From NCBI RefSeq assembly GCF_026151205.1, contig NC_087074.1, forward strand, positions 16,813,962 to 16,877,961: a DNA stretch of 64,000 nucleotides. Reading direction: 5' to 3'. The notes beneath the pieces were generated by a model. That model had not been told where the DNA came from and searched no databases. It saw only the letters and a program-made list of their open reading frames with translations. The stretch is from Bolinopsis microptera. Its lineage: Eukaryota > Ctenophora > Tentaculata > Lobata > Bolinopsidae. Positions within the stretch are counted from its first letter, which is position 1, and each line of letters starts with the position of its first letter. A program made the translations under genes and the position numbers. Below are positions 1-64,000 of the stretch, in pieces.

Positions 1-290
1 AGAACTATTGCGTTACTGTTCTCAGGAGAAGGAAACCAGTGGTCTACTGTTTTGAAGAGAACTAGTGCGTTACTGTTCAGTGTTCTCAGGAGAAGAAAAC
101 CGGTAGTCTACTTACTGTTTTGAAGATAACTAGTGCGTTACTGTTCTCAGGAGAAGAAAACCGTTGGTCTACTGTTTTGAAGAGAACTGGTACACTACTG
201 TTCTTAGGAGAAGAAAACCGTTGGTCTACTGTTTTGAAGAAAACTGGTGTACTTCTGCTCCCCGGAGAAGAAAACTAATGCTCTAATATT
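1..290. repeat. 57-66-bp tandem repeat, about 5 copies
   Basis: Five consecutive imperfect copies share the core 'gcgttactgttctcagg' followed by 'gtctactgttttgaag'. Unit length varies from about 57 to 66 bp. The last copy is the most diverged. The array probably continues to the left of the window. No open frame uses it consistently, so it is taken as a non-coding minisatellite. Confidence 0.85.
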
Positions 291-1576
291 TTCAAAAGAA
301 AGGAAGTGGTTCTTTAGCAAGATTACTGGTAAACAGTAATAAAAGTCGACAATTAGTTTTTGCGAAATTTGGAAAACATTTTGGCTTTGGCCTTCAGCAG
401 AAAAATTATCGGTTTTATCGGTTTTATCTAGATAAAACCTAAATCTTTATCTGTTTATCTAGATAAAAAATTTCATACCGATAATGGATAGCCTAAAATT
501 AACTATTCCTTAAGTTCCTTTCACTTTATCAAATCAATGTTTTCGAATGCACAATCATTGCATTGAACAAACACAAACACAAACACACACCCACACTGAA
601 GAGATACCTTGTTGAAACTACAAAAAAAAAGACAGTTGCTGTACTCGTTAAATCACTATTGTCATAAAAAGTTTGGACATTGGACAAACTATTAGGAATA
701 AGTGACTAAACAGCTTGAAATTATATATCCAGTACAACATGTACCCTTTTATTGGCAGTGATGTTCCAACTTTTCATACCTACCTTCCACCTGCCTTAGC
801 CCAAATTAAATCGTATGTTATCTCATACTCTACTAAAATTTAAACTGGTGTCAATGTCGACCTTGTGGACAGATGGTTTTAAAATAATCCATATAAACAA
901 AATTATTATGTTAATTTACAGCTGCTCTAGCCTCTATGCAGTCGATCAAACGTTCGAATATATATCCAGTTTCATGTGTACAATGTATCAGCTATCAAAC
1001 TTCCACTTGTAATGACTCCGATTATATCAGGGGGTAAGACTACTAACTTGACTTTGAGCTTCTTTCCCGAATAGAGTAATCTACTGGTGAATACGGAATA
1101 AAGCTACTGAAACGACACATGCTGTCCTCTTTGAGTCTCTGATCTTATGTTTTACTCATGTTCCAAGTTCGTAGTAGGAATGTAAGGTGTGTCTTTACTA
1201 ACATTAGCTGAGATTCCTTCTATCGCTCCGAGTATCACAGGATTTCAGTTCTGTTCTTGCTACATGTAATACAGTTCTTCAATTCTTGCACTTTTAGAAT
1301 AATTTCAAATTTCATTAGAAATCAGGTTTGAATAGTCTTGTTTTAAGAGTGTTGATTGGGTTAATTGTGAGATTTCACCTCTTGGTTAAATGAATTTCTA
1401 TTGGTGAATTGGAATGTCTTTTCTTTTCACTTACATTATTTGGTTGTACTGGGTAGCGCAGTGAATTGGTCTTTAAGATCAGATATAACAATTGCTTTAT
1501 ACAATTTGTATTGTATCCAGATTGTATGTCTAAATCTATCATTTCTTGAATAAACGAATAGTGTTAAATAATCTTA
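291..1576. other. Non-coding stretch with two short palindromes
   Basis: AT-rich DNA with no convincing exon. Two near-identical palindromes built on TTTATCTAGATAAA lie at 421-438 and 454-467, and a (CA)-rich stretch lies near 571-590. It forms the 3' flank of the channel gene on the minus strand. Confidence 0.4.
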
Positions 1577-1582
1577 TTTATT
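1577..1582 (-). terminator. Poly(A) signal of the K2P-like gene
   Basis: Plus-strand TTTATT reads AATAAA on the minus strand, about 85 bp downstream of the stop codon at 1667-1669. Its spacing suits a short 3' UTR. Confidence 0.5.
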
Positions 1583-1666
1583 CACCATTGCAATTAACAA
1601 GTATAGTAGAAACAGTTAGTTATTGAATTTACGTTATCAAAAAATTAAGTTGCTGACATTGTTGGT

Positions 1667-2911
1667 TTACAGTTCATCTTCATCAAAACCCCTGTCCAGT
1701 GAACCTGGCTGAACTTCCGTGCTATATCTGGAATATCCGGTATTCGTATAGCTACAGATGCAGATAACCGTCCTAACAGCTCTAAAAACATTAATCCCTG
1801 AACAGAGTACGTTTGCCATAAATCCGAGCTGAAGTAACAAACAGACAACTTTGGCAACAGCCATTGGAGAGTCACTGAGCACCATTACATCTCCTACAGT
1901 AGTGATTGTAAACACCTGATTATACATCACGGATGTGAAACTGAGAGCTCGGTCCTTCAGATAGAGATATATACCAGGAATAGAAAGCAGTGCAGATAGA
2001 GGTAATAATGAGACAACAAGTTTCAAACCATGTCCTGTTAAAGTAAACTTGGTCCACAAATCAGAGTTCTGAAAGAACAAGTTCAAAAACCTCTCCATAA
2101 TCTCCTGCATGAGAATAACAAAACACGCCAGAAAACATAGCAGAAGCAGGACCCCAACTATGAAGTACATAACCACAAATAATCTCCCTGTTATACTGTT
2201 TGGCAGAGAGCCAGGAGCCCTTACCGTACTGATGAATAATGCTGCTCCCTGGGCTGATCTCCAGAATGAGGGCTCGGTTTGGGGGTTTCTAAGAGGACAC
2301 CTGGTTTTGTAGCTGGGTAACATGGTATGCAAGTTGTACCGGGATATTACACTGCTGGTGATGTTAGTGGAGATTGGCAGAGTGGGATTGTGGTTCTGAA
2401 GGGTCTGGAGGCAGAGTGCTCCGAAGAGTAGGAAGAACGTTACTGCTAGCAATAAACCTAATGATTGAAGTATTTCGCATTGAATCTTCGAGTTTCGGTT
2501 AGTGGTGTATGGTGTGGAACATCTGAAAAATCTCTGCAGCGATTTTACAGTTGCCGCTTTTTCCATTGATTTTGGGTGCTTTATTCTAGCTTCTTTAGTG
2601 AGAAACGGGTTTTGTCGGGTTTGTTGGTGGTTGTAGAATTTCGCTAGCCGTTTTACTCTGATTTTCTGTGCCCGTTTGCCCCACTTTCTCTCCTCCCGCT
2701 GAGCTTGGTGTTGCTTGACTTGTTCTGGGTGATTATTCAAGAAGGGGGATAGGGAGTCTGTATCACTTGCAATACTCATCTGCATCCTGGTATCTATTCT
2801 TCTGGATGGGTGCTTAGCAGTTTTCCTCTGATAAGGAGATAATGAAACGGTTTCACTTTCAAAACGTTCAGTATTATATGATATCGGTGGCATTTTCGTT
2901 TGTTTCGACAT
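1667..2911 (-). CDS. Two-pore-domain (K2P)-like channel with degenerate pore filters
   Basis: A 414-residue single-exon reading frame, taken from the ATG at 2911. The frame stays open a little further upstream to a likely splice acceptor (tttttgttag) near 2939, so a 5' UTR exon is likely. The layout is that of K2P potassium channels: a long basic cytosolic N-terminus of about 148 residues, M1 (LGLLLAVTFFLLFGALCL), an extracellular cap segment with a glycosylation sequon (NIT), pore loop 1 introduced by SFW, M2 (GRLFVVMYFIVGVLLLLC), M3, pore loop 2 (VFTITTVGDVMVL) and M4. In known K2Ps each loop carries T-x-G-Y/F-G. Here loop 1 reads STVRAPGS and loop 2 reads TTVGD with no aromatic-glycine pair. 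The N-terminus is also much longer than usual. The topology call rests on reading by eye. Potassium conduction cannot be assumed; it may be a non-conducting or altered-selectivity relative. An AATAAA follows the stop. Confidence 0.6.
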   Translation of the reverse strand: MSKQTKMPPISYNTERFESETVSLSPYQRKTAKHPSRRIDTRMQMSIASDTDSLSPFLNNHPEQVKQHQAQREERKWGKRAQKIRVKRLAKFYNHQQTRQNPFLTKEARIKHPKSMEKAATVKSLQRFFRCSTPYTTNRNSKIQCEILQSLGLLLAVTFFLLFGALCLQTLQNHNPTLPISTNITSSVISRYNLHTMLPSYKTRCPLRNPQTEPSFWRSAQGAALFISTVRAPGSLPNSITGRLFVVMYFIVGVLLLLCFLACFVILMQEIMERFLNLFFQNSDLWTKFTLTGHGLKLVVSLLPLSALLSIPGIYLYLKDRALSFTSVMYNQVFTITTVGDVMVLSDSPMAVAKVVCLLLQLGFMANVLCSGINVFRAVRTVICICSYTNTGYSRYSTEVQPGSLDRGFDEDEL

Positions 2912-3795
2912 AACTGGTAGAGCGTCAATTTGAGCTAACAAAAAATAAACAAGGACGCAAGAAAAGATCTTTACACAATCTGGTTGATTAATGATTAATT
3001 GTTAAGTGGATCGAGTTGATTGATGATTCATTACCTCAATTGTACATGAAGTGTAAGCTTATCAGGACAATGGTCCTAATGTGTTTTTTGGATGTACTTT
3101 TACACCTTGCAATAAATGAACAGTTAATTAGATTTAACATATGGGTGGTTGTAACTTACCCTCGCCTGTAAACGGAGTTCCTATCATATTCCTTTCTTTT
3201 TGTTCAGTCCTTTAATCGATCTGGTTCCTAATGAAGTTAAAAATCTTAAAATCCATTGAAAGTCTATTGAAAGTGACCTTGCAAATGTAACGTCACGTTC
3301 GCGTTGTTTGAGTAGGATATTATTATCTTCAGATAAAATTATGTTCTGCATAAAACGTTGGTGTCTAACGTCATGTTTCGTCCGTTTCAGAATGTTATCT
3401 TTACGCGTGCGTATTGTTAGCATGTGACAATATCCTATATCAGTTATTTGGAGGTATTGTTTGAAGCATTTTGACTTTTGTATACTTGCTCCATATTGCA
3501 TTAGCACGAGGAATTTGTATAGATTAAAATGGATTTTGGTGAATGACACATACCGTTATCATTTCTAGTTTGTTGTGAAAGTAGCTGTTTCCGTCCCTAT
3601 CTTGGAGTTGGGGGTTTTGGCACATCAATTGCAGCTCACTTCCTCACGATCATAAACGGTGAAAACTCACGAGACAATCCGTCATCAGCATTACTATCTC
3701 ACTCATCCTCAGACCTCAGCATTCTCACATGACGAAAACACAGTAAATACCACCTCTTACCATACTCCCACTCTAATAACATATTCCCAGGAGTC
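2912..3795. other. Divergent intergenic region between channel and transporter
   Basis: The channel (-) and transporter (+) genes are divergent, so both promoters should lie here. A 121-codon minus-strand frame at 3184-3549 has no recognisable domain or flanking splice signals and is not called. No clear TATA box stands out. Confidence 0.35.
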
Positions 3796-5964
3796 ATGTC
3801 AAGGCATCGCGCCCGAACCCCCGACTTCACAATCCAAAACGACCTCCAAAATGAGCTGGAAGACCAGCCCCTGATTCCAGGTGGTCAGATCCAGCCCCCA
3901 CGTGACCATTACAACCTGTCCTACCTTGCAATGGTGGTGTTCGGACTAGCAGCTCTGCTCCCCTGGAACATGTTCATCACAGCTACCAGCTACTTTGACA
4001 AGAAGTTCGAGAAGGGGTCCCCTTTCGTCCACAAACAGTTCGAGAACTTCATCACAATCTTCTCGCAGATAACAAACGTAGCGTTTCTCTTTATCAACGT
4101 GTCCCTCCAGAACAGGTTCTCTGCCTTTGTCAGGATCATGGGTTCCCTGCTTGTCATGTGCCTTATGTTCGTCATGACAACCATTATGGTTAAGATAGAC
4201 ACCCACACCTGGGCGGATGGGTTTTTTGGTCTGACGCTGGTTACTGTCGTGTTGTTCAACGCTTGTGCTGGAGTTTTTCAGGGTGGTATCTTTGGATTGG
4301 CAGCTTCGTTCACTCCCAGACACATACAGGTGGGTCTTTTGTATTCCTGTTCTTAAAGTTTGATACTTCAATAATTACAAAACTCCTGTTACCCTGACAA
4401 CCAAACCATTTTAAATAGTAATAAAGTCTAAAGTTCTTTAAACTGTTGTTAGTGTCTGTATGTCGACTATGGAGTGTGACTGAATTCTGTTTCCAGGGTT
4501 TCATGACTGGACAGGGCGTAGGTGGAATATTTGCTAGTGTAGCCAGTATCATATCTCTTGCAGTTACTAATGGTAAGAATGTTACTAATGGTTACTAATG
4601 GTTACTAATGGCAAGGATAGAGCTCAAATACAACTCTATTATGCAATGTGCAATGTGCACGTCTACTTTGTTCAAGACAAATCCTTATATTAGTTTCTTG
4701 TTAAATCGGTGATTTATTCGTTTATTCGTCAGTTTTTCAAGTTTGATGACAAATGTATTTATAAATACATAAGTGCACACACACTACAATACTAACATAA
4801 CCATTCTTACAGGCGAAGATCCTATTCAGAGCGGCTTTTACTACTTTCTAGCCGCTTCACTGGTGATAATTGTAGCACTGGTCATGTATCCCATCTTCCT
4901 TAACCTTCCTATCTCTAAATTCTATCTTGATAGAGTTACGGACGAGGTAAACGTTTTAGAAGTTTTAAGTTTATTTGATTATTAAATTTATCACGAGCTA
5001 ACGGTAGTTATTCAGATTCACGTGGCAATATTAATTTTACGAACGATTATTTTGTTCAAACCATCCTCGGTTATAAAGTAATAACATGTAATCTCGACTG
5101 GTTGGTCGTTGGTAAATGGACAATCGTTGACAGCTTACGTTAAATTATAATTGAGTGTGCAGCTTACACATTGCCAGCCTAAATAATGACTATGAATTGA
5201 ACCGGAAAGAGACCATCCTACGACAAAATATTAAAATTTCAACTACAATTTTAAAACTACCATTGGAGGAAATATTTTAATCCCTATATGATAATTGTTT
5301 GGTAGACAATTCGAGTATATTTATATCTTTTTATTGATTATGAAATCTGGTCTGCACCCCTTAACATACTATTGTAAAATAGTATCTGAAACCCCATTAT
5401 TTACAGTTGTCGCGGTCATTCAAAGCACCTACCGTCTCCTCATGGACCATCATTAAGAAGATAAAATGGATGCTGTTCAGCGTGTGGGCCACATTCTGTG
5501 TCACTCTCACAGTATTCCCCGCTGTGATAGCCTCCATTAAGAGCGTATCAGCTGACAGCCCCCTGACAACCACCTACTTCACCCCAGTCACCTGCTTCCT
5601 TCTCTTCAACTTTGGGGACTTTGTGGGCCGGACTGTGGCCGGGTCCGTTCAGGTGCTGACCAGGAAGTGGCTGGTTATACTGACTATCACCAGGGTTATA
5701 TTTATCCCCATGTTTGCCATGTGTAATTATCACCCTGACGAGAGAACTACAGTGGTGTGGTTTAACAATGATGCGTTCCCTATAGCGTTCATGACAGTGT
5801 TTTCCTTTTCTAACGGTTATTTAGCGTCCCTGGCCATGATGTACGGTCCTTCACAGGTCCCTTCGGATCAACAGACTACCGCAGGGGCTTTCATGGCCTT
5901 TGGGTTAGGGCTTGGCCTTATGAGTGGGGCTTTCATGTCCTTTGCTCTTAACGCCGTATTGTGA
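3796..5964 (+). CDS. Equilibrative nucleoside transporter (SLC29/ENT family), isoform ending at first terminal exon
   Basis: Four exons with consensus GT-AG borders and matching phases: 3796-4329, 4497-4572, 4813-4946 and 5407-5964, giving about 433 residues, close to the usual ENT length. ENTs move nucleosides down their gradient across the plasma or organelle membrane through 11 membrane segments. Family marks seen: AALLPWNMFITA in the first membrane segment, GQGVGGIFASVASI in exon 2, FNFGDFVGR before the eighth segment and FSFSNGYLASLAMMYGP near the C-terminus. The N-terminal 35 or so residues are cytosolic and hold an acidic-dileucine-like stretch (EDQPLI) that could act in sorting. The ATG is the first one after an in-frame stop upstream. 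An AATAAA at 6221 follows this terminal exon. Exon 4 contains an internal CAG|GTGCTG at 5652/5653, important for the duplicated exon downstream. Confidence 0.9.
4563..4610 (+). repeat. 10-bp tandem copies of the exon end at the ENT exon-2 donor
   Basis: The last ten exon bases, gttactaatg (4563-4572), are followed by the donor GTAAGAAT and then three perfect copies of the same ten bases at 4581-4610. The repeat unit is thus exon-derived and sits on the 5' splice site. Confidence 0.85.
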
Positions 5965-6220
5965 GACGTTTGGGACTAGGATATTTTGATGGCTTAAATT
6001 GAATTCGTACCAATTGCTGGAATTTATAATTGACATTAAGTGAGGTATTGAGAAGAACTGACGTGCTCAGTAAACATTATCAAACCATCAGTTATTTGTT
6101 ATAATTATGTTCCGTATAAATGAATGTTATTAACGCTGTTGTTTTGATTAAATGTGAGATTCCCTAATTTTCTCAGCTCGTATTGTTTTTCTTATCAAGA
6201 AGAAAATGATGATAATTATG

Positions 6221-6226
6221 AATAAA
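6221..6226 (+). terminator. Poly(A) signal for the first ENT terminal exon
   Basis: AATAAA, 257 bp after the stop at 5962-5964 and before the duplicated terminal exon at 6350. It would let the two terminal exons be used with separate polyadenylation sites. Confidence 0.5.
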
Positions 6227-6349
6227 GAAATTTTAATTAACTGCTGCATATATTGTGATTTTGGTGTTAATGTTAAGCCCCTGTGGAATGTGGATGTTGT
6301 TTAGGACCAGATATTGCTATGATTTTACGAGAATGCCGTTAAATTACAG

Positions 6350-6661
6350 GTGTTCTCGCGGAAGCAGGTTGTAGCTCTGTCTGTCTCCCGTCTCCTCTTT
6401 ATACCCCTCTATACCATGTGCCACTACGACCCCTCCCTCCGACACCTCAAACCTCCCATCCTCTTCTCCTCAGACATTTACCCCATCCTATTCACGACCT
6501 TCTTCTCCTTCTCTAACGGCTACCTTTCCTCCCTGGCCATGATGTACAGTCCTGGTTTAGTGAATAGTCCTGTGGAGCAGCTGGAAGTTGGGGCCTGGCA
6601 GAGCTTTATTAGCTCGGTGGGGTGCTTGTGCGGCTCCCTTGCTGCTGTAGCTGTCACGTGA
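6350..6661 (+). CDS. Duplicated alternative terminal exon of the ENT gene
   Basis: A 103-residue open frame beginning exactly at an acceptor (aaattacag|GTGTTC) and ending in TGA. It aligns throughout with the last ~103 residues of the upstream terminal exon: matching signatures are SRLLFIPLYTMCHYDP, FFSFSNGYLSSLAMMYSP and a final glycine-rich segment, so it codes the last ENT membrane segments. If the internal CAG|GTGCTG of exon 4 (5652/5653) is used as a donor, joining to this acceptor keeps the frame precisely at the homologous residue (V-Q then V-F-S-R-K). That predicts a second isoform with an exchanged C-terminal third. An ATTAAA poly(A)-like signal lies at 6768. Alternatively it is the remnant of a tandem gene copy. 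The open frame and conserved residues favour a functional exon. Confidence 0.7.
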   Translation: MFSRKQVVALSVSRLLFIPLYTMCHYDPSLRHLKPPILFSSDIYPILFTTFFSFSNGYLSSLAMMYSPGLVNSPVEQLEVGAWQSFISSVGCLCGSLAAVAVT

Positions 6662-6707
6662 CGTGGTGTGATGACGTCACGTGATATGGTGACGTCACGT
6701 GATATGG
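6655..6707. repeat. 18-bp repeats of CRE and E-box palindromes
   Basis: TGACGTCA palindromes at 6672-6679 and 6690-6697, each overlapping a CACGTG-like run, form a short tandem array starting at the stop codon of the second ENT terminal exon. TGACGTCA is the consensus cAMP response element and CACGTG the E-box. Function here is inference only; it may be simple repeat growth. Confidence 0.5.
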
Positions 6708-6767
6708 AATTATTATGTGACGTTGCGTGACATCGTTATGTGATGATAGTTGAATGTTGTTAATTTT

Positions 6768-6773
6768 ATTAAA
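6768..6773 (+). terminator. Poly(A)-like signal of the second ENT terminal exon
   Basis: ATTAAA, the commonest variant signal, about 105 bp after the second stop codon. An AATAAA also occurs near 7100. Confidence 0.35.
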
Positions 6774-9700
6774 GATGTTGCATGTTAAACTGGAAAACGC
6801 TTCTTAGTTTAATCGGCAAGTATGTGAATCTTGGCAGCCAGTGTAGATTGCTCCACATTTCAGCGCTTTTACGTTTTATTTTTGGAGTTGTTAATGTTCA
6901 TGATTAGGTGCGGAACACTGTTAAGTATTCGTTGAACACTATTCAAGCTAATACAAGTACAATTATACTATTATACAAATATGGGACATATTTATGCTAA
7001 ATTTAATAGCTAGCGTTAGTCTGATATTTCCTTGTTATTGGTGTTTATCTGTATTATCTCCGTAATTTAGCTTATGACAAGAGATATTGATATAGAAATT
7101 ACAATAAATTTTTTGAAGGAAAGATTAGACTTGGGCGTTGTTTTTAACTATCCCTTGTTTAGAACTTTGATTTAATAATGGTGTTTATACTCTACTCTAG
7201 TCATATTTTATCGGTTTTGTTTCATGATTTGTGGGTTATTGTTTTGTAGAGGTATGTTTTGTTATGATTCGGTTCGGTTAAATATTAGACATCATTTGAA
7301 ATAGTTGTTTAGTATTGTGATTGTGGGAGGGGGGGGGGGGGGGGCAGTAGTACTATTAGTAAAATGTATTTATCTTGTTTTTCTCTAAATAAGAGCTAAT
7401 TGAACTTTGTTTTAGATCATTCTTTCAGTGTTATTGATATATAGACCGTCACTCCCCCATTCTTGGAAGGAATAATCCAACACAAATAAATAAGTTGTTT
7501 TTTACGTGAACTGCTATCACATGTAAATCTAGATTAAATGCAGTTAATAATTAATATTATGGAAGAATAAGATTAATCAACGCCTTTTTGATATTTCACG
7601 ATATCTGTCGTGGTCCCATATAAATTGATTTATTTATTGTATTTCACAGTTAATTTTAACATCAGGCAGTTGTTTTCTATCAATAAAAAGATTTTTTCAA
7701 AATGTTTATTACTGATTTGCCACTGCTCATATAATCACCGGTTGATTTGAATTGCAAAGAACTTAATATTAAATTGAATTTCATTTGTAATAAAAGTGTG
7801 TTTAATGGAGTTTATTACTGGTACTCTGGTAGAAAGGTGGCGCATATCCTTTCTTGACACGTGAGAGTGATTCGCGAATTTAGTTAGTTGTAGCCCGGAG
7901 CTAATTGGATAATCAATGTTACGTCATCACGTGTCATGAGAGATATGCTTCGCCTCCCAACTATTCGTCAACTGCCGCACATGATAGATAAACTATGATA
8001 AATTTATGTACATTGTACAATGTGCTGTTCTAATTTCAAATGTTCTGCAAATAGGTATGTGTTTATTTGCTTCTACTCTAGTGCTTCGCTTGACTGTTCA
8101 CAGTGGACATTAATTCCACTTTAACAATAACATTGCAAGAGAAGTAAAGTCACACTCAAAGCCTCTTGAAACATGAAAAAAACGTATCAACAAAACTATC
8201 TATCAAAAGGAGATTACATTAAAATGGTACTCTCTTTTACATCACTAACGGGTGATGAATAAAAAATGGGACTACATGTTTTTTTAGCCCTCAGATTCCA
8301 CCTGAACAAAATTTTGATTTTTACCACAACCACCAGGCAGTTACTCTGAACGATACTCGAACAGTTTCCACCCCCATTTGATAAAATTGGTTGATCTTTG
8401 TCCCCGATAATGGTCTCGAACTAGGGGAGGGGTCCTATAAAAACTTTACAGTAAAGCTCTGTTCACAGAAGTCGCCTCACAGGTAGTTAAAGCTTCCATA
8501 CCAAAAAATATTTAGCAGAGAGTATGCCGAATGTTATGCTTAAGACGAGGGTTCAACGAATCAACACCCATCAGCGTAGCTAAAACCAGTAAGAAGATAT
8601 TTGAGCTCAAAACCACCTGAGGGGTAAAATTTTACCGTGCGAAAGATCGAGGCTAGGTCATCTATCGGCTTTAGCATGGTCTATAATGGTACCACGTAAA
8701 AATCAAAGTGCTTGAAGCCTTGCCAGGTGTTGTTCCTACAAGAAAATATCCCCAAAGGGTGGTAGTTGGTTCGTTAGGATGGGGCTAGATCGTATTTTTC
8801 TGGGAAAACCACATCTTTATTTGCCATAAGGGCCAATTTCGTCCCAAAAGTTATCGACCAAAGTAAATTTTGACAAATCTCAACCCATAGAGGACTCTTT
8901 AGAGTCCTGGCAACACATGTACATGCCCGGAATATGGCTTACAAGCATACATGGGCCTTAGGGCACAAAAGAGAGACTGCTCCAACACAATTTTAGGCCC
9001 AACTGTACAGACGGATTTTTGAGCTTGATGAAAGAAGCAAGTATTTTAGTAAAAACAAAGTATTTAATTTATTAGCAGTGCAATCATTTCATTTGAGTAT
9101 AATTATTGAATAATAGCTTTGTCACACCTATTTAACTGTTACGTTCGAGTAGTGTTGCCATGCTCTATATTTAGCTAGGGTCCAGTTGGTGTCGATTAAA
9201 CATTTTAAAGGTGATTCTAAGTGACACAAATGGGAAAATTTTAAGAAAAGACGGATCACAAAAAAAGATCCAAGGAAACGGAGAACCCACTGCAGGACCA
9301 TACTGCGATTGGTTGTGCATGGCCCAAAAGGTTCCAGTGGTCCAGGAAACTGTACGCCCATGTGCTGGTTCAACTAGGTTTTGCTTTCGGAATAGCTTTG
9401 ATGAGTTCTTGGGGTTTCTAGAGTAAGATTGTGGTGGACAGTTTGTTCAGGTTGACATGGAAAAATTATGCGAGGAATATAAGGTATATAAAAATCTTAT
9501 CAATATAAAAATTGATCCAAACATAGATCCAAAGATTCAACACGGCCCAGTCATGGAACTTCCGGACAGGATGCTTTTGAAAAAAACAGGTATACTTGCG
9601 CTTTTTGTAATTAGTTGTATGCAAGGGATGGGATGTGATGACTAAGCTGGTCAATGCCCCAGCTCTTAGGGGGACGCCACTCAATTTCACGCCCAGGGGT

Positions 9701-9990
9701 TGTCAATTGTGGGTGTCAGTAAGAAGAGTTTTGATACGCTCTTGATAATGAGATGGGGGAGGAAAGGTCGGAAAATTTATAGAGCCAGGGACCATGACAT
9801 TGTTTTCATTAGAGGTGTGCATTTTTTCGACTTTTATCAAAACAAATGTTCCATTATAGTCGTACCTTTGAGACAAAATTGTGTTTTAGAAATTTCGAGT
9901 TTGTGTCGGGGGGACCGCATAGGTTGGCTAACATGCTCTGAATTGTTTCGAATAAACCATGTTCAAGAGAGATAGGTTGGATTGCAGTGT
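6774..9990. other. Non-coding region, no gene seen
   Basis: About 3.2 kb without a supported exon. It contains a 16-base poly-G run near 7329. Small open frames at 9128-9975 look random and overlap each other on both strands. The right end grades into the decayed LINE 3' region. Confidence 0.4.
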
Positions 9991-12900
9991 CAGATTTTAA
10001 TCTGTTCAGTGGATATATGTTGGGTTGTGTTCAGGGTTGTGGATTGAATGATTTATTCGGTATTGATATGGGCTTGTGTTTTCCCAAGCATGCTCCTTTT
10101 TGCGATGTGTCACTGTATGGTCTTGCACGTTGCACATGTTTCATAATACTCTTGCCCGGTCAAAGCTTGGTTGTGCCAAATAGATGGCTTACACATCTTT
10201 TTGGATGGAGAACGTTTAGATAGTCTATAAGGTGTGACAACACCCACTACTGATACAGTAGCTCCATATGAGACTTGGGAATAGGGGTATACAGCTTATG
10301 GTACTTGTTTCTGGAATAAACTTCATAATACGTTTAATTATAGCTATACTTGTAGTTAGTTACTTTTTAATGTTATCTAGTTGGGGTTCCAGGATAGTAA
10401 TGGTCTATGATAACTCCAAGGAATCTCTTTTATATACTCGGTAAGGCGTGTTAGCCTGATAACGGAGTGAGTTTCAGAGCCTTATTCACGAGCACGTGCA
10501 CAGGACGAGTACCGGCCATGTCTGACTAACATTGTAGACCGATTTGCTTTGGTAATGTGCAGCAAGTTAGATTCCATATAGTCATTTACAGATATTTCAA
10601 CGTAATTTATTAGCATTTCAATTAGGCTTCTTGTCAGTTTTTCAGGAACAAAATATGTTCGTGTCATCTGCAAAAACAGTATGAAGTGTCCAAGTTTGCT
10701 TGAGTTGGTAATGTCATTAATGTAGAGTAAGAAGAGGAGAGGGGCCTAGAACGGATCCTGTGGGTACCCCATATTCAATTTTGCAAAGTGATCAGAGTGT
10801 GAATTTTGGAAAAATCAACCCATACTGCTGTCGGTTACACAATTAGCTTTCATTAGGTCAAAGACAGGCCATTTATGCATCTTGTGTTCAAGTTTGAAAG
10901 TTAATTTTCTGTGGTCGATTGTGTCGACGCTTGCTTAAGTCTAGAATATGCCAATTACATTGATGCGTACTTTCTAGGTTTTTAAAATGTGGTCAATGGC
11001 AGTATTTGATGGCATGTGCCGTTGGACGTGGTTGGATCTGAATCCAAACTGTTTATCGTATAGACCATTATGTGAAGTAAAGAAGCAATAGTTCGGCAGT
11101 TAAATTACTTTTTCTAATATCTTACCAAAAGATAGGTAGAATGGATATAGGCCTGTAGTTTATCAAAACAGCTGTTGGGTCTCCTTCTTAACGACGGGGG
11201 TGACCTTAACACTATTTTGAGAATATTGGAAATAGACCCCGCTTTCATGAAATGAGTTTAGGAAACCAGCTAGGTGCTTAGAGTTTGGTAGTGCAACATT
11301 TCTTAAGAAAGCTATTGATTTGCACTAGCCTTGTCACCCTGGACTAGGTTTTCAAACAAATTTTTCGATTTTCTCAGTATCACAGAGGGTTTAAGAACAC
11401 TGTGGTAACTCTATTGTTAAAGTATTCTTATAATTAAGTGGGCCTTGGCAAGCTGTGTCACGATCTTATTGTTTGGAGGAGACAGAGCTTCGCATTTACG
11501 GTTTCCCTGCAATGGAAGAGAAGAACATGTAAGCCATTCGATTTGACACGCTTTTCTTTTTACTAAACTACCATCTATTTTGAACGAGGCCTTTATTCCT
11601 GTTGTGTGTTTCCCCTCTGTTCATTGGATTCAGTGCCCATGTTTGTTATAATTTTTTAATTACCTGAGACTTTTGAGAATTTTCTGCAATAGTACAATTC
11701 CTTGGCGATCTGATAATGTTTTTAAATGTCGACGAATTTAGATAGGTTACAGTATAGATCAGAGTCTCCAAGAGGGTGGGGTTCTTATTGTACTCTTCCA
11801 CTGCTTTGTTAAGATATTCTTTCTTTTTCACTGATGCAAAAAAAAAATTTTTATTTTTGGGGATCCTGGTGTGATCCAAGGGTTTGCAATCTATTTCTTT
11901 TTTGACTTTTTGGAACGATCAGATTCAATTATAAAAAGTTTTCTTTCGATCAAAAGTTTATCTATTTTACAAAAAATTTCAATGTTTTTTTTTCTACGTG
12001 TTGCACACCTGCCCACAAAAATTTGTTAGAATATCTTTATGAACTTGGTCATATTAGATAACCAGTGTCGTATTTTGGTTGTTCAAGGGTCAAGTTCTGG
12101 TTCTTCAGGCATGCTACATTCGAGGAATTCAGGGAATATTGAGAGTGATTGGCGAAACCCAGGTAACCAGTAGTCCAGCTGACACAATATTGTCAGTGGA
12201 GTTTGTCAGAATATTGTAAATAAGCGATGGGACACAGGCCTGGTTTATGGTGCGATGCCCCGTGATTAAGCGGGATGAAGTTATTTCCATATTATAAATT
12301 GTTTTCAAAGCTGGCAGAGCCTTTTTTTAACTAGATTAAGGTTGAATATACGCAAGCAGGATAACTGTTTCTATCAGGAATACTGATTAGAAGGCTCTCA
12401 AATTCGGGTAGGGAATTTCTTTGTCAGATCCACCAGGTGGTCTGTATAGGACGCCAAATGTTGGGGCATGCCAACATTTGTTATGGAGCATTAACACAGA
12501 TTCAAGGTTAGGGGTAACATACTTAGTTTGTCAATAGGGTGGTAATAAAGTGACTCATTGATGTAAATTTCCCCACTACCACTAACTTTAGATTTGTCAC
12601 GTAATTTATTGGTGTATTCAGAGTGATAAGGGTATCCTATACAAGTCTATTGAGGTTTGCATCAATATTTGTCTCAGCCAAGCCAAGAAACGAGAGTGGA
12701 GACTGTTTGTGAGATTTCTGTGACAAAGGTATCAAAAATTTGCAGCATTTTACTCAATATTGTTAAAAATACAGTAAGGTTCTGCCCAGTTCTATGATAC
12801 AGCTTTATGAGGTTTTAAGCTTTTATGATCTTCTATTTTTACAGCTTTTATGGATTTCATTGATTTCAGAAACATCTTCTATTTCATAAGGTATGGAACT

Positions 12901-13650
12901 GGGTCTTGTTTGTCACGTATAAGTGCAGCAAGCAATATGGGCGTACCAGTTGTGGTAACGCTGGCGATGCAGATGTAGAATTGCAGCTTTCATTGGTGTT
13001 GGCTGTATTTGAAGAGATTTTTGGACATTTAGAGTGTGTAAACTGTTCCACAGATGCTACAGTTTTTAAATGTTTGTGGTGTGTGTGTTGAGGTTAAATT
13101 TATTGCATCACTTGAAAACATTCTTAGTAATTTGGTGGTTGTTGATCATCATATTTTGGTGGGCGCCTCCTACCACCTCTACCGCTCCGCGAAAGAAGTC
13201 CCCTTGATGCGTGTTAAACGTGTATTGACTGGCTACTCTTCTGCAGCTACAGATTCCTTAATATTCGCAAGCCAATTACTGGATACCACTTTTAACAAGG
13301 TGGACAATATTGAGGTATGAGGGCATTGTGCAGCAAATATCCTTCTGCCATACTCATCAGAGAGCTGGCGACGAAAAATAGAGTTATCAATAATATAAAA
13401 TGTTTCTTTGCTGATTTGGGTCCCCTCATCGAGGATGACCGATTAAAGCTTTCAAATTTTCTATTTTACGAGAGTTTAGTCTAGTTGGACAGTAACATTG
13501 ACAAGTGGATTTTAGGGTTTGGGGTAGTTTCATATATGTTATGCACAGGGATTCGAGGTAACATGGAGGGGTAGGCTTCTGATAGTGGTGAGACCGGGAG
13601 TTAATACTGTTGATTCCTGTATGGATGACAATATTACGGTAAGGGGCCAA
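9990..13650 (-). mobile_element. Decayed CR1/jockey-like non-LTR retrotransposon (endonuclease and reverse transcriptase)
   Basis: Reading the minus strand in shifting frames recovers an ordered LINE. An endonuclease remnant near 13.1-13.3 kb has the YTFNTHQGDFFRGAVEVVGG stretch, matching the family pattern Y-x3-R-x-D-R-x3-RGGGV. GVLYRPPGG lies near 12.43 kb. Reverse transcriptase follows with INYRPISILPIF and DKQFGFRSNH near 11.0-11.2 kb, PQGSVLGPLLFLLYINDIT near 10.7 kb and the catalytic FADDT at about 10.66-10.68 kb. C-terminal RT similarity continues to about 10.1 kb. Many stops and frameshifts break every frame, so it is an old, dead copy. Its outer ends were not located; Lys/Pro-rich frames at 14.3-15.1 kb on the same strand could be its ORF1. 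Confidence 0.75.
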
Positions 13651-15600
13651 TTCAATTGCAAGTCAGGAGAGCAAGGCCTCCATGTGACTACCAAAACACG
13701 TTCCTGGGACCCAACGACCAAAGGTACTAATGGGCTCCAATATGTATCCTGGGGGTGTTTGGATTCACCCAGAATGATGGTCGAATTGATGAAGTGAGGA
13801 TGAAATGTGTCTAAAGGTCAGGCTTCATCTCTCCGTGGAGACCTTCTGTCTGGGAGGATCGTGTTCAAAAGTCCTGGCATAATCTCGTTGTGGACTAACA
13901 AAGCTGTTGTCCTGAAGGGGAGATCTTCTGATTGGCTGTAATCATTATTGCAGAAGGAATTGGTACGGGCAGCTCTTGTGTGATTCGTTCAGGAATGTGA
14001 GATTCGGGATCAACACAGGTTACATCATCTCTGTGCTTTGGAATGTGCGTTTAGTACCAGAGCTATACATACTATGAGACACGGAGTTAATCTTGATATT
14101 CCTATCATCATGGAGAAAGGTATTTTAGGAAACCAATGTGTCAATTAGCTTCTTCAGCACTGTGCGGATTTCTCTTGTGGGGTGCTCAGTGCCAGTTGTA
14201 CCTTATACGAGAAGTCCCAATAGTAAACCCCCCCATTTAAATACTTCACGATAGTTCTCACCAACACTAGTAATTTTTGCTACAGTTTATATATCTATTA
14301 CCACTGGAGTATTACCAACTGATGAACGCTTGGACTTCCTCCTTAAGTTCTGGTGTAAGGGCTCGAGGGTCATACCATTCATAGGGCTTGCAGTTCTGTC
14401 ACATGTTTCTTTGTGTGTGGAGAGACAGTATTTAGGTAGGGGAAAGGGGATGTGGGACCGGACCATGGTTGGCTGTGGGCATCCTGTTGGTGGAGGCCGA
14501 GGCTGCTGCTGCTTCTGGTTGCAAAGCGACGGAACTTTCAATGTATGTGACTTTGTTCAGTCTGGGTAATAGCTGTTTTTGGATGTAGTGAGTTCAGCTG
14601 TCAAACGGGTGTGCTATAGGGTGTGGCTGGGTAAACTTCTTGGAAGGCAGACTCACGGAGGCCTTTTATCTATTGCTGTAGCTTGGTTCCGTTTCTCTGT
14701 GGGACTTCATCATTAACCAACCTGGTTTGAAGAGGTTCACAAGACATTATGCGGTTGGGGACAACCTCCTAGTGCTGAACGGAATGTCAGCGTAGTGGGA
14801 TGAAGGTACTTACTTAAGTGCGGGGGACAGGGACATAACAAGCTTGGGCAACTCCACAGTTCCATTTTCTTAATATCTGATGGTGAAAGGGCGAGTAGAT
14901 TAATGCACTTTATGCCATTTGCTGTTGACACTTGTGCAGGTGATGTAGGTGAGTTTTTGTCACTTTCTTGCAGGGACACTTTCTTTTTGTTTTGGGTAGG
15001 GTTCTCTTGTTTGAGAAGGTGTGCTCTTGGCATCTTGCACTTGGGAGTACCCTTGTTTGATGGGTTTGGGAACAAGGCACTCTGCATTCAAAGATTTGTC
15101 TCCCAGTAACATCAATGGGGCTTTCTGTAGCGACAGTAGGAGATTCGGTGTTACTCTTCATTGCTCCTTGAGAGGGAAAAATCTAGATTGAGGTGAGGTC
15201 ATAGAGGCTGTTATTCGGGATCGTTGGTTGGCGCCTTGTGAGGACGGAGATTCGTAACAGATCTATCGTGTGTACCATGTTATGAGAAGAGGCGGGGGCA
15301 GCCGGTGGACCGTTCGGGGTTGGTGTTCCGTCAGACAGGCATCAGGGACATGGGAAGAGTGAGAGTATAGTATAGAGTATAATAATGTGCAACGTGAAGG
15401 ATGTGAAATATCATAGCTATATTAGAAATAATCATAATAAGAATCTTATAGACTGGCACCCTGCAGACCAACATAGACAGGATTGATATGAGAGTGAGAT
15501 TGATAGGGTTGATGATGGAGGGATGGTATGGAGGATGTTTGTGGAAGGTGAGGGCTGGGAAGACCAAAATATATTGCTGAAAGAGTGTTAATTAGTCATA
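13651..15600 (-). other. Possible ORF1/5' region of the decayed LINE
   Basis: No domain is recognisable. Several minus-strand open pieces (14287-14541, 14737-15087, 14910-15161) are rich in Pro, Lys, Ser and Cys, and lie directly upstream of the LINE endonuclease, where ORF1 would sit. The assignment is by position only. Confidence 0.25.
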
Positions 15601-18544
15601 TCAAATCTGTGTATATTAAATAAGACAGATAAGATAGTAGATACAATTTGCATACTTTCAACAACTACTATTTAATGATGGCGGAGGGAGCAACCATGAA
15701 TTACACTATGCTGTGAGGCTCCAGGTGTGGTGACTGTGATGGATGTGAGGATGAGTGAAGTGTGTTTACATAAACAACAGCACAACAAGTAATTCAACTC
15801 TCAAGCTGGGCCATCAGCAGTCTTCTGTTCACCAACCCCTGCAGGTCCACCACAGGCTTCCCCACTGCCAACGAGTTTAGAGATTCATGGTCATTGTGCA
15901 TTCATGGTAATCCTCAAAATTATTTGTTATATAGTAGAGTTGAAGTATTAATATCAGAAGTCGATTTGCTGCCAAACGTCAGACTCCACGTTCAAGCCGC
16001 CAAGTAACCGTTTAAGTGGAACACCGAAACACGAGGTTTGTCTGACCCTAACCCGACGAGAAATTGAACTAACTTCCTTAAATATATGGTTCCATTCACG
16101 TGAGCGAGACAGTTTTTTGCCAATATCTTACCAGGGGAGCATTTTATTTTTTTAATTAGGAATCAGCGTCGAAAATGTACATCGATCCATGTAGGTTTAA
16201 AACTGTTCAGGGGCCCTTTCAGAAAAAATTTAGGAGATCGCGATCGATGTAGAGTGATTTAGTACGGTCGAGTAATTTTAATTAATTAATGAAAAAGAAC
16301 AACGGTTTCGATACTAAATTTTTAAACTGGTATTTGATAATACTCCTTATTTTAATTATTATAATTGAGTTGAACTGAATTATTATTTTTAAGTGTCTAG
16401 TGTGTCCGTGGAGAATTTGGAGTTTGCTCAATTTTACATGCTGAAAATAACATTTACGCTTCTCTAGAATTGTTGCACTTGAGCTTGGGTTTTTGTTGTT
16501 CTTTTTGTTAGTTTCGGTTTAGCTTTATGGTTCTTGGAAGCGTTGTGTTAATTTGTTAATTCTCTTTTTTTATATTAGGCGCAATGTTGTTATTGCATTT
16601 TGCATTCAGGTCCCATGTTTGGGTTTTTGGCTATAAATTACGCTCTATACTATACTAAGGATACTCTCTCTAATTGTGGATTTCTTGGAAATGCACACAG
16701 CCCTTCTTTCACGGCTCAGCTTGGCCGTTTCATACCAGATGGGGAAAATTGTATGCTAATTTATTACCACATTAATGAGAGTTCAAATGGGTTGATGAGC
16801 TTTGGTGCACATTTTTCTCAAATGAAGGCCGTAACTAAAAACATGTTTTAGTAAACAGTATCAATTTTACAGAAATTAGGTTGGATTATTCAGAAATTTC
16901 TCATTTCTATTGGAAAATTCTTGTATATGATTTTGTTTCTGAAGTTTCACTCAACTATGTGTGTGTAGTATCAATACTGTATTTCTAAGAAAATATTCTG
17001 TATGTAGAATGTCTGTCTGTGTGTATGACCGCCCACGTGCAATATCAGACGATAAATATGGAACTTGCAAGATTTGAGAGTGAAAAAACATTTTGATCGG
17101 TTGTGTTGATATTACGCTGTGTTTTGCATGTGATAAATTTTTAATTGACTGTATCTTCAGGTTGTCTAGGATATTTTTGGGGCGTAGATTTAAACTTATA
17201 ACAAAAAAAATACTATTTGCTTCCTCCTGTGACACAGGCTTTCTAGTATTTTAATAATAAAAGAAACCAAGTAGCAATTTCAATCTTTTATTTGACAATT
17301 TTCCAATTAGTTCCTCAAAAACCAGCTACTACAAAATTCTCGTGGCACTTTTATCTTCCTTAAATTCTATCTCTCCGGGAAGTGCTGCTTAGTCTTAACG
17401 TGCCCTTTTCAAATTTCTCGAATATGCCGTGAATGTTCCCTTCTGGTTAGCTTCGAGCAAGTGCGACCTTTGCTCTACACACGCCTTCTCTTCTTCACTA
17501 TATTCCCTACTCTTTTACTGCTTTTTTCCCTGGACGTGCATGTGTCACTTTCACATCAGGACAACTGTTACAACTTTCAGCCGGCTGACTTTGAGTTAAT
17601 AATATATCCCTTGTGTTCTCTTGTTCTTGAGCTCAGGGTTCCCAGCCCCCCTATATCAATACCTCCTTCGTTCGGAGCAAAAAATCTTTCGTTGGAACTT
17701 ATTTCACATCTCACACATCTGGGTGGTCCGGAAATTGTTTGATTGACTAACAGTGCAAGCTTGATGTAAAAGCCAAGTTTTGGTTTTGGACTTTGAGTTA
17801 AAATACCAAATATTGGGAAGTACCCGGTTAAAAGTGGGTACTCCCAATGTACGGGGCTGAAGCAAAACTGTGGCGTCAGTGGTGTCAAGTATTGAGACTA
17901 ATTTTCTGAGTTTTGTGTCTCTTATTGATACTTGATTCGTCATCTGCAAGGTAAAAAATATTTTGTTTTAACCTGCAATCTAGCATGATTTCTTCCTTGT
18001 GAAATTACATGATCTTCGTCGCTGCGCACTATGTAAACGCAATAACGGATTACTCTGCCATTTGTGTAGATCTTCTGCAGAATATTCATTAGGTCCATCG
18101 TTCGTATTGCTAAGTCAGATCGGAATGTCGAACCCCAAAAATGTCTATCACTGATTGAACCAGACGAACTAATAGGTGTGGCCTTCTTGCTGTTTTTACT
18201 GCAACTGTAACACATTCCCATATGTTTTGTGGCATCTGCTCATCTGGTGAGTGGCGAAGGTTTACAGGTTCCCTCTTGTTAAGCCAAGCTCTGAAGTCAC
18301 ATGAGCTATTTGGAGCTAATAATAAATAAAAAAAAAAACAAAAAAAAAAAATAAAAAAAAAAAAAAATAAATAAATATCAGCTCCCTTCATCAATTTTCT
18401 GTGTTTTGGAAAAATTGTTCCTCCATCGGCATTATTCTTGAGGCTTCCTTATCACAAACGGTCAGTCCAATTGGGATCATAAGACAAGGAATTTGGTTAC
18501 ATTGAATTTTCTTGTTTATTGGTGGATACAAAGCTCTTTATTTT
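15601..18544. other. Non-coding stretch with dispersed-repeat fragment and poly(A) tract
   Basis: No supported gene. At about 15914-15945 lies a fragment (attatttgttatatagtag) shared with 46.59 kb and 57.99 kb, part of a dispersed repeat. An A-rich tract at 18325-18376 could be a retroelement tail. An open minus-strand stretch at 17.94-18.39 kb shows no family I recognise. The 83-codon frame at 16600-16851 has no support. Confidence 0.4.
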
Positions 18545-18682
18545 CCAGGGGGGGGCCTGCCTTCCGAGATCGCATTACAAAGGGGGACCCTCGAGTCCAA
18601 AATCTTATATCGATCTTTGAAAACCGAAAAAAATATTTTTGGCTCATAATGATCAGGGTAGCAGGAAACATGAACAAAAGTA
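18545..18682. repeat. Dispersed repeat copy, interrupted by the LINE at its right end
   Basis: About 138 bp (from gcctgccttccgagatcgc to gaacaaaagta) nearly identical to segments at 20452-20591 and, with more divergence and opposite orientation, at 46.8-47.2 kb. The final 11 bases, gaacaaaagta (18672-18682), are the left target-site duplication of the LINE that follows. Confidence 0.8.
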
Positions 18683-20332
18683 CATACATACATGCTACAT
18701 GCTACATGAAGAGGTCTCCTCCTAGTCGTTGGAGTGGCCTACATCACACACATCTCTTCTACGGCGTAACATGTTCCTCCATTCCACTCGCTTTAGAGCC
18801 AACTGTTTTACTGCATCTCTGCTGATGTTATCGACACCTGTAAATTCAGCCGCATCCTCGAGTACACAGGCCATCCAGCCTTTGCGGGGTCGTCCTCTCA
18901 GTCTCTTTCCATAGTTTGGTTTCCAATCCAGTAAGAAATTGGGAAACCGCGTCTCTGGCATTCTGACAACATGTCCGTACCACCTTAGTCTAGCCGCACC
19001 GATGAAAGTTTCGATAGACTTAATTCCAGCACGCCTGAGAACTTCTTCATTGGAGACATGGAAGAACCACTTTATCTTCAAGATTCTTCTCAGGGAGGTC
19101 AGATGGAAGACCTCAAACCGTTTCATCTGCTTCTTTGTTGTGTTCCACACTTCGGCTCCATATAACAGAATAGTAATAACAGCAGCCTTGTAGATACGGA
19201 TCTTGGTGGGCGTTCTTATAGTTCGACTGTTCCATATCTTCCAAAGCTGATGGAACGCACCATTAGCACGCTGGATCCTGATGTCAAGATCTCGGTCAAT
19301 GGTACCATCCCCACTGATGTTGGCACCAAGATAAACAAAGTTGCTGATCTGTTCAACAGGTTCTCCCTCCACTGTTAGCTTTATACTGTCTCTTTCGGTG
19401 TAAGGTCGCTGGGACGCACACTTGCTGATCGCCATGCATTGTGTCTTTTTAGCGTTGATCTTCAACCCAGCATAAGAGGTGTAATAAGCTATAAAGCTAT
19501 AAGATCAGTGGACTCTTGCAGCCCTTCTTCAGTATTGTCCATCACTGCCAGATCATCAGCGTAGTCACTGTCCATGATAACTTTTTCATCTGCACCCTTT
19601 AGTTCCTTTTGCAGTACAGCACCATGACTGATTGCCTTGTGAACCTCGGCCAAAAAGATTCCAAAGTTCAGACAAAAATTAAATACAGGGGGGCCCTGGA
19701 TATCACCCTGTCCAGTGCCCGAATTAACAGAGAACCAATCAGACATTTCACCATTAACCCTGACAGCACTCATGGTTCCGTTGAAGAATGCCTGAAAGAT
19801 TCTAACATATTTCTCAGGAAGTCCATAGTGTCTCATGCTTGACCAAATAAACTCTCTTCTGATGGAATCAAACGCTGCCTTAAAATCAATGAAATTAACA
19901 TAAAGTGGAATGTTAAACTCAATGCAGTTGTGAATAATGGTGCGGATGGAATAAATCTGATCAATACATGAGCGGTTCCGTCTGAATCCACACTGATTTT
20001 CCCTAAGAAGACACTCCATTCCAACATCCAGCCTCTTAAGAAGAACCATTTGAAGAACCTTAGAAGACGTTGCCCTAAGAGTTATACCCCTATTATTGCA
20101 GCAGTATGAGGTGTCTCCCTTCTTTCCGATAACCACTATAACACCTTTAAGCCAATCCTCAGGGATCACCTCTTCCTCCCATACCTTTTTAAACAGTAGC
20201 TCTAGTTGGCCAACAGGAGCACTTCCACCATACTTAAGTTGTTCATTAGTTATCTCATCAACCCCTGCACTTTTGCAGTTCTTCAGTTTCTTTAGAGCAT
20301 AACTAATCTCATCTCTAGAAGGAGGTCCATCA
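18683..20332 (-). mobile_element. Young 5'-truncated LINE (reverse transcriptase C-terminal two thirds)
   Basis: The insertion is bounded by the 11-bp duplication gaacaaaagta at 18672-18682 and 20333-20343. On the minus strand it opens within the RT domain and reads through GFRRNRSCIDQI, NFIDFKAAFDSI, SGTGQGDIQGPP and the catalytic SDYADDLAVM (19489-20330), then NAKKTQCMAIS, SNFVYLGANIS, ILLYGAEVW and LRWYGHVVRM (18722-19465). The coding stretch is open apart from one frameshift near 19485-19500, where an 8-bp tandem duplication of TATAGCTT breaks the frame. The 3' end is a short TGTAGCA/TGTA simple repeat rather than poly(A). Near-intact frame and an identifiable target duplication mean recent insertion. 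It has the RT plus C-terminal domain of the lineage often seen in marine invertebrates and fish; clade not determined. Confidence 0.88.
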
Positions 20333-20760
20333 GAACAAAAGTAGTTTCCAAGAAAACTTTGAAAATTTTTGTCTTAGAAAATTTTCGGTCCGAGTCATTC
20401 TCGATACGCACCTCTGAAAGCTGAGCTCCCGCTTCCGAGCTCGTATTGCAAAGGGGCCTGCCTTCCGAGATCGCATTACAAAGGGGGACCCTCGAGTCCA
20501 AAATCTTTTATCGAACTTCGAAAACCGAAAAAAATATTTTTGGCTCATAATGATCAGGGTAGCAGGAAACATGAACAAAAGTAGTTTCCAAGAAAACTTT
20601 GAAAATTTTTGACTTAGAAAATTTTCGGTCCGAGTCATTCTCGATACGCACCTCTGAAAGCTGAGCTCCCGCTTCCGAGCTCGTATTGCAAAGGGGGGCC
20701 TGCCTTCCGAGATCACATTACAAAGGGGGACCCTCGAGTCCAAAATCGTATACTTACAAA
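20333..20760. repeat. Tandem pair of a ~240-bp dispersed repeat
   Basis: Two consecutive units, starting at gaacaaaagtagtttccaag (20333 and about 20573), share over 95% of bases by eye, including 'ggtccgagtcattctcgat' and 'ggaccctcgagtccaaaat'. The same family occurs at 18545 and 46.8-47.2 kb. Open frames on the minus strand here are by-products of the repeat. Confidence 0.8.
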
Positions 20761-21567
20761 ATTTTTGACTTGTAAAATTTTCGGGAAAACAATTTTTTCC
20801 AAAAATTGTTTTCCCTTTTTGGCCCCTTGCCCAGATTTCATGGGGGGGATGGCCCCCCTGCCCCCCCCCCCCCCCCGCTTCCTACACCCCTGTTCCGGGG
20901 TATTCTTTTTGGTATGACTTACTATCACCACTCATTCGAGGAATATATTAAATCAAAGAATATTCATTTTCATTTTACTATATTATTTAATGAAGGTTTA
21001 TGAATGCATTTATTTGATAGTTTTGATAATCAGATATTTGGCCATTCAAATTACGTTTGATCTGAAAAAATGAGAGTTGTAGCCTCTCAGATGACCAAGA
21101 TACGAGGCATGACGAGTTTGTCCATTACGTGTGATCAGGTGATTCGATTACCTGATGAGGTGATTAGATGGCCCCGTCAAATTGCAAGGGAACCCAATTA
21201 ATGTGACCTATCACATAATCACCTAATCAATTTTGTTAACGAGATACATTGAATGCTTGATAACTTCGTCATTTCAAATACGTTTGGCCTCAATTTTTCA
21301 GATCAGATGCAACAATTAATTATCTGCAGTAATCTGAAATAAATGGGCGTCTAGCATGTCCGGAAAGAACAATATAGGTGATTTAATATTATATGGGCGT
21401 AGTCTAAATATTCAAATTTTTGAACATTGGCAACGGAATCCTCGAATGAGTAGTTACAGCATGCCATCTGCAAAGTTGCAGGTCCATAATATGAAACACG
21501 GTGGTGGTATAAGACTCAACGTATGTAACGTTAGTTTTGCCCCACCCCACTACCTGTAGCTTTTCTG
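20761..21567. other. Non-coding spacer with poly-C run
   Basis: Contains a C-rich run around 20849-20877 and AT-rich DNA with several GATTAGGTGATTAGA-like short motifs at 21130-21230. No exon seen. Confidence 0.4.
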
Positions 21568-24500
21568 GGTAAGGCGTGGCCCCTGGGAGTGGCCTCAGTG
21601 GGTTGAGAGGTCGAAACTTGATTTTTATGATGGTTTGGGACAGGTTGAACCCATTTTAAAACTAAAACATGTCCCACCTACCCCGGAACATAAAAGCACT
21701 ACAGGGGTAAAGATTTAAAGTCTGGATTTTAGCTGGATTTCAGTAATTTTGGGATGGGCGTGGCCCCTGGGAGTGGCCTGAGTGGGTTGAGAGGTCGAAA
21801 CTTGATTTTTATGATGGTTTGGGACAGGCAGAACCCATTTTTAAACTAAAACATGTCCGACCTACCCTGAAACATAAAAGCACTACAGGGGTAAAGATTA
21901 TAAAGTCTGGATTTTAGCTGGATTTCGGTAATTTTGGGATGGGCGTGGCCCCTGGGAGTGGCCTGAGTGGGTTGAGAGGTCGAAACTTGATTTTTATGAT
22001 GGTTTGGGACAGGTAGAACCCATTTTAAAACTAAAACATGTCCCACCTACCCCGGAACATAAAAGCACTACAGGGGTAAAGATTTTAAAGTCTGGATTTT
22101 AGCTGGATTTCGGTCATTTTGGGATGGGCGTGGCCCCTGGGAGTGGCCTGAGTGGGTTGAGAGGTCGAAACTTGATTTTTATGATGATTTGGGACAGGTA
22201 GAACCCATTTTAAAACTAAAACATGTCCCACCTACCCCGGAACATAAAAGCACTACAGGGGTAAAGATTTTAAAGTCTGGATTTTAGCTGGATTTCGTAA
22301 TTTTGGGATGGGCGTGGCCCCTGGGAGTGGCCTGAGTGGGTTGAGAGGTCGAAACTTGATTTTTATGATGGTTTGGGACAGGTAGAACCCATTTTTAAAC
22401 TAAAACATGTCCCACCTAACCCGGAACATAAAAGCACTACAGGGGAAAGATTTTAAAGTCTGGATTTTAGCTGGATTTCAGGTAATTTTGGGATGGGCGT
22501 GGCCCCTGGGAGTGGCCTGAGTGGGTTGAGAGGTCGAAACTTGATTTTTATGATGGTTTGGGACAGGCAGAACCCATTTTAAAACTAAAACATGTCCCAC
22601 CTACCCCGGAACATAAAAGCACTACAGGGGTAAAGATTTTAAAGTCTGGATTTTAGCTGGATTTCGGTCATTTTGGGATGGGCGTGGCCCCTGGGAGTGG
22701 CCTGAGTGGGTTGAGAGGTCGAAACTTGATTTTTATGATGGTTTGGGACAGGTAGAACCCATTTTTAAACTAAAACATGTCCCACCTACCCCGGAACATA
22801 AAAGCACTACAGGGGTAAAGATTTTAAAGTCTGGATTTTAGCTGGATTTCGGTCATTTTGGGATGGGCGTGGCCCCTGGGAGTGGCCCGAGTGGGTTGAG
22901 AGGTCGAAACTTGATTTTTATGATGGTTTGGGACAGGTAGAACCCATTTTTAAACTAAAACATGTCCCACCTACCCCGGAACATAAAAGCACTACAGGGG
23001 TAAAGATTTTAAAGTCTGGATTTTAGCTGGATTTCGGTCATTTTGGGATGGGCGTGGCCCCTGGGAGTGGCCTGAGTGGGTTGAGAGGTCGAAACTTGAT
23101 TTTTATGATGGTTTGGGACAGGCAGAACCCATTTTAAAACTAAAACATGTCCCACCTACCCCGGAACATAAAAGCACTACAGGGGTAAAGATTTTAAAGT
23201 CTGGATTTTAGCTGGATTTCGGTCATTTTGGGATGGGCGTGGCCCCTGGGAGTGGCCTGAGTGGGTTGAGAGGTCGAAACTTGATTTTTATGATGGTTTG
23301 GGACAGGCAGAACCCATTTTAAACTAAAACATGTCCCACCTACCCCGGAACATAAAAGCACTACAGGGGTAAAGATTTTAAAGTCTGGATTTTAGCTGGA
23401 TTTCGGTCATTTTGGGATGGGCGTGGCCCCTGGGAGTGGCCCTGAGTGGGTTGAGAGGTCGAAACTTGATTTTTATGATGGTTTGGGACAGGCAGAACCC
23501 ATTTTTAAACTAAAACATGTCCCACCTACCCCGGAACATAAAAGCACTACAGGGGTAAAGATTTTAAAGTCTGGATTTTAGCTGGATTTCGGTCATTTTG
23601 GGATGGGCGTGGCCCCTGGGAGTGGCCCTGAGTGGGTTGAGAGGTCGAAACTTGATTTTTATGATGGTTTGGGACAGGTAGAACCCATTTTTAAACTAAA
23701 ACATGTCCCACCTACCCCGGAACATAAAAGCACTACAGGGGTAAAGATTTTAAAGTCTGGATTTTAGCTGGATTTCGGTCATTTTGGGATGGGCGTGGCC
23801 CCTGGGAGTGGCCCGAGTGGGTTGAGAGGTCGAAACTTGATTTTTATGATGGTTTGGGACAGGCAGAACCCATTTTTAAACTAAAACATGTCCCACCTAC
23901 CCCGGAACATAAAAGCACTACAGGGGTAAAGATTTTAAAGTCTGGATTTTAGCTGGATTTCGGTCATTTTGGGATGGGCGTGGCCCCTGGGAGTGGCCCG
24001 AGTGGGTTGAGAGGTCGAAACTTGATTTTTATGATGGTTTGGGACAGGTAGAACCCATTTTTAAACTAAAACATGTCCCACCTACCCCGGAACATAAAAG
24101 CACTACAGGGGTAAAGATTTTAAAGTCTGGATTTAGCTGGATTTCGGTCATTTTGGGATGGGCGTGGCCCCTGGGAGTGGCCCGAGTGGGTTGAGAGGTC
24201 GAAACTTGATTTTTATGATGGTTTGGGACAGGCTGAACCCATTTTTAAACTAAAACATGTCCCACCTACCCCGGAACATAAAAGCACTACAGGGGTAAAG
24301 ATTTTAAAGTCTGGATTTTAGCTGGATTTCGGTCATTTTGGGATGGGCGTGGCCCCTGGGAGTGGCCCGAGTGGGTTGAGAGGTCGAAACTTGATTTTTA
24401 TGATGGTTTGGGACAGGCAGAACCCATTTTTAAACTAAAACATGTCCCACCTACCCCGGAACATAAAAGCACTACAGGGGTAAAGATTTTAAAGTCTGGA

Positions 24501-27500
24501 TTTTAGCTGGATTTCGGTCATTTTGGGATGGGCGTGGCCCCTGGGAGTGGCCTGAGTGGGTTGAGAGGTCGAAACTTGATTTTTATGATGGTTTGGGACA
24601 GGTAGAACCCATTTTAAAACTAAAACATGTCCCACCTACCCCGGAACATAAAAGCACTACAGGGGTAAAGATTTTAAAGTCTGGATTTTAGCTGGATTTC
24701 GGTCATTTTGGGATGGGCGTGGCCCCTGGGAGTGGCCCGAGTGGGTTGAGAGGTCGAAACTTGATTTTTATGATGGTTTGGGACAGGCAGAACCCATTTT
24801 TAAACTAAAACATGTCCCACCTACCCCGGAACATAAAAGCACTACAGGGGTAAAGATTTTAAAGTCTGGATTTTAGCTGGATTTCGGTCATTTTGGGATG
24901 GGCGTGGCCCCTGGGAGTGGCCCGAGTGGGTTGAGAGGTCGAAACTTGATTTTTATGATGGTTTGGGACAGGCAGAACCCATTTTTAAACTAAAACATGT
25001 CCCACCTACCCCGGAACATAAAAGCACTACAGGGGTAAAGATTTTAAAGTCTGGATTTTAGCTGGATTTCGGTCATTTTGGGATGGGCGTGGCCCCTGGG
25101 AGTGGCCCGAGTGGGTTGAGAGGTCGAAACTTGATTTTTATGATGGTTTGGGACAGGCAGAACCCATTTTTAAACTAAAACATGTCCCACCTACCCCGGA
25201 ACATAAAAGCACTACAGGGGTAAAGATTTTAAAGTCTGGATTTTAGCTGGATTTCGGTCATTTTGGGATGGGCGTGGCCCCTGGGAGTGGCCCGAGTGGG
25301 TTGAGAGGTCGAAACTTGATTTTTATGATGGTTTGGGACAGGCAGAACCCATTTTTAAACTAAAACATGTCCCACCTACCCCGGAACATAAAAGCACTAC
25401 AGGGGTAAAGATTTTAAAGTCTGGATTTTAGCTGGATTTCGGTCATTTTGGGATGGGCGTGGCCCCTGGGAGTGGCCCGAGTGGGTTGAGAGGTCGAAAC
25501 TTGATTTTTATGATGGTTTGGGACAGGCAGAACCCATTTTTAAACTAAAACATGTCCCACCTACCCCGGAACATAAAAGCACTACAGGGGTAAAGATTTT
25601 AAAGTCTGGATTTTAGCTGGATTTCGGTCATTTTGGGATGGGCGTGGCCCCTGGGAGTGGCCCGAGTGGGTTGAGAGGTCGAAACTTGATTTTTATGATG
25701 GTTTGGGACAGGCAGAACCCATTTTTAAACTAAAACATGTCCCACCTACCCCGGAACATAAAAGCACTACAGGGGTAAAGATTTTAAAGTCTGGATTTTA
25801 GCTGGATTTCGGTCATTTTGGGATGGGCGTGGCCCCTGGGAGTGGCCCGAGTGGGTTGAGAGGTCGAAACTTGATTTTTATGATGGTTTGGGACAGGCAG
25901 AACCCATTTTTAAACTAAAACATGTCCCACCTACCCCGGAACATAAAAGCACTACAGGGGTAAAGATTTTAAAGTCTGGATTTTAGCTGGATTTCGGTCA
26001 TTTTGGGATGGGCGTGGCCCCTGGGAGTGGCCCGAGTGGGTTGAGAGGTCGAAACTTGATTTTTATGATGGTTTGGGACAGGCAGAACCCATTTTTAAAC
26101 TAAAACATGTCCCACCTACCCCGGAACATAAAAGCACTACAGGGGTAAAGATTTTAAAGTCTGGATTTAGCTGGATTTCGGTCATTTTGGGATGGGCGTG
26201 GCCCCTGGGAGTGGCCCGAGTGGGTTGAGAGGTCGAAACTTGATTTTTATGATGGTTTGGGACAGGCAGAACCCATTTTTAAACTAAAACATGTCCCACC
26301 TACCCCGGAACATAAAAGCACTACAGGGGTAAAGATTTTAAAGTCTGGATTTTAGCTGGATTTCGGTCATTTTGGGATGGGCGTGGCCCCTGGGAGTGGC
26401 CCGAGTGGGTTGAGAGGTCGAAACTTGATTTTTATGATGGTTTGGGACAGGCAGAACCCATTTTTAAACTAAAACATGTCCCACCTACCCCGGAACATAA
26501 AAGCACTACAGGGGTAAAGATTTTAAAGTCTGGATTTTAGCTGGATTTCGGTAATTTTGGGATGGGCGTGGCCCCTGGGAGTGGCCCGAGTGGGTTGAGA
26601 GGTCGAAACTTGATTTTTATGATGGTTTGGGACAGGCAGAACCCATTTTTAAACTAAAACATGTCCCACCTACCCCGGAACATAAAAGCACTACAGGGGT
26701 AAAGATTTTAAAGTCTGGATTTTAGCTGGATTTCGGTCATTTTGGGATGGGCGTGGCCCCTGGGAGTGGCCCGAGTGGGTTGAGAGGTCGAAACTTGATT
26801 TTTATGATGGTTTGGGACAGGCAGAACCCATTTTTAAACTAAAACATGTCCCACCTACCCCGGAACATAAAAGCACTACAGGGGTAAAGATTTTAAAGTC
26901 TGGATTTTAGCTGGATTTCGGTCATTTTGGGATGGGCGTGGCCCCTGGGAGTGGCCCTGAGTGGGTTGAGAGGTCGAAACTTGATTTTTATGATGGTTTG
27001 GGACAGGCAGAACCCATTTTAAAACTAAAACATGTCCCACCTACCCCGGAACATAAAAGCACTACAGGGGTAAAGATTTAAAGTCTGGATTTTAGCTGGA
27101 TTTCAGTAATTTTGGGATGGGCGTGGCCCCTGGGAGCGGCCTGAGTGGGTTGAGAGGTCGAAACTTGATTTTTATGATGGTTTCGGACAGGAACTACCTA
27201 TCTAACCGCTAAAACATGTGCCACCTATCCTGGAACACAAAAGAACTACAGGGGTAAAGATTCTCGATCTGGATTTTACCAGGATTATAGTAATCTTGGG
27301 ATTGGCATGGCCTCTGGGAGTGGCTTGAGTGGTTCAAGAGCTTAAAACTTGGGGTTTGTGATGGTTTGGGATATGTACTACCTATTTAAACACCAAAACA
27401 TGTTTCAAATACTCAGCAACACAAATCCTCTTCAGGGCCCAGGGGTAAAGATTCTCATTCTGGATTTTTAAGGATTTGTCACAGATTTCAAGCTATTTGG
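21568..27500. repeat. 185-bp satellite array, about 32 copies
   Basis: Head-to-tail units of 184-186 bp, each starting near 'gggatgggcgtggcccctgg' and containing 'gaggtcgaaacttgat', 'ggaacataaaagcactacag' and 'agtctggattttagctgg'. Observed unit starts 21751, 21936, 22121 and 22305 give the period. Central copies (about 23.8-26.9 kb) are almost identical and share 'gtggcccgagtggg'. Copies nearer either edge carry 'gtggcctgagtggg'. The first unit and the last two or three (27.1-27.5 kb) are strongly diverged. No frame is open across units. The homogenised core with degraded edges is classic unequal-crossover satellite structure. Confidence 0.97.
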
Positions 27501-27621
27501 GATGGGCGGCCTGAGTGGGGTGGATGTGTTACTTAGATTTTCATATCTTATAAGTGTCTATAAAAGTATAAGTACGAGCAGTTTATTGAGGCTTCTGACT
27601 TCTACCGTCGTAGATTCTACA

Positions 27622-27885
27622 ATGATAAATATTGTAAAGTACGTGCGGCGCGCAAAATCCACTACAAAATCCACTACAAAATTCAAGGAAACGTCTTCTG
27701 TACACAGTACAAGTCACATGACGTGGTCTGAGAATAGACTTGTCCGCGCGCACGTACGTTCCTCTCGAAAACATTTAGAAATCACTGAACTAAGGCATGA
27801 CTGGATGTGTTATACTTTCGTTGTACTGATAACTTTAACCACCGTAATTGTCTCTTATTACTTTATCACTACTTATAGGGCATAG
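27622..27885 (+). CDS. Hypothetical small membrane protein or first exon
   Basis: An 87-residue frame from the ATG at 27622: a basic Ser/Thr-rich N-terminal part and one strong membrane segment near the end (WMCYTFVVLITLTTVIVSYY). It lies just 5' of an exon ending in a second membrane segment (28376-28931), so both could form one two-pass protein. However, I could not find a donor with the right phase: the exon at 28376 needs a phase-2 donor, while GTAATT at 27844 is phase 0. No family recognised. It could be a chance frame at the edge of the satellite. Confidence 0.25.
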   Translation: MINIVKYVRRAKSTTKSTTKFKETSSVHSTSHMTWSENRLVRAHVRSSRKHLEITELRHDWMCYTFVVLITLTTVIVSYYFITTYRA

Positions 27886-27967
27886 GCATTAGGTAATGAG
27901 GTTAAGTAGCAGTGCCATGTGCCTTCCCACCACAAAGGAAGTTTACTATCTCAATTCTCATTAAGGC

Positions 27968-28191
27968 CTACCGAGTGGTACACTGGACTGGTACCAGGTA
28001 TAGTGGGTACCGAGTGGTACACTGGTACCAGGTATAGTGGGTACCGATCAGTGGTACACTGGACTGGTACCGGTAGTGCAGGGTACCGAGCGGTACACTG
28101 GTACCAGGTATAGTGGGTACCGAGTGGTACACTGGTACCAGGTATAGTGGGTACCGAGTGGTACACTGGTACCAGGTATAGTGGGTACCGA
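27968..28191. repeat. 35-bp GGTACC-rich minisatellite
   Basis: Six to seven units built on 'gagtggtacactggtacc' plus 'aggtatagtgggtacc'. GGTACC palindromes occur at both ends of the unit, so the array can fold on itself. It lies in the presumed intron upstream of the exon at 28376. Confidence 0.88.
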
Positions 28192-28375
28192 CTCTATCCA
28201 GTTTATGGTGGCCGTTGTATTGCGAACTACTCCTTAATCGGCCGAGGCATTCTAGAAAACTGATCCGCGCTGAAACTTCCCTCGGATGTTTCAAGTTAAA
28301 TTGATTCAAGTTAAAGCTTATCTAGAGATTATTTCAACAATTATTTTGAATCCTATAATCTCACCTCCTCCCCAG

Positions 28376-28931
28376 GCTGCTACACAACCTGTCAGCTTAC
28401 AGTCTGTGTGAAGAGAGATTCGACAGCCCAGATCTTACCAACTACAGTACAGTGTCCCTCCTGACTAAAATTCACGGTTCCACTGCATTAGTCTACGAAC
28501 GCTCCGTACACAATGTCCTTATCGACAATTCCGCTTCCGAGCGTTACTACATTACCACTGACTTAACTTGGGAGAATTTATCCTGTGAGAAGGGGAACTG
28601 TAAGGTGGAGAAATGTGTCACCATCTCCGCTCCCCCCGGACTGTTCCCCACGTATAAGCTGCCGAAAGAGAAGCAATGTTTCCCTGTAGTATCAGCTGAT
28701 ATTTATGATGTGTACACCTTATCTCTATGCAACAAAACTGAAGAAAGCGAGATGAAGTTCGAGTTTAAAAGGCGGAACGAGTATGCTAAATCGCTAACTC
28801 CCCACATGAAACGAGAGATGCAGTCCAGATTAGTTGAGATTGCTTTGTCTCTGTTGGCGTTCAATGTGGTTATTATTGGGTTCAGTCTGCTTTATAGGTA
28901 TAGGAAGATCCAAAGCGGTGATGTGTATTGA
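28376..28931 (+). CDS. Terminal exon of an unrecognised single-pass membrane protein
   Basis: The exon follows a good pyrimidine-rich acceptor (cacctcctccccag) and is open for 184 codons to the TGA. The frame enters in phase 2. It encodes an extracellular part with paired cysteines (LSCEKGNCKVEKC, EKQCFP, LSLCNKTEES with one N-glycosylation site), a charged juxtamembrane stretch, one membrane helix (EIALSLLAFNVVIIGFSLLY) and a short basic tail (RYRKIQSGDVY). No family recognised. Upstream exons are not certain; 27622-27885 is a candidate, otherwise they lie beyond the satellite. The coding look (good acceptor, codon-rich GC content, membrane helix followed by basic residues) makes a real exon likely. 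Confidence 0.6.
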
Positions 28932-30304
28932 ACTATTGAACTAGGGGGGTTTTATTGTATTATTTGAAAATGTTACAATTTGTGAAAAGGGTTTTGTTGC
29001 AGAGGCCAAAAACTATAGTGGGGAATGTGTACACTGTCTATTTTCTTTTATGCTTTTTAACTTTTAACTGTAGAAGTTCGGCAGAGCTGCAACTCTATTT
29101 TCTGACAGCTTCTTTTCAGGATATATATTTGATTTATGAAATTTTTCAACCTGCGTGGGCACCGACCGCACATTTTTTTTCGCGACTGTTATTGGGAAAC
29201 AATCCTACCATATTTTAATTTTGTTGTTCAACATTTAGGGTATTTATGAATTGATTTACCACTTCGAGTTATTTTAAAATATTATTTGGAATTATTTTAA
29301 AATAGATTCCAGACTAATGTAATAATTTAAGTGTTTTAAGATTCAACTTATACAGTGTTATAGCAGTGCTACCATTTTAATTATCCATTCAAAACTTGAC
29401 AAAGTCCTCGTAACCACGCGGATACCCATGATGAATACTCTATTTGGTACCTTAAGTCACATTATTATACACCACCAAACATTGATGATTGCTACAAGCA
29501 TTCCATTGTGTAACAAAGTGACCATGTACCTTAAACTGTGAGCTAATGGATGGTGCACATATTGCGTAAGCCTGATTTAGGCCATTTTAGATCCGCTCTC
29601 CCCTCAGTAATCAGTAATAACCTATAGCTCTATAGATAAATGATATCGTGTGTAACCAGTACATTGGGTGAGCATTTCCAAACCCCATACTCCCATACGC
29701 TGGCTCACGCGGTATGTAAACCATTTCTTTCGCTCTAATTTTAAGTTGACCCGAGAACCTTACCAGACAGACGCTTAAAATTAAATGTGGTAATACCGGA
29801 CAGGATGTGAATAAAGCAAATTTCCGCAAACAAAATATCATTGTTCACGCCCGGATTTCTCCTCTAATCCGGTAATTCTCTGTAGTATCCATTTCAGGTG
29901 TCTTCACTTGTTGCCCTAGCAACCCACGTGATGCTGCACGTGGTCATGTGACCCGATACTAGCTGCTGATTGGTGGACTGAACGAAATGGAGAGAGCTGA
30001 TTGGTATGATTGCTGAAAGTGACACCACAGAGTAAGCTACCAGCTTTTACAGTGGGACAGTAATTTCTAAATAGCGCACTCTACCATGGTTTATAAACCA
30101 GATCATAAAGATTTATATCATCTTCTCAATGTGATGGAGCTGGTGTGTTCAGTTTTGAGCAAATTTCCAACTTTCAGCATTGAAAAAAGCTTTTATAGTA
30201 TCTATTTGCGAGTGTATTCCTGGCCTTATACTCATAAACTAACTGCAGAACTGTGATCCACCTTCAGCCAGATTTACCTTCACCAATCTCCTCCGTAGTT
30301 ACCC
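28932..30304. other. Intergenic region upstream of the FAS-like gene
   Basis: No exon seen. CACGTG-type E-boxes occur around 29930-29940 within a GC-richer patch (29.90-30.00 kb), which could belong to the FAS-like promoter. The frame at 29611-29841 has no support. Confidence 0.35.
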
Positions 30305-33300
30305 ATGCGAAGTGTTACCAAAGGAGCGGAGGATGAGATTGTTATCTCCGGGATGTCCGGACGGTTCCCGGAGTCGGAGTCCCTGGATGAACTCTGGAAG
30401 AACCTCATGTCTAGGGAGGACATGATAAAAGTTGACGGTAGTTCTTATCTTAAATATTGTTTCTTCAATTAGTTTAATTAATTTCATCCTTTAACCTTAT
30501 CTTAGTTAAGTTTATTGTGACATGTGTAGAAATGATTTGTTGCTTCCGTGTACTTTGCCGTAAACAAGTTTAATTGAACTCAGTATTTAATAAAACATGT
30601 CCCTATACAGACAGACGCTGGCCAGTGGGTGTATTTGAAGTGGACACATTTGGAAAACTGAAGGACATCAGCAGGTTTGATGCCCCATTCTTCAACTTCA
30701 CCGCAGATCAAGCTAACCAGTGTGCTCCGGATGTCAGGGTGATGCTTGAAGTGGCTTGGGAGACCATTGTGGATGCTGGGTGTGATCCTAAGAGTTTAGA
30801 GAATACTCCTACTGGGGTTTATATCGGTATGTACTGGGGTTTATATCGGTATGTACTGGGGTTTATATCGTTATGTACTGGGGTTTATATCGGTATGTAC
30901 TGGGGTTTATATCGGTATGTACTGAGGTTTATATTGGTATGTACTGGGGTTTATATAGGTATGTACTAAGCAGTTACATCACTGCTTATAATGCGATAAC
31001 ATTATTTTCACCACGGTGAAAATAGTTTTATCCACCGAGGCGGAGCCGAGTTGGATAAAACGAGTTATATCCCGAGCCTGCGAGGGATATAACTCATTGT
31101 TATCCCAGTTATTGCACCCCTATCTAATGCATTATATTAGCGTAAACAAGAGTGAGATAACAACTTTTACATTATGGACAGTTACACACTGATCATGGGA
31201 GAATGGGGTTTACATCGGTATGTACTGAGGTTTATATCGGTATGTACTGGAGTTTATATCGGTATGTGCTGAGGTTTATATCAGTATGTACTGTGGTTTA
31301 TATCGGTATGTGCTGGGGTTTATATCAGTATGTACTGTGGTTTATATCAGTATGTACTTGGGTTTATATTGGTATGTGCTGGGGTTTATATCGGTATGTA
31401 CTGAGGTTTATATCGGTATGTGCTGGGGTTTATATCAGTATGTACTGTGGTTTATATCAGTATGTACTTGGGTTTATATTGGTATGTGCTGGGGTTTATA
31501 TCGGTATGTACTGGGGTTTATATCAGCATGTACTTGGGTTTATATTGGTATGTGCTGGGGTTTATATCGGTATGTACTGGGGTTTATATCGGTATGTACT
31601 GGGGTTTATATCGGTATGTACTGGGGTTTATATCGGTATGTACTGGGGTTTATATCGGTATGTACTGAGGTTTATATTGGTATGTACTGGGGTTTATATA
31701 GGTATGTACTAAGCAGTTACATCACTGCTTATAATGCGATAACATTATTTTCACCACGGTGAAAATAGTTTTATCCACCGAGGCGGAGCCGAGTTGGATA
31801 AAACGAGTTATATCCCGAGCCTGCGAGGGATATAACTCATTGTTATCCCAGTTATTGCACCCCTATCTAATGCATTATATTAGCGTAAACAAGAGTGAGA
31901 TAACAACTTTTACATTATGGACAGTTACACACTGATCATGGGAGAATGGGGTTTACATCGGTATGTACTGAGGTTTATATCGGTATGTACTGGGGTTTAT
32001 ATTGGTATGTGCTGGGGTTTATATCGGTATGTGCTGGGGTTTATATCGGTATGTACTGAGGTTTATATCGGTATGTGCTGGGGTTTATATCAGTATGTAC
32101 TGTGGTTTATATCAGTATGTACTTGGGTTTATATTGGTATGTGCTGGGGTTTATATCGGTATGTACTGGGGTTTATATCGGTATGTGCTGGGGTTTATAT
32201 CAGTATGTACTGTGGTTTATATCAGTATGTACTTGGGTTTATATTGGTATGTGCTGGGGTTTATATCGGTATGTACTGGGGTTTATATCGGTATGTACTT
32301 GGGTTTATATTGGTATGTGCTGGGGTTTATATCGGTATGTACTGGGGTTTATATCGGTATGTACTGGGGTTTATATCGGTATGTACTGAGGTTTATATCG
32401 GTATGTACTGGGGTTTATATCGGTATGTGCTGGGGTTTATATCGGTTTATAGGTTTATACTCAGACTTTGCTTGATTGGCAAGATAATTGTTTTCTCGTC
32501 TAGTTATCTAAAATCTCTCACGACCGCGTTCCCAACTTAGCCTCAACAAGTTTACGTAATGTTTATCCCAACAGATAAAGTTACAATTTGAGGATTGGAT
32601 CATGTTTAATATTATATCCTGGACAGGTAATTGCATAGTTGAAGCGGGAGAAGCGCTTACAAACAATGTTAACACCATCACAGCTACTGGACTACTCAAC
32701 AGCATGCATACCTCCCTCCCCAACAAGGTCAAAATATTATTAGGACTTTTAGTAATGCTATTAGTAATGTTATTGGTAATGTTATTACTTTTTGTGAGAA
32801 TGCGCGATATGGCAAGACTGCAGGAAAATATATAAAGTTAATTAAAATGTATTGATTATTTATTGGCAGAAAGTAAGCACCTTCACTGGAGCTCCTCCAG
32901 GTTTATGTAGCACCCAGCTAACTAACCACTTATATTGCACAGGTTTCAGAGTATTTTAAGTTCACAGGACCAAGTGAAACACTAACTAACCACTTATATT
33001 GCACAGGTTTCAGAGTATTTTAAGTTCACAGGACCAAGTGAAACACTAACTAACCACTTATATTGCACAGGTTTCAGAGTATTTTAAGTTCACAGGACCA
33101 AGTGAACCACACCACTAACCACTTATATTGCACAGGTTTCAGAGTATTTTAAGTTCACAGGACCAAGTGAAACACACCACTAACCACTTATATTGCACAG
33201 GTTTCAGAGTATTTTAAGTTCACAGGACCAAGTGAAACACACTAACTAACCACTTATATTGCACAGGTTTCAGAGTATTTTAAGTTCACAGGACCAAGTG

Positions 33301-36300
33301 ATTGAAGTGAAACACACCACTAACCACTTATATTGCACAGGTTTCAGAGTATTTTAAGTTCACAGGACCAAGTGAAACACACGACACGGGTTGTTCTGCG
33401 TCTCTCTATTCGCTGGGTAATGTTACTGGACTGAATTATTAAAATTTCAAATAGAATGTTCTAGGTATTTTGCTATTCATTGCTCTTCATATAAGCATAC
33501 AGTAGGGTGCGAGACATTTCAACTGTACAGCATTTTCTGTACGGCATTTTCCAAAAGCACTTGAAATATAGGTACTGGCTTTCCAGTTCATACAGTGTGA
33601 TACTGAAATTGTAAAAAGTAACGATCAGTAACTCTGTGTACAATAAAATACATTATACACATACAATATACATTGTATCTTCAGATACGGCTGTAATGGC
33701 GATGAAAAGGGGCGACATATCAGCAGCACTCATCGGAGGCTGTAACCTCAACCTCAAACCTCAGGTAAACTCAACCTTAATCCTCAGGTTATGTCTTCAA
33801 GATAACCGAGATACTTTTAGTTTTTAGGATCTTACGGGCACCACAGAAAAGAAACTTTATTTTATTTAACTAAAAGCGAAATATGTACTGTATCAGTATA
33901 ACTGTATAATGCAAGTACATGTATAGTGGTGATCTAACCGGCCCCACATCACCAGGCGACTGTAGCCCTGCACCGCATGAACATGGTCTCAGGAGGGAGG
34001 GGATGCCGTGTTTATGATAAGTCTGCTGATGGGTACAGTAGAGCAGAGTGTATCTCTCTCGTTCTTCTTCAGGTACTGTAAATACTGGTACATTCTGGTA
34101 CCTGCTGGTACATACTGGTACATACTGGTACATACTGGTACATACTGGTACATACTGGTACATACTGGTACATACTGGTACATACTGGTACATACTGGTA
34201 TATGTATGCAGCGCGAATGAACAACATTTTTCATAGCAATTGACATCATTTTAAATATCCTGTAAGAGTTATGGCAGGAATTTCATTGAAAAATTCAAGA
34301 TGTCGTGTACCTTAAATTGGGGTTTATTTACACAACAAATTCTTCAGTGGCGAAGTCAAGCAAAACGTATTTATGGCCGGATAGTAAACAGTGTAACGAA
34401 TAACGATGGGTTCAAGGAGGAAGGGATTATATTTCCCGATTCGAGGAGTCAGGTTGGTCCGCAGTTTGTGTAGAAGAAAAATGTGGTTTTCCAAAATGTC
34501 TTCGCTTCACTTTCTTTGGAGATAAAGAATTGCTACCACAACTCTTGCACAAAGTGGGCACAGGAAGATGACATAATCTCTCCTGTCATAGCATCAAACA
34601 TTTCGGCAAATCCTGCTTTTATGAATTGGGGACATTCCCATAATCCCATAATGACAGCAGTAAAATGAATTCTAAGGTATCAAAGTTGACCACATCAATA
34701 TGTGGGTTTATTTAGAAGAAAACGCCTCATAGCCACGATTTCCTAAAAACCCCCTCTTTCTGAAATTCCTTAAGATTCACAATACCATCCCCCAGATCTC
34801 ACTACTAAGAGAAGCGTACAAGGGGACGTGTGTAGCGGAAGAGGATGTGGTGTATGTAGAGGCTCACGGGACAGGGACTCAGGCTGGGGACACCCAGGAG
34901 TGCCTTGCTGTGGACAATTTCTTCTGCAGTAAACGGAACAAGGTGGGTGGCATAGACTGTGCTACAATTATCAGCAATTATCATTACAATTACGAAGAAG
35001 AAACGTGACTGTGGGTTGCAGTCACGTTACTGATCACGTGACTAGTTAAATATCTGTAATGTGTTAAAGCAAATGTGTAACTAGTTAGTTCCCTTTCCGA
35101 TATAATCTCCCAATCTAATCTCCCAGTCCAATCTCCCAATCTAATTACCCAATCTAATCTCCCAATCTCCATCCCTTAGGATAAGCCCCTTCTGATTGGA
35201 TCCATCAAGTCTAACCTGGGGCACGCTGAGCCCGCCTCCGGTGTAGCAAGTCTCTGCAAAGTCCTGATGTCCTATACTAAAGGTGTCATACCACCAAACA
35301 TCCATCTAAACGAGATCAACCCAAAGTTGGAGGCTGTAATCCAGGGCCGACTTAAGATTGTGGTGAGTATTTGAATCGGGTTGCTGTAATGTACACAATG
35401 TATACATGCATAATGTATAAATATAATATACACAATGTATACATGTATAATGTATACATATAATGTATACCATGTATACATGTATAAATGTATTTAGTAA
35501 CAATTACTCTCCGGCTTCTCGTGATCTTTAGGGTATTAGTTGGCTCATTTTCCACTGTTAAAGAGTCAAGATAAATCATAAAATGCAAATAAGCAAGTGC
35601 AAAAGAAGTGGGGTGGGAAACTTTTGGGACCCGTCCAGATATTTATTATTAAATATTTGGATGCTCTTTGTACAATGTTTAACTGTACAAATATACGTTG
35701 GTGTACGGTGATCGAGGTGAAGTATTCAGTCCGCAGTGTAAATCTTGTTAACAACAATTATGTAATCAATTAATCAGTGCAAATTGCAGCTGTTTACCCA
35801 TTATAGATTAGATTTTACTGCTCCAATTTAGAATTTGGGAATAACATGCTTCTAAAAATAGCAAATGATAGACTTGTGAATGAACTTCAAGCATCATTTA
35901 TAAACGAGGTATGCCACTACTAGCGCCTATTTTAATTTGAGTATCTGCCTAATTTGGTGTCAGCTGACTAATGTTCAACATTACCGCATATCGGATAAAA
36001 AATTACCCTAATTGCTGAAATAAGTAAGCACTCTACTGCGGCCCACACTGTATAATTTCCGCATCGAAGCGTAGCAAAATAAATTATTATAATCATATAC
36101 AGTTTATCAGTCAACACAGGCCTTATGATTCCGCGCTCGTCACTCAATAAATTAATATAACGTTGATAAATTATAAAATTTCATAACGATCACTGTTGCT
36201 TTTTTAGAAAGATCAACAGTCAATAATTTGCTGCATTTGCCATGATGAGTATGATAGTCTTCAAACACAAGGAAATATTGTATTATGTACCTTTGTAAAC

Positions 36301-39300
36301 CAGCTTGTAGACAGCTCATTTCATACTAACCTGGCGCCGTGGTTCAGGACGATCTGTAAGGTCCTGCCACCGGGTGGAGTCTTTCCATTGCACACCGGAC
36401 AGATGATACTCGCTGCAAGTGCAAATAGCGCTATGCTGGACGTGTAATTTGTGTTAGCGGGTGCTGTGTGAAAACACGGTACCTCACTGGTAAATCTCAA
36501 GGGTCCCAGACTGTTGGTGGTGTGATGGAACGTGTAGCCAATCGTAGTGGATGGGAGCAATGTGCGATGTCTTTAATGCGGGCTGGTTATACTATTTATG
36601 GCTCTACAATATTTCCTTGTGTTTTGACTTGATCATATTATTGTTCAGATTGGTAGGAACGTCTGCTCCAACTGTATTGTAACTACTTAACTGTAACAAA
36701 ATGCGACTTCTGTTCAGTGGCGTAACGTTACTTTTTGGCGCCCCCCCGCTCAACTCAAAAAGCGCCCCCTTTCTGGAGCGCGCTCGCTTCGCTCGCTAGA
36801 TTTGTCCGAGGGCCGTTGCCATCACAATTTTTAAATTTTAAAACGGAATATAAATGTGAGCCAATAAAATTTAAATTTGGAAAGTGAGAAGCCGCGCGCA
36901 AATAATTTTACATGTAAGCCGCGCGATTTTGTAATTAAATCGCCAGTAATTTGCGCATGATTGTTTTCGCGTTGGATAAAATATTATCTCGTGATACCTG
37001 TTAACGGTTGTGATTGGACTATGCAGAGGGACGACGCGTTATGGTAATAATAAATGTATCATGTACGGGACACTTATGATAAGTCGGTTACACAATGTCA
37101 GAATCTTGTTCGCGTTTCATTGTCGTTTGACATTAGACATTACATTCAAAACAGCCGCTAGGTAATTTGTCATTTGTCTGAGACTCTGATTAGTGGTGTT
37201 ACTGTTAATTTGTGATAAACAATGAAACAATTTTGTGAATTGTGTGTTTCATATTGTTAGTCTAACGAGGAGAACTGTTTTAAGCTGCTGTATATGTTAC
37301 AAAAATTTATATTATATTAAGGTTACCGGTTGTTCATGTAAATTGTAATCATCAATGGGGTAAAATATCAAATATGCCGTACATAGTTTACGCGAACATT
37401 ATGCGAATGTATGTTATTATAAATATCCTCACAGCTGGTCGAATATGAAGAACTGCATTGGGAGTCTGGGCGGTGTACAATCAATATATTTTACTACTGA
37501 GTTGTTTTAGCAGTTTCTACTTTTAGCTCAGTCTTTATTACGAGGAACTGATTCAGTGGAGATAAGTCAATTTCGTAGGACTCATTTTAGTCGAAGTTTA
37601 GGGCTTAGGCAACGATGCCGTTTCTTACTTGTCCGTTGTCGCAGGTTAATATTATTCATATGTTATTGATAATGACAATGAGGAGTGTTGGTTGGTGTCT
37701 TCTAGATGTGTGTAGTCTGTACTTCTGTAGATGAGTACATCGGTAGAATAATACTGAATATTATAGGTACTGATCATGATTGGTATTACTCTTAAACTTG
37801 GTAGTACTCTTAAACTGTTTGCGCTTCAGTGTTGAGAAACACTGAGAAATTATGTAATGTTGGTTGTTAGTTAATTTCGTTCTGCATTGAAGGTAAGTTT
37901 GTCAGAAACATAATGTAGCTAATAGGATATAATAGAACGTTACTCGTTTTATTAAGAAAATCGTCGAGGAAACAAATATTACACACTGAGTGTAACAGTA
38001 AACTAATGTATGGGACACACCTTAGAAACACTTAATAACCGATTTTTAACCGATCATATCCTTGACGCTCCGTTGGGACAGTTACCATGGCAACATACGG
38101 GGGATTCGGGGAATGGTTAAAGAATTCTACTGACAAGCTTGATCAGTAAAACATTACTGCCGCTAGATTACAAGTATGCCACGTCATTTCAAGGCAATTA
38201 GATAGATCAGTGCACTTTATACGCATTCAATTATAGCATTACTTGGTTAGCAAATCACGTGATATCTCTGGAATTATCACCATGGTTACTGGGGAGGTGT
38301 TCAGACTCCACAGATGTAATATATCAACTGACCTCTTCGTTTTAACATCCATGTTCAACGGATAAATGGAGCTTAAATAGTTGGTACGATCAAATGTAAT
38401 CTTTACACAAATGGTTTCGTGTTATTAAGCAAATCGTCGAGGAAACAAATATTACACACTGAGTGTAACAGTTAACTAATGTATGGGACACACCTTAGAA
38501 ACACTTAATAACCGATTTATAACCGATCATATCCTTGACGCTCCGTTGGGACAGTTACCATGGCAACATACGGGGGAATGGTGATCTTATATATTATACA
38601 ATTGAAAAGTGCGTGTGTGAGCTGTACTCACTGTACTGATTGTCCATTATCTAATGCTGTTAGCGAGTTTTTATGGTAGTATGGTTGTTACCAGATGATG
38701 ATGTTAAACATTTAAATGTATACTTTTCTATTTATTGGTAGTTGTTCGAATGATTATTGTTATTTGTTAGAACTTGCAGTTGTAGCCGACTTTGTTTTGC
38801 TGCCAGAAGTAGTAATGATTTGAAATGGCTGTTGTACTATGGTGTCACAACTAGTAACTACGAAGAGTGACCTATTTTTGTAGGAATTGTTTCCGTACGT
38901 TTAAAAAAAATGTATTAATGAACAAACCTTTACATTAATGAAATTCCAGGATATAGCATGTGTTTATATGAACTACATGCCGAATGCCAATATGTGTGGA
39001 GTGTGGTTGCTCACTGTATATGCAGAGTTGGGATGTGACTGAAAACATTGAAGTAAGTATTGAGGTTTATTTTGAATCATGTAAATAGCTTTAATATTGT
39101 GGCATCTGTGGAGTTATGTTAGGTATTATGCCATGTGGTGAAATTTGTAGAAGGAAGTGGTTTACAGATTTATTTGTAAATTAACATCAAATTTCCCAAA
39201 TCAGGTTTTGTTACCGTTGGAAGATTTCATGTACATAGTACATACTATGCAAAATGTGGAGTCAATTGTACGCTGATGAAAGCTGCAAAACAACTGAGCC

Positions 39301-42300
39301 AGCTCCACAAGCACGACCTGACTGAAGAATTAAATCTTATTTGTCTGTGAATATTTCGCTACGTAGCTTGTCAGCCTTCAAGTTGATTTTGGTGCCAATC
39401 TGAATAACTGTACAGCCAGTGCTGAAAAATCCTTTAGCAAACTGAAGCTTTTAAAAAAACTCCGAAGCACAGTGGGTAACTAAACGATAGATTAAGCAGT
39501 TTACATTTTAACCATCATCTGACATCTCAATCGAGAACTTAACAGCAAGACAACTTGACAAGAAAGAGCTGGCCAAATTTGATGCTCTTTCCAAACCTAA
39601 GAGAGTTGCTTGGAATATGAACTGTACGCTAATGTAAATATTATGTAGTATTGAAAAATGTAAATTGTTTTTTATTTCCATATTTTTATCTGTTATTGCT
39701 ACCTGTTAGATGTTGGTGTTTTATTTGTATAGGATCATTAAAACTACAATAAGTGACTGCCGATGAAATTGGGATCTAAGTTAAAAGTAAACATTGATAT
39801 CTAAAATTGCCACAAAATCAAAACATTCTCACGCGCGAATTTTGTATACCACGTTTGTATAACAATTGCAATATCGTTATCACTTACCACGTGTTTTTAG
39901 CGCGCGCTGGCTGCTTGCTTTGCACTATATTTAATTTTAGAATTTTACAAATCTTAAAACAGTAGCACGATATTTAACAACTTTTGGACCTTATATACCA
40001 AGTATTTTATTACCAGGGGCGCCATATTTCTAGGGGGCGCCAAATTATGAGGAGGGGCGGCAGAATTTTGGCGCCCCCCTCTCACGGCGCCCCCCCGCAT
40101 AGCGGGGTCTGCGGGGCCTTAAGTTACGCCACTGCTTCTGTTTTAAGTTTTAACCAGTTAATCCCAGACAGAGCCCACACCGCTGGAAGGTAACGGGCTG
40201 GTCTCTCTGAACGCCTTTGGATTCGGGGGTTCCAACGCTCACGTGATCCTACTGCCCAATGAAAATGAGGAGAAGAGCCGAGAAGTGGACGTTTTCTTCG
40301 TAAATGGCAGAACACCCACCGCTGTGTCAAATATGCTGGATCTCGCAACTCGGGAACCCAAGAAAGGTCGGTACTTAAGTTATTTTACAATTTATTCTTG
40401 ACTACCACGGTCATTAATATTATGTTGGTATTATCAATCACATGAGGCCAGTGCCACAGCGTCAGTTCGAATACCAAATTCTGACTTCGTTAGTTTTAGA
40501 TTTTTGTACCGGATTTTTATCCTCTTTATTGCAATAATGATCGATTATTCGATAGCTTTTACTGCTTGCCTTGCAAGCTGCATCAAGTCAATATTTAATT
40601 TTGATCGCCAACGGCTCATTACATCTGCACATATTTATGATATCATTAGAACAATTTATTACAAATTAAAAGTGATGTTGCTTTTAAGAGGTAACGGATA
40701 TTTTTACAATATTTATTAAAAATTAAAAATAGTTCATAACATGTTACTTATAATTCTTCATGAAATGAACTCATACATCAAAACAAAAAATAAGGTTATT
40801 TCAAAAAATCTTTCTATACAAGCTTCCATTCCATTCACGGGATAGCCAGTTACCTGGCAAAGCTCTCTCATGATGCTTCTCCAAGCTCACACAAGTGTCA
40901 GCGAGGAGGAAGATATTCATGCATTTCTGCACGAGGAGCCCATCACAGCTACCAACAATTAATTTAACAAGAATGTTAAAATAAGATTAAAAAGAAGATA
41001 AAAATTTAACAATCGAACCAATTGTCTTTTTTGCGAAGAATGAATGTAGGCTCCTTTAGATGATGACAAAGGTAGAGAAGTTTCGTAAGTTTAGTCGGAG
41101 TTTTCCAGAAATATGATCTTTATCTGCTTTGTAGCGCTATTAGGCACATCTTTTACCATCTTTTCCAAGTCAGGGAATTTTGATTTTGAAAATTTCCTAT
41201 CGAACGGAAACCCCATTGGTTTCTTATCTGGGTATTCGGATTTCCTCTTTCCACAGAAGACCACACTTGCACTCAGATATGTATCTTCGTTAGCTGCATC
41301 CTTCTTCCAGTCAGTCACCAACACGTAGAGATCTGCCCACATGCCTTGAGAAGTTCCCCGGGGGACCAGCAGGTTTCTTGGCCAACCACATCCGCATGGA
41401 GAGTAAGGAGAATCTCCACACTTTCCATCTTGTATATCCTGGACTGTAACGGTAGGAGGGAGAGTAACTGAGGAATCTTCAGATGATCTGGTGATAGTTT
41501 GCTCTGACCCACCGTCTATATCCGCCACGAACCTGTCCATCTCTACAAAATCTCTCCTCCTTGCGTCCAAGTCTTCAGCATATCTTATCGGGGCCAGAAA
41601 CACTCTGAAGACGAGAGAGGCTTTCTCCTCGCGCTTATTTCGAACTGTGAAGTGGTAGTTGAACGGGTAATACTGCAGCATCGACTTGAGCGGGTTCTTT
41701 TCCTTCTTGTCCACGTAAACAGTGATTTTCTTTTCTATCATCTTGGTGTAGAGTCGGTCAACTAGATCTTTGGAATCCAATTCTTTATCGGGCTCACATT
41801 GTGTAGAGACAGTATCAACCTCTATTCCTTCCATCTTAAGATCGTGAATTGTATGGGGTAGAATGTGATCTGACTCTCTGTATTCCTCAAATATGCTGTC
41901 AACGAATCTGGTGGATTCGTGTAGTGTTTTTGAGTCTCATGATTTGATAGTTCTTTTATTCAAATTTCTGATTGTTTCTGAATAGACTCAGTGAAGACAG
42001 ATTCTAATGGAAATAAATAGCTGAATAACGTATCGACATTTCTACGTCATACTCATATTCTGAAATAGTATCAATTCAATTATAACGATCAATATTCACA
42101 TTAAAAATTTGACGACGAAATTTATTTCAAACAAAATATATAACTGTAAAATAGTTATCAACCGTAAATAGTTTTTAACTATTGTATATTGTGTACAACA
42201 CCGCAAAGGCAGTCTCTAACAACAGAGAAAACGAGAAGTACTCAGAAAAGATGATAGATAAACTTCTCATCAACAACGGCTACACTGATAGAGTCTTAGA

Positions 42301-45300
42301 AACCATAAAGAACAAGAGAAAACGTAGAAAGAGAATTAATCAGAACGTACAGAACAAAGACCAAGACGGAGCGATTCTCAAACTACCCTATGTCAACGAA
42401 GCTACTAGTCGCAAATACAGAGATGCTGTCAGACATAGTGGACTCCCCATCAAAATTGTCGAGAAACCTGGACGGAAACTGAAGGATCTCCTTACAGACT
42501 CCAGACCCCTTGACAAGAAATCCTGTACAACATCAAACTGCAGAACATGCGCAGCTTTAACCGATGGAGAATGCACCACAACTAATACCGTCTACCACAT
42601 CACTTGCGAAGTAGACAATTGTACCGAGAACTATGGTGGGGAAACATACAGACCGATCAAGTGCAGGTTCGACGAGCATTACCGTAGTGCGGCAAATCCA
42701 ACAGCAAAATCTTACGAAGATAAGCCACTAGCAAAGCACTACAGGGAAAGTCACCCTCAGCACAAAGGCCCCCCAAAACTTAAACTTCAAATCGTAGATA
42801 GAGGAACATCACTCATCAACAGAAAGATTAAAGAAGCCCGATTTTTAGTTGAAAATAAACCAACACTCAACGATAAAACAGAGTTGAACAATCTAACACA
42901 GTTTTTAGTTGAGTGACGTGTAAATAGTAATATTCTCGTTTAATTCTTTTATCTCTTTTAATCTTTTATCTCCTGTATAACGTCACGCTATTCGTTAATT
43001 TTCAGATGAGCCCTATTTGATAAATGTTGTCAGTTTTATGTTCATATTTGCTCCGATTTCGTTAAAAACTATTTACGGTTGATAACTATTTTACAGTTAT
43101 ATATTTTGTTTGAAATAAATTTCGTCGTCAAATTTTTAATGTGAATATTGATCGTTATAATTGAATTGATACTATTTCAGAATATGAGTATGACGTAGAA
43201 ATGTCGATACGTTATTCAGCTATTTATTTCCATTAGAATCTGTCTTCACTGAGTCTATTCAGAAACAATCAGAAATTTGAATAAAAGAGCTGTCAACGAA
43301 CTTATGCCATCTGAAGAACACGGGATCTCTAGCGGCAGTAATTTGTTCCATCATTGCTCCGAATTTTATGCCGTATCTCTCATCAGGATCGTTGATTAGA
43401 GCGATGACCACGTGCCCAAAGTTGTGAAGGTTTCCGTAGAGCTTCTTGTTCGCCGAGCCCGCGTCAGATTCCACGGTGCATCCTAGCTTGGTCATTGTCA
43501 TCGGAACTTTGTTACCATTCGAATCTTCGAAATAGTTTATTGTTATGGCTTTAGAGATTCTCTCCTTGTGAGTCTCCATGACGCTGGCAAGAATTTGTTG
43601 AGAACCCAATGTCACGCTGGCAGGTATGCTCATGTACGAAGCCCTAAAGGAAAAACCCTCTAATTTTGGGTTGAAACCTTCCGGAATTGGATCATCCCAG
43701 TGAATACCTGGTCCGTAAGGAAGGACAGGAGGGAGACCCACTCCTAGTCTCTGAAAGTCGTACCTGGCCAGCATCTGCTCATGCATGTAGGCAAACAGCT
43801 CCCCCTGCCGCTCAATTTTCAATGGCTTATACCAAGCGTAGTAGAGATGCCAGTGAGCATGGTGCTCAGATAGTCCTAAGTCCTCTCTCCACCAATTAAG
43901 CTTGTGTTCTGGGTCCAAAGTGACAGCCCTTCCGACAAGGGTTTTTTGGGGATCCGGTGGAATGTTTTCTCCAGGTCCGGTTAAGAGTTGGTCTTTGGAG
44001 AAGAAAGCTCGCGGAATAGTTTGGTGAGGAGGAGGAAGAGTCATGTTATTTGTTTCTGGATGCTGGAACAAAGCAATTCTGGAGAGATAGTCCCCATAGG
44101 TACTGCTAGGATGTCGGTTCTTTAGGTCAGAGAGAACATCTATCATTTCGGAGACGCCCAGTCCAGAAAGTTCATTTGCTTTGTCGTAAGCTTCCTTCAT
44201 GTGACTCTCTCTGAAGACAGTGAAGTTAGGAAGGTTGCTCAGCGGCTCCCCAGAATAAACGTCATCATCTTCCAGAAAAACTTTGAGAAGTTTTTTGTTT
44301 AACTCCGGGTCAGCTGTCGTTGGACAACCGCAGTCCGACATCAAACTGCTATGGAGGGAGAGTTTGTTAGTGATGTCGAATAAAGCCAGAAATTACAGTC
44401 GATAAATGGAAATACCTTAGTTTCCAAAAATTTGTGTGCCAAATTTGTGTGGCAAAACTGAGGGATCTTATAATTTGAGTACCAGAAACTTGAGCAAGAA
44501 ATTTGAACTTGTTTGGGCGAAGAAAAAATTTGGGCATTTATATTTTAGAGATAGGAAATTTCTTCTTCTCTAAATTATTGAATCTGTTTGATAAGCTTTC
44601 TAAAACGGCAAGCTGACGTTGGATAATATACGAGACTAATAAGCATTAAAATTTAAAGCAGAATCCTGGTAGAGTAATTGTGTGGGGGGAATGAAAGTAA
44701 ACTTGAAAAGTGAGGTGATGAGTGATGACTGAATAAAATAATTGGAACGGCAAAAAAAAGATACTTGGAGGCTGGAGCTGATGATGTGAACATCACGAAA
44801 CAAACTAACGAAGAAGTGACGGTGGGCAAACATTAGTTTATAACGCTAAATTAAAGAATTAATATTACATAGGAATTGACTAACGCTAAATTAATATTAT
44901 ATAGGAATTATCAATTAACTAACGCTAAATTAATATTATATAGGAATTGAAAATTGCAAAAGTCTGAGCTTTTGAATAATTATCTTACCACGAGACTATA
45001 CGATCAATGATCTTTGGAGAGTTTATTGAGGTCTCGTGTGAATATTATACTCTTACAAATTAAATCATCTTGCTAAACAGGATTTCTGGCGAACTTTAGT
45101 TGTCGAACTTCAGTGTCTGTCGAACTTCATTCGAAAAGCAAGTAAATAAGTAAATAAGATCAAAAGCATAAAAAGGCCTGGAGAGTACAGAATATGGTCG
45201 GCACAAATATTTGTATTTGTTAAAAAAATCAATTCTGCGACTCGAAAACAATAATTTACAGGATTGTTTATCTGAAGAAAGGAAAATACCGTGTCCACGT

Positions 45301-48300
45301 AGCATCAGGCACAGTAGTAGAAATAGAGGTGAACAGATACGGTGCTCTAAATTTTGTTTGAATCGTAAACCTTTTTAAACTAAAGAGCATTTTTGGGCAT
45401 ATGAAGCTGTATATGTCGTATTTTATTGGGGTGGTCATACTCATTCCAAGTAGTTTTAATAATTGGAGAAGTTTTTTTTTGCCAACCCAGCCAGAGATAC
45501 CAATATCAGGTGCTATTTTGGTGAACCAAAAACAGATTTTCATGAATATATCTTTAAAACTAAGTATTTTGTAACATAGAATGGGTAAATTCTTGTCAAA
45601 TTACGAATGATATCGAAAATTTTCGTTAGTTAAAGTAAGTGTTGAATGATCTATATTTAGGAATTGTAAATTGCAAAAGTCTGAGCTTTTGAATAATTAT
45701 CTTACCACGGGACTATACGATCAATGATCTTTGAAGAGTTTATTGAGGTCTCGTGTGAATATTATACTCTCACAAATTAAATAATCTTGCTAAAACAGGA
45801 TTTCTGACGAACTTTAGTAGTCGAACTTCAGTGTGTGTCGAACTTCAGTACGTGAATCTTTTTCACAACACAGTGTCTTTTTTATGCTCATTCGAAAAGC
45901 AAGTAAATAAGTAAATAAGATCAAAAGCATAAAAAGGCCTGGAGAGTACAGAATATGGTCGGCACAAATATTTGTATTTAAAAAAAATCAATTCTGCGAC
46001 TCGAAAACAATAATTTACAGGATTTTTTATCTGAAGAAAGAAAAATACCGTGTCCACGTAGCAACAGGCACAGTAGTAGGAATAGAGGTGAACAGATACG
46101 GTGCTCTAAATTTTGTTTGAATCGTAAACCTTTTTACCGATGTCAATACAAAATTACAAAATTACTAATGAGCATTGTTGGGCATATGAAGCTGTATATG
46201 TCGTATTTTATTTGGGGTGGTCATACTCATTGCAAGTAGTTTTAATAATTGGGGAAGTTTTTTTTTGCCAACCCAGCCAGAGATACCAATATCAGGTGCT
46301 ATTTTGGTGAACCAAAAACAGATTTTCATGAATATATCTTTAAAACTAAATATTTTGTAACATAGAATGGATAAATTCTTGTCAAATTACGAATGAAATC
46401 GAAAATTTTCGTTAGTTAATGTAATGCGCTTAGTCAATAAAGACACCGTGATTGTCATAAAAAGGAAATGATGAAGCAAGTATTCAGGAACATAGGCATG
46501 ACACAAAGAAGAATGGTCGGTGGGGATTGGGACCCACTTAAATCACCTTAACACAGTGCCCCTCAGTAATCCATCCTGTCACTCAAATTATTTGTTATAT
46601 AGTAGTGTTGAAAGTATTAATGATCTATATTTGGAATTGAAAATTGCAAAAGTCTGAGCTTTTGAATAATTATCTTACCACGAGACTATACGATCAATGA
46701 TCTTTGGAGAGTTTAATGAGGCCTCGTGCGAATATTATACTCTCACAAATTAAATCATCTTGCTAAAACAGGATTTCTGGCGAACTTTAGTTGTCGAACT
46801 TCAGTATTTACTGCGGGAGGCCTCGAGTCTAAAATTGTGTAAGTCACAATTTTTCAAAGTTTTTCTGAAAACCACTTTTCTCCACATTTCATGCTTCCCT
46901 GTTCATTATTAGCCGAAAATATTTGTTCGGTTTTTCGAAGTCCGCACCTACCCCTCGAAACACTATTTTGGACTCGAGGCTTCCCCCTGTTAATGCGATC
47001 TCTGAAGGAAGGCCTCCCCTTTGCAACACAAGCTCGGAATCGGGAGCTCTCGATACGGGAGGTACGTACCGAGAATGACTCGGACTGAAAATTTTCTAAG
47101 ACAAAATTTTTCAAAGTTTTTTCTGAAAACCTCTTTTCTCCACGCTTCATGCTACCCTGTTCATTATTAGCCGAAAATATTGTGTCCAAATCATGTGCAA
47201 AAAGTTCTCATAATGTTTGTCCGTTAATGTCAGCTAATGTCCGTCCGAGCCCACCAATGTCCGTCAATGTCCGCTAATGTCCCAAAAACACGTCCGTTTG
47301 TCTCATAGAATCCAAAAAGGACAGGACACAGGCGGACATTGGTGGACATGTCACCCCCTCCTTTAACATACTGTTCGAGTATAGATGAGCGTTGAATATT
47401 GTCAAAAGCTCATTACATTAAACATTTCGATGCCCATTCGGTGGTGCTCCCACTTCTTCCTCTGGACAACAGATAGTAACATGCGTTGACACCATACAAT
47501 ATCTGCACATGACCTGTTCTTCTTATAAGCACATTGTCAGGGTCCAGTGACTGCCTCAATTTCTGCTCAATCTGTTTTGACGTAGCCATTGTCAGAATCT
47601 TTCTAACTGCGTTTGACAGGATGAGGGGTCGTAGGTTCTTCGAGAGTAAACCCCGAATTTTACATCACATTTTACAAACATCAAAATCAACAAAAAAACT
47701 TTTTTTGAAAAATATGACCTTTTTCCTTATGTTACAGCTTCTGTTACGTTCCTCCCTGAGATTTTATACATGTATTGAAAGTTGAGACTAAGTTTCTTAA
47801 TTTTAATCACGTCAGACAACCAAATATCAATGAATAATTCACTTCCCTGTAACTTATGCAACTGACTGTCAATTACTAATTACATACTAATTACATATTA
47901 ATTACATATTAATTACATATTAATTACATACTAATTACATACTAATTACATGTACTAATTACATACTAATTACATACTAATTACATAATAATTACATACT
48001 AATTAAATACTAATTACATACTAATTACATACTAATTACATACTAATTACATACTAATTACATATAAATTCAGGTTTACAAGATCTGTACCGAGGGTTGA
48101 GTACGATATCTCCGGACTTGTACCCCAGCAGAGGGTTCCTGTTACTTGACTCTGAGGGTGTCCCTCAGAAAAGGGCTGTCCCTCAGGAGCCTTCGCCCAA
48201 CAGACGACAGGTGCGTGTATAATGTACAATGTATATAACATGTACAATGTATATATACATTATATTTAAATGCAAAATTATTGCACTTTGTCAGGATATG

Positions 48301-48608
48301 GTTACCCTTCAAGTTCATGAAATTGTATTAAGAAAGACATAACATTATCATCTTCGAGAACACCTTAAATCCCATAGTTATCTAAATGCATCCTCAATAA
48401 TGGTTTCAATAATAAATCAGGTGACTAATATAACAGTATTTCTGATCACCAGGTTTGGCTGCTGCTAGGCGGACTTGGTTCTCAGTGGGTAGGCATGGGA
48501 CGAGGGCTCATGGAGTTCCAGCCTTTCAGACTGAGCGTGGAAACTTGTCAGAATGTTCTAAACGACTTAGGAGCTGACGTGGACATTGTTCACATTCTTT
48601 GTAGCGAG
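30305..48608 (+). CDS. Animal fatty acid synthase or FAS-like polyketide synthase: ketosynthase plus start of acyltransferase (12 exons, 3' incomplete)
   Basis: Exons: 30305-30437, 30611-30826, 32627-32727, 33341-33416, 33685-33764, 33956-34072, 34348-34452, 34796-34942, 35180-35362, 40168-40366, 48074-48210, 48453-48608. Phases match at every junction. An in-frame TAG lies three codons before the ATG. The beta-ketoacyl synthase domain opens with EIVISGMSGRFPES and DDRRWPVGVFEV. Its catalytic triad is complete: Cys in THDTGCSAS (exon 4), His in EAHGTGTQAGD (exon 8), His in SNLGHAEPASG (exon 9). NAFGFGGSNAHVIL closes it (exon 10). Exons 11-12 give the linker and the acyltransferase start (GGLGSQWVGMGRGLM). 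This enzyme condenses malonyl units onto the growing chain in the cytosol. The GHSxGE serine motif and later domains are not seen. Exon 10 could end at 40366 (phase 1, fits exon 11) or 40370. A small exon may be missing between 10 and 11. Whether it is true FAS or an animal PKS relative cannot be told from this part. Confidence 0.9.
30811..30967 (+). repeat. 22-bp splice-donor minisatellite, block 1
   Basis: About seven units of actggggtttatatcg+gtatgt. The first unit is the real exon-2 end (16 bases, to 30826) plus its donor hexamer GTATGT. Each later unit repeats both. Confidence 0.95.
30968..31205. repeat. Fold-back element, copy 1
   Basis: A 238-bp non-coding segment with three consecutive hairpins: ATTTTCACC/GGTGAAAAT, GTTTTATCCA/TGGATAAAAC and a perfect 12-bp stem GAGTTATATCCC/GGGATATAACTC. 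It interrupts the 22-bp array and is repeated 743 bp downstream. It may be a small fold-back mobile element that entered the array before the array was duplicated. Confidence 0.8.
31206..31710 (+). repeat. 22-bp splice-donor minisatellite, block 2
   Basis: About 23 units, mostly cggtatgtactggggtttat with variants (tactgagg, tactgtgg, tgctgggg, acttgggt). No frame contains a stop, since 22 is not a multiple of 3 and all three registers are open, which explains the long overlapping open frames seen here. Confidence 0.95.
31711..31948. repeat. Fold-back element, copy 2
   Basis: Essentially identical to 30968-31205, offset by 743 bp. Block 2 plus one fold-back element forms a higher-order repeat. 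Confidence 0.85.
31949..32455 (+). repeat. 22-bp splice-donor minisatellite, block 3
   Basis: About 23 more units, with the same variants in similar order as block 2, as expected of a higher-order duplication. It ends about 170 bp before the exon-3 acceptor at 32626. Confidence 0.95.
32913..33384 (+). repeat. 64-bp splice-acceptor repeat, seven copies
   Basis: Seven copies of 'accacttatattgcacag' (acceptor) plus about 40 exon-4 bases (gtttcagagtattttaag...gtgaaacac). Exon-like starts lie at 32943, 33007, 33071, 33136, 33201, 33267 and 33341. Only the last copy continues into the real exon coding the catalytic cysteine. Confidence 0.95.
34073..34205 (+). repeat. 10-bp tactggtaca array starting at the exon-6 donor
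   Basis: Directly after exon 6 (CAG|GTACTG) the intron becomes about 12 units of tactggtaca, the first three slightly diverged. The array contains the donor's own GTACTG. Confidence 0.92.
35099..35171 (+). repeat. Pyrimidine-rich tandem array at the exon-9 acceptor
   Basis: Imperfect copies of 'aatctcccaatct' run up to the acceptor 'ccatcccttag' of exon 9 and supply its polypyrimidine tract. Confidence 0.75.
35363..36706. other. FAS-like intron 9, left part
   Basis: Starts with the donor GTGAGT, then 35385-35490 holds AT-rich imperfect repeats (acaatgtatacatg, ataatgtata). The rest shows no exon. The open frames at 35272-35588 arise from the AT repeat. Confidence 0.5.
36707..36714. other. 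Left 8-bp target duplication of the hAT element
   Basis: cttctgtt, identical to 40135-40142. Confidence 0.9.
36715..40134 (+). mobile_element. hAT DNA transposon, 3.42 kb, decayed transposase
   Basis: The ends are 12-bp inverted repeats CAGTGGCGTAAC, flanked by a perfect 8-bp duplication cttctgtt. Both features are diagnostic of hAT. Near the right end, reading frames with stops recover LSQLHKHDLTEELNLI (about 39.29 kb) and SAEKSFSKLKLLKKLRST (about 39.42-39.47 kb), the C-terminal hAT dimerisation motif, so a transposase once lay on the plus strand. Both ends carry GC-rich 'ggcgcccccc' tracts. Two ~145-bp internal direct copies (about 37957-38104 and 38430-38577) have no coding role that I can see. 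The element occupies most of FAS-like intron 9 and ends only 33 bp before exon 10. Confidence 0.93.
40135..40142. other. Right 8-bp target duplication of the hAT element
   Basis: cttctgtt. It now forms part of the pyrimidine stretch upstream of the exon-10 acceptor (AG at 40166-40167). Confidence 0.9.
41091..44344 (-). pseudogene. Arthropod/tunicate-type hemocyanin or prophenoloxidase, intronless, split by a Penelope-like insertion
   Basis: Exonic parts are 44344-43289 (N-terminal ~352 residues) and 41906-41091 (C-terminal ~267), together about 619 residues, the usual family length, with no intron. Copper site A reads EHHAHWHLYYAW with its third His in YMHEQMLARYDFQ. Site B reads LHNFGHVVIA with its third His in FRWHKFVDS. 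The C-terminal part has the beta-rich domain III with CGCGWPRNLLVPRG. There is no signal peptide, as in prophenoloxidases. Such proteins bind O2 or oxidise phenols using two copper ions. The frame breaks exactly at a 12-bp duplication (gctgtcaacgaa, 43289-43300 and 41895-41906) around the inserted element. The interrupted frame would add nine foreign residues and stop, losing domain III. Coding is otherwise undamaged, so the break is young. The gene lies antisense in the FAS-like intron 10. Lack of introns suggests a retrocopy. Confidence 0.88.
41907..43288 (+). mobile_element. Penelope-like element remnant with GIY-YIG region and 228-bp inverted repeats
   Basis: The insertion is bounded by a 12-bp target duplication. 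It has a 45-bp extension on the left (41907-41951), inverted arms of 228 bp (41952-42179 and 43061-43288) and a 0.9-kb interior. The interior plus-strand frame (about 42182-42916, 244 codons) is a C-terminal RT linker and GIY-YIG endonuclease-like part: CTTSNCRTCA, VYHITCEVDN, NYGGETYRPIKCRFDEH, LAKHYRESHP and a terminal KPTLNDKTELNNL. In Penelope-like elements, a 5'-truncated copy often carries an inverted terminal segment and a short one-sided tail, matching this. The GIY signature itself is weak (VYHI...NYGGET). The reverse transcriptase core is missing, so the copy cannot move alone. Confidence 0.82.
44345..46800. repeat. Direct duplications in FAS-like intron 10
   Basis: A 31-34-bp unit (ctaacgctaaattaatatta) occurs three times at 44840-44950. 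A ~719-bp segment starting 'aggaattg..aattgcaaaagtctgag' occurs at 44938 and 45657, with a partial third copy at 46626-46810. Copies are about 95% alike with small indels. The junction near 46590 carries the dispersed fragment attatttgttatatagtag. Open frames here (such as 45096-45305) duplicate along with the repeat and show no domain. Confidence 0.75.
46801..47190. repeat. Dispersed repeat related to 18.5 and 20.3 kb
   Basis: Shares 'ctcgagtccaaaat'-type, 'gagctcccgcttccgagctc'-type and 'gagaatgactcgga'-type blocks, in inverted order relative to the copies at 18545 and 20333, with more divergence. An internal duplication of 'ttttctgaaaacc...cttttctccac' is present. Confidence 0.65.
47340..47650 (-). 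mobile_element. LINE reverse transcriptase fragment
   Basis: The minus strand reads LRPLILSNAVRKILTM, then in shifted frame RSGSTTEWASKCLM and AFDNIQRSSILEQ. These match the RT pattern N-L-R-P-I..LS..RKI, G-R-S-T-T-E and AFDSIQR. Frameshifted and short, hence a dead fragment. Confidence 0.6.
47871..48062 (+). repeat. 11-bp TACTAAT array abutting the exon-11 acceptor
   Basis: About 17 copies of 'tactaattaca' run to within 10 bp of the acceptor (aaattcag|G at 48073). The unit contains TACTAAT, close to the strongest known branch-point consensus TACTAAC. Confidence 0.9.
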
Positions 48609-49189
48609 GTCAGTGAGATTATCATAATACCTTAACACTATAATTTCATGACAGTAGTTATGTAGCTTCATAAGACCCATGCATCACTCAGGCATAACGC
48701 TAGTTTAAAAACTAGACGATGAATGAATATTGAACTATAAGCTTTTAAAGGAGGCGAGACAGATCATTTATGTGAGATATCTGAGTTAAACTGCTGAATA
48801 ATTGAATAGAGGCACACATTATGACATTACGTCAATGTATGTGATATGACATTGCATGCCTCCAGATACAAACCACGTACAAAACAACAAAACTACACTC
48901 TGTGAAAGGTGACAAACCGGATAACATTATTCACATCGTACTTATAGATCAGATGGAGGGGTTTATCAAATTAAACAATCGGAATTGTGGGTGAACATTG
49001 GAATCATCACTTGGTGGAAACTAAATAGAATTTCGTTAAAATACATTTGCAATGCGGTGATAATTTTGGATCATACCCATGTACAATGTATAAGTTCAAC
49101 GCTGTTTCAGCAATTGAACTGGAATTGGTCATAAAAACTTGAATTTGTCATAAAAATGTATAAAACACGCTCAATCTGATGCAACTCAC
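48609..49189. other. Gap between two convergent incomplete genes
   Basis: After FAS-like exon 12 (+) and before the last visible sushi exon (-) there is no stop codon, poly(A) signal or further exon that I can assign to either gene. Confidence 0.5.
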
Positions 49190-51730
49190 CCGAATTAACG
49201 CATTTTGGTCGTCTATTCTTATACCCATACAGTATGTGTTTGACACACGTTATCACTGAATCTCCCAGCACCTCCAGTTTCCCCCTGCAAGTCACATCCA
49301 CTTCAGTGCCGTACACTACTGGGAAAACTGTCTCCGTTTGCAGGTCGTTTACTATCGGCAGGGCCCTACACTCGTCTGTGGAGATAGGTTTTTAAGTTTT
49401 TTACCTCTGGAGCAAGACGAGTTGTAAGATTTAAGTTATTAAAACACGAAAAATTGTTATTCTGTTTCCTAATTGTAACCTGTAATAGTAACCTGTTATA
49501 GTGATCACTAATAGTGACTATAATTAATAGGAACACAACCCACACACTCACCAGCAACACAGTTAGGTTTGCTATTGTACCCAAACTCCATAGTCTCCAG
49601 ACATGTGAGAGTGCTGTCTCCCTCTAGTGTCTGACCAGGATTACAGAACACTGTTACCACGGTGTTGTAGTGTACTGGTAGTGAGGTGGCCGTGGACAGG
49701 GTACCGGTATCTGGTGCCGGGATCGTATCACACTGACCTGCGTTACGTTAGGTATCATGTGACGTCACGCCACGTGTCGTGACGTCACACCAAGAATATT
49801 GGCATTTCGGTGTGAGTCAGTCAGCGGTGTTGGGAGTTTCAATACTAAATTTTGGTAATGAGAAAGAAAAAGGTTGGAAGAAACTAGTGAGCGTGATCTC
49901 TCTCTCTCTCTCTTTTCAATCAAATTGGGCCCACCACATTAGACATTTAGCCACTAAAGTATCTAGAAATGCAGGCATTCTCTACAAACTCAAAGGCTCA
50001 GTACCTACCTACCTAACAAAGCACTTAAATTGATATACAACAGCTTTGTTCAGTCTCACTTGTACTACTGCTGCACAGTTTGGAGAACAAGATCACTAAA
50101 CTCCGTTAAAAGAATCTTCTCGGCCCAGAAAAAGGGCATTCGCGCTGCAGACAACCAATACCACCGTTATTTTTATGACTAAGATCTGAACAGTACACCC
50201 TCGTCCTTCACACACAAAGGACATTTTAAATAGACTAGAAGTATTAGCTTTACCGAACGTGATAGCTAAATGTATATCATACTTAAAATGAATATATGCT
50301 TAAAATGCTTAAAAATGCTTAAAAATGCTTAAAATGTATATTTTTTGAAAAATTTTAGCTTGCTATCTCAATAATTAGATAAATTATAGCGTCTCAACCA
50401 AAAAATTATTCTTTCCGAAAATTGCACTCTTTACCAGGAAATGCTCGATTACAAAAATAGGTATTCTCAAAATAATTTTGTTGGTGTGGAAACAGTGCGC
50501 TAGAGGGTCACTGAACTGCCTATGAGGTCATTTGTGTTGGACGGCACAAACCACTGTTTTGGTGTATGCCCCCTTAATGCACAAATTTTATTCTAACACT
50601 GCACCACCAAATATTATAAGACTTACGGGTTAAGTGCTTACTGCACAAGCACTTAACCCGGATGACAAGGACTGGAACAACTCAAATTTCGTACTTTTAG
50701 AAATTTAAATAATTTGGTACAGCATACATATATACGTTGATAACGACGAGCAACGAAACTTTTACCTAACGAAATATGACTATCTTCGAGAATTTTTACA
50801 ATGCTATCGCTACCGCGCAATTTCACTGTCATTTGCAAGATAAAAATATCACCGCGCATTCTTCAGACCCTGTGTCGCTGTTCTAAATTTATGTCAAGAG
50901 ATAAGAGTTATTTAAAAATTCTTAATAGTACTATTTAAATTTGCTAATAGCGTAATCATATTTTATACATTATTCATATTTTATACATTGTGTGGCGTGT
51001 GCATATATTTATATTTGATTGTAATTAAAGATTTTAAGGCGTTAGCGCCGAGTAATGCCTCTGGGTAGTGCTCCTCAATCAAAGCCTCTTACGTATTTTA
51101 CACTGAGGCAACTGCTGAGCTACTCTGAACTCCCTCCCCTTAGTACACGTGACCACACTATCTCCACTCAACCGGTACCCCTCCTCACACGTGACTGATA
51201 TAGTGGTCCCGTACTCCACTGGTAGTGAGGTACTGGTGTGTAGGTTCCTGCCTTCAGGGAGCCCTTCACACTCGTCTGGGTGTAGAGAATTTGTATTTGT
51301 TTAATGTATACATTAAAGGTGTAGTATATACTATAAGGGGTTTTTAGTTAGAATGTTGAAGTTGGTAAAGCCGATACGTACAAATTGTTAGATTATTTCC
51401 CCGTACTAAGCCTAATCAAGGCTGCTCTAGTGTTGGAAAGAAGACCGAACAGCCAAACATTATTCTTAAAATGTGTTCAACGGTATGACGGTAAGTTGAT
51501 GGAAATGATGAAGCAAACGTAAGAGAAAAGAGAAAAGCCGCACCTTTGTCACAGTTGGGCGGGTTATTGAACTGGAACTGTTCCCCCTTCAGACACGTGA
51601 CTAGCACTGTCTCCGGACAATGTGTACCCTGTTACACACTCAAAGGACAGTAGACTCCCTGATAGTAGTGGGAACTCCGCACTCGGCACTAGCTCCTCTG
51701 ACCAATCCAGGGGCAAGTTGAGACACTTTT
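49190..51730 (-). CDS. Four sushi (CCP) modules of the mosaic gene
   Basis: Exons 51730-51544, 51275-51093, 49737-49552 and 49375-49190 each encode one sushi module of about 60 residues with four cysteines and G-D-S before the third: EECEGLP-type starts, [17 protein letters not shown] (module 2), [17 protein letters not shown] (3), [17 protein letters not shown] (4). Module 1 ([13 protein letters not shown]) has a one-base loss just after GDS, then resumes [17 protein letters not shown]. Sushi modules mediate protein binding in complement-like and adhesion proteins. Confidence 0.85.
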
Positions 51731-54700
51731 CTGACAAAAAACGGATAGATGTTCAGGTTTTCATGAATTTGAATCATCATTTTTGCTTGAGAACAAGGAT
51801 ACTATTGGATATATATAATTAACAGGTGTCAGGTTTATTCTACATCTGAATTTTCATTTAATTTTCAATTTACTTCAATCAGTTTACCTCTAAGGGCACT
51901 GCCGAACACTTTGATCTCTGCTATGTTCATCTGAGATCCATCTGTATCAGTAAACTTGATCATATCTCCTTCCGCCTCCCTGCAATCTACACTGTATTCT
52001 CTTTTGTTCCGGGAAATTCCTGCCAAAGTTCAATTCAGCTTATCAGTGTGAATGTTACATTTATGAAGTATATGTGGACCTTTATGGAATGCCATGAACC
52101 CTTTTTCTTGCTATACATAAGGATCCAACTTAACCGTTCTTACACAATTTTTTAATCTACAGTATTTAATATCGTGGAATTGTTTTTTAAAAACAGCTAA
52201 TTGAGGATGACTATGTAATAGTGTCGAATAATTAAAAAAAGTAACTACTAACCGACGATGAGCCCACATGCCCTCACTAGAGCACCAGACTGATACACCT
52301 CCACCAGCGTCTTCTCCAGTCTCTTCTCACAATCCTCGTCACACAAATCATCACCACGAGCCACTTTGTTCACCACAACTACCAACTTTACCGCGTAGCT
52401 GTCATCAAATGTAAGCTTTATCCAGGCGGCTGGGTTGTTGGAGCCCTGGTGGGCCGGTGAAACTGAGAGGAAAGTGGCGTAGTCCCCGTCTAGAAGGTGA
52501 GATGTTGTAGTCCCGTCGTCAGTCTGACTGGTTGTGATGCTGATCTGCTCCAGTTTTGGTCCTGATAAGTTTATCATTGCGGTTTGTAAGCTGTGTATGG
52601 CGAGCGGACCATATTATCATAACAATGCTTATTTGAGACACAGTTAATAAACTGCGGAGTGACTATAATGCTATACAACAAAAACCGTTTTTATTCAGCT
52701 TAGGAATAATTATAAACTCACTACAAGTAAGAAATAATTGAATATTATGAATACGATAGGTAGAACATTTCCCTATCCTAATTAAAGCCCTTTCCTTAAC
52801 GGGAACATTAAAAACGAGCCTGAACATGAAAATTCCTCTTTATTAATTAATTAATTATTCAATTAAAGTGCTGACCCCACTAATCAAAGAAGGTTTCCTG
52901 TTATTTCTTACTCTATCTTGTCAATATAAACTAAGTGAATGATTAACTAACCCGTTTAGTTAATACTCTCAAAAGAGACTTAAACTCATTCGAGTGACAG
53001 TTAGTTAGTTTGAACATCAAAAACGATAGAACTACTAACCACATTTAGGTATATCACAGATTTCAAATCGAGGTTCAGTTCCTTCAGCATTATAACACCA
53101 GGGGCCTGTCTCACTGAAAACATATGTTAATTGAGAATTTCTGAAAACAAATTTCACAGATCGTTTACATTTTTAATTCCCTCTTCATTGCAGCTTTTTG
53201 TTGAAGATTTCACTTCATAAATGTGATTTCACTTTATAAATGTGTTTGCCCCTATCTTAGTCTTGTGCTGGACTTGATGACAATGGAACGCTACCAGATA
53301 TTGATGACTTACCCGTCTGGATTTCTGCAATAGTTCTCTTGAAGTCCTGAATAAGGGTATCTGAAAAGGTTTTTGTGATAAGCTCTTTTCCTAAAATAGG
53401 TTATGCTGTGAATCGTAACTAAGTATTGTTATGGAAAAAATTTGCGAGACCTCGAAAATAGTTTAATTATGACCAATGTTCAAATTGAAATCATATACAT
53501 ATAATATTTATTTTGTACATTTTGTATATGTTACTTTTTAATTAAATTAATTAATCTTATCTGGATAATGCTGCTTTGTGGCTGACTATCTGTTGTGCCT
53601 TAGAAGCACCCAGAAAACTTACCCCTCAGGAGTTCTGCTGTGGTTCATTAGGTGGATTAGAGTCCCATCTCTGGCAGACTGTCCCTGATAACCGTTACGA
53701 TACAGTTCCCCTGTACTCTAATCCATCTTCATCAATACAATGGTCTGAAATAGAGTTTCATCGGTTATTATTTTTAGAAACGCTACTATAGTAAAGATTG
53801 GAATGGTATATTGCGTTAACGATGCCTTGATAGTGAGGTTACGGGGAAAAGCCCAGCAGCGCAAAAATATTTTAAACATTACATCCGAACGAACTAAGTT
53901 GATTTCCAAAAGAAGTGGTACATGGACTAAATGAATAGGGTGAATATGGATCCCAACACCCTACTGTATACCACGTGTTTGCCCACTTATATTGTCACTA
54001 AAATTAAAGGTTCCGCTAAAGACATATGGTCGTATCGGCTGAGGTTAAAAAATCAACTTTCCAGTTAGCTGAGTAAATATTTGGGGGCATTAAAAACGAG
54101 CCTGAACATGAAAATGCCTCTATGAATTAATCAATTAATTTACTGTCTCCTTCATTGATGAGAATATTATCATTCTTACCATCATTCGCAATTTCTCCGT
54201 ACAAGTTTATCTCGGCGAGGTTCATGGCCGCTGGAGCAGGGCTCTTGTGTGTTAGAATCACTGAATTCCCCTTTGCATATTGACAGGAAACAGAGTATGA
54301 ATCCTGATCCTCTTTCACTCCTAGGTGTGTGATACTATTAGTCGAACTGATGATGATGTGATATTTATCTCTTGTTTGATTTGAGATAGCGCGCGGTTGA
54401 ATTAACAATTCATAGAATAATCGAGTCTATAAGTTCTATAAAACCTTGAAATTTAAAAGTTAGAAGTTAGAACCTACCGACTATAGTACCACAGTTCCTA
54501 ACAACACTTTCAAACTGAAAAACTTCTACTCTGGTGTTCTCCAGCCTTCTCTGACACACAGTGTTACACACATACCCCCCTGTACTCCTTCTATTTACTA
54601 CTTCAACTAGAACAAAGTTGAAGTGATTGGCTTTGAAGTCTATTTTTATCCAAGACTCGCTGCCCAAATCAGATCCACTGGAAAAGAAGGTGTCAGGGTT

Positions 54701-57700
54701 TCCGTCCGTTAAATGTGGGAGTGGGATGATTGGGTTCAGTGTCCGGGGTAGTGATCGTAGCTTGGCTCAGATCCAACTTTTGGGAGTTCCTCACTTGTGA
54801 TAAAAAGTTTATTGTTATTTTTTGTCGACTACTTTTGTTATCATATTCTGTTTATAATGACTTGATCAGCGCAACAATGTCCTTGATGGCGATTCTTATT
54901 ATCAAATATAATATGCACCTGTAACATCACTTCCATATATGGTCACATCAGAGAAACTGAGTCTACCGGCATTGTCCGTCAATTTCACCGCAGATCCCCT
55001 TTCTCCTTTGCAGTCGACTCCACGTGACCCCAAACCACCTGATGTACAAGTTTAATAATTGTAAATCAAAATTTGTTTGATAAATTGAAAAGGCCCCGTT
55101 GTAGTAAGAGCTGTACTTGACATATTATTCTGAAAGTTCAAATGAGAAAAGCTAGCGGCCGATTTCATTCTTGTTATTACAAGTAACTGTTGATCACTCA
55201 ACAGTCGATTTACAAGCATTGTTTTGTGGATTTTCAACAAATTTCTCTATGGTATGGAATAAGAAGGATTACCTGGGGGTGTAGACTTTATCGGCAGTAA
55301 ACGTGTATCTGCGGGTTAACAGTCCCAAGATGATTGTTTATTTGCTGACATCGCGCTCCAAGGTGCTCCATCTTGATATACCTAGGTTGCTGTAGATGCG
55401 GCATAATTCCAGTTGTCTCCTCAACAAAGTCCGCTTCTCCCACCCATCATCCAGCTGTATTATGAGCGAACCCAAGATCGCCGTCATGAGAAACATTGTC
55501 TCCCTGCATCTTCGACGGCGGCCAAATCCCATAAACCCCCTCCTATGTTAGACACATTTAATCTAGCACCCTAGTGTCGAAGGAATGTTAAGATAGACAC
55601 CTGTCTAGACCCTGCCCATCCTACGTCTATCTGAACTCCATCAACCCAGAGTGGTCCAACTCATCGTCACAAACCACCTTCATCCGTGAATTTTGGCCCT
55701 GAAACGAATATTTGCGGATAAAATGAGCTTGTTAATGGTCAGTATTGATATTTGAGAACAGGTAAATGCTCATCGCTCGGATTTCAAGCAGTTTTTTGGT
55801 AGAATTGCCAAACAAATCTTCTATGGTATGGAAGAAGAAGTATTACCCGGCCGTGGGAAGACTTTTCGGCAGTAAACAGTGGTATCTGCGGGGCTATCAC
55901 TACAGTCCAGATGATTTGTTTATTTGCTGACATCGAGCCATGGTGCGCCATCGGGATAATAGCCAGAGTTGTTGTATGAAGATGCTGCATTCAGTTTCTC
56001 CTCAACAAAGTCGCGCTTTCTCCACCCATCATCAGCGTATTTGAGCAAACTCCAAGAGTTTGTCATTCATGAGAACATTTCCCCCTGCTGCATCTTCGAC
56101 GGCGGCCATAATCCCATAACCCCCTCCGATGTTAACACATTTAATCCCAGCACCACTGAGTGGTCCGAAGGAATTTAAGAGTAGACACCTGGTCCGTAGA
56201 CCCCTTGCCCATCTAACGGTCTACTGAACGACAATCACCCAGAGTGTCATCACATCGTCACAAACCACCTTCATCGTGAATTGTGGCTCTGAAACGAATG
56301 GGATATTTGCTTGGATTGCAAACAGTTTTTTTTTTTTTTGTAGAATTGCCCAAACAATTCCATTGTAGCTGTGAAATGATAAAGTGCTGACCCCACTAAT
56401 CAAAGAAGGTTTCCAGTTATTTCTTACTCTATCTTGTCAAAGACAATATAAACTAAGTGAAGGATTAACTAACCCGTGTAGTTAATGCAGGCTCCACATG
56501 AGCAATGATTTGAGGTGACACCGCACCACCCAGCAGAAGAGCAACAACTCTTGTAGCCAAGGTGGCACTGAGCTGGAGTACCATCAGAGAGTGGGTGGGA
56601 TGATCCACACTGACCATCGTATCTCCACTTCTTCACAGTCCTTCTCATAACTTTCTTCACATTCCCTTAATAAATAAATAAATTAATTAATACTTAAATT
56701 AATAAACAATAATTTAGCTGGGATTAACCTTGTCCCCCAATACTCAGACCAATTTGTCAAATTCTTCTTGGGTGTTCATTAGAGTTCTAGTGACGATTTG
56801 GATGAGAATTTGGACAAAAACATATACGACTCTCTCAAAAGAGACTTAAACTCATTCGAGTCACAGTTAGTTAGTTTGAACATCCAAAAACGATAGAACG
56901 TTACTAACCACATTTAGATATCATAACAGATTTCAAATCGAGGTTCATATCCTTCAGCATTATAACACCAGGGGCCTGTCCTCACGAAACATATGTAATT
57001 TGAGAATTTCTGAAAACCAAATTTCACAGATCGTTTACATTTTTAATTCCTCTTCATTGCAGCTTTTTGTTGTTGAAGATTTAACTTTATAAATGTGTTT
57101 TGACCCTATCTTAGTCCTGTCTGGACTTGATGACATGTAGCGCTACCAGATATTGATGACTTACCCGTCTGGATTTCTGCAATAGTTCTCTTGAAGTCCT
57201 GAATAAATGGTATATGAAAAGGTATTTGTGACTATCAGCTCTTTTCCTAAAATAGGTTTGCTGTGAATCGTACCTAAGACTTGTTATGGAAAAAATTTGC
57301 GAGACCTTCGAATAAGTTTAATTCTGTCCAATTTCAAATTAAAATCATAACATATAATATGGTATTTGTATATTGTGAACTTTTTGTATTCAATATGTTT
57401 ATTGTATTAAATTACAAAACGTTATCTGGATAATCTGCTTTGTGGCTGACTATAAGTTGTGCTAGAAACCACCCAAGAAAACTTACCCCTCAGGAGTTCC
57501 GGCGTGTATATTAGGTGATTGAGAGTCCCATCTCTGGCAGACGTGTCCTGATACCGTTACAGATACAGTTCCCCTGTACTCTGATCCATCCTCATCCGCT
57601 TCATCAATACAATGGTCTGAAAATAGAGTTTCATTGGTTATTCTTTTTAGAAACGCTACTATAGTAAAGATTGGAATGGTATATTGCGTTAACGATGCCT

Positions 57701-60700
57701 TCATAGTGAGGTTACGGGGAAAAGCCAGCAGCGCACCAATATTTAAACTTTTAAAGTGGACGACCTAAGTTCTATTAATGAAGTGGTCGAATAAATACGT
57801 TGAGTATGGATACAAAAGAAGGAACGTTGTTCGATTGAAAACAAACTATATTGTCACAGAAATTGAAAGGTTGCACTACAGTCACCGCATAAATAGTATA
57901 AAGTAGAGTATAATGCCTTTTGGCCACGAAGGGAAACACACAATGTAAGGCTTGAAATCTTCGTAAAACTGCATCATTAGAGCTCAAATTATTTGTTATA
58001 TACAGGGTGTACCATAGAAAGTGTGACGTTTTTTGAGAAATGATCAAAATATATGAAGGAGCAGTTGCTAAAACTTCTTCATCACATTGTGTCACAGTGT
58101 CGAATTTATGCATACCAAATTTCAAGTCCCCATCAATTGATTTCTCACAATCTCAAATTCTAAATTGTTATGGTGCTAATCTAGAACTTAAACAGTGCGG
58201 TAATTTAGGGGTCTCAAGAAAAAATTTCGAAATCAATATTTAGCTATTTTTGACAGTAAAGAGTATTGTCAATCATTTTGCATTTGTTCTATCAAAAAAT
58301 TATGTTTCCTAGCCGAAGTTATCGCTGGTCAAAGGTCAGCCGCTCATAAGTAATTGTAATGTGCTAGCGAATTACTATCACGCGTAGTGACCATCGAGTT
58401 TATCTGGCTTAGTGAAAATCGAGTCTAAAAATATTATTTTCTCCGCCTGTTTTTTGATTAATCACCCAGAAACTATCAAATATGTGTTAGGATCATTAGA
58501 AGAGATTGTCCAGGCAGAATTTAGAGGAGGTCTTTTAAAACGATTTTATTATATTTTTGAAAATCTTGGACTCAGCATGATAATGTCAATTTCAGACTAG
58601 AATAGTTTAATTTTTGGGAAGGGTGCTTTTTTTGTAAGGGTGCTTTCACTATTAACCATATTTTTTGTTATTTTTAGTATGCCGATTCAACTATAATTTT
58701 CTGACAAAATTTATTTAAAATATAACCGTGGAGTATAATTTCTGGTCAAAAACTATTAAAGTGGAAAAAAAGTCACAACATTAAAACGGTACACCCTGTA
58801 GTAGTGGTTTAAAAGTACTTTTTAAAGTAGTACTGACCTGTTACAGTGCCGCAAGTCTTCGCCAGAGCGCCCTGTCCCTGCAGCACGTCTATCTGAGTAT
58901 CCCTATCCTCCCACCACACTTCTTACTCTGATCTTGGCAGTTGTCTCCGTACCTGTAGTTAATTTTACGTTTTTATGTTACGTTTTTAAATGTTTAGCTC
59001 TAAAATACTTAAAATGTGTCCAACAGAATGGATGTCCTATACCCATGGCGTCTTCTCACCTGTACGTGACCCTGACGAAGCCTATCTCCTGCTCCTGCTC
59101 CAGAGTGAGCAGTACCCAGGGTTTGTCGGAGTAGTCACCACTTGACCGGTAGTACGTGACCCAGTTTCCGTCGATGGTCTTCAGGGGTCCGTGTGGTGAT
59201 TCTTCTGGTGATCCTACCGCGGATGCTATATTCAGTACTTTGTGCTCGTCTGAGAAACATAATTATTATTAATGACATAATTGCATATTATTTTTATATT
59301 ATATCAATTTTAAATGTATGATACTAGTGAGAAGACAGATAAACCAATATGTGTATTCTAATTGAAGAGTTCAATTGGTGTCAGTTGATGTTGTTACGGT
59401 AGCAAGTAAAGTGTCCCAGGTTTACGACTTGAAGTTGCAGTGTTGTAATAAGTACTTTCGATTTACTTGAAAATAACAATTCCCAATCGTTTAGCTGTTA
59501 AACAGTCAACATACCCAACAACTTTAAACTTACTCTTAGGAGGCAGGCCGTATATTGTGATCTCCGCTAAGTTCATTACATCAGGAGTTCCATCTGTGTC
59601 AGACAGCTTCACTTCTGTTGCTACTTCTCCGCCACAGTTCAATCCGTAATACTTCTCTTCTGTCACCTCTGGAGATATTTACTGTTAGTTAAAATTCAGC
59701 ATTATTTGATTGGCTAATAGCGAAACATGGCAACGTTTCCTGTGTCACAAATACCGTCATAAACCCCGACAATTATCCCAAATCTAATTAATTGTAACCG
59801 ACCTTCGAGCACACCACAGGTCTTAACAAGTACACCCGACTGCTACAGGTCCCAGCTGGTAGACTCATGACTCTTCTTACAATATTCACCACACATCCCA
59901 TCATCCCTGTTCGTCAACACAACCCACCAAACAGCCTGGCGTCCTGCCAAGCTCAACTTGATCCACGGTGAGAACCTGAGGTTAACGTCAGATTTGTAGA
60001 AGGTTGCCGAGTCTCCGTCCCGTGTGTAGGATGGTTCGTGCCCGGGTGAGTGAGGGGATGCTTCCACAGATGTCACCTCAAGGAGCTTGTATACAAAATC
60101 TGGTAATGATTTAATCAGTTGAGCGTCGGGAATTATTTAATCGTGTAGTTTTATAGTTAAAATAGTGCCGTTCACGTATTCATGGTATCGCCATTGTTAA
60201 TTTAGTTTTTTACGGTCAGATCTAAGTGTCCGGTGACAGTGTTCTATCAGGACAATAATTTTAAATCTACCTGGACTGGTCCTATAGAAATCGCCGCTTT
60301 CAGAGCCGTCGAATGTTAGATTTGTGCTCTTCAACCCGACCCAATACTTCCCACAACCTTCCGAGGTATCGGAGGAGTAGAATACTAGTCTCTCCGTTTC
60401 CTCGTCCCCACACTGCAGGGCCAAGTCGAGATCCGTCTTTTCTAAGGTGCAGATTATCGTCGGGTTATTGGTTGGAACTCTCTTACATTCCACAGGGTCT
60501 TCCATGCAGTTTTCAACTTTCCACTTGTTATTCACGAAGTCCAGAATGATGGTATGGCTAGGTCCGCGCACTTTGGGTTTGACTGTAAAGGAGAGAACAT
60601 GGCGACCATTCGTTACAATTTGGAGGGGTCTCAGGTCCCCCAGTTGTACTCTACCGGCTCATCTGTAACGTTCATCCAACCTGATGTTGAATAAATGGGT

Positions 60701-63700
60701 TGTAACACTATTTGGGAAATAAAAGAGCTCTGCAAGTTTAAATGTGGACAAAGCGAGAGTGCTGACTGAAAGTACCAAAACGAGTCACAATACGCTATTT
60801 TAGGTTGCAACATTTCGTCTTGTGACTTCACGGTTCTTAAAAATTAACAGAAAACCACCAGTTATGGTTGTTCAACTCTCCGACCAGCATGAAAAAAATT
60901 CAGTTACAACTAAAGAATACCCACCAATAACAGAGAGATAATTAGAGCACATGTCCCCCTCGCACGTGACACTCTCATCCCCAGCACAACACCTACTATC
61001 CATGTTTATCTCGCTCCCACACACCCTTCCCTCTGGGCTAGATCCCAGCTCTCTCTCCCGTGTTTGCAACATTTCTGACCACTGTCATAGGCGAACGGGT
61101 GCTCTTTTGGGCAGGAACCCGCTGAAATTAAGAGGGTTATTTGATGTTTATGAATTATGATGGTTGTCGCTGATGGATTTATCGTAGAAAAATTATGGGA
61201 ACTTAGTCAACGCGGTCTAAAAGCCGTAACAAAAACAACAAACTAAACAGTTAGCAGATATAATATACTCAGTTTACCCTCCACAAACTAAACAGTTAGC
61301 AGATATAATATACTCAGTTCATTACCCTCCACAAACTAAACAGTTAGCAGATATAATATATTCAGTTTACCCTCCACAACTAAACAGTTAGCAGATATAA
61401 TATATTCAGTTTACCCTCCAATCAATGATTTAGCTCATTATAATACAAAAGATATGTCACCCCACCGTATGATAAGACGCAGTTGCATTGGTGCACCCTC
61501 TCCTTACTCACCGCAATGTGGTATGTTGCAGTATTCCCAAGCTGGAATGCTGGAGCTGCCTGCCACAAAACACCACGGTTTCTCTTTCTCTGCACCTGGG
61601 TTCCTGCAGTAGCTGTTCTTAAGATCGTCTCCTGGATACCTGCCAGAATACATTGTCAGCTGTTGTTATTTAGCTCTTAGTTAGCACTTAGCTCCTAGTC
61701 GGCTCTTAATTACGTATCAGTCAGCTCTTAGCAGCTATTATTAGTCAGCTATTGTATTAGTTAGCTATTAGCAATTAAGAAATTGTATGATTTCAAAATT
61801 TCAATTCATCATGAACCTGGTTGAGGTGTAATCGTGTGCCGTCCTAGTGTTGGAATCCCAGCTGAGACATTTGTAACCGGAGGCACTAGTGTCTTCCTTA
61901 CCACGGTAGTTGAGGCCTTGTGGGTCTAACTCTGAGCTCCAACACCCCACTACATCTGAGACAGTATTTCAATAAACATTTAGTATTTGATAGTGAATAA
62001 CGATGGATCTGTTGGGAGAATTAACAGAATATTTTCAAAAAGAATCTCAGGTGAATTTAGGTAATATCCTATTTCTTAAGTCAGAGATTTCCTTTGTGAA
62101 AAAAATCTTATAAATGGGGGCGTTTTTATTTTTTTTGTTTGATAAATAGAGTATGGTCTCGATTCTAAAATTGAAGACTAATTCTTAACCGCCAGCAAAA
62201 GTAAGTTTATGTCACAGAATAAAAACAACGCTGAACGAAGTTTTCTTACACAATCAGAATGTCACAGTATCCCAGCGAGGGGCAAGTTCCCTCTGAGTTG
62301 TAAGACACCAGGGCCCATAGGTTCACCGTCAGGGTTCCTGCACTCGTTCACAGTTAGTCCGGACGTAGTTCCCCTGAGTGTGTTGTTAGTCTAGCTTGTC
62401 ATCCGTCATCAGTTCATTATTAGTCATTGTAGTTTGTGGTGTTATCATACATTTTAACTTAGGCCAATGAGTATGACTGGTAAGACCGTGGCATCGTCCA
62501 CTACTAAATGCTGGTGTCATATAATCTCACGTGGAATCATCAAGAAATACCGATTTGCACCACCTTACCGGTTGTCTGAAAAAACTGCATTTGTATTTGG
62601 ACTGTTAGCCCACCACCCCTGACAGAGTTGGCCGCTCTCCATCCGGTTTACGGAACCACGGTAGTTGCGACCCTGTGGGTCCCGCTTATGAAAATAGCAT
62701 TCCAAAGCGTTGGAACCTGAAGAGACCTGTATTAGCCTTAATATATCTGTATCAAACAAAACAAAAAATTGAAAATTACGATATGCATGATAAATATGAA
62801 ATATAAATACATAAATATATTGAGGTGGAATATAGCTTACGACAGAATACTTTGGTCTCGTAGTCATCTAACCATTCCATTATAGGTCCTGATTTGAACA
62901 ACAGTTCTTTTCCCTTGTGAATGACCACCTTTCGAATATAAAACACTTTAAAAAAGTTAAAAGAACGTAATTGTAGTAATGATTTTCTCTCTCCAAAAGT
63001 AATACTTTCAGCAGCTTAAACCCTGATTTCAATAAAATGTATTGAAATACCAAAGCAAGATGCCAGCCGTCTGTTCCTCCTATTCTGAATTGGACACATT
63101 CGATCTGTCCGACGTTCTCCAACCACAGAGTGTGACGATCTGTCGATCCAGTCCTGTGCCATTTTAATGTAGTTTTCATGAATTATTATCAAGAAATCTG
63201 CTGTAAACACTAAATTATAATATGTGAATTTAATTTAAGGAAAAAAATATATAACACATACTTCTTTATATCAACTTCTTTCTCTGAAGTTTTTCCCGTG
63301 GACCCGATTATGGTCAGATAGACCCAGTTGTCGGTGTAACTCTGAGATTCGTAGCTTGTCGATATGTCCACCGTATACTCTATGAGATCATCATCAACTG
63401 CGAAAAGTGAAGAGATTTTTAAAAAGTCCCAAGTTTTCACTCGCAGCGGAAACAGATGTTTGTGAGTTTTTATTCCTGGCGACTTTTTGGGAGATATAAA
63501 AACCGAAAACTAAGAACCCCGTATCTTTCCCAATATTCTATGTGGCGATTGGTGGGAAGTAACTAACTGAAACCTTAGGTTTAGTAAACTTCTAAAATAA
63601 CGAACTGAAATCTTAGGTTTAGTAAACTTCCAGAAAAAATGGTTTAAAATACATACCGGATTGTGACTGTGGCGTCAAAGATGCCACCAGTAACATTAAC

Positions 63701-63714
63701 TTCAATATTTCCAT
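49190..63714 (-). CDS. Large secreted mosaic protein: PLAT, kringles, Cys-rich, fucolectin-like, hevein-type and sushi modules
   Basis: Starts with a signal peptide exon (63714-63657, [19 protein letters not shown]). Order on the minus strand: PLAT (63397-63262, 63153-63051, 62928-62841), kringle 1 (62716-62569, 62373-62250), kringle 2 (61955-61817, 61639-61512), a Cys-rich module (61121-60925), an unnamed module (60582-60271), fucolectin-like module 1 (60099-59803, 59668-59534), module 2 (59249-59060, 58952-58838, 55038-54919), a duplicated block with kringle and hevein-type module, module 3 (about 54785-54480, 54323-54180), a kringle (53744-53623, 53346-53313, 53113-53040), module 4 (52561-52253, 52019-51888), and sushi modules 1-4 (51730-51544, 51275-51093, 49737-49552, 49375-49190). 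Almost every exon border is phase 1, typical of shuffled modules. A role in glycan or microbe recognition or clotting is inference. The 3' end is not seen. Several exons have one-base frameshifts. Confidence 0.75.
49905..50280 (+). mobile_element. LINE reverse transcriptase C-terminal fragment
   Basis: The plus strand reads [18 protein letters not shown] and [15 protein letters not shown], then, with frame shifts, LIYNSF and HLYYC...VW and [13 protein letters not shown]. This is the conserved C-terminal part of CR1/jockey RT (H-I..L..K.....G.L.+L...LP..TL...Y.S...SH..YC...W). It lies between sushi exons 2 and 3. Confidence 0.65.
50281..51092. other. Intron between sushi exons 2 and 3, remainder
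   Basis: AT-rich. A short 'atgcttaaa' repeat lies at 50288-50335 and an inverted pair 'gggttaagtgctt'/'agcacttaaccc' at 50629-50660. No exon seen. Confidence 0.4.
52870..53930. repeat. Duplicate block, copy 1 (kringle exons, no hevein exon)
   Basis: Aligns with 56390-57770 over kringle exons and introns, with many one- to three-base indels on both sides. Here the first kringle exon is broken by indels, but the last one ([20 protein letters not shown]) is intact. The hevein exon and about 340 bp of flank are missing between 'aacccg..tagttaat' and 'tctcaaaagagactta'. Confidence 0.8.
55260..56330 (-). pseudogene. Two indel-riddled copies of an exon, possibly fibrinogen-like
   Basis: Segments about 55.29-55.70 and 55.80-56.29 kb share 'cctcaacaaagtc', 'ccacccatcat', 'catcttcgacggcggcc' and 'accaccttcatc'. 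Mixed frames give KVVCDD, IVVQ, FGPLSG, KCVN, VEDA, DFVEE and DGAPW, which recalls the N-terminal half of fibrinogen C-terminal domains, but no frame runs far. Identification is weak. Confidence 0.3.
56390..57770. repeat. Duplicate block, copy 2 (kringle exons plus hevein exon)
   Basis: Counterpart of 52870-53930. Its first kringle exon (57616-57487) is intact ([30 protein letters not shown]), the 34-nt micro-exon (57198-57165, [11 protein letters not shown]) is intact, but the third exon has a damaged acceptor and an indel (FEICYDI instead of FEICDIP). Confidence 0.8.
56474..56665 (-). CDS. Hevein-type (chitin-binding type 1-like) module exon
   Basis: [50 protein letters not shown]. The eight-cysteine spacing and the CC..GWCG core match chitin-binding type 1 (hevein) domains. 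The DGxCGxxxPLxDGTPAQC start is the animal variant that I recall from cnidarian and lancelet proteins. It is inserted in the second of two duplicate kringle blocks and absent from the first. Confidence 0.75.
57771..58000. other. Intronic dispersed-repeat fragment beside the MITE
   Basis: No exon. Ends in attatttgttata, which continues at 58799 (tagtagtggttt) across the MITE. Confidence 0.5.
58003..58798. mobile_element. 796-bp TA-flanked DNA element (mariner-like MITE)
   Basis: Terminal inverted repeats CAGGGTGTACC/GGTACACCCTG, flanked by TA at 58001-58002 and 58799-58800. The interior has only short open frames, so it is non-autonomous. The uninterrupted target sequence (attatttgttatatagtag) survives at 15.92 and 46.59 kb, showing a TA insertion site. 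TA duplication points to the Tc1/mariner superfamily. Confidence 0.85.
58838..59249 (-). CDS. Fucolectin-like module 2, first half (frameshifted)
   Basis: [53 protein letters not shown], then [14 protein letters not shown]. The frame slips at the G-run TGTGGTGGGAGG and resumes as [19 protein letters not shown]. One missing base in the G-run explains it. Its exit phase (1) fits the second half at 55038-54919 ([20 protein letters not shown]), not the block in between. Confidence 0.65.
59534..60099 (-). CDS. Fucolectin-like (galactose-binding fold) module 1, with in-frame TAG
   Basis: First exon: [46 protein letters not shown]. An in-frame TAG follows at about 59848-59850, and the same frame continues with [14 protein letters not shown]. 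In module 4 the aligned position is Tyr ([12 protein letters not shown]). Second exon: [19 protein letters not shown] and [10 protein letters not shown]. The pattern (D-G, P-W-I-K-L, V-V-x-N-R, C..C, NLAEI.IYG) resembles F5/8-type and fucolectin domains that bind sugars. Confidence 0.7.
60271..60582 (-). CDS. Unnamed ~104-residue extracellular module
   Basis: A single intact exon: [69 protein letters not shown]. It has six cysteines and one N-glycosylation site (NLT). Alternating hydrophobic pattern suggests a beta-sandwich. No known family is recognised by eye. Confidence 0.6.
60925..61121 (-). CDS. Cys-rich module with one-base frameshift
   Basis: Reads [19 protein letters not shown], then a frame change near 61062-61066 at the run GCAAACACGG, then [35 protein letters not shown] and MCSNYL. 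The spacing C..CC..C..CC..C..C is a pattern I recall from invertebrate extracellular proteins, but I cannot name the family. One A missing from the homopolymer explains the break. Confidence 0.6.
61238..61425. repeat. ~46-bp intronic tandem repeat, four copies
   Basis: Four units of 'caaactaaacagttagcag' plus 'atataatatactcagttt' plus 'accctcca', with small indels, in the intron following kringle 2. Confidence 0.9.
61512..61955 (-). CDS. Kringle 2 of the mosaic gene
   Basis: Intact two-exon kringle: [30 protein letters not shown], then [19 protein letters not shown] and [10 protein letters not shown]. All six kringle cysteines and the NYRG and CRNP marks are present. Confidence 0.85.
62250..62716 (-). 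CDS. Kringle 1 of the mosaic gene (with indels)
   Basis: First exon: [29 protein letters not shown]. Second exon: [13 protein letters not shown] then the frame slips. The expected W-C-Y and C-D-I residues appear in the next frame ([16 protein letters not shown]). One base appears lost in the CCC/CCTGG run and one gained at TGTCTTAC. The kringle fold needs all six cysteines. Confidence 0.7.
62841..63397 (-). CDS. PLAT/LH2 domain exons of the mosaic gene
   Basis: Three exons join in phase: [20 protein letters not shown] and [20 protein letters not shown], then [20 protein letters not shown] and TDGWHL, then [10 protein letters not shown] and [14 protein letters not shown]. The pattern (Y-T-V, D-x-x-V-x-L-x-I-x-G..G.T, L..I..V..R.GG..GWHL, F.C) is that of PLAT beta-sandwich domains, known from lipoxygenases and polycystins, which bind lipids or proteins. 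The acceptor of the second exon (aaatggcacag, 63154) is poor in pyrimidines; the better-looking upstream acceptor gives an early stop. Confidence 0.75.
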
Positions 63715-64000
63715 ATTCACTGAGCGATGTGGCGATATTAAATTATTATTAGCTTTTTCCAAATTTAATTTTACATTTATAAAATTATGGGCTGCGTATT
63801 AACGAAGTCTACGACATTTAGCTATTGAATCACGATCTAAACAACATTTACAATTTAATTTCTGCACAAAGGACAAAATAGCAATCAGTCGTGTTAAGGT
63901 GGTATATAGCATAATATATTGATGGACAAGACTGACTTGATAAAAATGGATTCCTCATGACGTAAAGTTTTGAAGCCAAGAACTCTGTATCCCTCATCAG
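63715..64000. other. 5' flank of the mosaic gene
   Basis: Upstream of the signal-peptide ATG on the minus strand; the 5' UTR and promoter should lie here. It is AT-rich; no distinct element stands out. Confidence 0.35.

Follow-up and report, generated by a model that had tools for sequence, protein, structure and literature searches.

Minisatellites carrying repeated splice sites in a fatty acid synthase-like gene and in kinesin-family genes of the ctenophore Bolinopsis microptera

The window analyzed here is a stretch of 64,000 nucleotides from Bolinopsis microptera (NC_087074.1, positions 16,813,962 to 16,877,961), and it carries a gene related to fatty acid synthase (FAS). Exons 1-10 of this FAS-like gene were modelled by homology and by comparison of two copies of the gene, and the coordinates of the features discussed below are collected in Table 1. 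The joined protein of the ketoacyl-synthase region has human fatty acid synthase as its best solved match (E 2.9e-118), and the region matches PF00109, PF02801 and PF16197. The gene probably extends past the window: about 2.2 kb beyond the window end, at C3:16880153, there is an acyltransferase exon match that is interrupted by one stop codon. Just downstream of exon 10, a hemocyanin-like gene with Hemocyanin_M and Hemocyanin_C domains occupies window positions 41091-44392 on the minus strand. It apparently sits within a later FAS intron, and a hemocyanin-like gene also adjoins the second FAS-like copy. Upstream of the FAS-like gene, window positions 21573-27371 hold a 185-bp satellite of about 31 copies with a 98% match.

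Table 1. Exons, arrays and inserted elements of the FAS-like gene, in window positions (a slash marks the splice site)
Feature	Position	Strand	Basis and remarks
Exon 2, ketoacyl-synthase region	30611..30826	+	spliced model and two-copy comparison
Donor array, intron 2	30811..32450	+	22-bp unit, 53 units; GT in 51, GTATGT in 50
237-bp dispersed element, first copy, inside array	30965..31201	.	sequence comparison
237-bp dispersed element, second identical copy, 743 bp further	31708..31944	.	sequence comparison
Exon 3 (acceptor AG at 32625-32626)	32627..32727	+	spliced model and two-copy comparison
Acceptor array, intron 3	32920..33382	+	~65-bp unit, 7 acceptors; TRF and frame check
Exon starts in intron 3 array	32943, 33007, 33071, 33136, 33201, 33267, 33341	+	
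Exon 4, begins at last acceptor	33341..33416	+	two-copy comparison and frame
Duplication at exon 5 donor, 23 bp x 2	33742..33789	+	CAG/GTAAAC and CAG/GTTATG, 23 bp apart; TRF
10-bp array starting at exon 6 donor, intron side	34074..34200	+	TRF
13-bp array directly before exon 9 acceptor	35103..35168	+	5 copies here, 22 in second gene copy

Intron 2 holds a tandem array whose units are spaced at strictly 22 bp, save across two insertions. The consensus unit is ACTGGGGTTTATATCGGTATGT, found exactly in 13 of the 53 units, and the first unit comprises the last 16 bp of exon 2 and its donor, which begins at 30827. An initial annotation of this locus had proposed about 50 amplified copies of a donor and its exon end within one intron, with the real exon-2 end and donor as the first unit and an acceptor at 32626; the unit counts and exon boundaries in Table 1 bear this out. 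The array is not due to chance, given the TRF scores of 804 and 825 for two of its three segments and the presence of a 34-unit version of it in the second gene copy. The array had also been said to fill the intron. Its units make up 1166 of 1800 bases, and units and inserts together account, by arithmetic, for about 90%, so that the intron is indeed mostly array, but two 237-bp inserts break its continuity. Both inserts are part of a duplicated, identical 379-bp block and are akin to dispersed copies elsewhere in the genome (at least 52 matches, with 40 of 113 candidates scored).

Within the array, AG/GT stands at the site in only two of the 53 units, and 30 read CG/GTATGT. Letters off the consensus number 12 of 522 at the hexamer positions and 92 of 1392 elsewhere in the units, and distinct variant types number five over the six hexamer positions and 13 over the other 16, which is alike per position. 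Since the units copy one another and the variant types per position are similar, we draw nothing from these counts about selection on the donor hexamer.

The repeated donors had been described as equal and the unit as free of stops in any register, and both descriptions apply in part. Predicted U1 pairing is near-equal across the array, with 22 of 50 GT copies equal to the first donor, 26 weaker and two stronger. The consensus unit has no stop in any register, but 12 of the 53 units have variants that, when the unit is tiled on itself, introduce a stop in at least one register. The expectation that every third donor (n divisible by 3) keeps the frame did not survive examination of the sequence that each choice would add. 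By arithmetic the frame is kept in 17 of the 51 GT donors, yet it is open through exon 3 from only three of them (n = 0, 3 and 6). From each of the other 14 in-frame donors, and from all 34 that shift the frame, translation would reach a stop in the added sequence or in exon 3, and open donors are few largely because the inserted 237-bp element carries stops.

The acceptor array of intron 3 is the mirror image of this donor array. Its unit consists of a CTAAC-rich stretch, in which we take CTAAC to be a branch-site-like motif, followed by an acceptor and about 40 bp of exon 4. Only the last acceptor leads into an open frame, both in the window (one of seven) and in the second gene copy (one of four). 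Shorter repeats are found at the donors of exons 5 and 6 and ahead of the exon 9 acceptor (Table 1); the exon 5 duplication, seen by TRF, goes unflagged in the 16-mer recurrence test used below.

The second FAS-like copy lies 83.5 kb upstream of the window copy. The two are contained in colinear blocks that are 88-99% identical and alternate with unmatched sequence. These blocks extend over about 56 kb on one contig and 66 kb on the other, and a 100-N gap at C3:16783612 separates the two duplicated regions. Judged from this arrangement, the pair probably represents two overlapping haplotype contigs joined by mistake, the second copy being the other haplotype. A real duplication is not the favoured reading; it is kept in consideration by the last 8 kb before the gap, which have no match of at least 350 bp in the 104 kb compared on the other side. 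Haplotype overlap of this kind may also account for equally scoring kinesin matches that occur in pairs on two other contigs, with spacings of about 38 and 88 kb.

Array length differs between the two copies. The window copy has 53 donor units and the second copy 34, the acceptors of intron 3 number seven and four, respectively, and the 13-bp array before exon 9 differs as well (Table 1). In the second copy, four of 32 GT donors leave the frame open, and AG/GT stands at the site in one of the 34 units. Assembly error could in principle have made the array or its length, as assembled repeat lengths can be wrong and the locus is close to a 100-N gap and a probable false duplication. Such an origin is nevertheless extremely improbable, given that two diverged copies both hold the donor array with a different unit order and private variants, and that the same design is found in unrelated genes. 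Across 452 codons compared, the copies show 15 synonymous and two nonsynonymous differences (about 0.048 and 0.002 per site), and eight of the introns, intron 2 being left out, differ by 1.2 to 3.8%. The FAS-like protein is thus kept by selection, and correct splicing must accordingly be frequent.

Kinesin-family genes of the same genome served as a control. The sample was built from the best 28 of 109 kinesin-family exon matches, of which two (L018 and L022) were dropped as near-duplicates; two single-exon genes were used as queries only, and 16 adjoining stretches were added by exon positions, giving 23 stretches and 114,639 bases. Spliced comparison placed 57 introns in 21 of the 23 stretches, although many of these junctions rest on one comparison each and a few may be wrong. 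GT follows 20 of the 57 inferred acceptors and may be commoner there than usual.

In eight of the 57 kinesin introns, the 16-mer recurrence test finds the intron's own splice site again within the intron. Five of these are donor cases, with 51, 24, 7, 5 and 1 further copies, and three are acceptor cases, with 36, 28 and 1; two of the eight are single duplications. The units repeat coding sequence and splice site together, as in a 35-bp unit with TCTTCCAAGG/GTAAGT and a 49-bp unit with TTTTCTCAG/GTTTTCG. A ninth intron has a 13-bp array that begins at the donor and contains no exon sequence. The local frame is open from none of 89 extra donors and none of 64 extra acceptors, in a count with slightly looser matching than the eight-intron test and restricted to copies with GT or AG. 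Repeated own splice sites are therefore a class that recurs in this genome, in which about 8 to 42 bp of coding sequence from the exon are repeated along with the site. We reject the idea that the FAS-like gene is specially targeted, as the kinesin introns have like arrays. Another FAS-like gene, on C2, has three TRF arrays in its stretch, none of them within or between the matched ketoacyl-synthase exons. Among glutamate-receptor ligand-binding matches (PF10613), 22 of 32 are in open frames that run without interruption for 431-989 residues, with several clustered on C3 and C12. Compared with solved structures, one glutamate-receptor gene resembled many receptors and pointed to no clear lineage among the best 60 of 483 and of 380 matches, and a search of the genome for COX1 found none.

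The recurrence of the arrays bears on what they might do. It had been suggested that the donor array acts as an intrinsic brake or noise source on expression of the FAS-like gene. Many donors and acceptors would then be used, most products would be frameshifted and destroyed, output would fall with array length, and alleles of different length would set the dose of the FAS-like enzyme. Such a brake fits the observations that nearly all alternative sites give stops or frameshifts, that the repeated copies are near-equal in predicted strength and that unit number differs between the two gene copies. However, the same design in unrelated kinesin genes argues against a regulator special to the FAS-like gene, and the presence of like architecture at the acceptor of the next intron further weakens that proposal. 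Conserved coding also implies that enough correct product is made, although a partial brake is still compatible with this. We regard the brake as unlikely, and a brake or noise role for the arrays is at present unsupported.

A second possibility is that the units serve as both donor and acceptor through dual-specific AGGT sites, and that splicing removes the array one unit at a time. This is described for polyubiquitin (PMC10809524), and several kinesin acceptors, counted above, are followed by GT. The rarity of AG/GT in the window array, where CG/GTATGT is the frequent form, speaks against stepwise removal, which we consider highly improbable for this intron.

The arrays might instead mark new introns, born when exon sequence was tandemly duplicated and then spliced out. 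The positions of FAS introns 2 to 5 all correspond to the interior of a single unbroken matched exon in the C2 FAS-like gene, and a potato gene is reported to have gained an intron by tandem duplication across an intron-exon border (PMC4974935). Against this stands the acceptor of intron 2, which lies outside the array, so that donor and acceptor do not come from one duplicated segment; moreover, with two FAS genes, gain and loss look alike. Among kinesins, introns with arrays have a counterpart at the same position in another kinesin as often as the other introns do (4 of 8 versus 18 of 48), and the array-bearing ones are therefore probably not newly born. We judge intron birth to be very unlikely as the source of these arrays.

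Whether the arrays prefer exon edges was addressed in two ways. Compared with random interior positions of the same introns, which lie largely inside the same arrays, splice sites show no excess of recurrence (donors, 5 observed and 5.65 expected; acceptors, 3 observed and 5.2 expected). In a placement test, an array was allowed to fall anywhere in its intron or to overlap the exon by at most one unit. With the FAS-like gene included (66 introns), 10 of 24 arrays overlap an exon edge where 3.4 are expected. Without it, the count is 7 of 17 (2.5-3.6 expected, P 0.004-0.028), and for arrays of at least 100 bp it is 6 of 10 (1.4-1.8 expected, P 0.0002-0.002). These figures come from a small sample and a simple model. 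The placement test speaks for a preference and the cruder recurrence test shows no excess, and the preference is thus suggestive only.

Predicted splice-site strength offers little guidance to site choice. In kinesin g12, 44 of 51 copies pair more strongly with U1 than the needed donor, and in g6 this applies to five of six; in g21, g23 and g4, nearly all copies equal the needed donor. Only in the second FAS copy is the needed donor the strongest, with all 31 others weaker. As predicted U1 pairing fails to single out the right donor, position must decide. By frame and protein model, the needed site is the first transcribed in donor arrays and the last in acceptor arrays. A rule by which the first transcribed site wins would suit the donor arrays but not the acceptor arrays, where six earlier acceptors would be ignored. 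A rule that refers to the exon body is the only one to account for both kinds of array, and this points towards exon definition. Two-site model systems often show a preference for the downstream donor when both are equal, which would oppose an outermost-donor rule.

The reading we find most convincing is that the arrays are tolerated minisatellites, and that the site beside the exon body is picked by position; we hold this to be likely. According to this model, intron 2 would have begun as an ordinary intron of about 200 bases and grown through a minisatellite founded on a unit that spanned the boundary between exon 2 and intron 2. The spliceosome would nearly always use the copy adjoining the exon body, as the protein suggests, choosing the first site where donors are repeated and the last where acceptors are. 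The extra units would depart with the intron, would be near neutral and could drift in number. The differing unit numbers of the two copies, the conserved coding sequence and the frame-breaking effect of the other sites support this reading, as do the recurrence in kinesins, the U1 predictions and the finding that array introns are not unusually private in position.

The sizes of the array-bearing introns are also relevant to the tolerated-minisatellite reading. When the array span is subtracted, 182 bases remain of FAS intron 2 and 215 of intron 3, and the kinesin cases leave 105, 233, 262, 99, 224, 626, 951 and 1258 bases; the median kinesin intron without a splice-site array has 199. The remainder is thus of ordinary intron size in seven of the ten array introns (99-262 bases), which favours the reading, and the three long remainders (626, 951 and 1258 bases) count against it. 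The excess of exon-edge overlaps over the placement model may mean that simple random founding is not the whole story.

Several known systems share features with these arrays. In a human interferon gene of the IFI6 type, a minisatellite at an exon border is described as supplying donors, two downstream units of which are used to give three mRNA species. Like that minisatellite, the window array starts at the real exon end and has a donor-like sequence in each unit; the 53 units, the acceptor array in the next intron and the recurrence across genes set the present case apart, in which the extra units are putative donors. The polyubiquitin gene UBC is likewise reported to be a tandem array with a dual-specific splice site in each repeat and to be spliced stochastically (PMC10809524). 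The UBC units described there are 228 bases long, in frame and coding, whereas the FAS-like units are 22 bp long, most choices among them break the frame and most lack AGGT. The potato RdRp gene resembles the present case in that a duplicated segment contains exon and intron sequence and a splice signal, but there a single duplication is reported to have made a new intron (PMC4974935), in contrast to long arrays in introns that look pre-existing. CeRep25B minisatellites of C. elegans also lie near spliced regions, are intronic, and are linked to splicing choice, the regions concerned being alternatively spliced (PMC4039745). CeRep25B is presented in the same source as a dispersed repeat family (PMC4039745); the FAS and kinesin arrays, by comparison, are copies of the host gene's own splice site. 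In the open literature, most subscription papers being outside its scope, we found no report of such a class of splice-site arrays and nothing closer than the IFI6, UBC and potato cases.

A broader proposition, which we put forward tentatively and with slightly less than even confidence, is that splice-site-anchored minisatellites occur genome-wide and arise or persist preferentially at exon edges, and that the spliceosome picks among tens of equal sites purely by position. If so, donor and acceptor arrays would constitute a natural experiment for distinguishing exon definition from first-come choice and from intron definition, with allele-to-allele copy number as its built-in dose. Engineered minigenes are the usual means of studying how a cell picks one of several identical splice sites that lie close together. 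Here, the introns of a living animal pose that question tens of times, for donors and for acceptors alike. Consistent use of the outermost site would provide natural evidence for recognition across the exon; otherwise, these introns would be a copy-number-tuned source of unproductive RNA. The arrays also show how introns can grow from their own splice sites, in a genome that repeats such sites at either intron end and in unrelated genes, yet makes conserved proteins.

Follow-up and report, generated by a model that had tools for sequence, protein, structure and literature searches.

The plasminogen-type kringle proteases carry kringles with phase-1 borders, and sushi and F-type-lectin-like modules occur in egg-coat and self-recognition proteins. 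The ligand-contacting aromatic residues of hevein are two Trp and one Tyr. The PDB chains 4zxm and 4z8i are named peptidoglycan recognition protein 3 and come from amphioxus. For the F-type lectins, PMC5712786 describes a fucose motif, HX24RXDX4(R/K), a motif for cations, h2DGx (where h stands for V, A or I), and a family in which mosaic combinations are already known. We describe here a locus of the ctenophore Bolinopsis microptera in which kringle, sushi, F-type-lectin-like and hevein-like modules lie in a single row. Within the window (the whole stretch of 64,000 nucleotides analysed), the minus strand carries, from 63.7 to 49.2 kb, a mosaic unit of ca. 14.5 kb and 30 exons, with no fewer than seven types of module (Table 1). 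It is probably one ctenophore gene, nested in an intron of a FAS/PKS-like gene, and would code for a secreted, enzyme-free, multivalent binding protein.

Table 1. Features of the mosaic unit and the flanking host-gene exon, in window positions
Feature	Position	Strand	Exons and remarks
Signal-peptide exon	63657..63714	-	19 protein letters; ends in phase 1
PLAT (PF01477)	62841..63397	-	three exons: 63397-63262, 63153-63051, 62928-62841
Kringle K1	62250..62716	-	exon 1 62716-62569, open; part 2 ~62344-62250, two frame changes
Kringle K2 (PF00051)	61512..61955	-	two open exons: 61955-61817, 61639-61512
Cys-rich exon	60925..61121	-	two-part; CPKEHPFAY...CC in first part; internal frame change
Exon X	60271..60662	-	~130 residues; frame change near start (~60637)
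FTP-A	59534..60099	-	two exons: 60099-59803; 59668-59534, open; in-frame TAG near 59844
FTP-B, first part	58838..59249	-	59249-59060, open; 58952-58838, frame changes
Dispersed repeat	57999..58800	-	~800 bp; apparently inverted ends; in intron after FTP-B first part
Kringle K3	56905..57616	-	57616-57487, 57198-57165, ~56981-56905; last part frame-broken
Hevein-like exon	56474..56665	-	open; single copy in unit
FTP second-half exon	54919..55038	-	open; taken as rest of FTP-B
FTP-C	54180..54770	-	~54770-54476; 54320-54180, open
Kringle K3' (second K3 copy)	53040..53744	-	53744-53623, frame broken; 53346-53313 and 53113-53040, open
FTP-D	51888..52561	-	two open exons: 52561-52253, 52019-51888
Sushi S1	51544..51730	-	frame broken
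Sushi S2	51093..51275	-	open; PF00084, 35.9 bits
Sushi S3	49552..49737	-	open
Sushi S4	49190..49375	-	open; last exon located; donor GTGAGT
FAS/PKS-like acyltransferase exon	48453..48608	+	PF00698 positions 4-50, 24.4 bits, under cut-off 32.7

The limits that the earlier note gave for the unit, 49190..63714, agree with the start of the signal peptide and the 3' limit of sushi S4; a terminal exon with a stop codon was not found. A simple signal-peptide scan of the minus strand from 48.6 to 64 kb, with thresholds and donor patterns set after the known exon had been seen, gave this exon as its one match. On the opposite strand, the FAS/PKS-like gene has an intron of 17.6 kb that takes in the whole unit. 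The acyltransferase exon that follows this intron is beyond the window, at ca. 2365 of the neighbouring piece L043 (~66.2 kb in window-equivalent coordinates), and covers PF00698 positions 48-103 with 46.1 bits; between it and the exon in Table 1, both splice borders are in phase 0. Among the 27 tabled exons, acceptors are AG in 26/26 cases and donors GT in 26/27, the exception having a GT three bases upstream of the site that was set. All 23 readable module-border sides are in phase 1, a count for which frames and splice sites were picked with the modules already in view, and the exon shuffling that had been claimed from such borders is supported. The single signal-peptide-type exon, the compatible phases and the acyltransferase exons on both sides support the proposal of one secreted mosaic; a single such exon and nesting in one intron favour one gene, short of proof.

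Three of the module types named beforehand score above the curated Pfam values. PLAT reaches 29.0 bits (cut-off 23) and matches 5-lipoxygenase chains at E 5.8e-5; the genome has no other copy close to it, the next best being 33-44% identical among the matches listed. With a cut-off of 34.3, kringle K2 scores 77.6 bits and the last two exons of K3' 47.5 bits against PF00051. Sushi S2, as well as S3 and S4 joined (38.0 bits), exceeds the PF00084 value of 20.7. The hevein-type assignment held in part. The exon matches 4zxm over residues 9-63, cysteines included (E 1.3e-11, 47.5 bits), but stays under the curated score of PF00187 (22.3 versus 27.8 bits), and by eye one of the three ligand aromatics is kept. 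It has 95 matches in its own genome and no relatives in the protein collection searched.

The modules called fucolectin-like, here FTP, also came out only partly as announced. A profile that includes FTP-A (A3) has as its top match the F-type lectin FBP32 (3cqo, E 1.4e-6) and reaches the eel lectin 1k12 at E 3.7e-4; three alpha-N-acetylglucosaminidase chains rank between them at ca. 1e-4, so that the F5/8-type fold is a safer statement than F-type. From these profile matches, the wider F5/8-type fold can be predicted with assurance, and membership in the F-type sub-family appears likely. Both FTP-D (19.9 bits) and FTP-A (18.8 bits) fall below the PF22633 cut-off of 27.8, which is passed by a related copy at another locus of the genome (L040, 32.0 bits). 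The fucose motif was found in none of the five sequences inspected (FTP-A, B, C, D and the relative P0001), B and C being incomplete through frame breaks. As for the cation motif, by eye FTP-A to D each have a DG with D or N after it, and the residues ahead of the DG (TR, TI, LT, LL) fit only loosely. The relative P0001 is unbroken and 87% identical to FTP-D over 90% of the query. Within the genome FTP-D has no close second copy and matches only FTP-C and FTP-A of the window. The first exon of FTP-C has a frame change near its start, and its 5' border is approximate.

Two additional modules, the Cys-rich exon and exon X, had been overlooked in the earlier note, and neither had a match in the Pfam scan. 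The first half of the Cys-rich exon recurs in the regions L031, L034, L040, L047 and L048. Exon X, whose region gives two adjoining matches in two frames, has unbroken relatives on two contigs, P0002 (75% identical) and P0003 (69%), with 89% of X covered. In its own genome it has no close second copy, the distant L020 being 34% identical over 88 residues. AlphaFold2, given four sequences, reached a mean pLDDT of 33.7, a confidence so low that fold matches would carry no meaning. We regard exon X as a candidate new domain.

The putative protein would read signal peptide, PLAT, two kringles, Cys-rich, X, two to three FTP, kringle/hevein-like, FTP and four sushi. A single chain with numerous small binding modules could hold lipid-, glycan- or protein-bearing surfaces simultaneously, with the sushi array as a possible stalk, and the job might be surface recognition or adhesion, in defence or in the extracellular matrix. 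Single transcript, secretion and multivalency are inferred; lipid, glycan and chitin binding, like immune or egg recognition, are putative roles that come from module names. Glycan or chitin binding is unproven, given that the fucose motif is absent in all five cases and the hevein-like exon is under its Pfam score. A protease domain gave no match at E 0.1 in the three minus frames of 49-64 kb, a search that could miss domains split over short exons, as PLAT was missed there.

The module order and copy number are unsure around the third kringle unit, which is written twice, one copy being inside FTP-B: K3 and the hevein-like exon sit between the two FTP-B parts, and the first two K3 exons are not in frame when joined at the chosen sites. 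Aligned over 994 columns, the K3 unit (57.8-56.4 kb) shares 85% identity with the K3' unit (53.9-52.9 kb) and differs from it by 68 mismatches; a further stretch of 107 columns has no single-base gaps, three mismatches and one 6-base gap. The dispersed repeat in the intron after the first part of FTP-B recurs with 73-90% identity at over 20 further sites; for copies on the other strand, the opposite end is matched as well by the final 37 bases of the repeat. We also considered that the FTP-B intron might have received a mobile kringle/hevein unit, and hold this to be less likely; outside matches are exons plus short flanks, and their varying ends, with no fixed unit, fit a gene family better.

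Frame breaks, which the earlier note had overlooked, affect 9/30 exons, one of them being the in-frame TAG. Against a relative (L028), the second part of K3 together with the first of K3' has 13 single-base gaps in 590 aligned bases, 8/13 of them in introns, and the complementary halves have none in 585; the comparison is small (one relative, 1,175 aligned bases, halves grouped after a first look). Outside that count, and against the reading as noise, the two L028 alignments of the hevein-like exon, itself open, have one single-base gap each. Repeat pairs inside the unit show gap openings to mismatches of 35 to 68 and 42 to 49. Most pairs elsewhere in the window have low ratios, such as 18 to 111, 5 to 23 and 4 to 49; a counter-example beyond the unit is the short tandem repeat at 32.9-33.4 kb (3-4 to 4-7). 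As a control we used the chaperonin family PF00118 (35 rows, ca. 4,150 profile positions, summed by hand). By eye, no exon there was split by a frame change, neighbouring rows never being less than 100 bases apart. The control is not clean, with stop codons in 8/35 rows; intron length fits four of these and not the four short ones, in which the match perhaps overruns the exon end.

A former mosaic gene that is decaying in this species and makes no protein would account for the frame breaks, for their absence as exon splits in the control and for the dispersed repeat within the unit. However, the single-base gaps are patchy and present in introns as well as exons, for which reason sequence error is preferred and seems likelier than decay, and a pseudogene was dropped as first choice. 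The splice sites are nearly all AG and GT, PLAT, K2, the hevein-like exon, FTP-D and S2-S4 are all open, and the relatives of FTP-D and X are unbroken on other contigs; we therefore hold decay to be distinctly improbable. Another reading, that K3 and K3' are one locus written twice through gap filling or haplotype joining in an otherwise real gene, is a serious possibility, albeit not the expected one; it is compatible with the one-gene explanation and would leave a protein with three kringles and an unbroken FTP-B. It would suit the nearly identical 107-column stretch and the complementary gap-free and gap-rich halves, as well as the likely source assembly, made with wtdbg and gap-filled with TGS-Gapcloser according to PMC10232365, which also reports Iso-Seq reads for Bolinopsis. 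Yet 68 mismatches in 994 columns are many if the two units are one locus, only a single hevein-like exon is present, and related kringle units at other places make a real duplication possible. The local sequence noise is a warning that domain architectures taken from such stretches may err in order and copy number.

That two or more neighbouring genes of one module family have been mistaken for one is suggested by the length and the 30 exons of the unit, and by how common such modules are in this genome. We think this unlikely, as there is one signal-peptide-type first exon, one strand with compatible phases, and everything lies within one intron of another gene. On the other side, the odd order created by K3 and the hevein-like exon inside FTP-B speaks against a working one-gene protein, and relatives in other sources are single exons, the module chain being known from one place. 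A molecule of the egg coat, of allorecognition or of another self-recognition system would fit the sushi and F-type-lectin-like modules shared with such proteins, but the genome yielded no close copies of PLAT, X or FTP-D, and we give this very little weight. One gene for a secreted binding protein is the reading that we keep as the most likely. More tentatively, it may belong to a ctenophore-specific family of secreted recognition proteins that arose by exon shuffling from one phase-1 module pool and that would serve for soluble pattern recognition or aggregation, with this gene as the richest known mosaic and X as a new domain so far confined to the family. If true, one of the earliest animal branches would have such a system.

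The claim of an undescribed architecture stands only for the exact module set, for which we found no description among the open-licence titles and abstract openings listed, but the modules recur in smaller sets elsewhere in the genome. The check for paralogues that had been advised revealed related mosaic loci, although the whole set is absent from all 20 regions compared. Among the 95 hevein-like matches, 4, including the window, have a same-strand kringle within 12 kb (random mean, 0.25). With the same distance and strand, 3/15 PLAT matches have a hevein-like neighbour (random mean, 0.04) and 2/15 a kringle (0.07), both counts including the window. These rows comprised 150 of 154 kringle matches, 95 hevein-like and 15 PLAT, the window's three of 17 PLAT entries being entered as one, and every contig was treated as 20 Mb, which makes the expectations rough.

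Compared with known systems, the likeness to F-type lectins (FBP32, 3cqo, and eel lectin, 1k12) lies in the profile match of the FTP modules; the fucose motif of that family was found neither in the FTP modules of this locus nor in P0001. Among solved structures, peptidoglycan recognition protein 3 (4zxm, 4z8i) comes nearest to the hevein-like exon, whereas no PGRP domain was found in the mosaic unit. The plasminogen-type proteases share kringle modules and phase-1 borders, but in them a trypsin-like domain follows the kringles, and none was found here on the minus strand. What seems new is the exact module set, mosaic combinations being already known for the F-type lectins. Closest to hand are the loci of the same genome, three of which (L037, L040 and L031) were scanned with Pfam. 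The region C4:9.39 Mb has a kringle half, hevein-like, PLAT and Cys-rich modules, and C4:13.17 Mb hevein-like, PLAT and Cys-rich. At C10:16.14-16.16 Mb there are FTP, Cys-rich, X-like, EGF-like and six sushi modules (one partial); the X-like exon of the related loci is just 34% alike over 88 residues. Finally, C7:10.84-10.86 Mb holds two kringles, a hevein-like module and five sushi, in the order kringle, hevein-like, five sushi, which resembles that of the mosaic unit.

Reading the interval 63.7-49.2 kb of the minus strand exon by exon in three frames, and scoring the spliced pieces against Pfam, we recovered the modules that the earlier note had placed after a signal peptide (PLAT, kringle, fucolectin-like, hevein-type and sushi). 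The order begins with the signal peptide, PLAT, kringles K1 and K2, a two-part Cys-rich exon, exon X, the F-type-lectin-like module FTP-A and the first part of FTP-B. It continues with kringle K3, a hevein-like exon, an FTP second-half exon, FTP-C, K3' (a near-duplicate of K3), FTP-D and sushi modules S1 to S4. PLAT, kringle and sushi exceeded the Pfam curated scores; the FTP modules and the hevein-like exon missed them, and exon X had no Pfam match. In the FTP profile search, the F-type lectin FBP32 ranked first, followed by three glucosaminidase chains and then, in fifth place, eel lectin. The hevein-like exon matched a peptidoglycan recognition protein 3 chain. All 23 readable module-border sides are in phase 1, as had been claimed. 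The last exon was not found in this reading.

On the other strand, acyltransferase exons flank the mosaic unit, with phase-0 borders that match on both sides, which places the unit within a single 17.6-kb intron of a FAS/PKS-like gene. The ketoacyl-synthase matches would belong to the same gene, whose matches enclose both the mosaic unit and a hemocyanin-type gene, each encoded on the opposite strand. A simple scan, its thresholds chosen with the known exon already in view, gave one signal-peptide-type first exon on the mosaic strand. The best explanation, which we hold to be probable, is one nested gene encoding a secreted multivalent binding protein.

Coordinates of features in and around the mosaic unit
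Feature	Position	Strand	Remarks
Exon X	60271..60662	minus	~130 residues
Dispersed repeat, 800 bp	58.0-58.8 kb		sequence matches elsewhere in genome
Repeat of ~510 bases, two tandem copies	55207-56299		79% identical; between hevein-like exon and next FTP exon; part matches C3:5.45 Mb (89%) and C6:10.32 Mb (80%)
FAS/PKS-like gene, very long introns	30574-48632 and L043 (fetched region) 2353-2520	plus	domain matches
Acyltransferase exon	48453-48608	plus
Acyltransferase continuation	in L043, window-equivalent ~66.2 kb
Ketoacyl-synthase matches	30.6 and 34.7 kb	plus
Hemocyanin/phenoloxidase-type gene	41094-44392	minus	Hemocyanin_M in 43262-44392, Hemocyanin_C in 41094-41936
Inverted repeats, 236 bp	41944-42179 and 43061-43296		99% identical; between the two hemocyanin parts
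Open frame, 245 residues	between the inverted repeats	plus
Short tandem repeat	32.9-33.4 kb		4 gap openings to 6 mismatches
U1 spliceosomal RNA gene or copy	36323-36485	plus	78.2 bits against 69.5
Tandem array	21573-27468		period ~185 bases; 93-codon open frames
Reverse transcriptase fragment	19492-20373	minus	RVT_1, 70.0 bits

The hemocyanin/phenoloxidase family consists of copper proteins best known from arthropods; the present member comes from a ctenophore. The segment 41944-43296 looks like a young inverted-repeat element inside this gene.

Nine of the 30 exons of the mosaic unit are broken in frame: the second part of K1, the Cys-rich exon, X, the first exon of FTP-A (a TAG), the second exon of FTP-B, the last part of K3, the first exons of FTP-C and K3', and S1. 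The K3a-K3b junction is also out of frame at the chosen splice sites. Such breaks would be expected if the mosaic gene were now decaying into a pseudogene, which we consider unlikely. Because repeat pairs inside the unit are rich in gaps, gaps against a relative are patchy and relatives of X are unbroken, local sequence error is favoured over decay. Gap openings to mismatches, the gaps mostly single bases, stand at 35 to 68 and 42 to 49 inside the unit; examples elsewhere in the window give 18 to 111, 5 to 23 and 4 to 49, the short tandem repeat being an exception. Against the relative L028, K3-bc plus K3'-a carry 13 single-base gaps in 590 aligned bases (eight of them in introns), and K3-a plus K3'-bc none in 585, so that the affected halves are complementary between K3 and K3'. 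Outside these counts, the hevein-like exon, although open, has two alignments to L028, and each contains a single gap of this type. Exon X reads unbroken in its relatives P0002 and P0003. The chaperonin genes of the assembly served as a control: among 35 rows judged by eye, none showed a frame change dividing an exon, but four rows had stop codons unexplained by an intron. This blemish in the control counts very slightly towards decay and against the nested gene. PMC10232365 describes wtdbg assembly, gap filling and Illumina polishing, which could leave such error patches.

Aligned over 994 columns, K3 and K3' show 85% identity; another 107 columns contain three mismatches and one 6-base gap. 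K3 and the hevein-like exon separate the two parts of FTP-B, which makes the presence of two genuine copies doubtful.

A secreted multivalent binder would be the plainest reading of the product, because there are one signal peptide, seven module kinds and, by profile search of the unit's minus strand, no enzyme domain. The hevein-like module keeps perhaps one of the three ligand-contacting aromatics of hevein. The F-type fucose motif, as given in PMC5712786, is absent from all five sequences. Defence and matrix adhesion appear about equally likely, and an egg or self-recognition role finds no support here.

Across the 264.65-Mb genome, in which the window is part of contig C3, there are 95 hevein-like matches and at least 154 kringle matches, and no close second copy of PLAT, X or FTP-D. 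Runs of three K3 matches, ~3 kb apart, occur at C10:10.866-10.873 Mb, where a hevein-like match adjoins a kringle, and at C1:17.894-17.900 Mb. In a protein collection, single-exon relatives were found for FTP-D (P0001) and X (P0002 and P0003, 89% identical to each other), and none for the hevein-like exon. We examined 20 fetched regions (three also by Pfam scan) for modules lying together, so that those listed for one region may belong to more than one gene. The modules recur together in smaller sets, but none of the 20 holds the full set. One region on C7 has kringle, hevein-like, five sushi and kringle; another, on C10, has FTP, Cys-rich, FTP, EGF-like, X-like, EGF-like and six sushi, one partial. 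On C4, a kringle half, hevein-like, PLAT and Cys-rich lie at 9.39 Mb, and the last three also at 13.17 Mb. PLAT accompanies Cys-rich on C3 and C1, and weak sushi matches on C1 and C5. The remaining regions hold a single module kind or none.

According to PMC3927609, mispredicted genes distort such domain architectures, a warning that applies here too. The earlier note called the architecture undescribed; among open-licence full-text papers, as far as their text was accessible, we found none describing this combination. Phase-1 shuffled extracellular mosaics are, as a kind, well known; we know of no precedent for the exact module set, the nesting or exon X.
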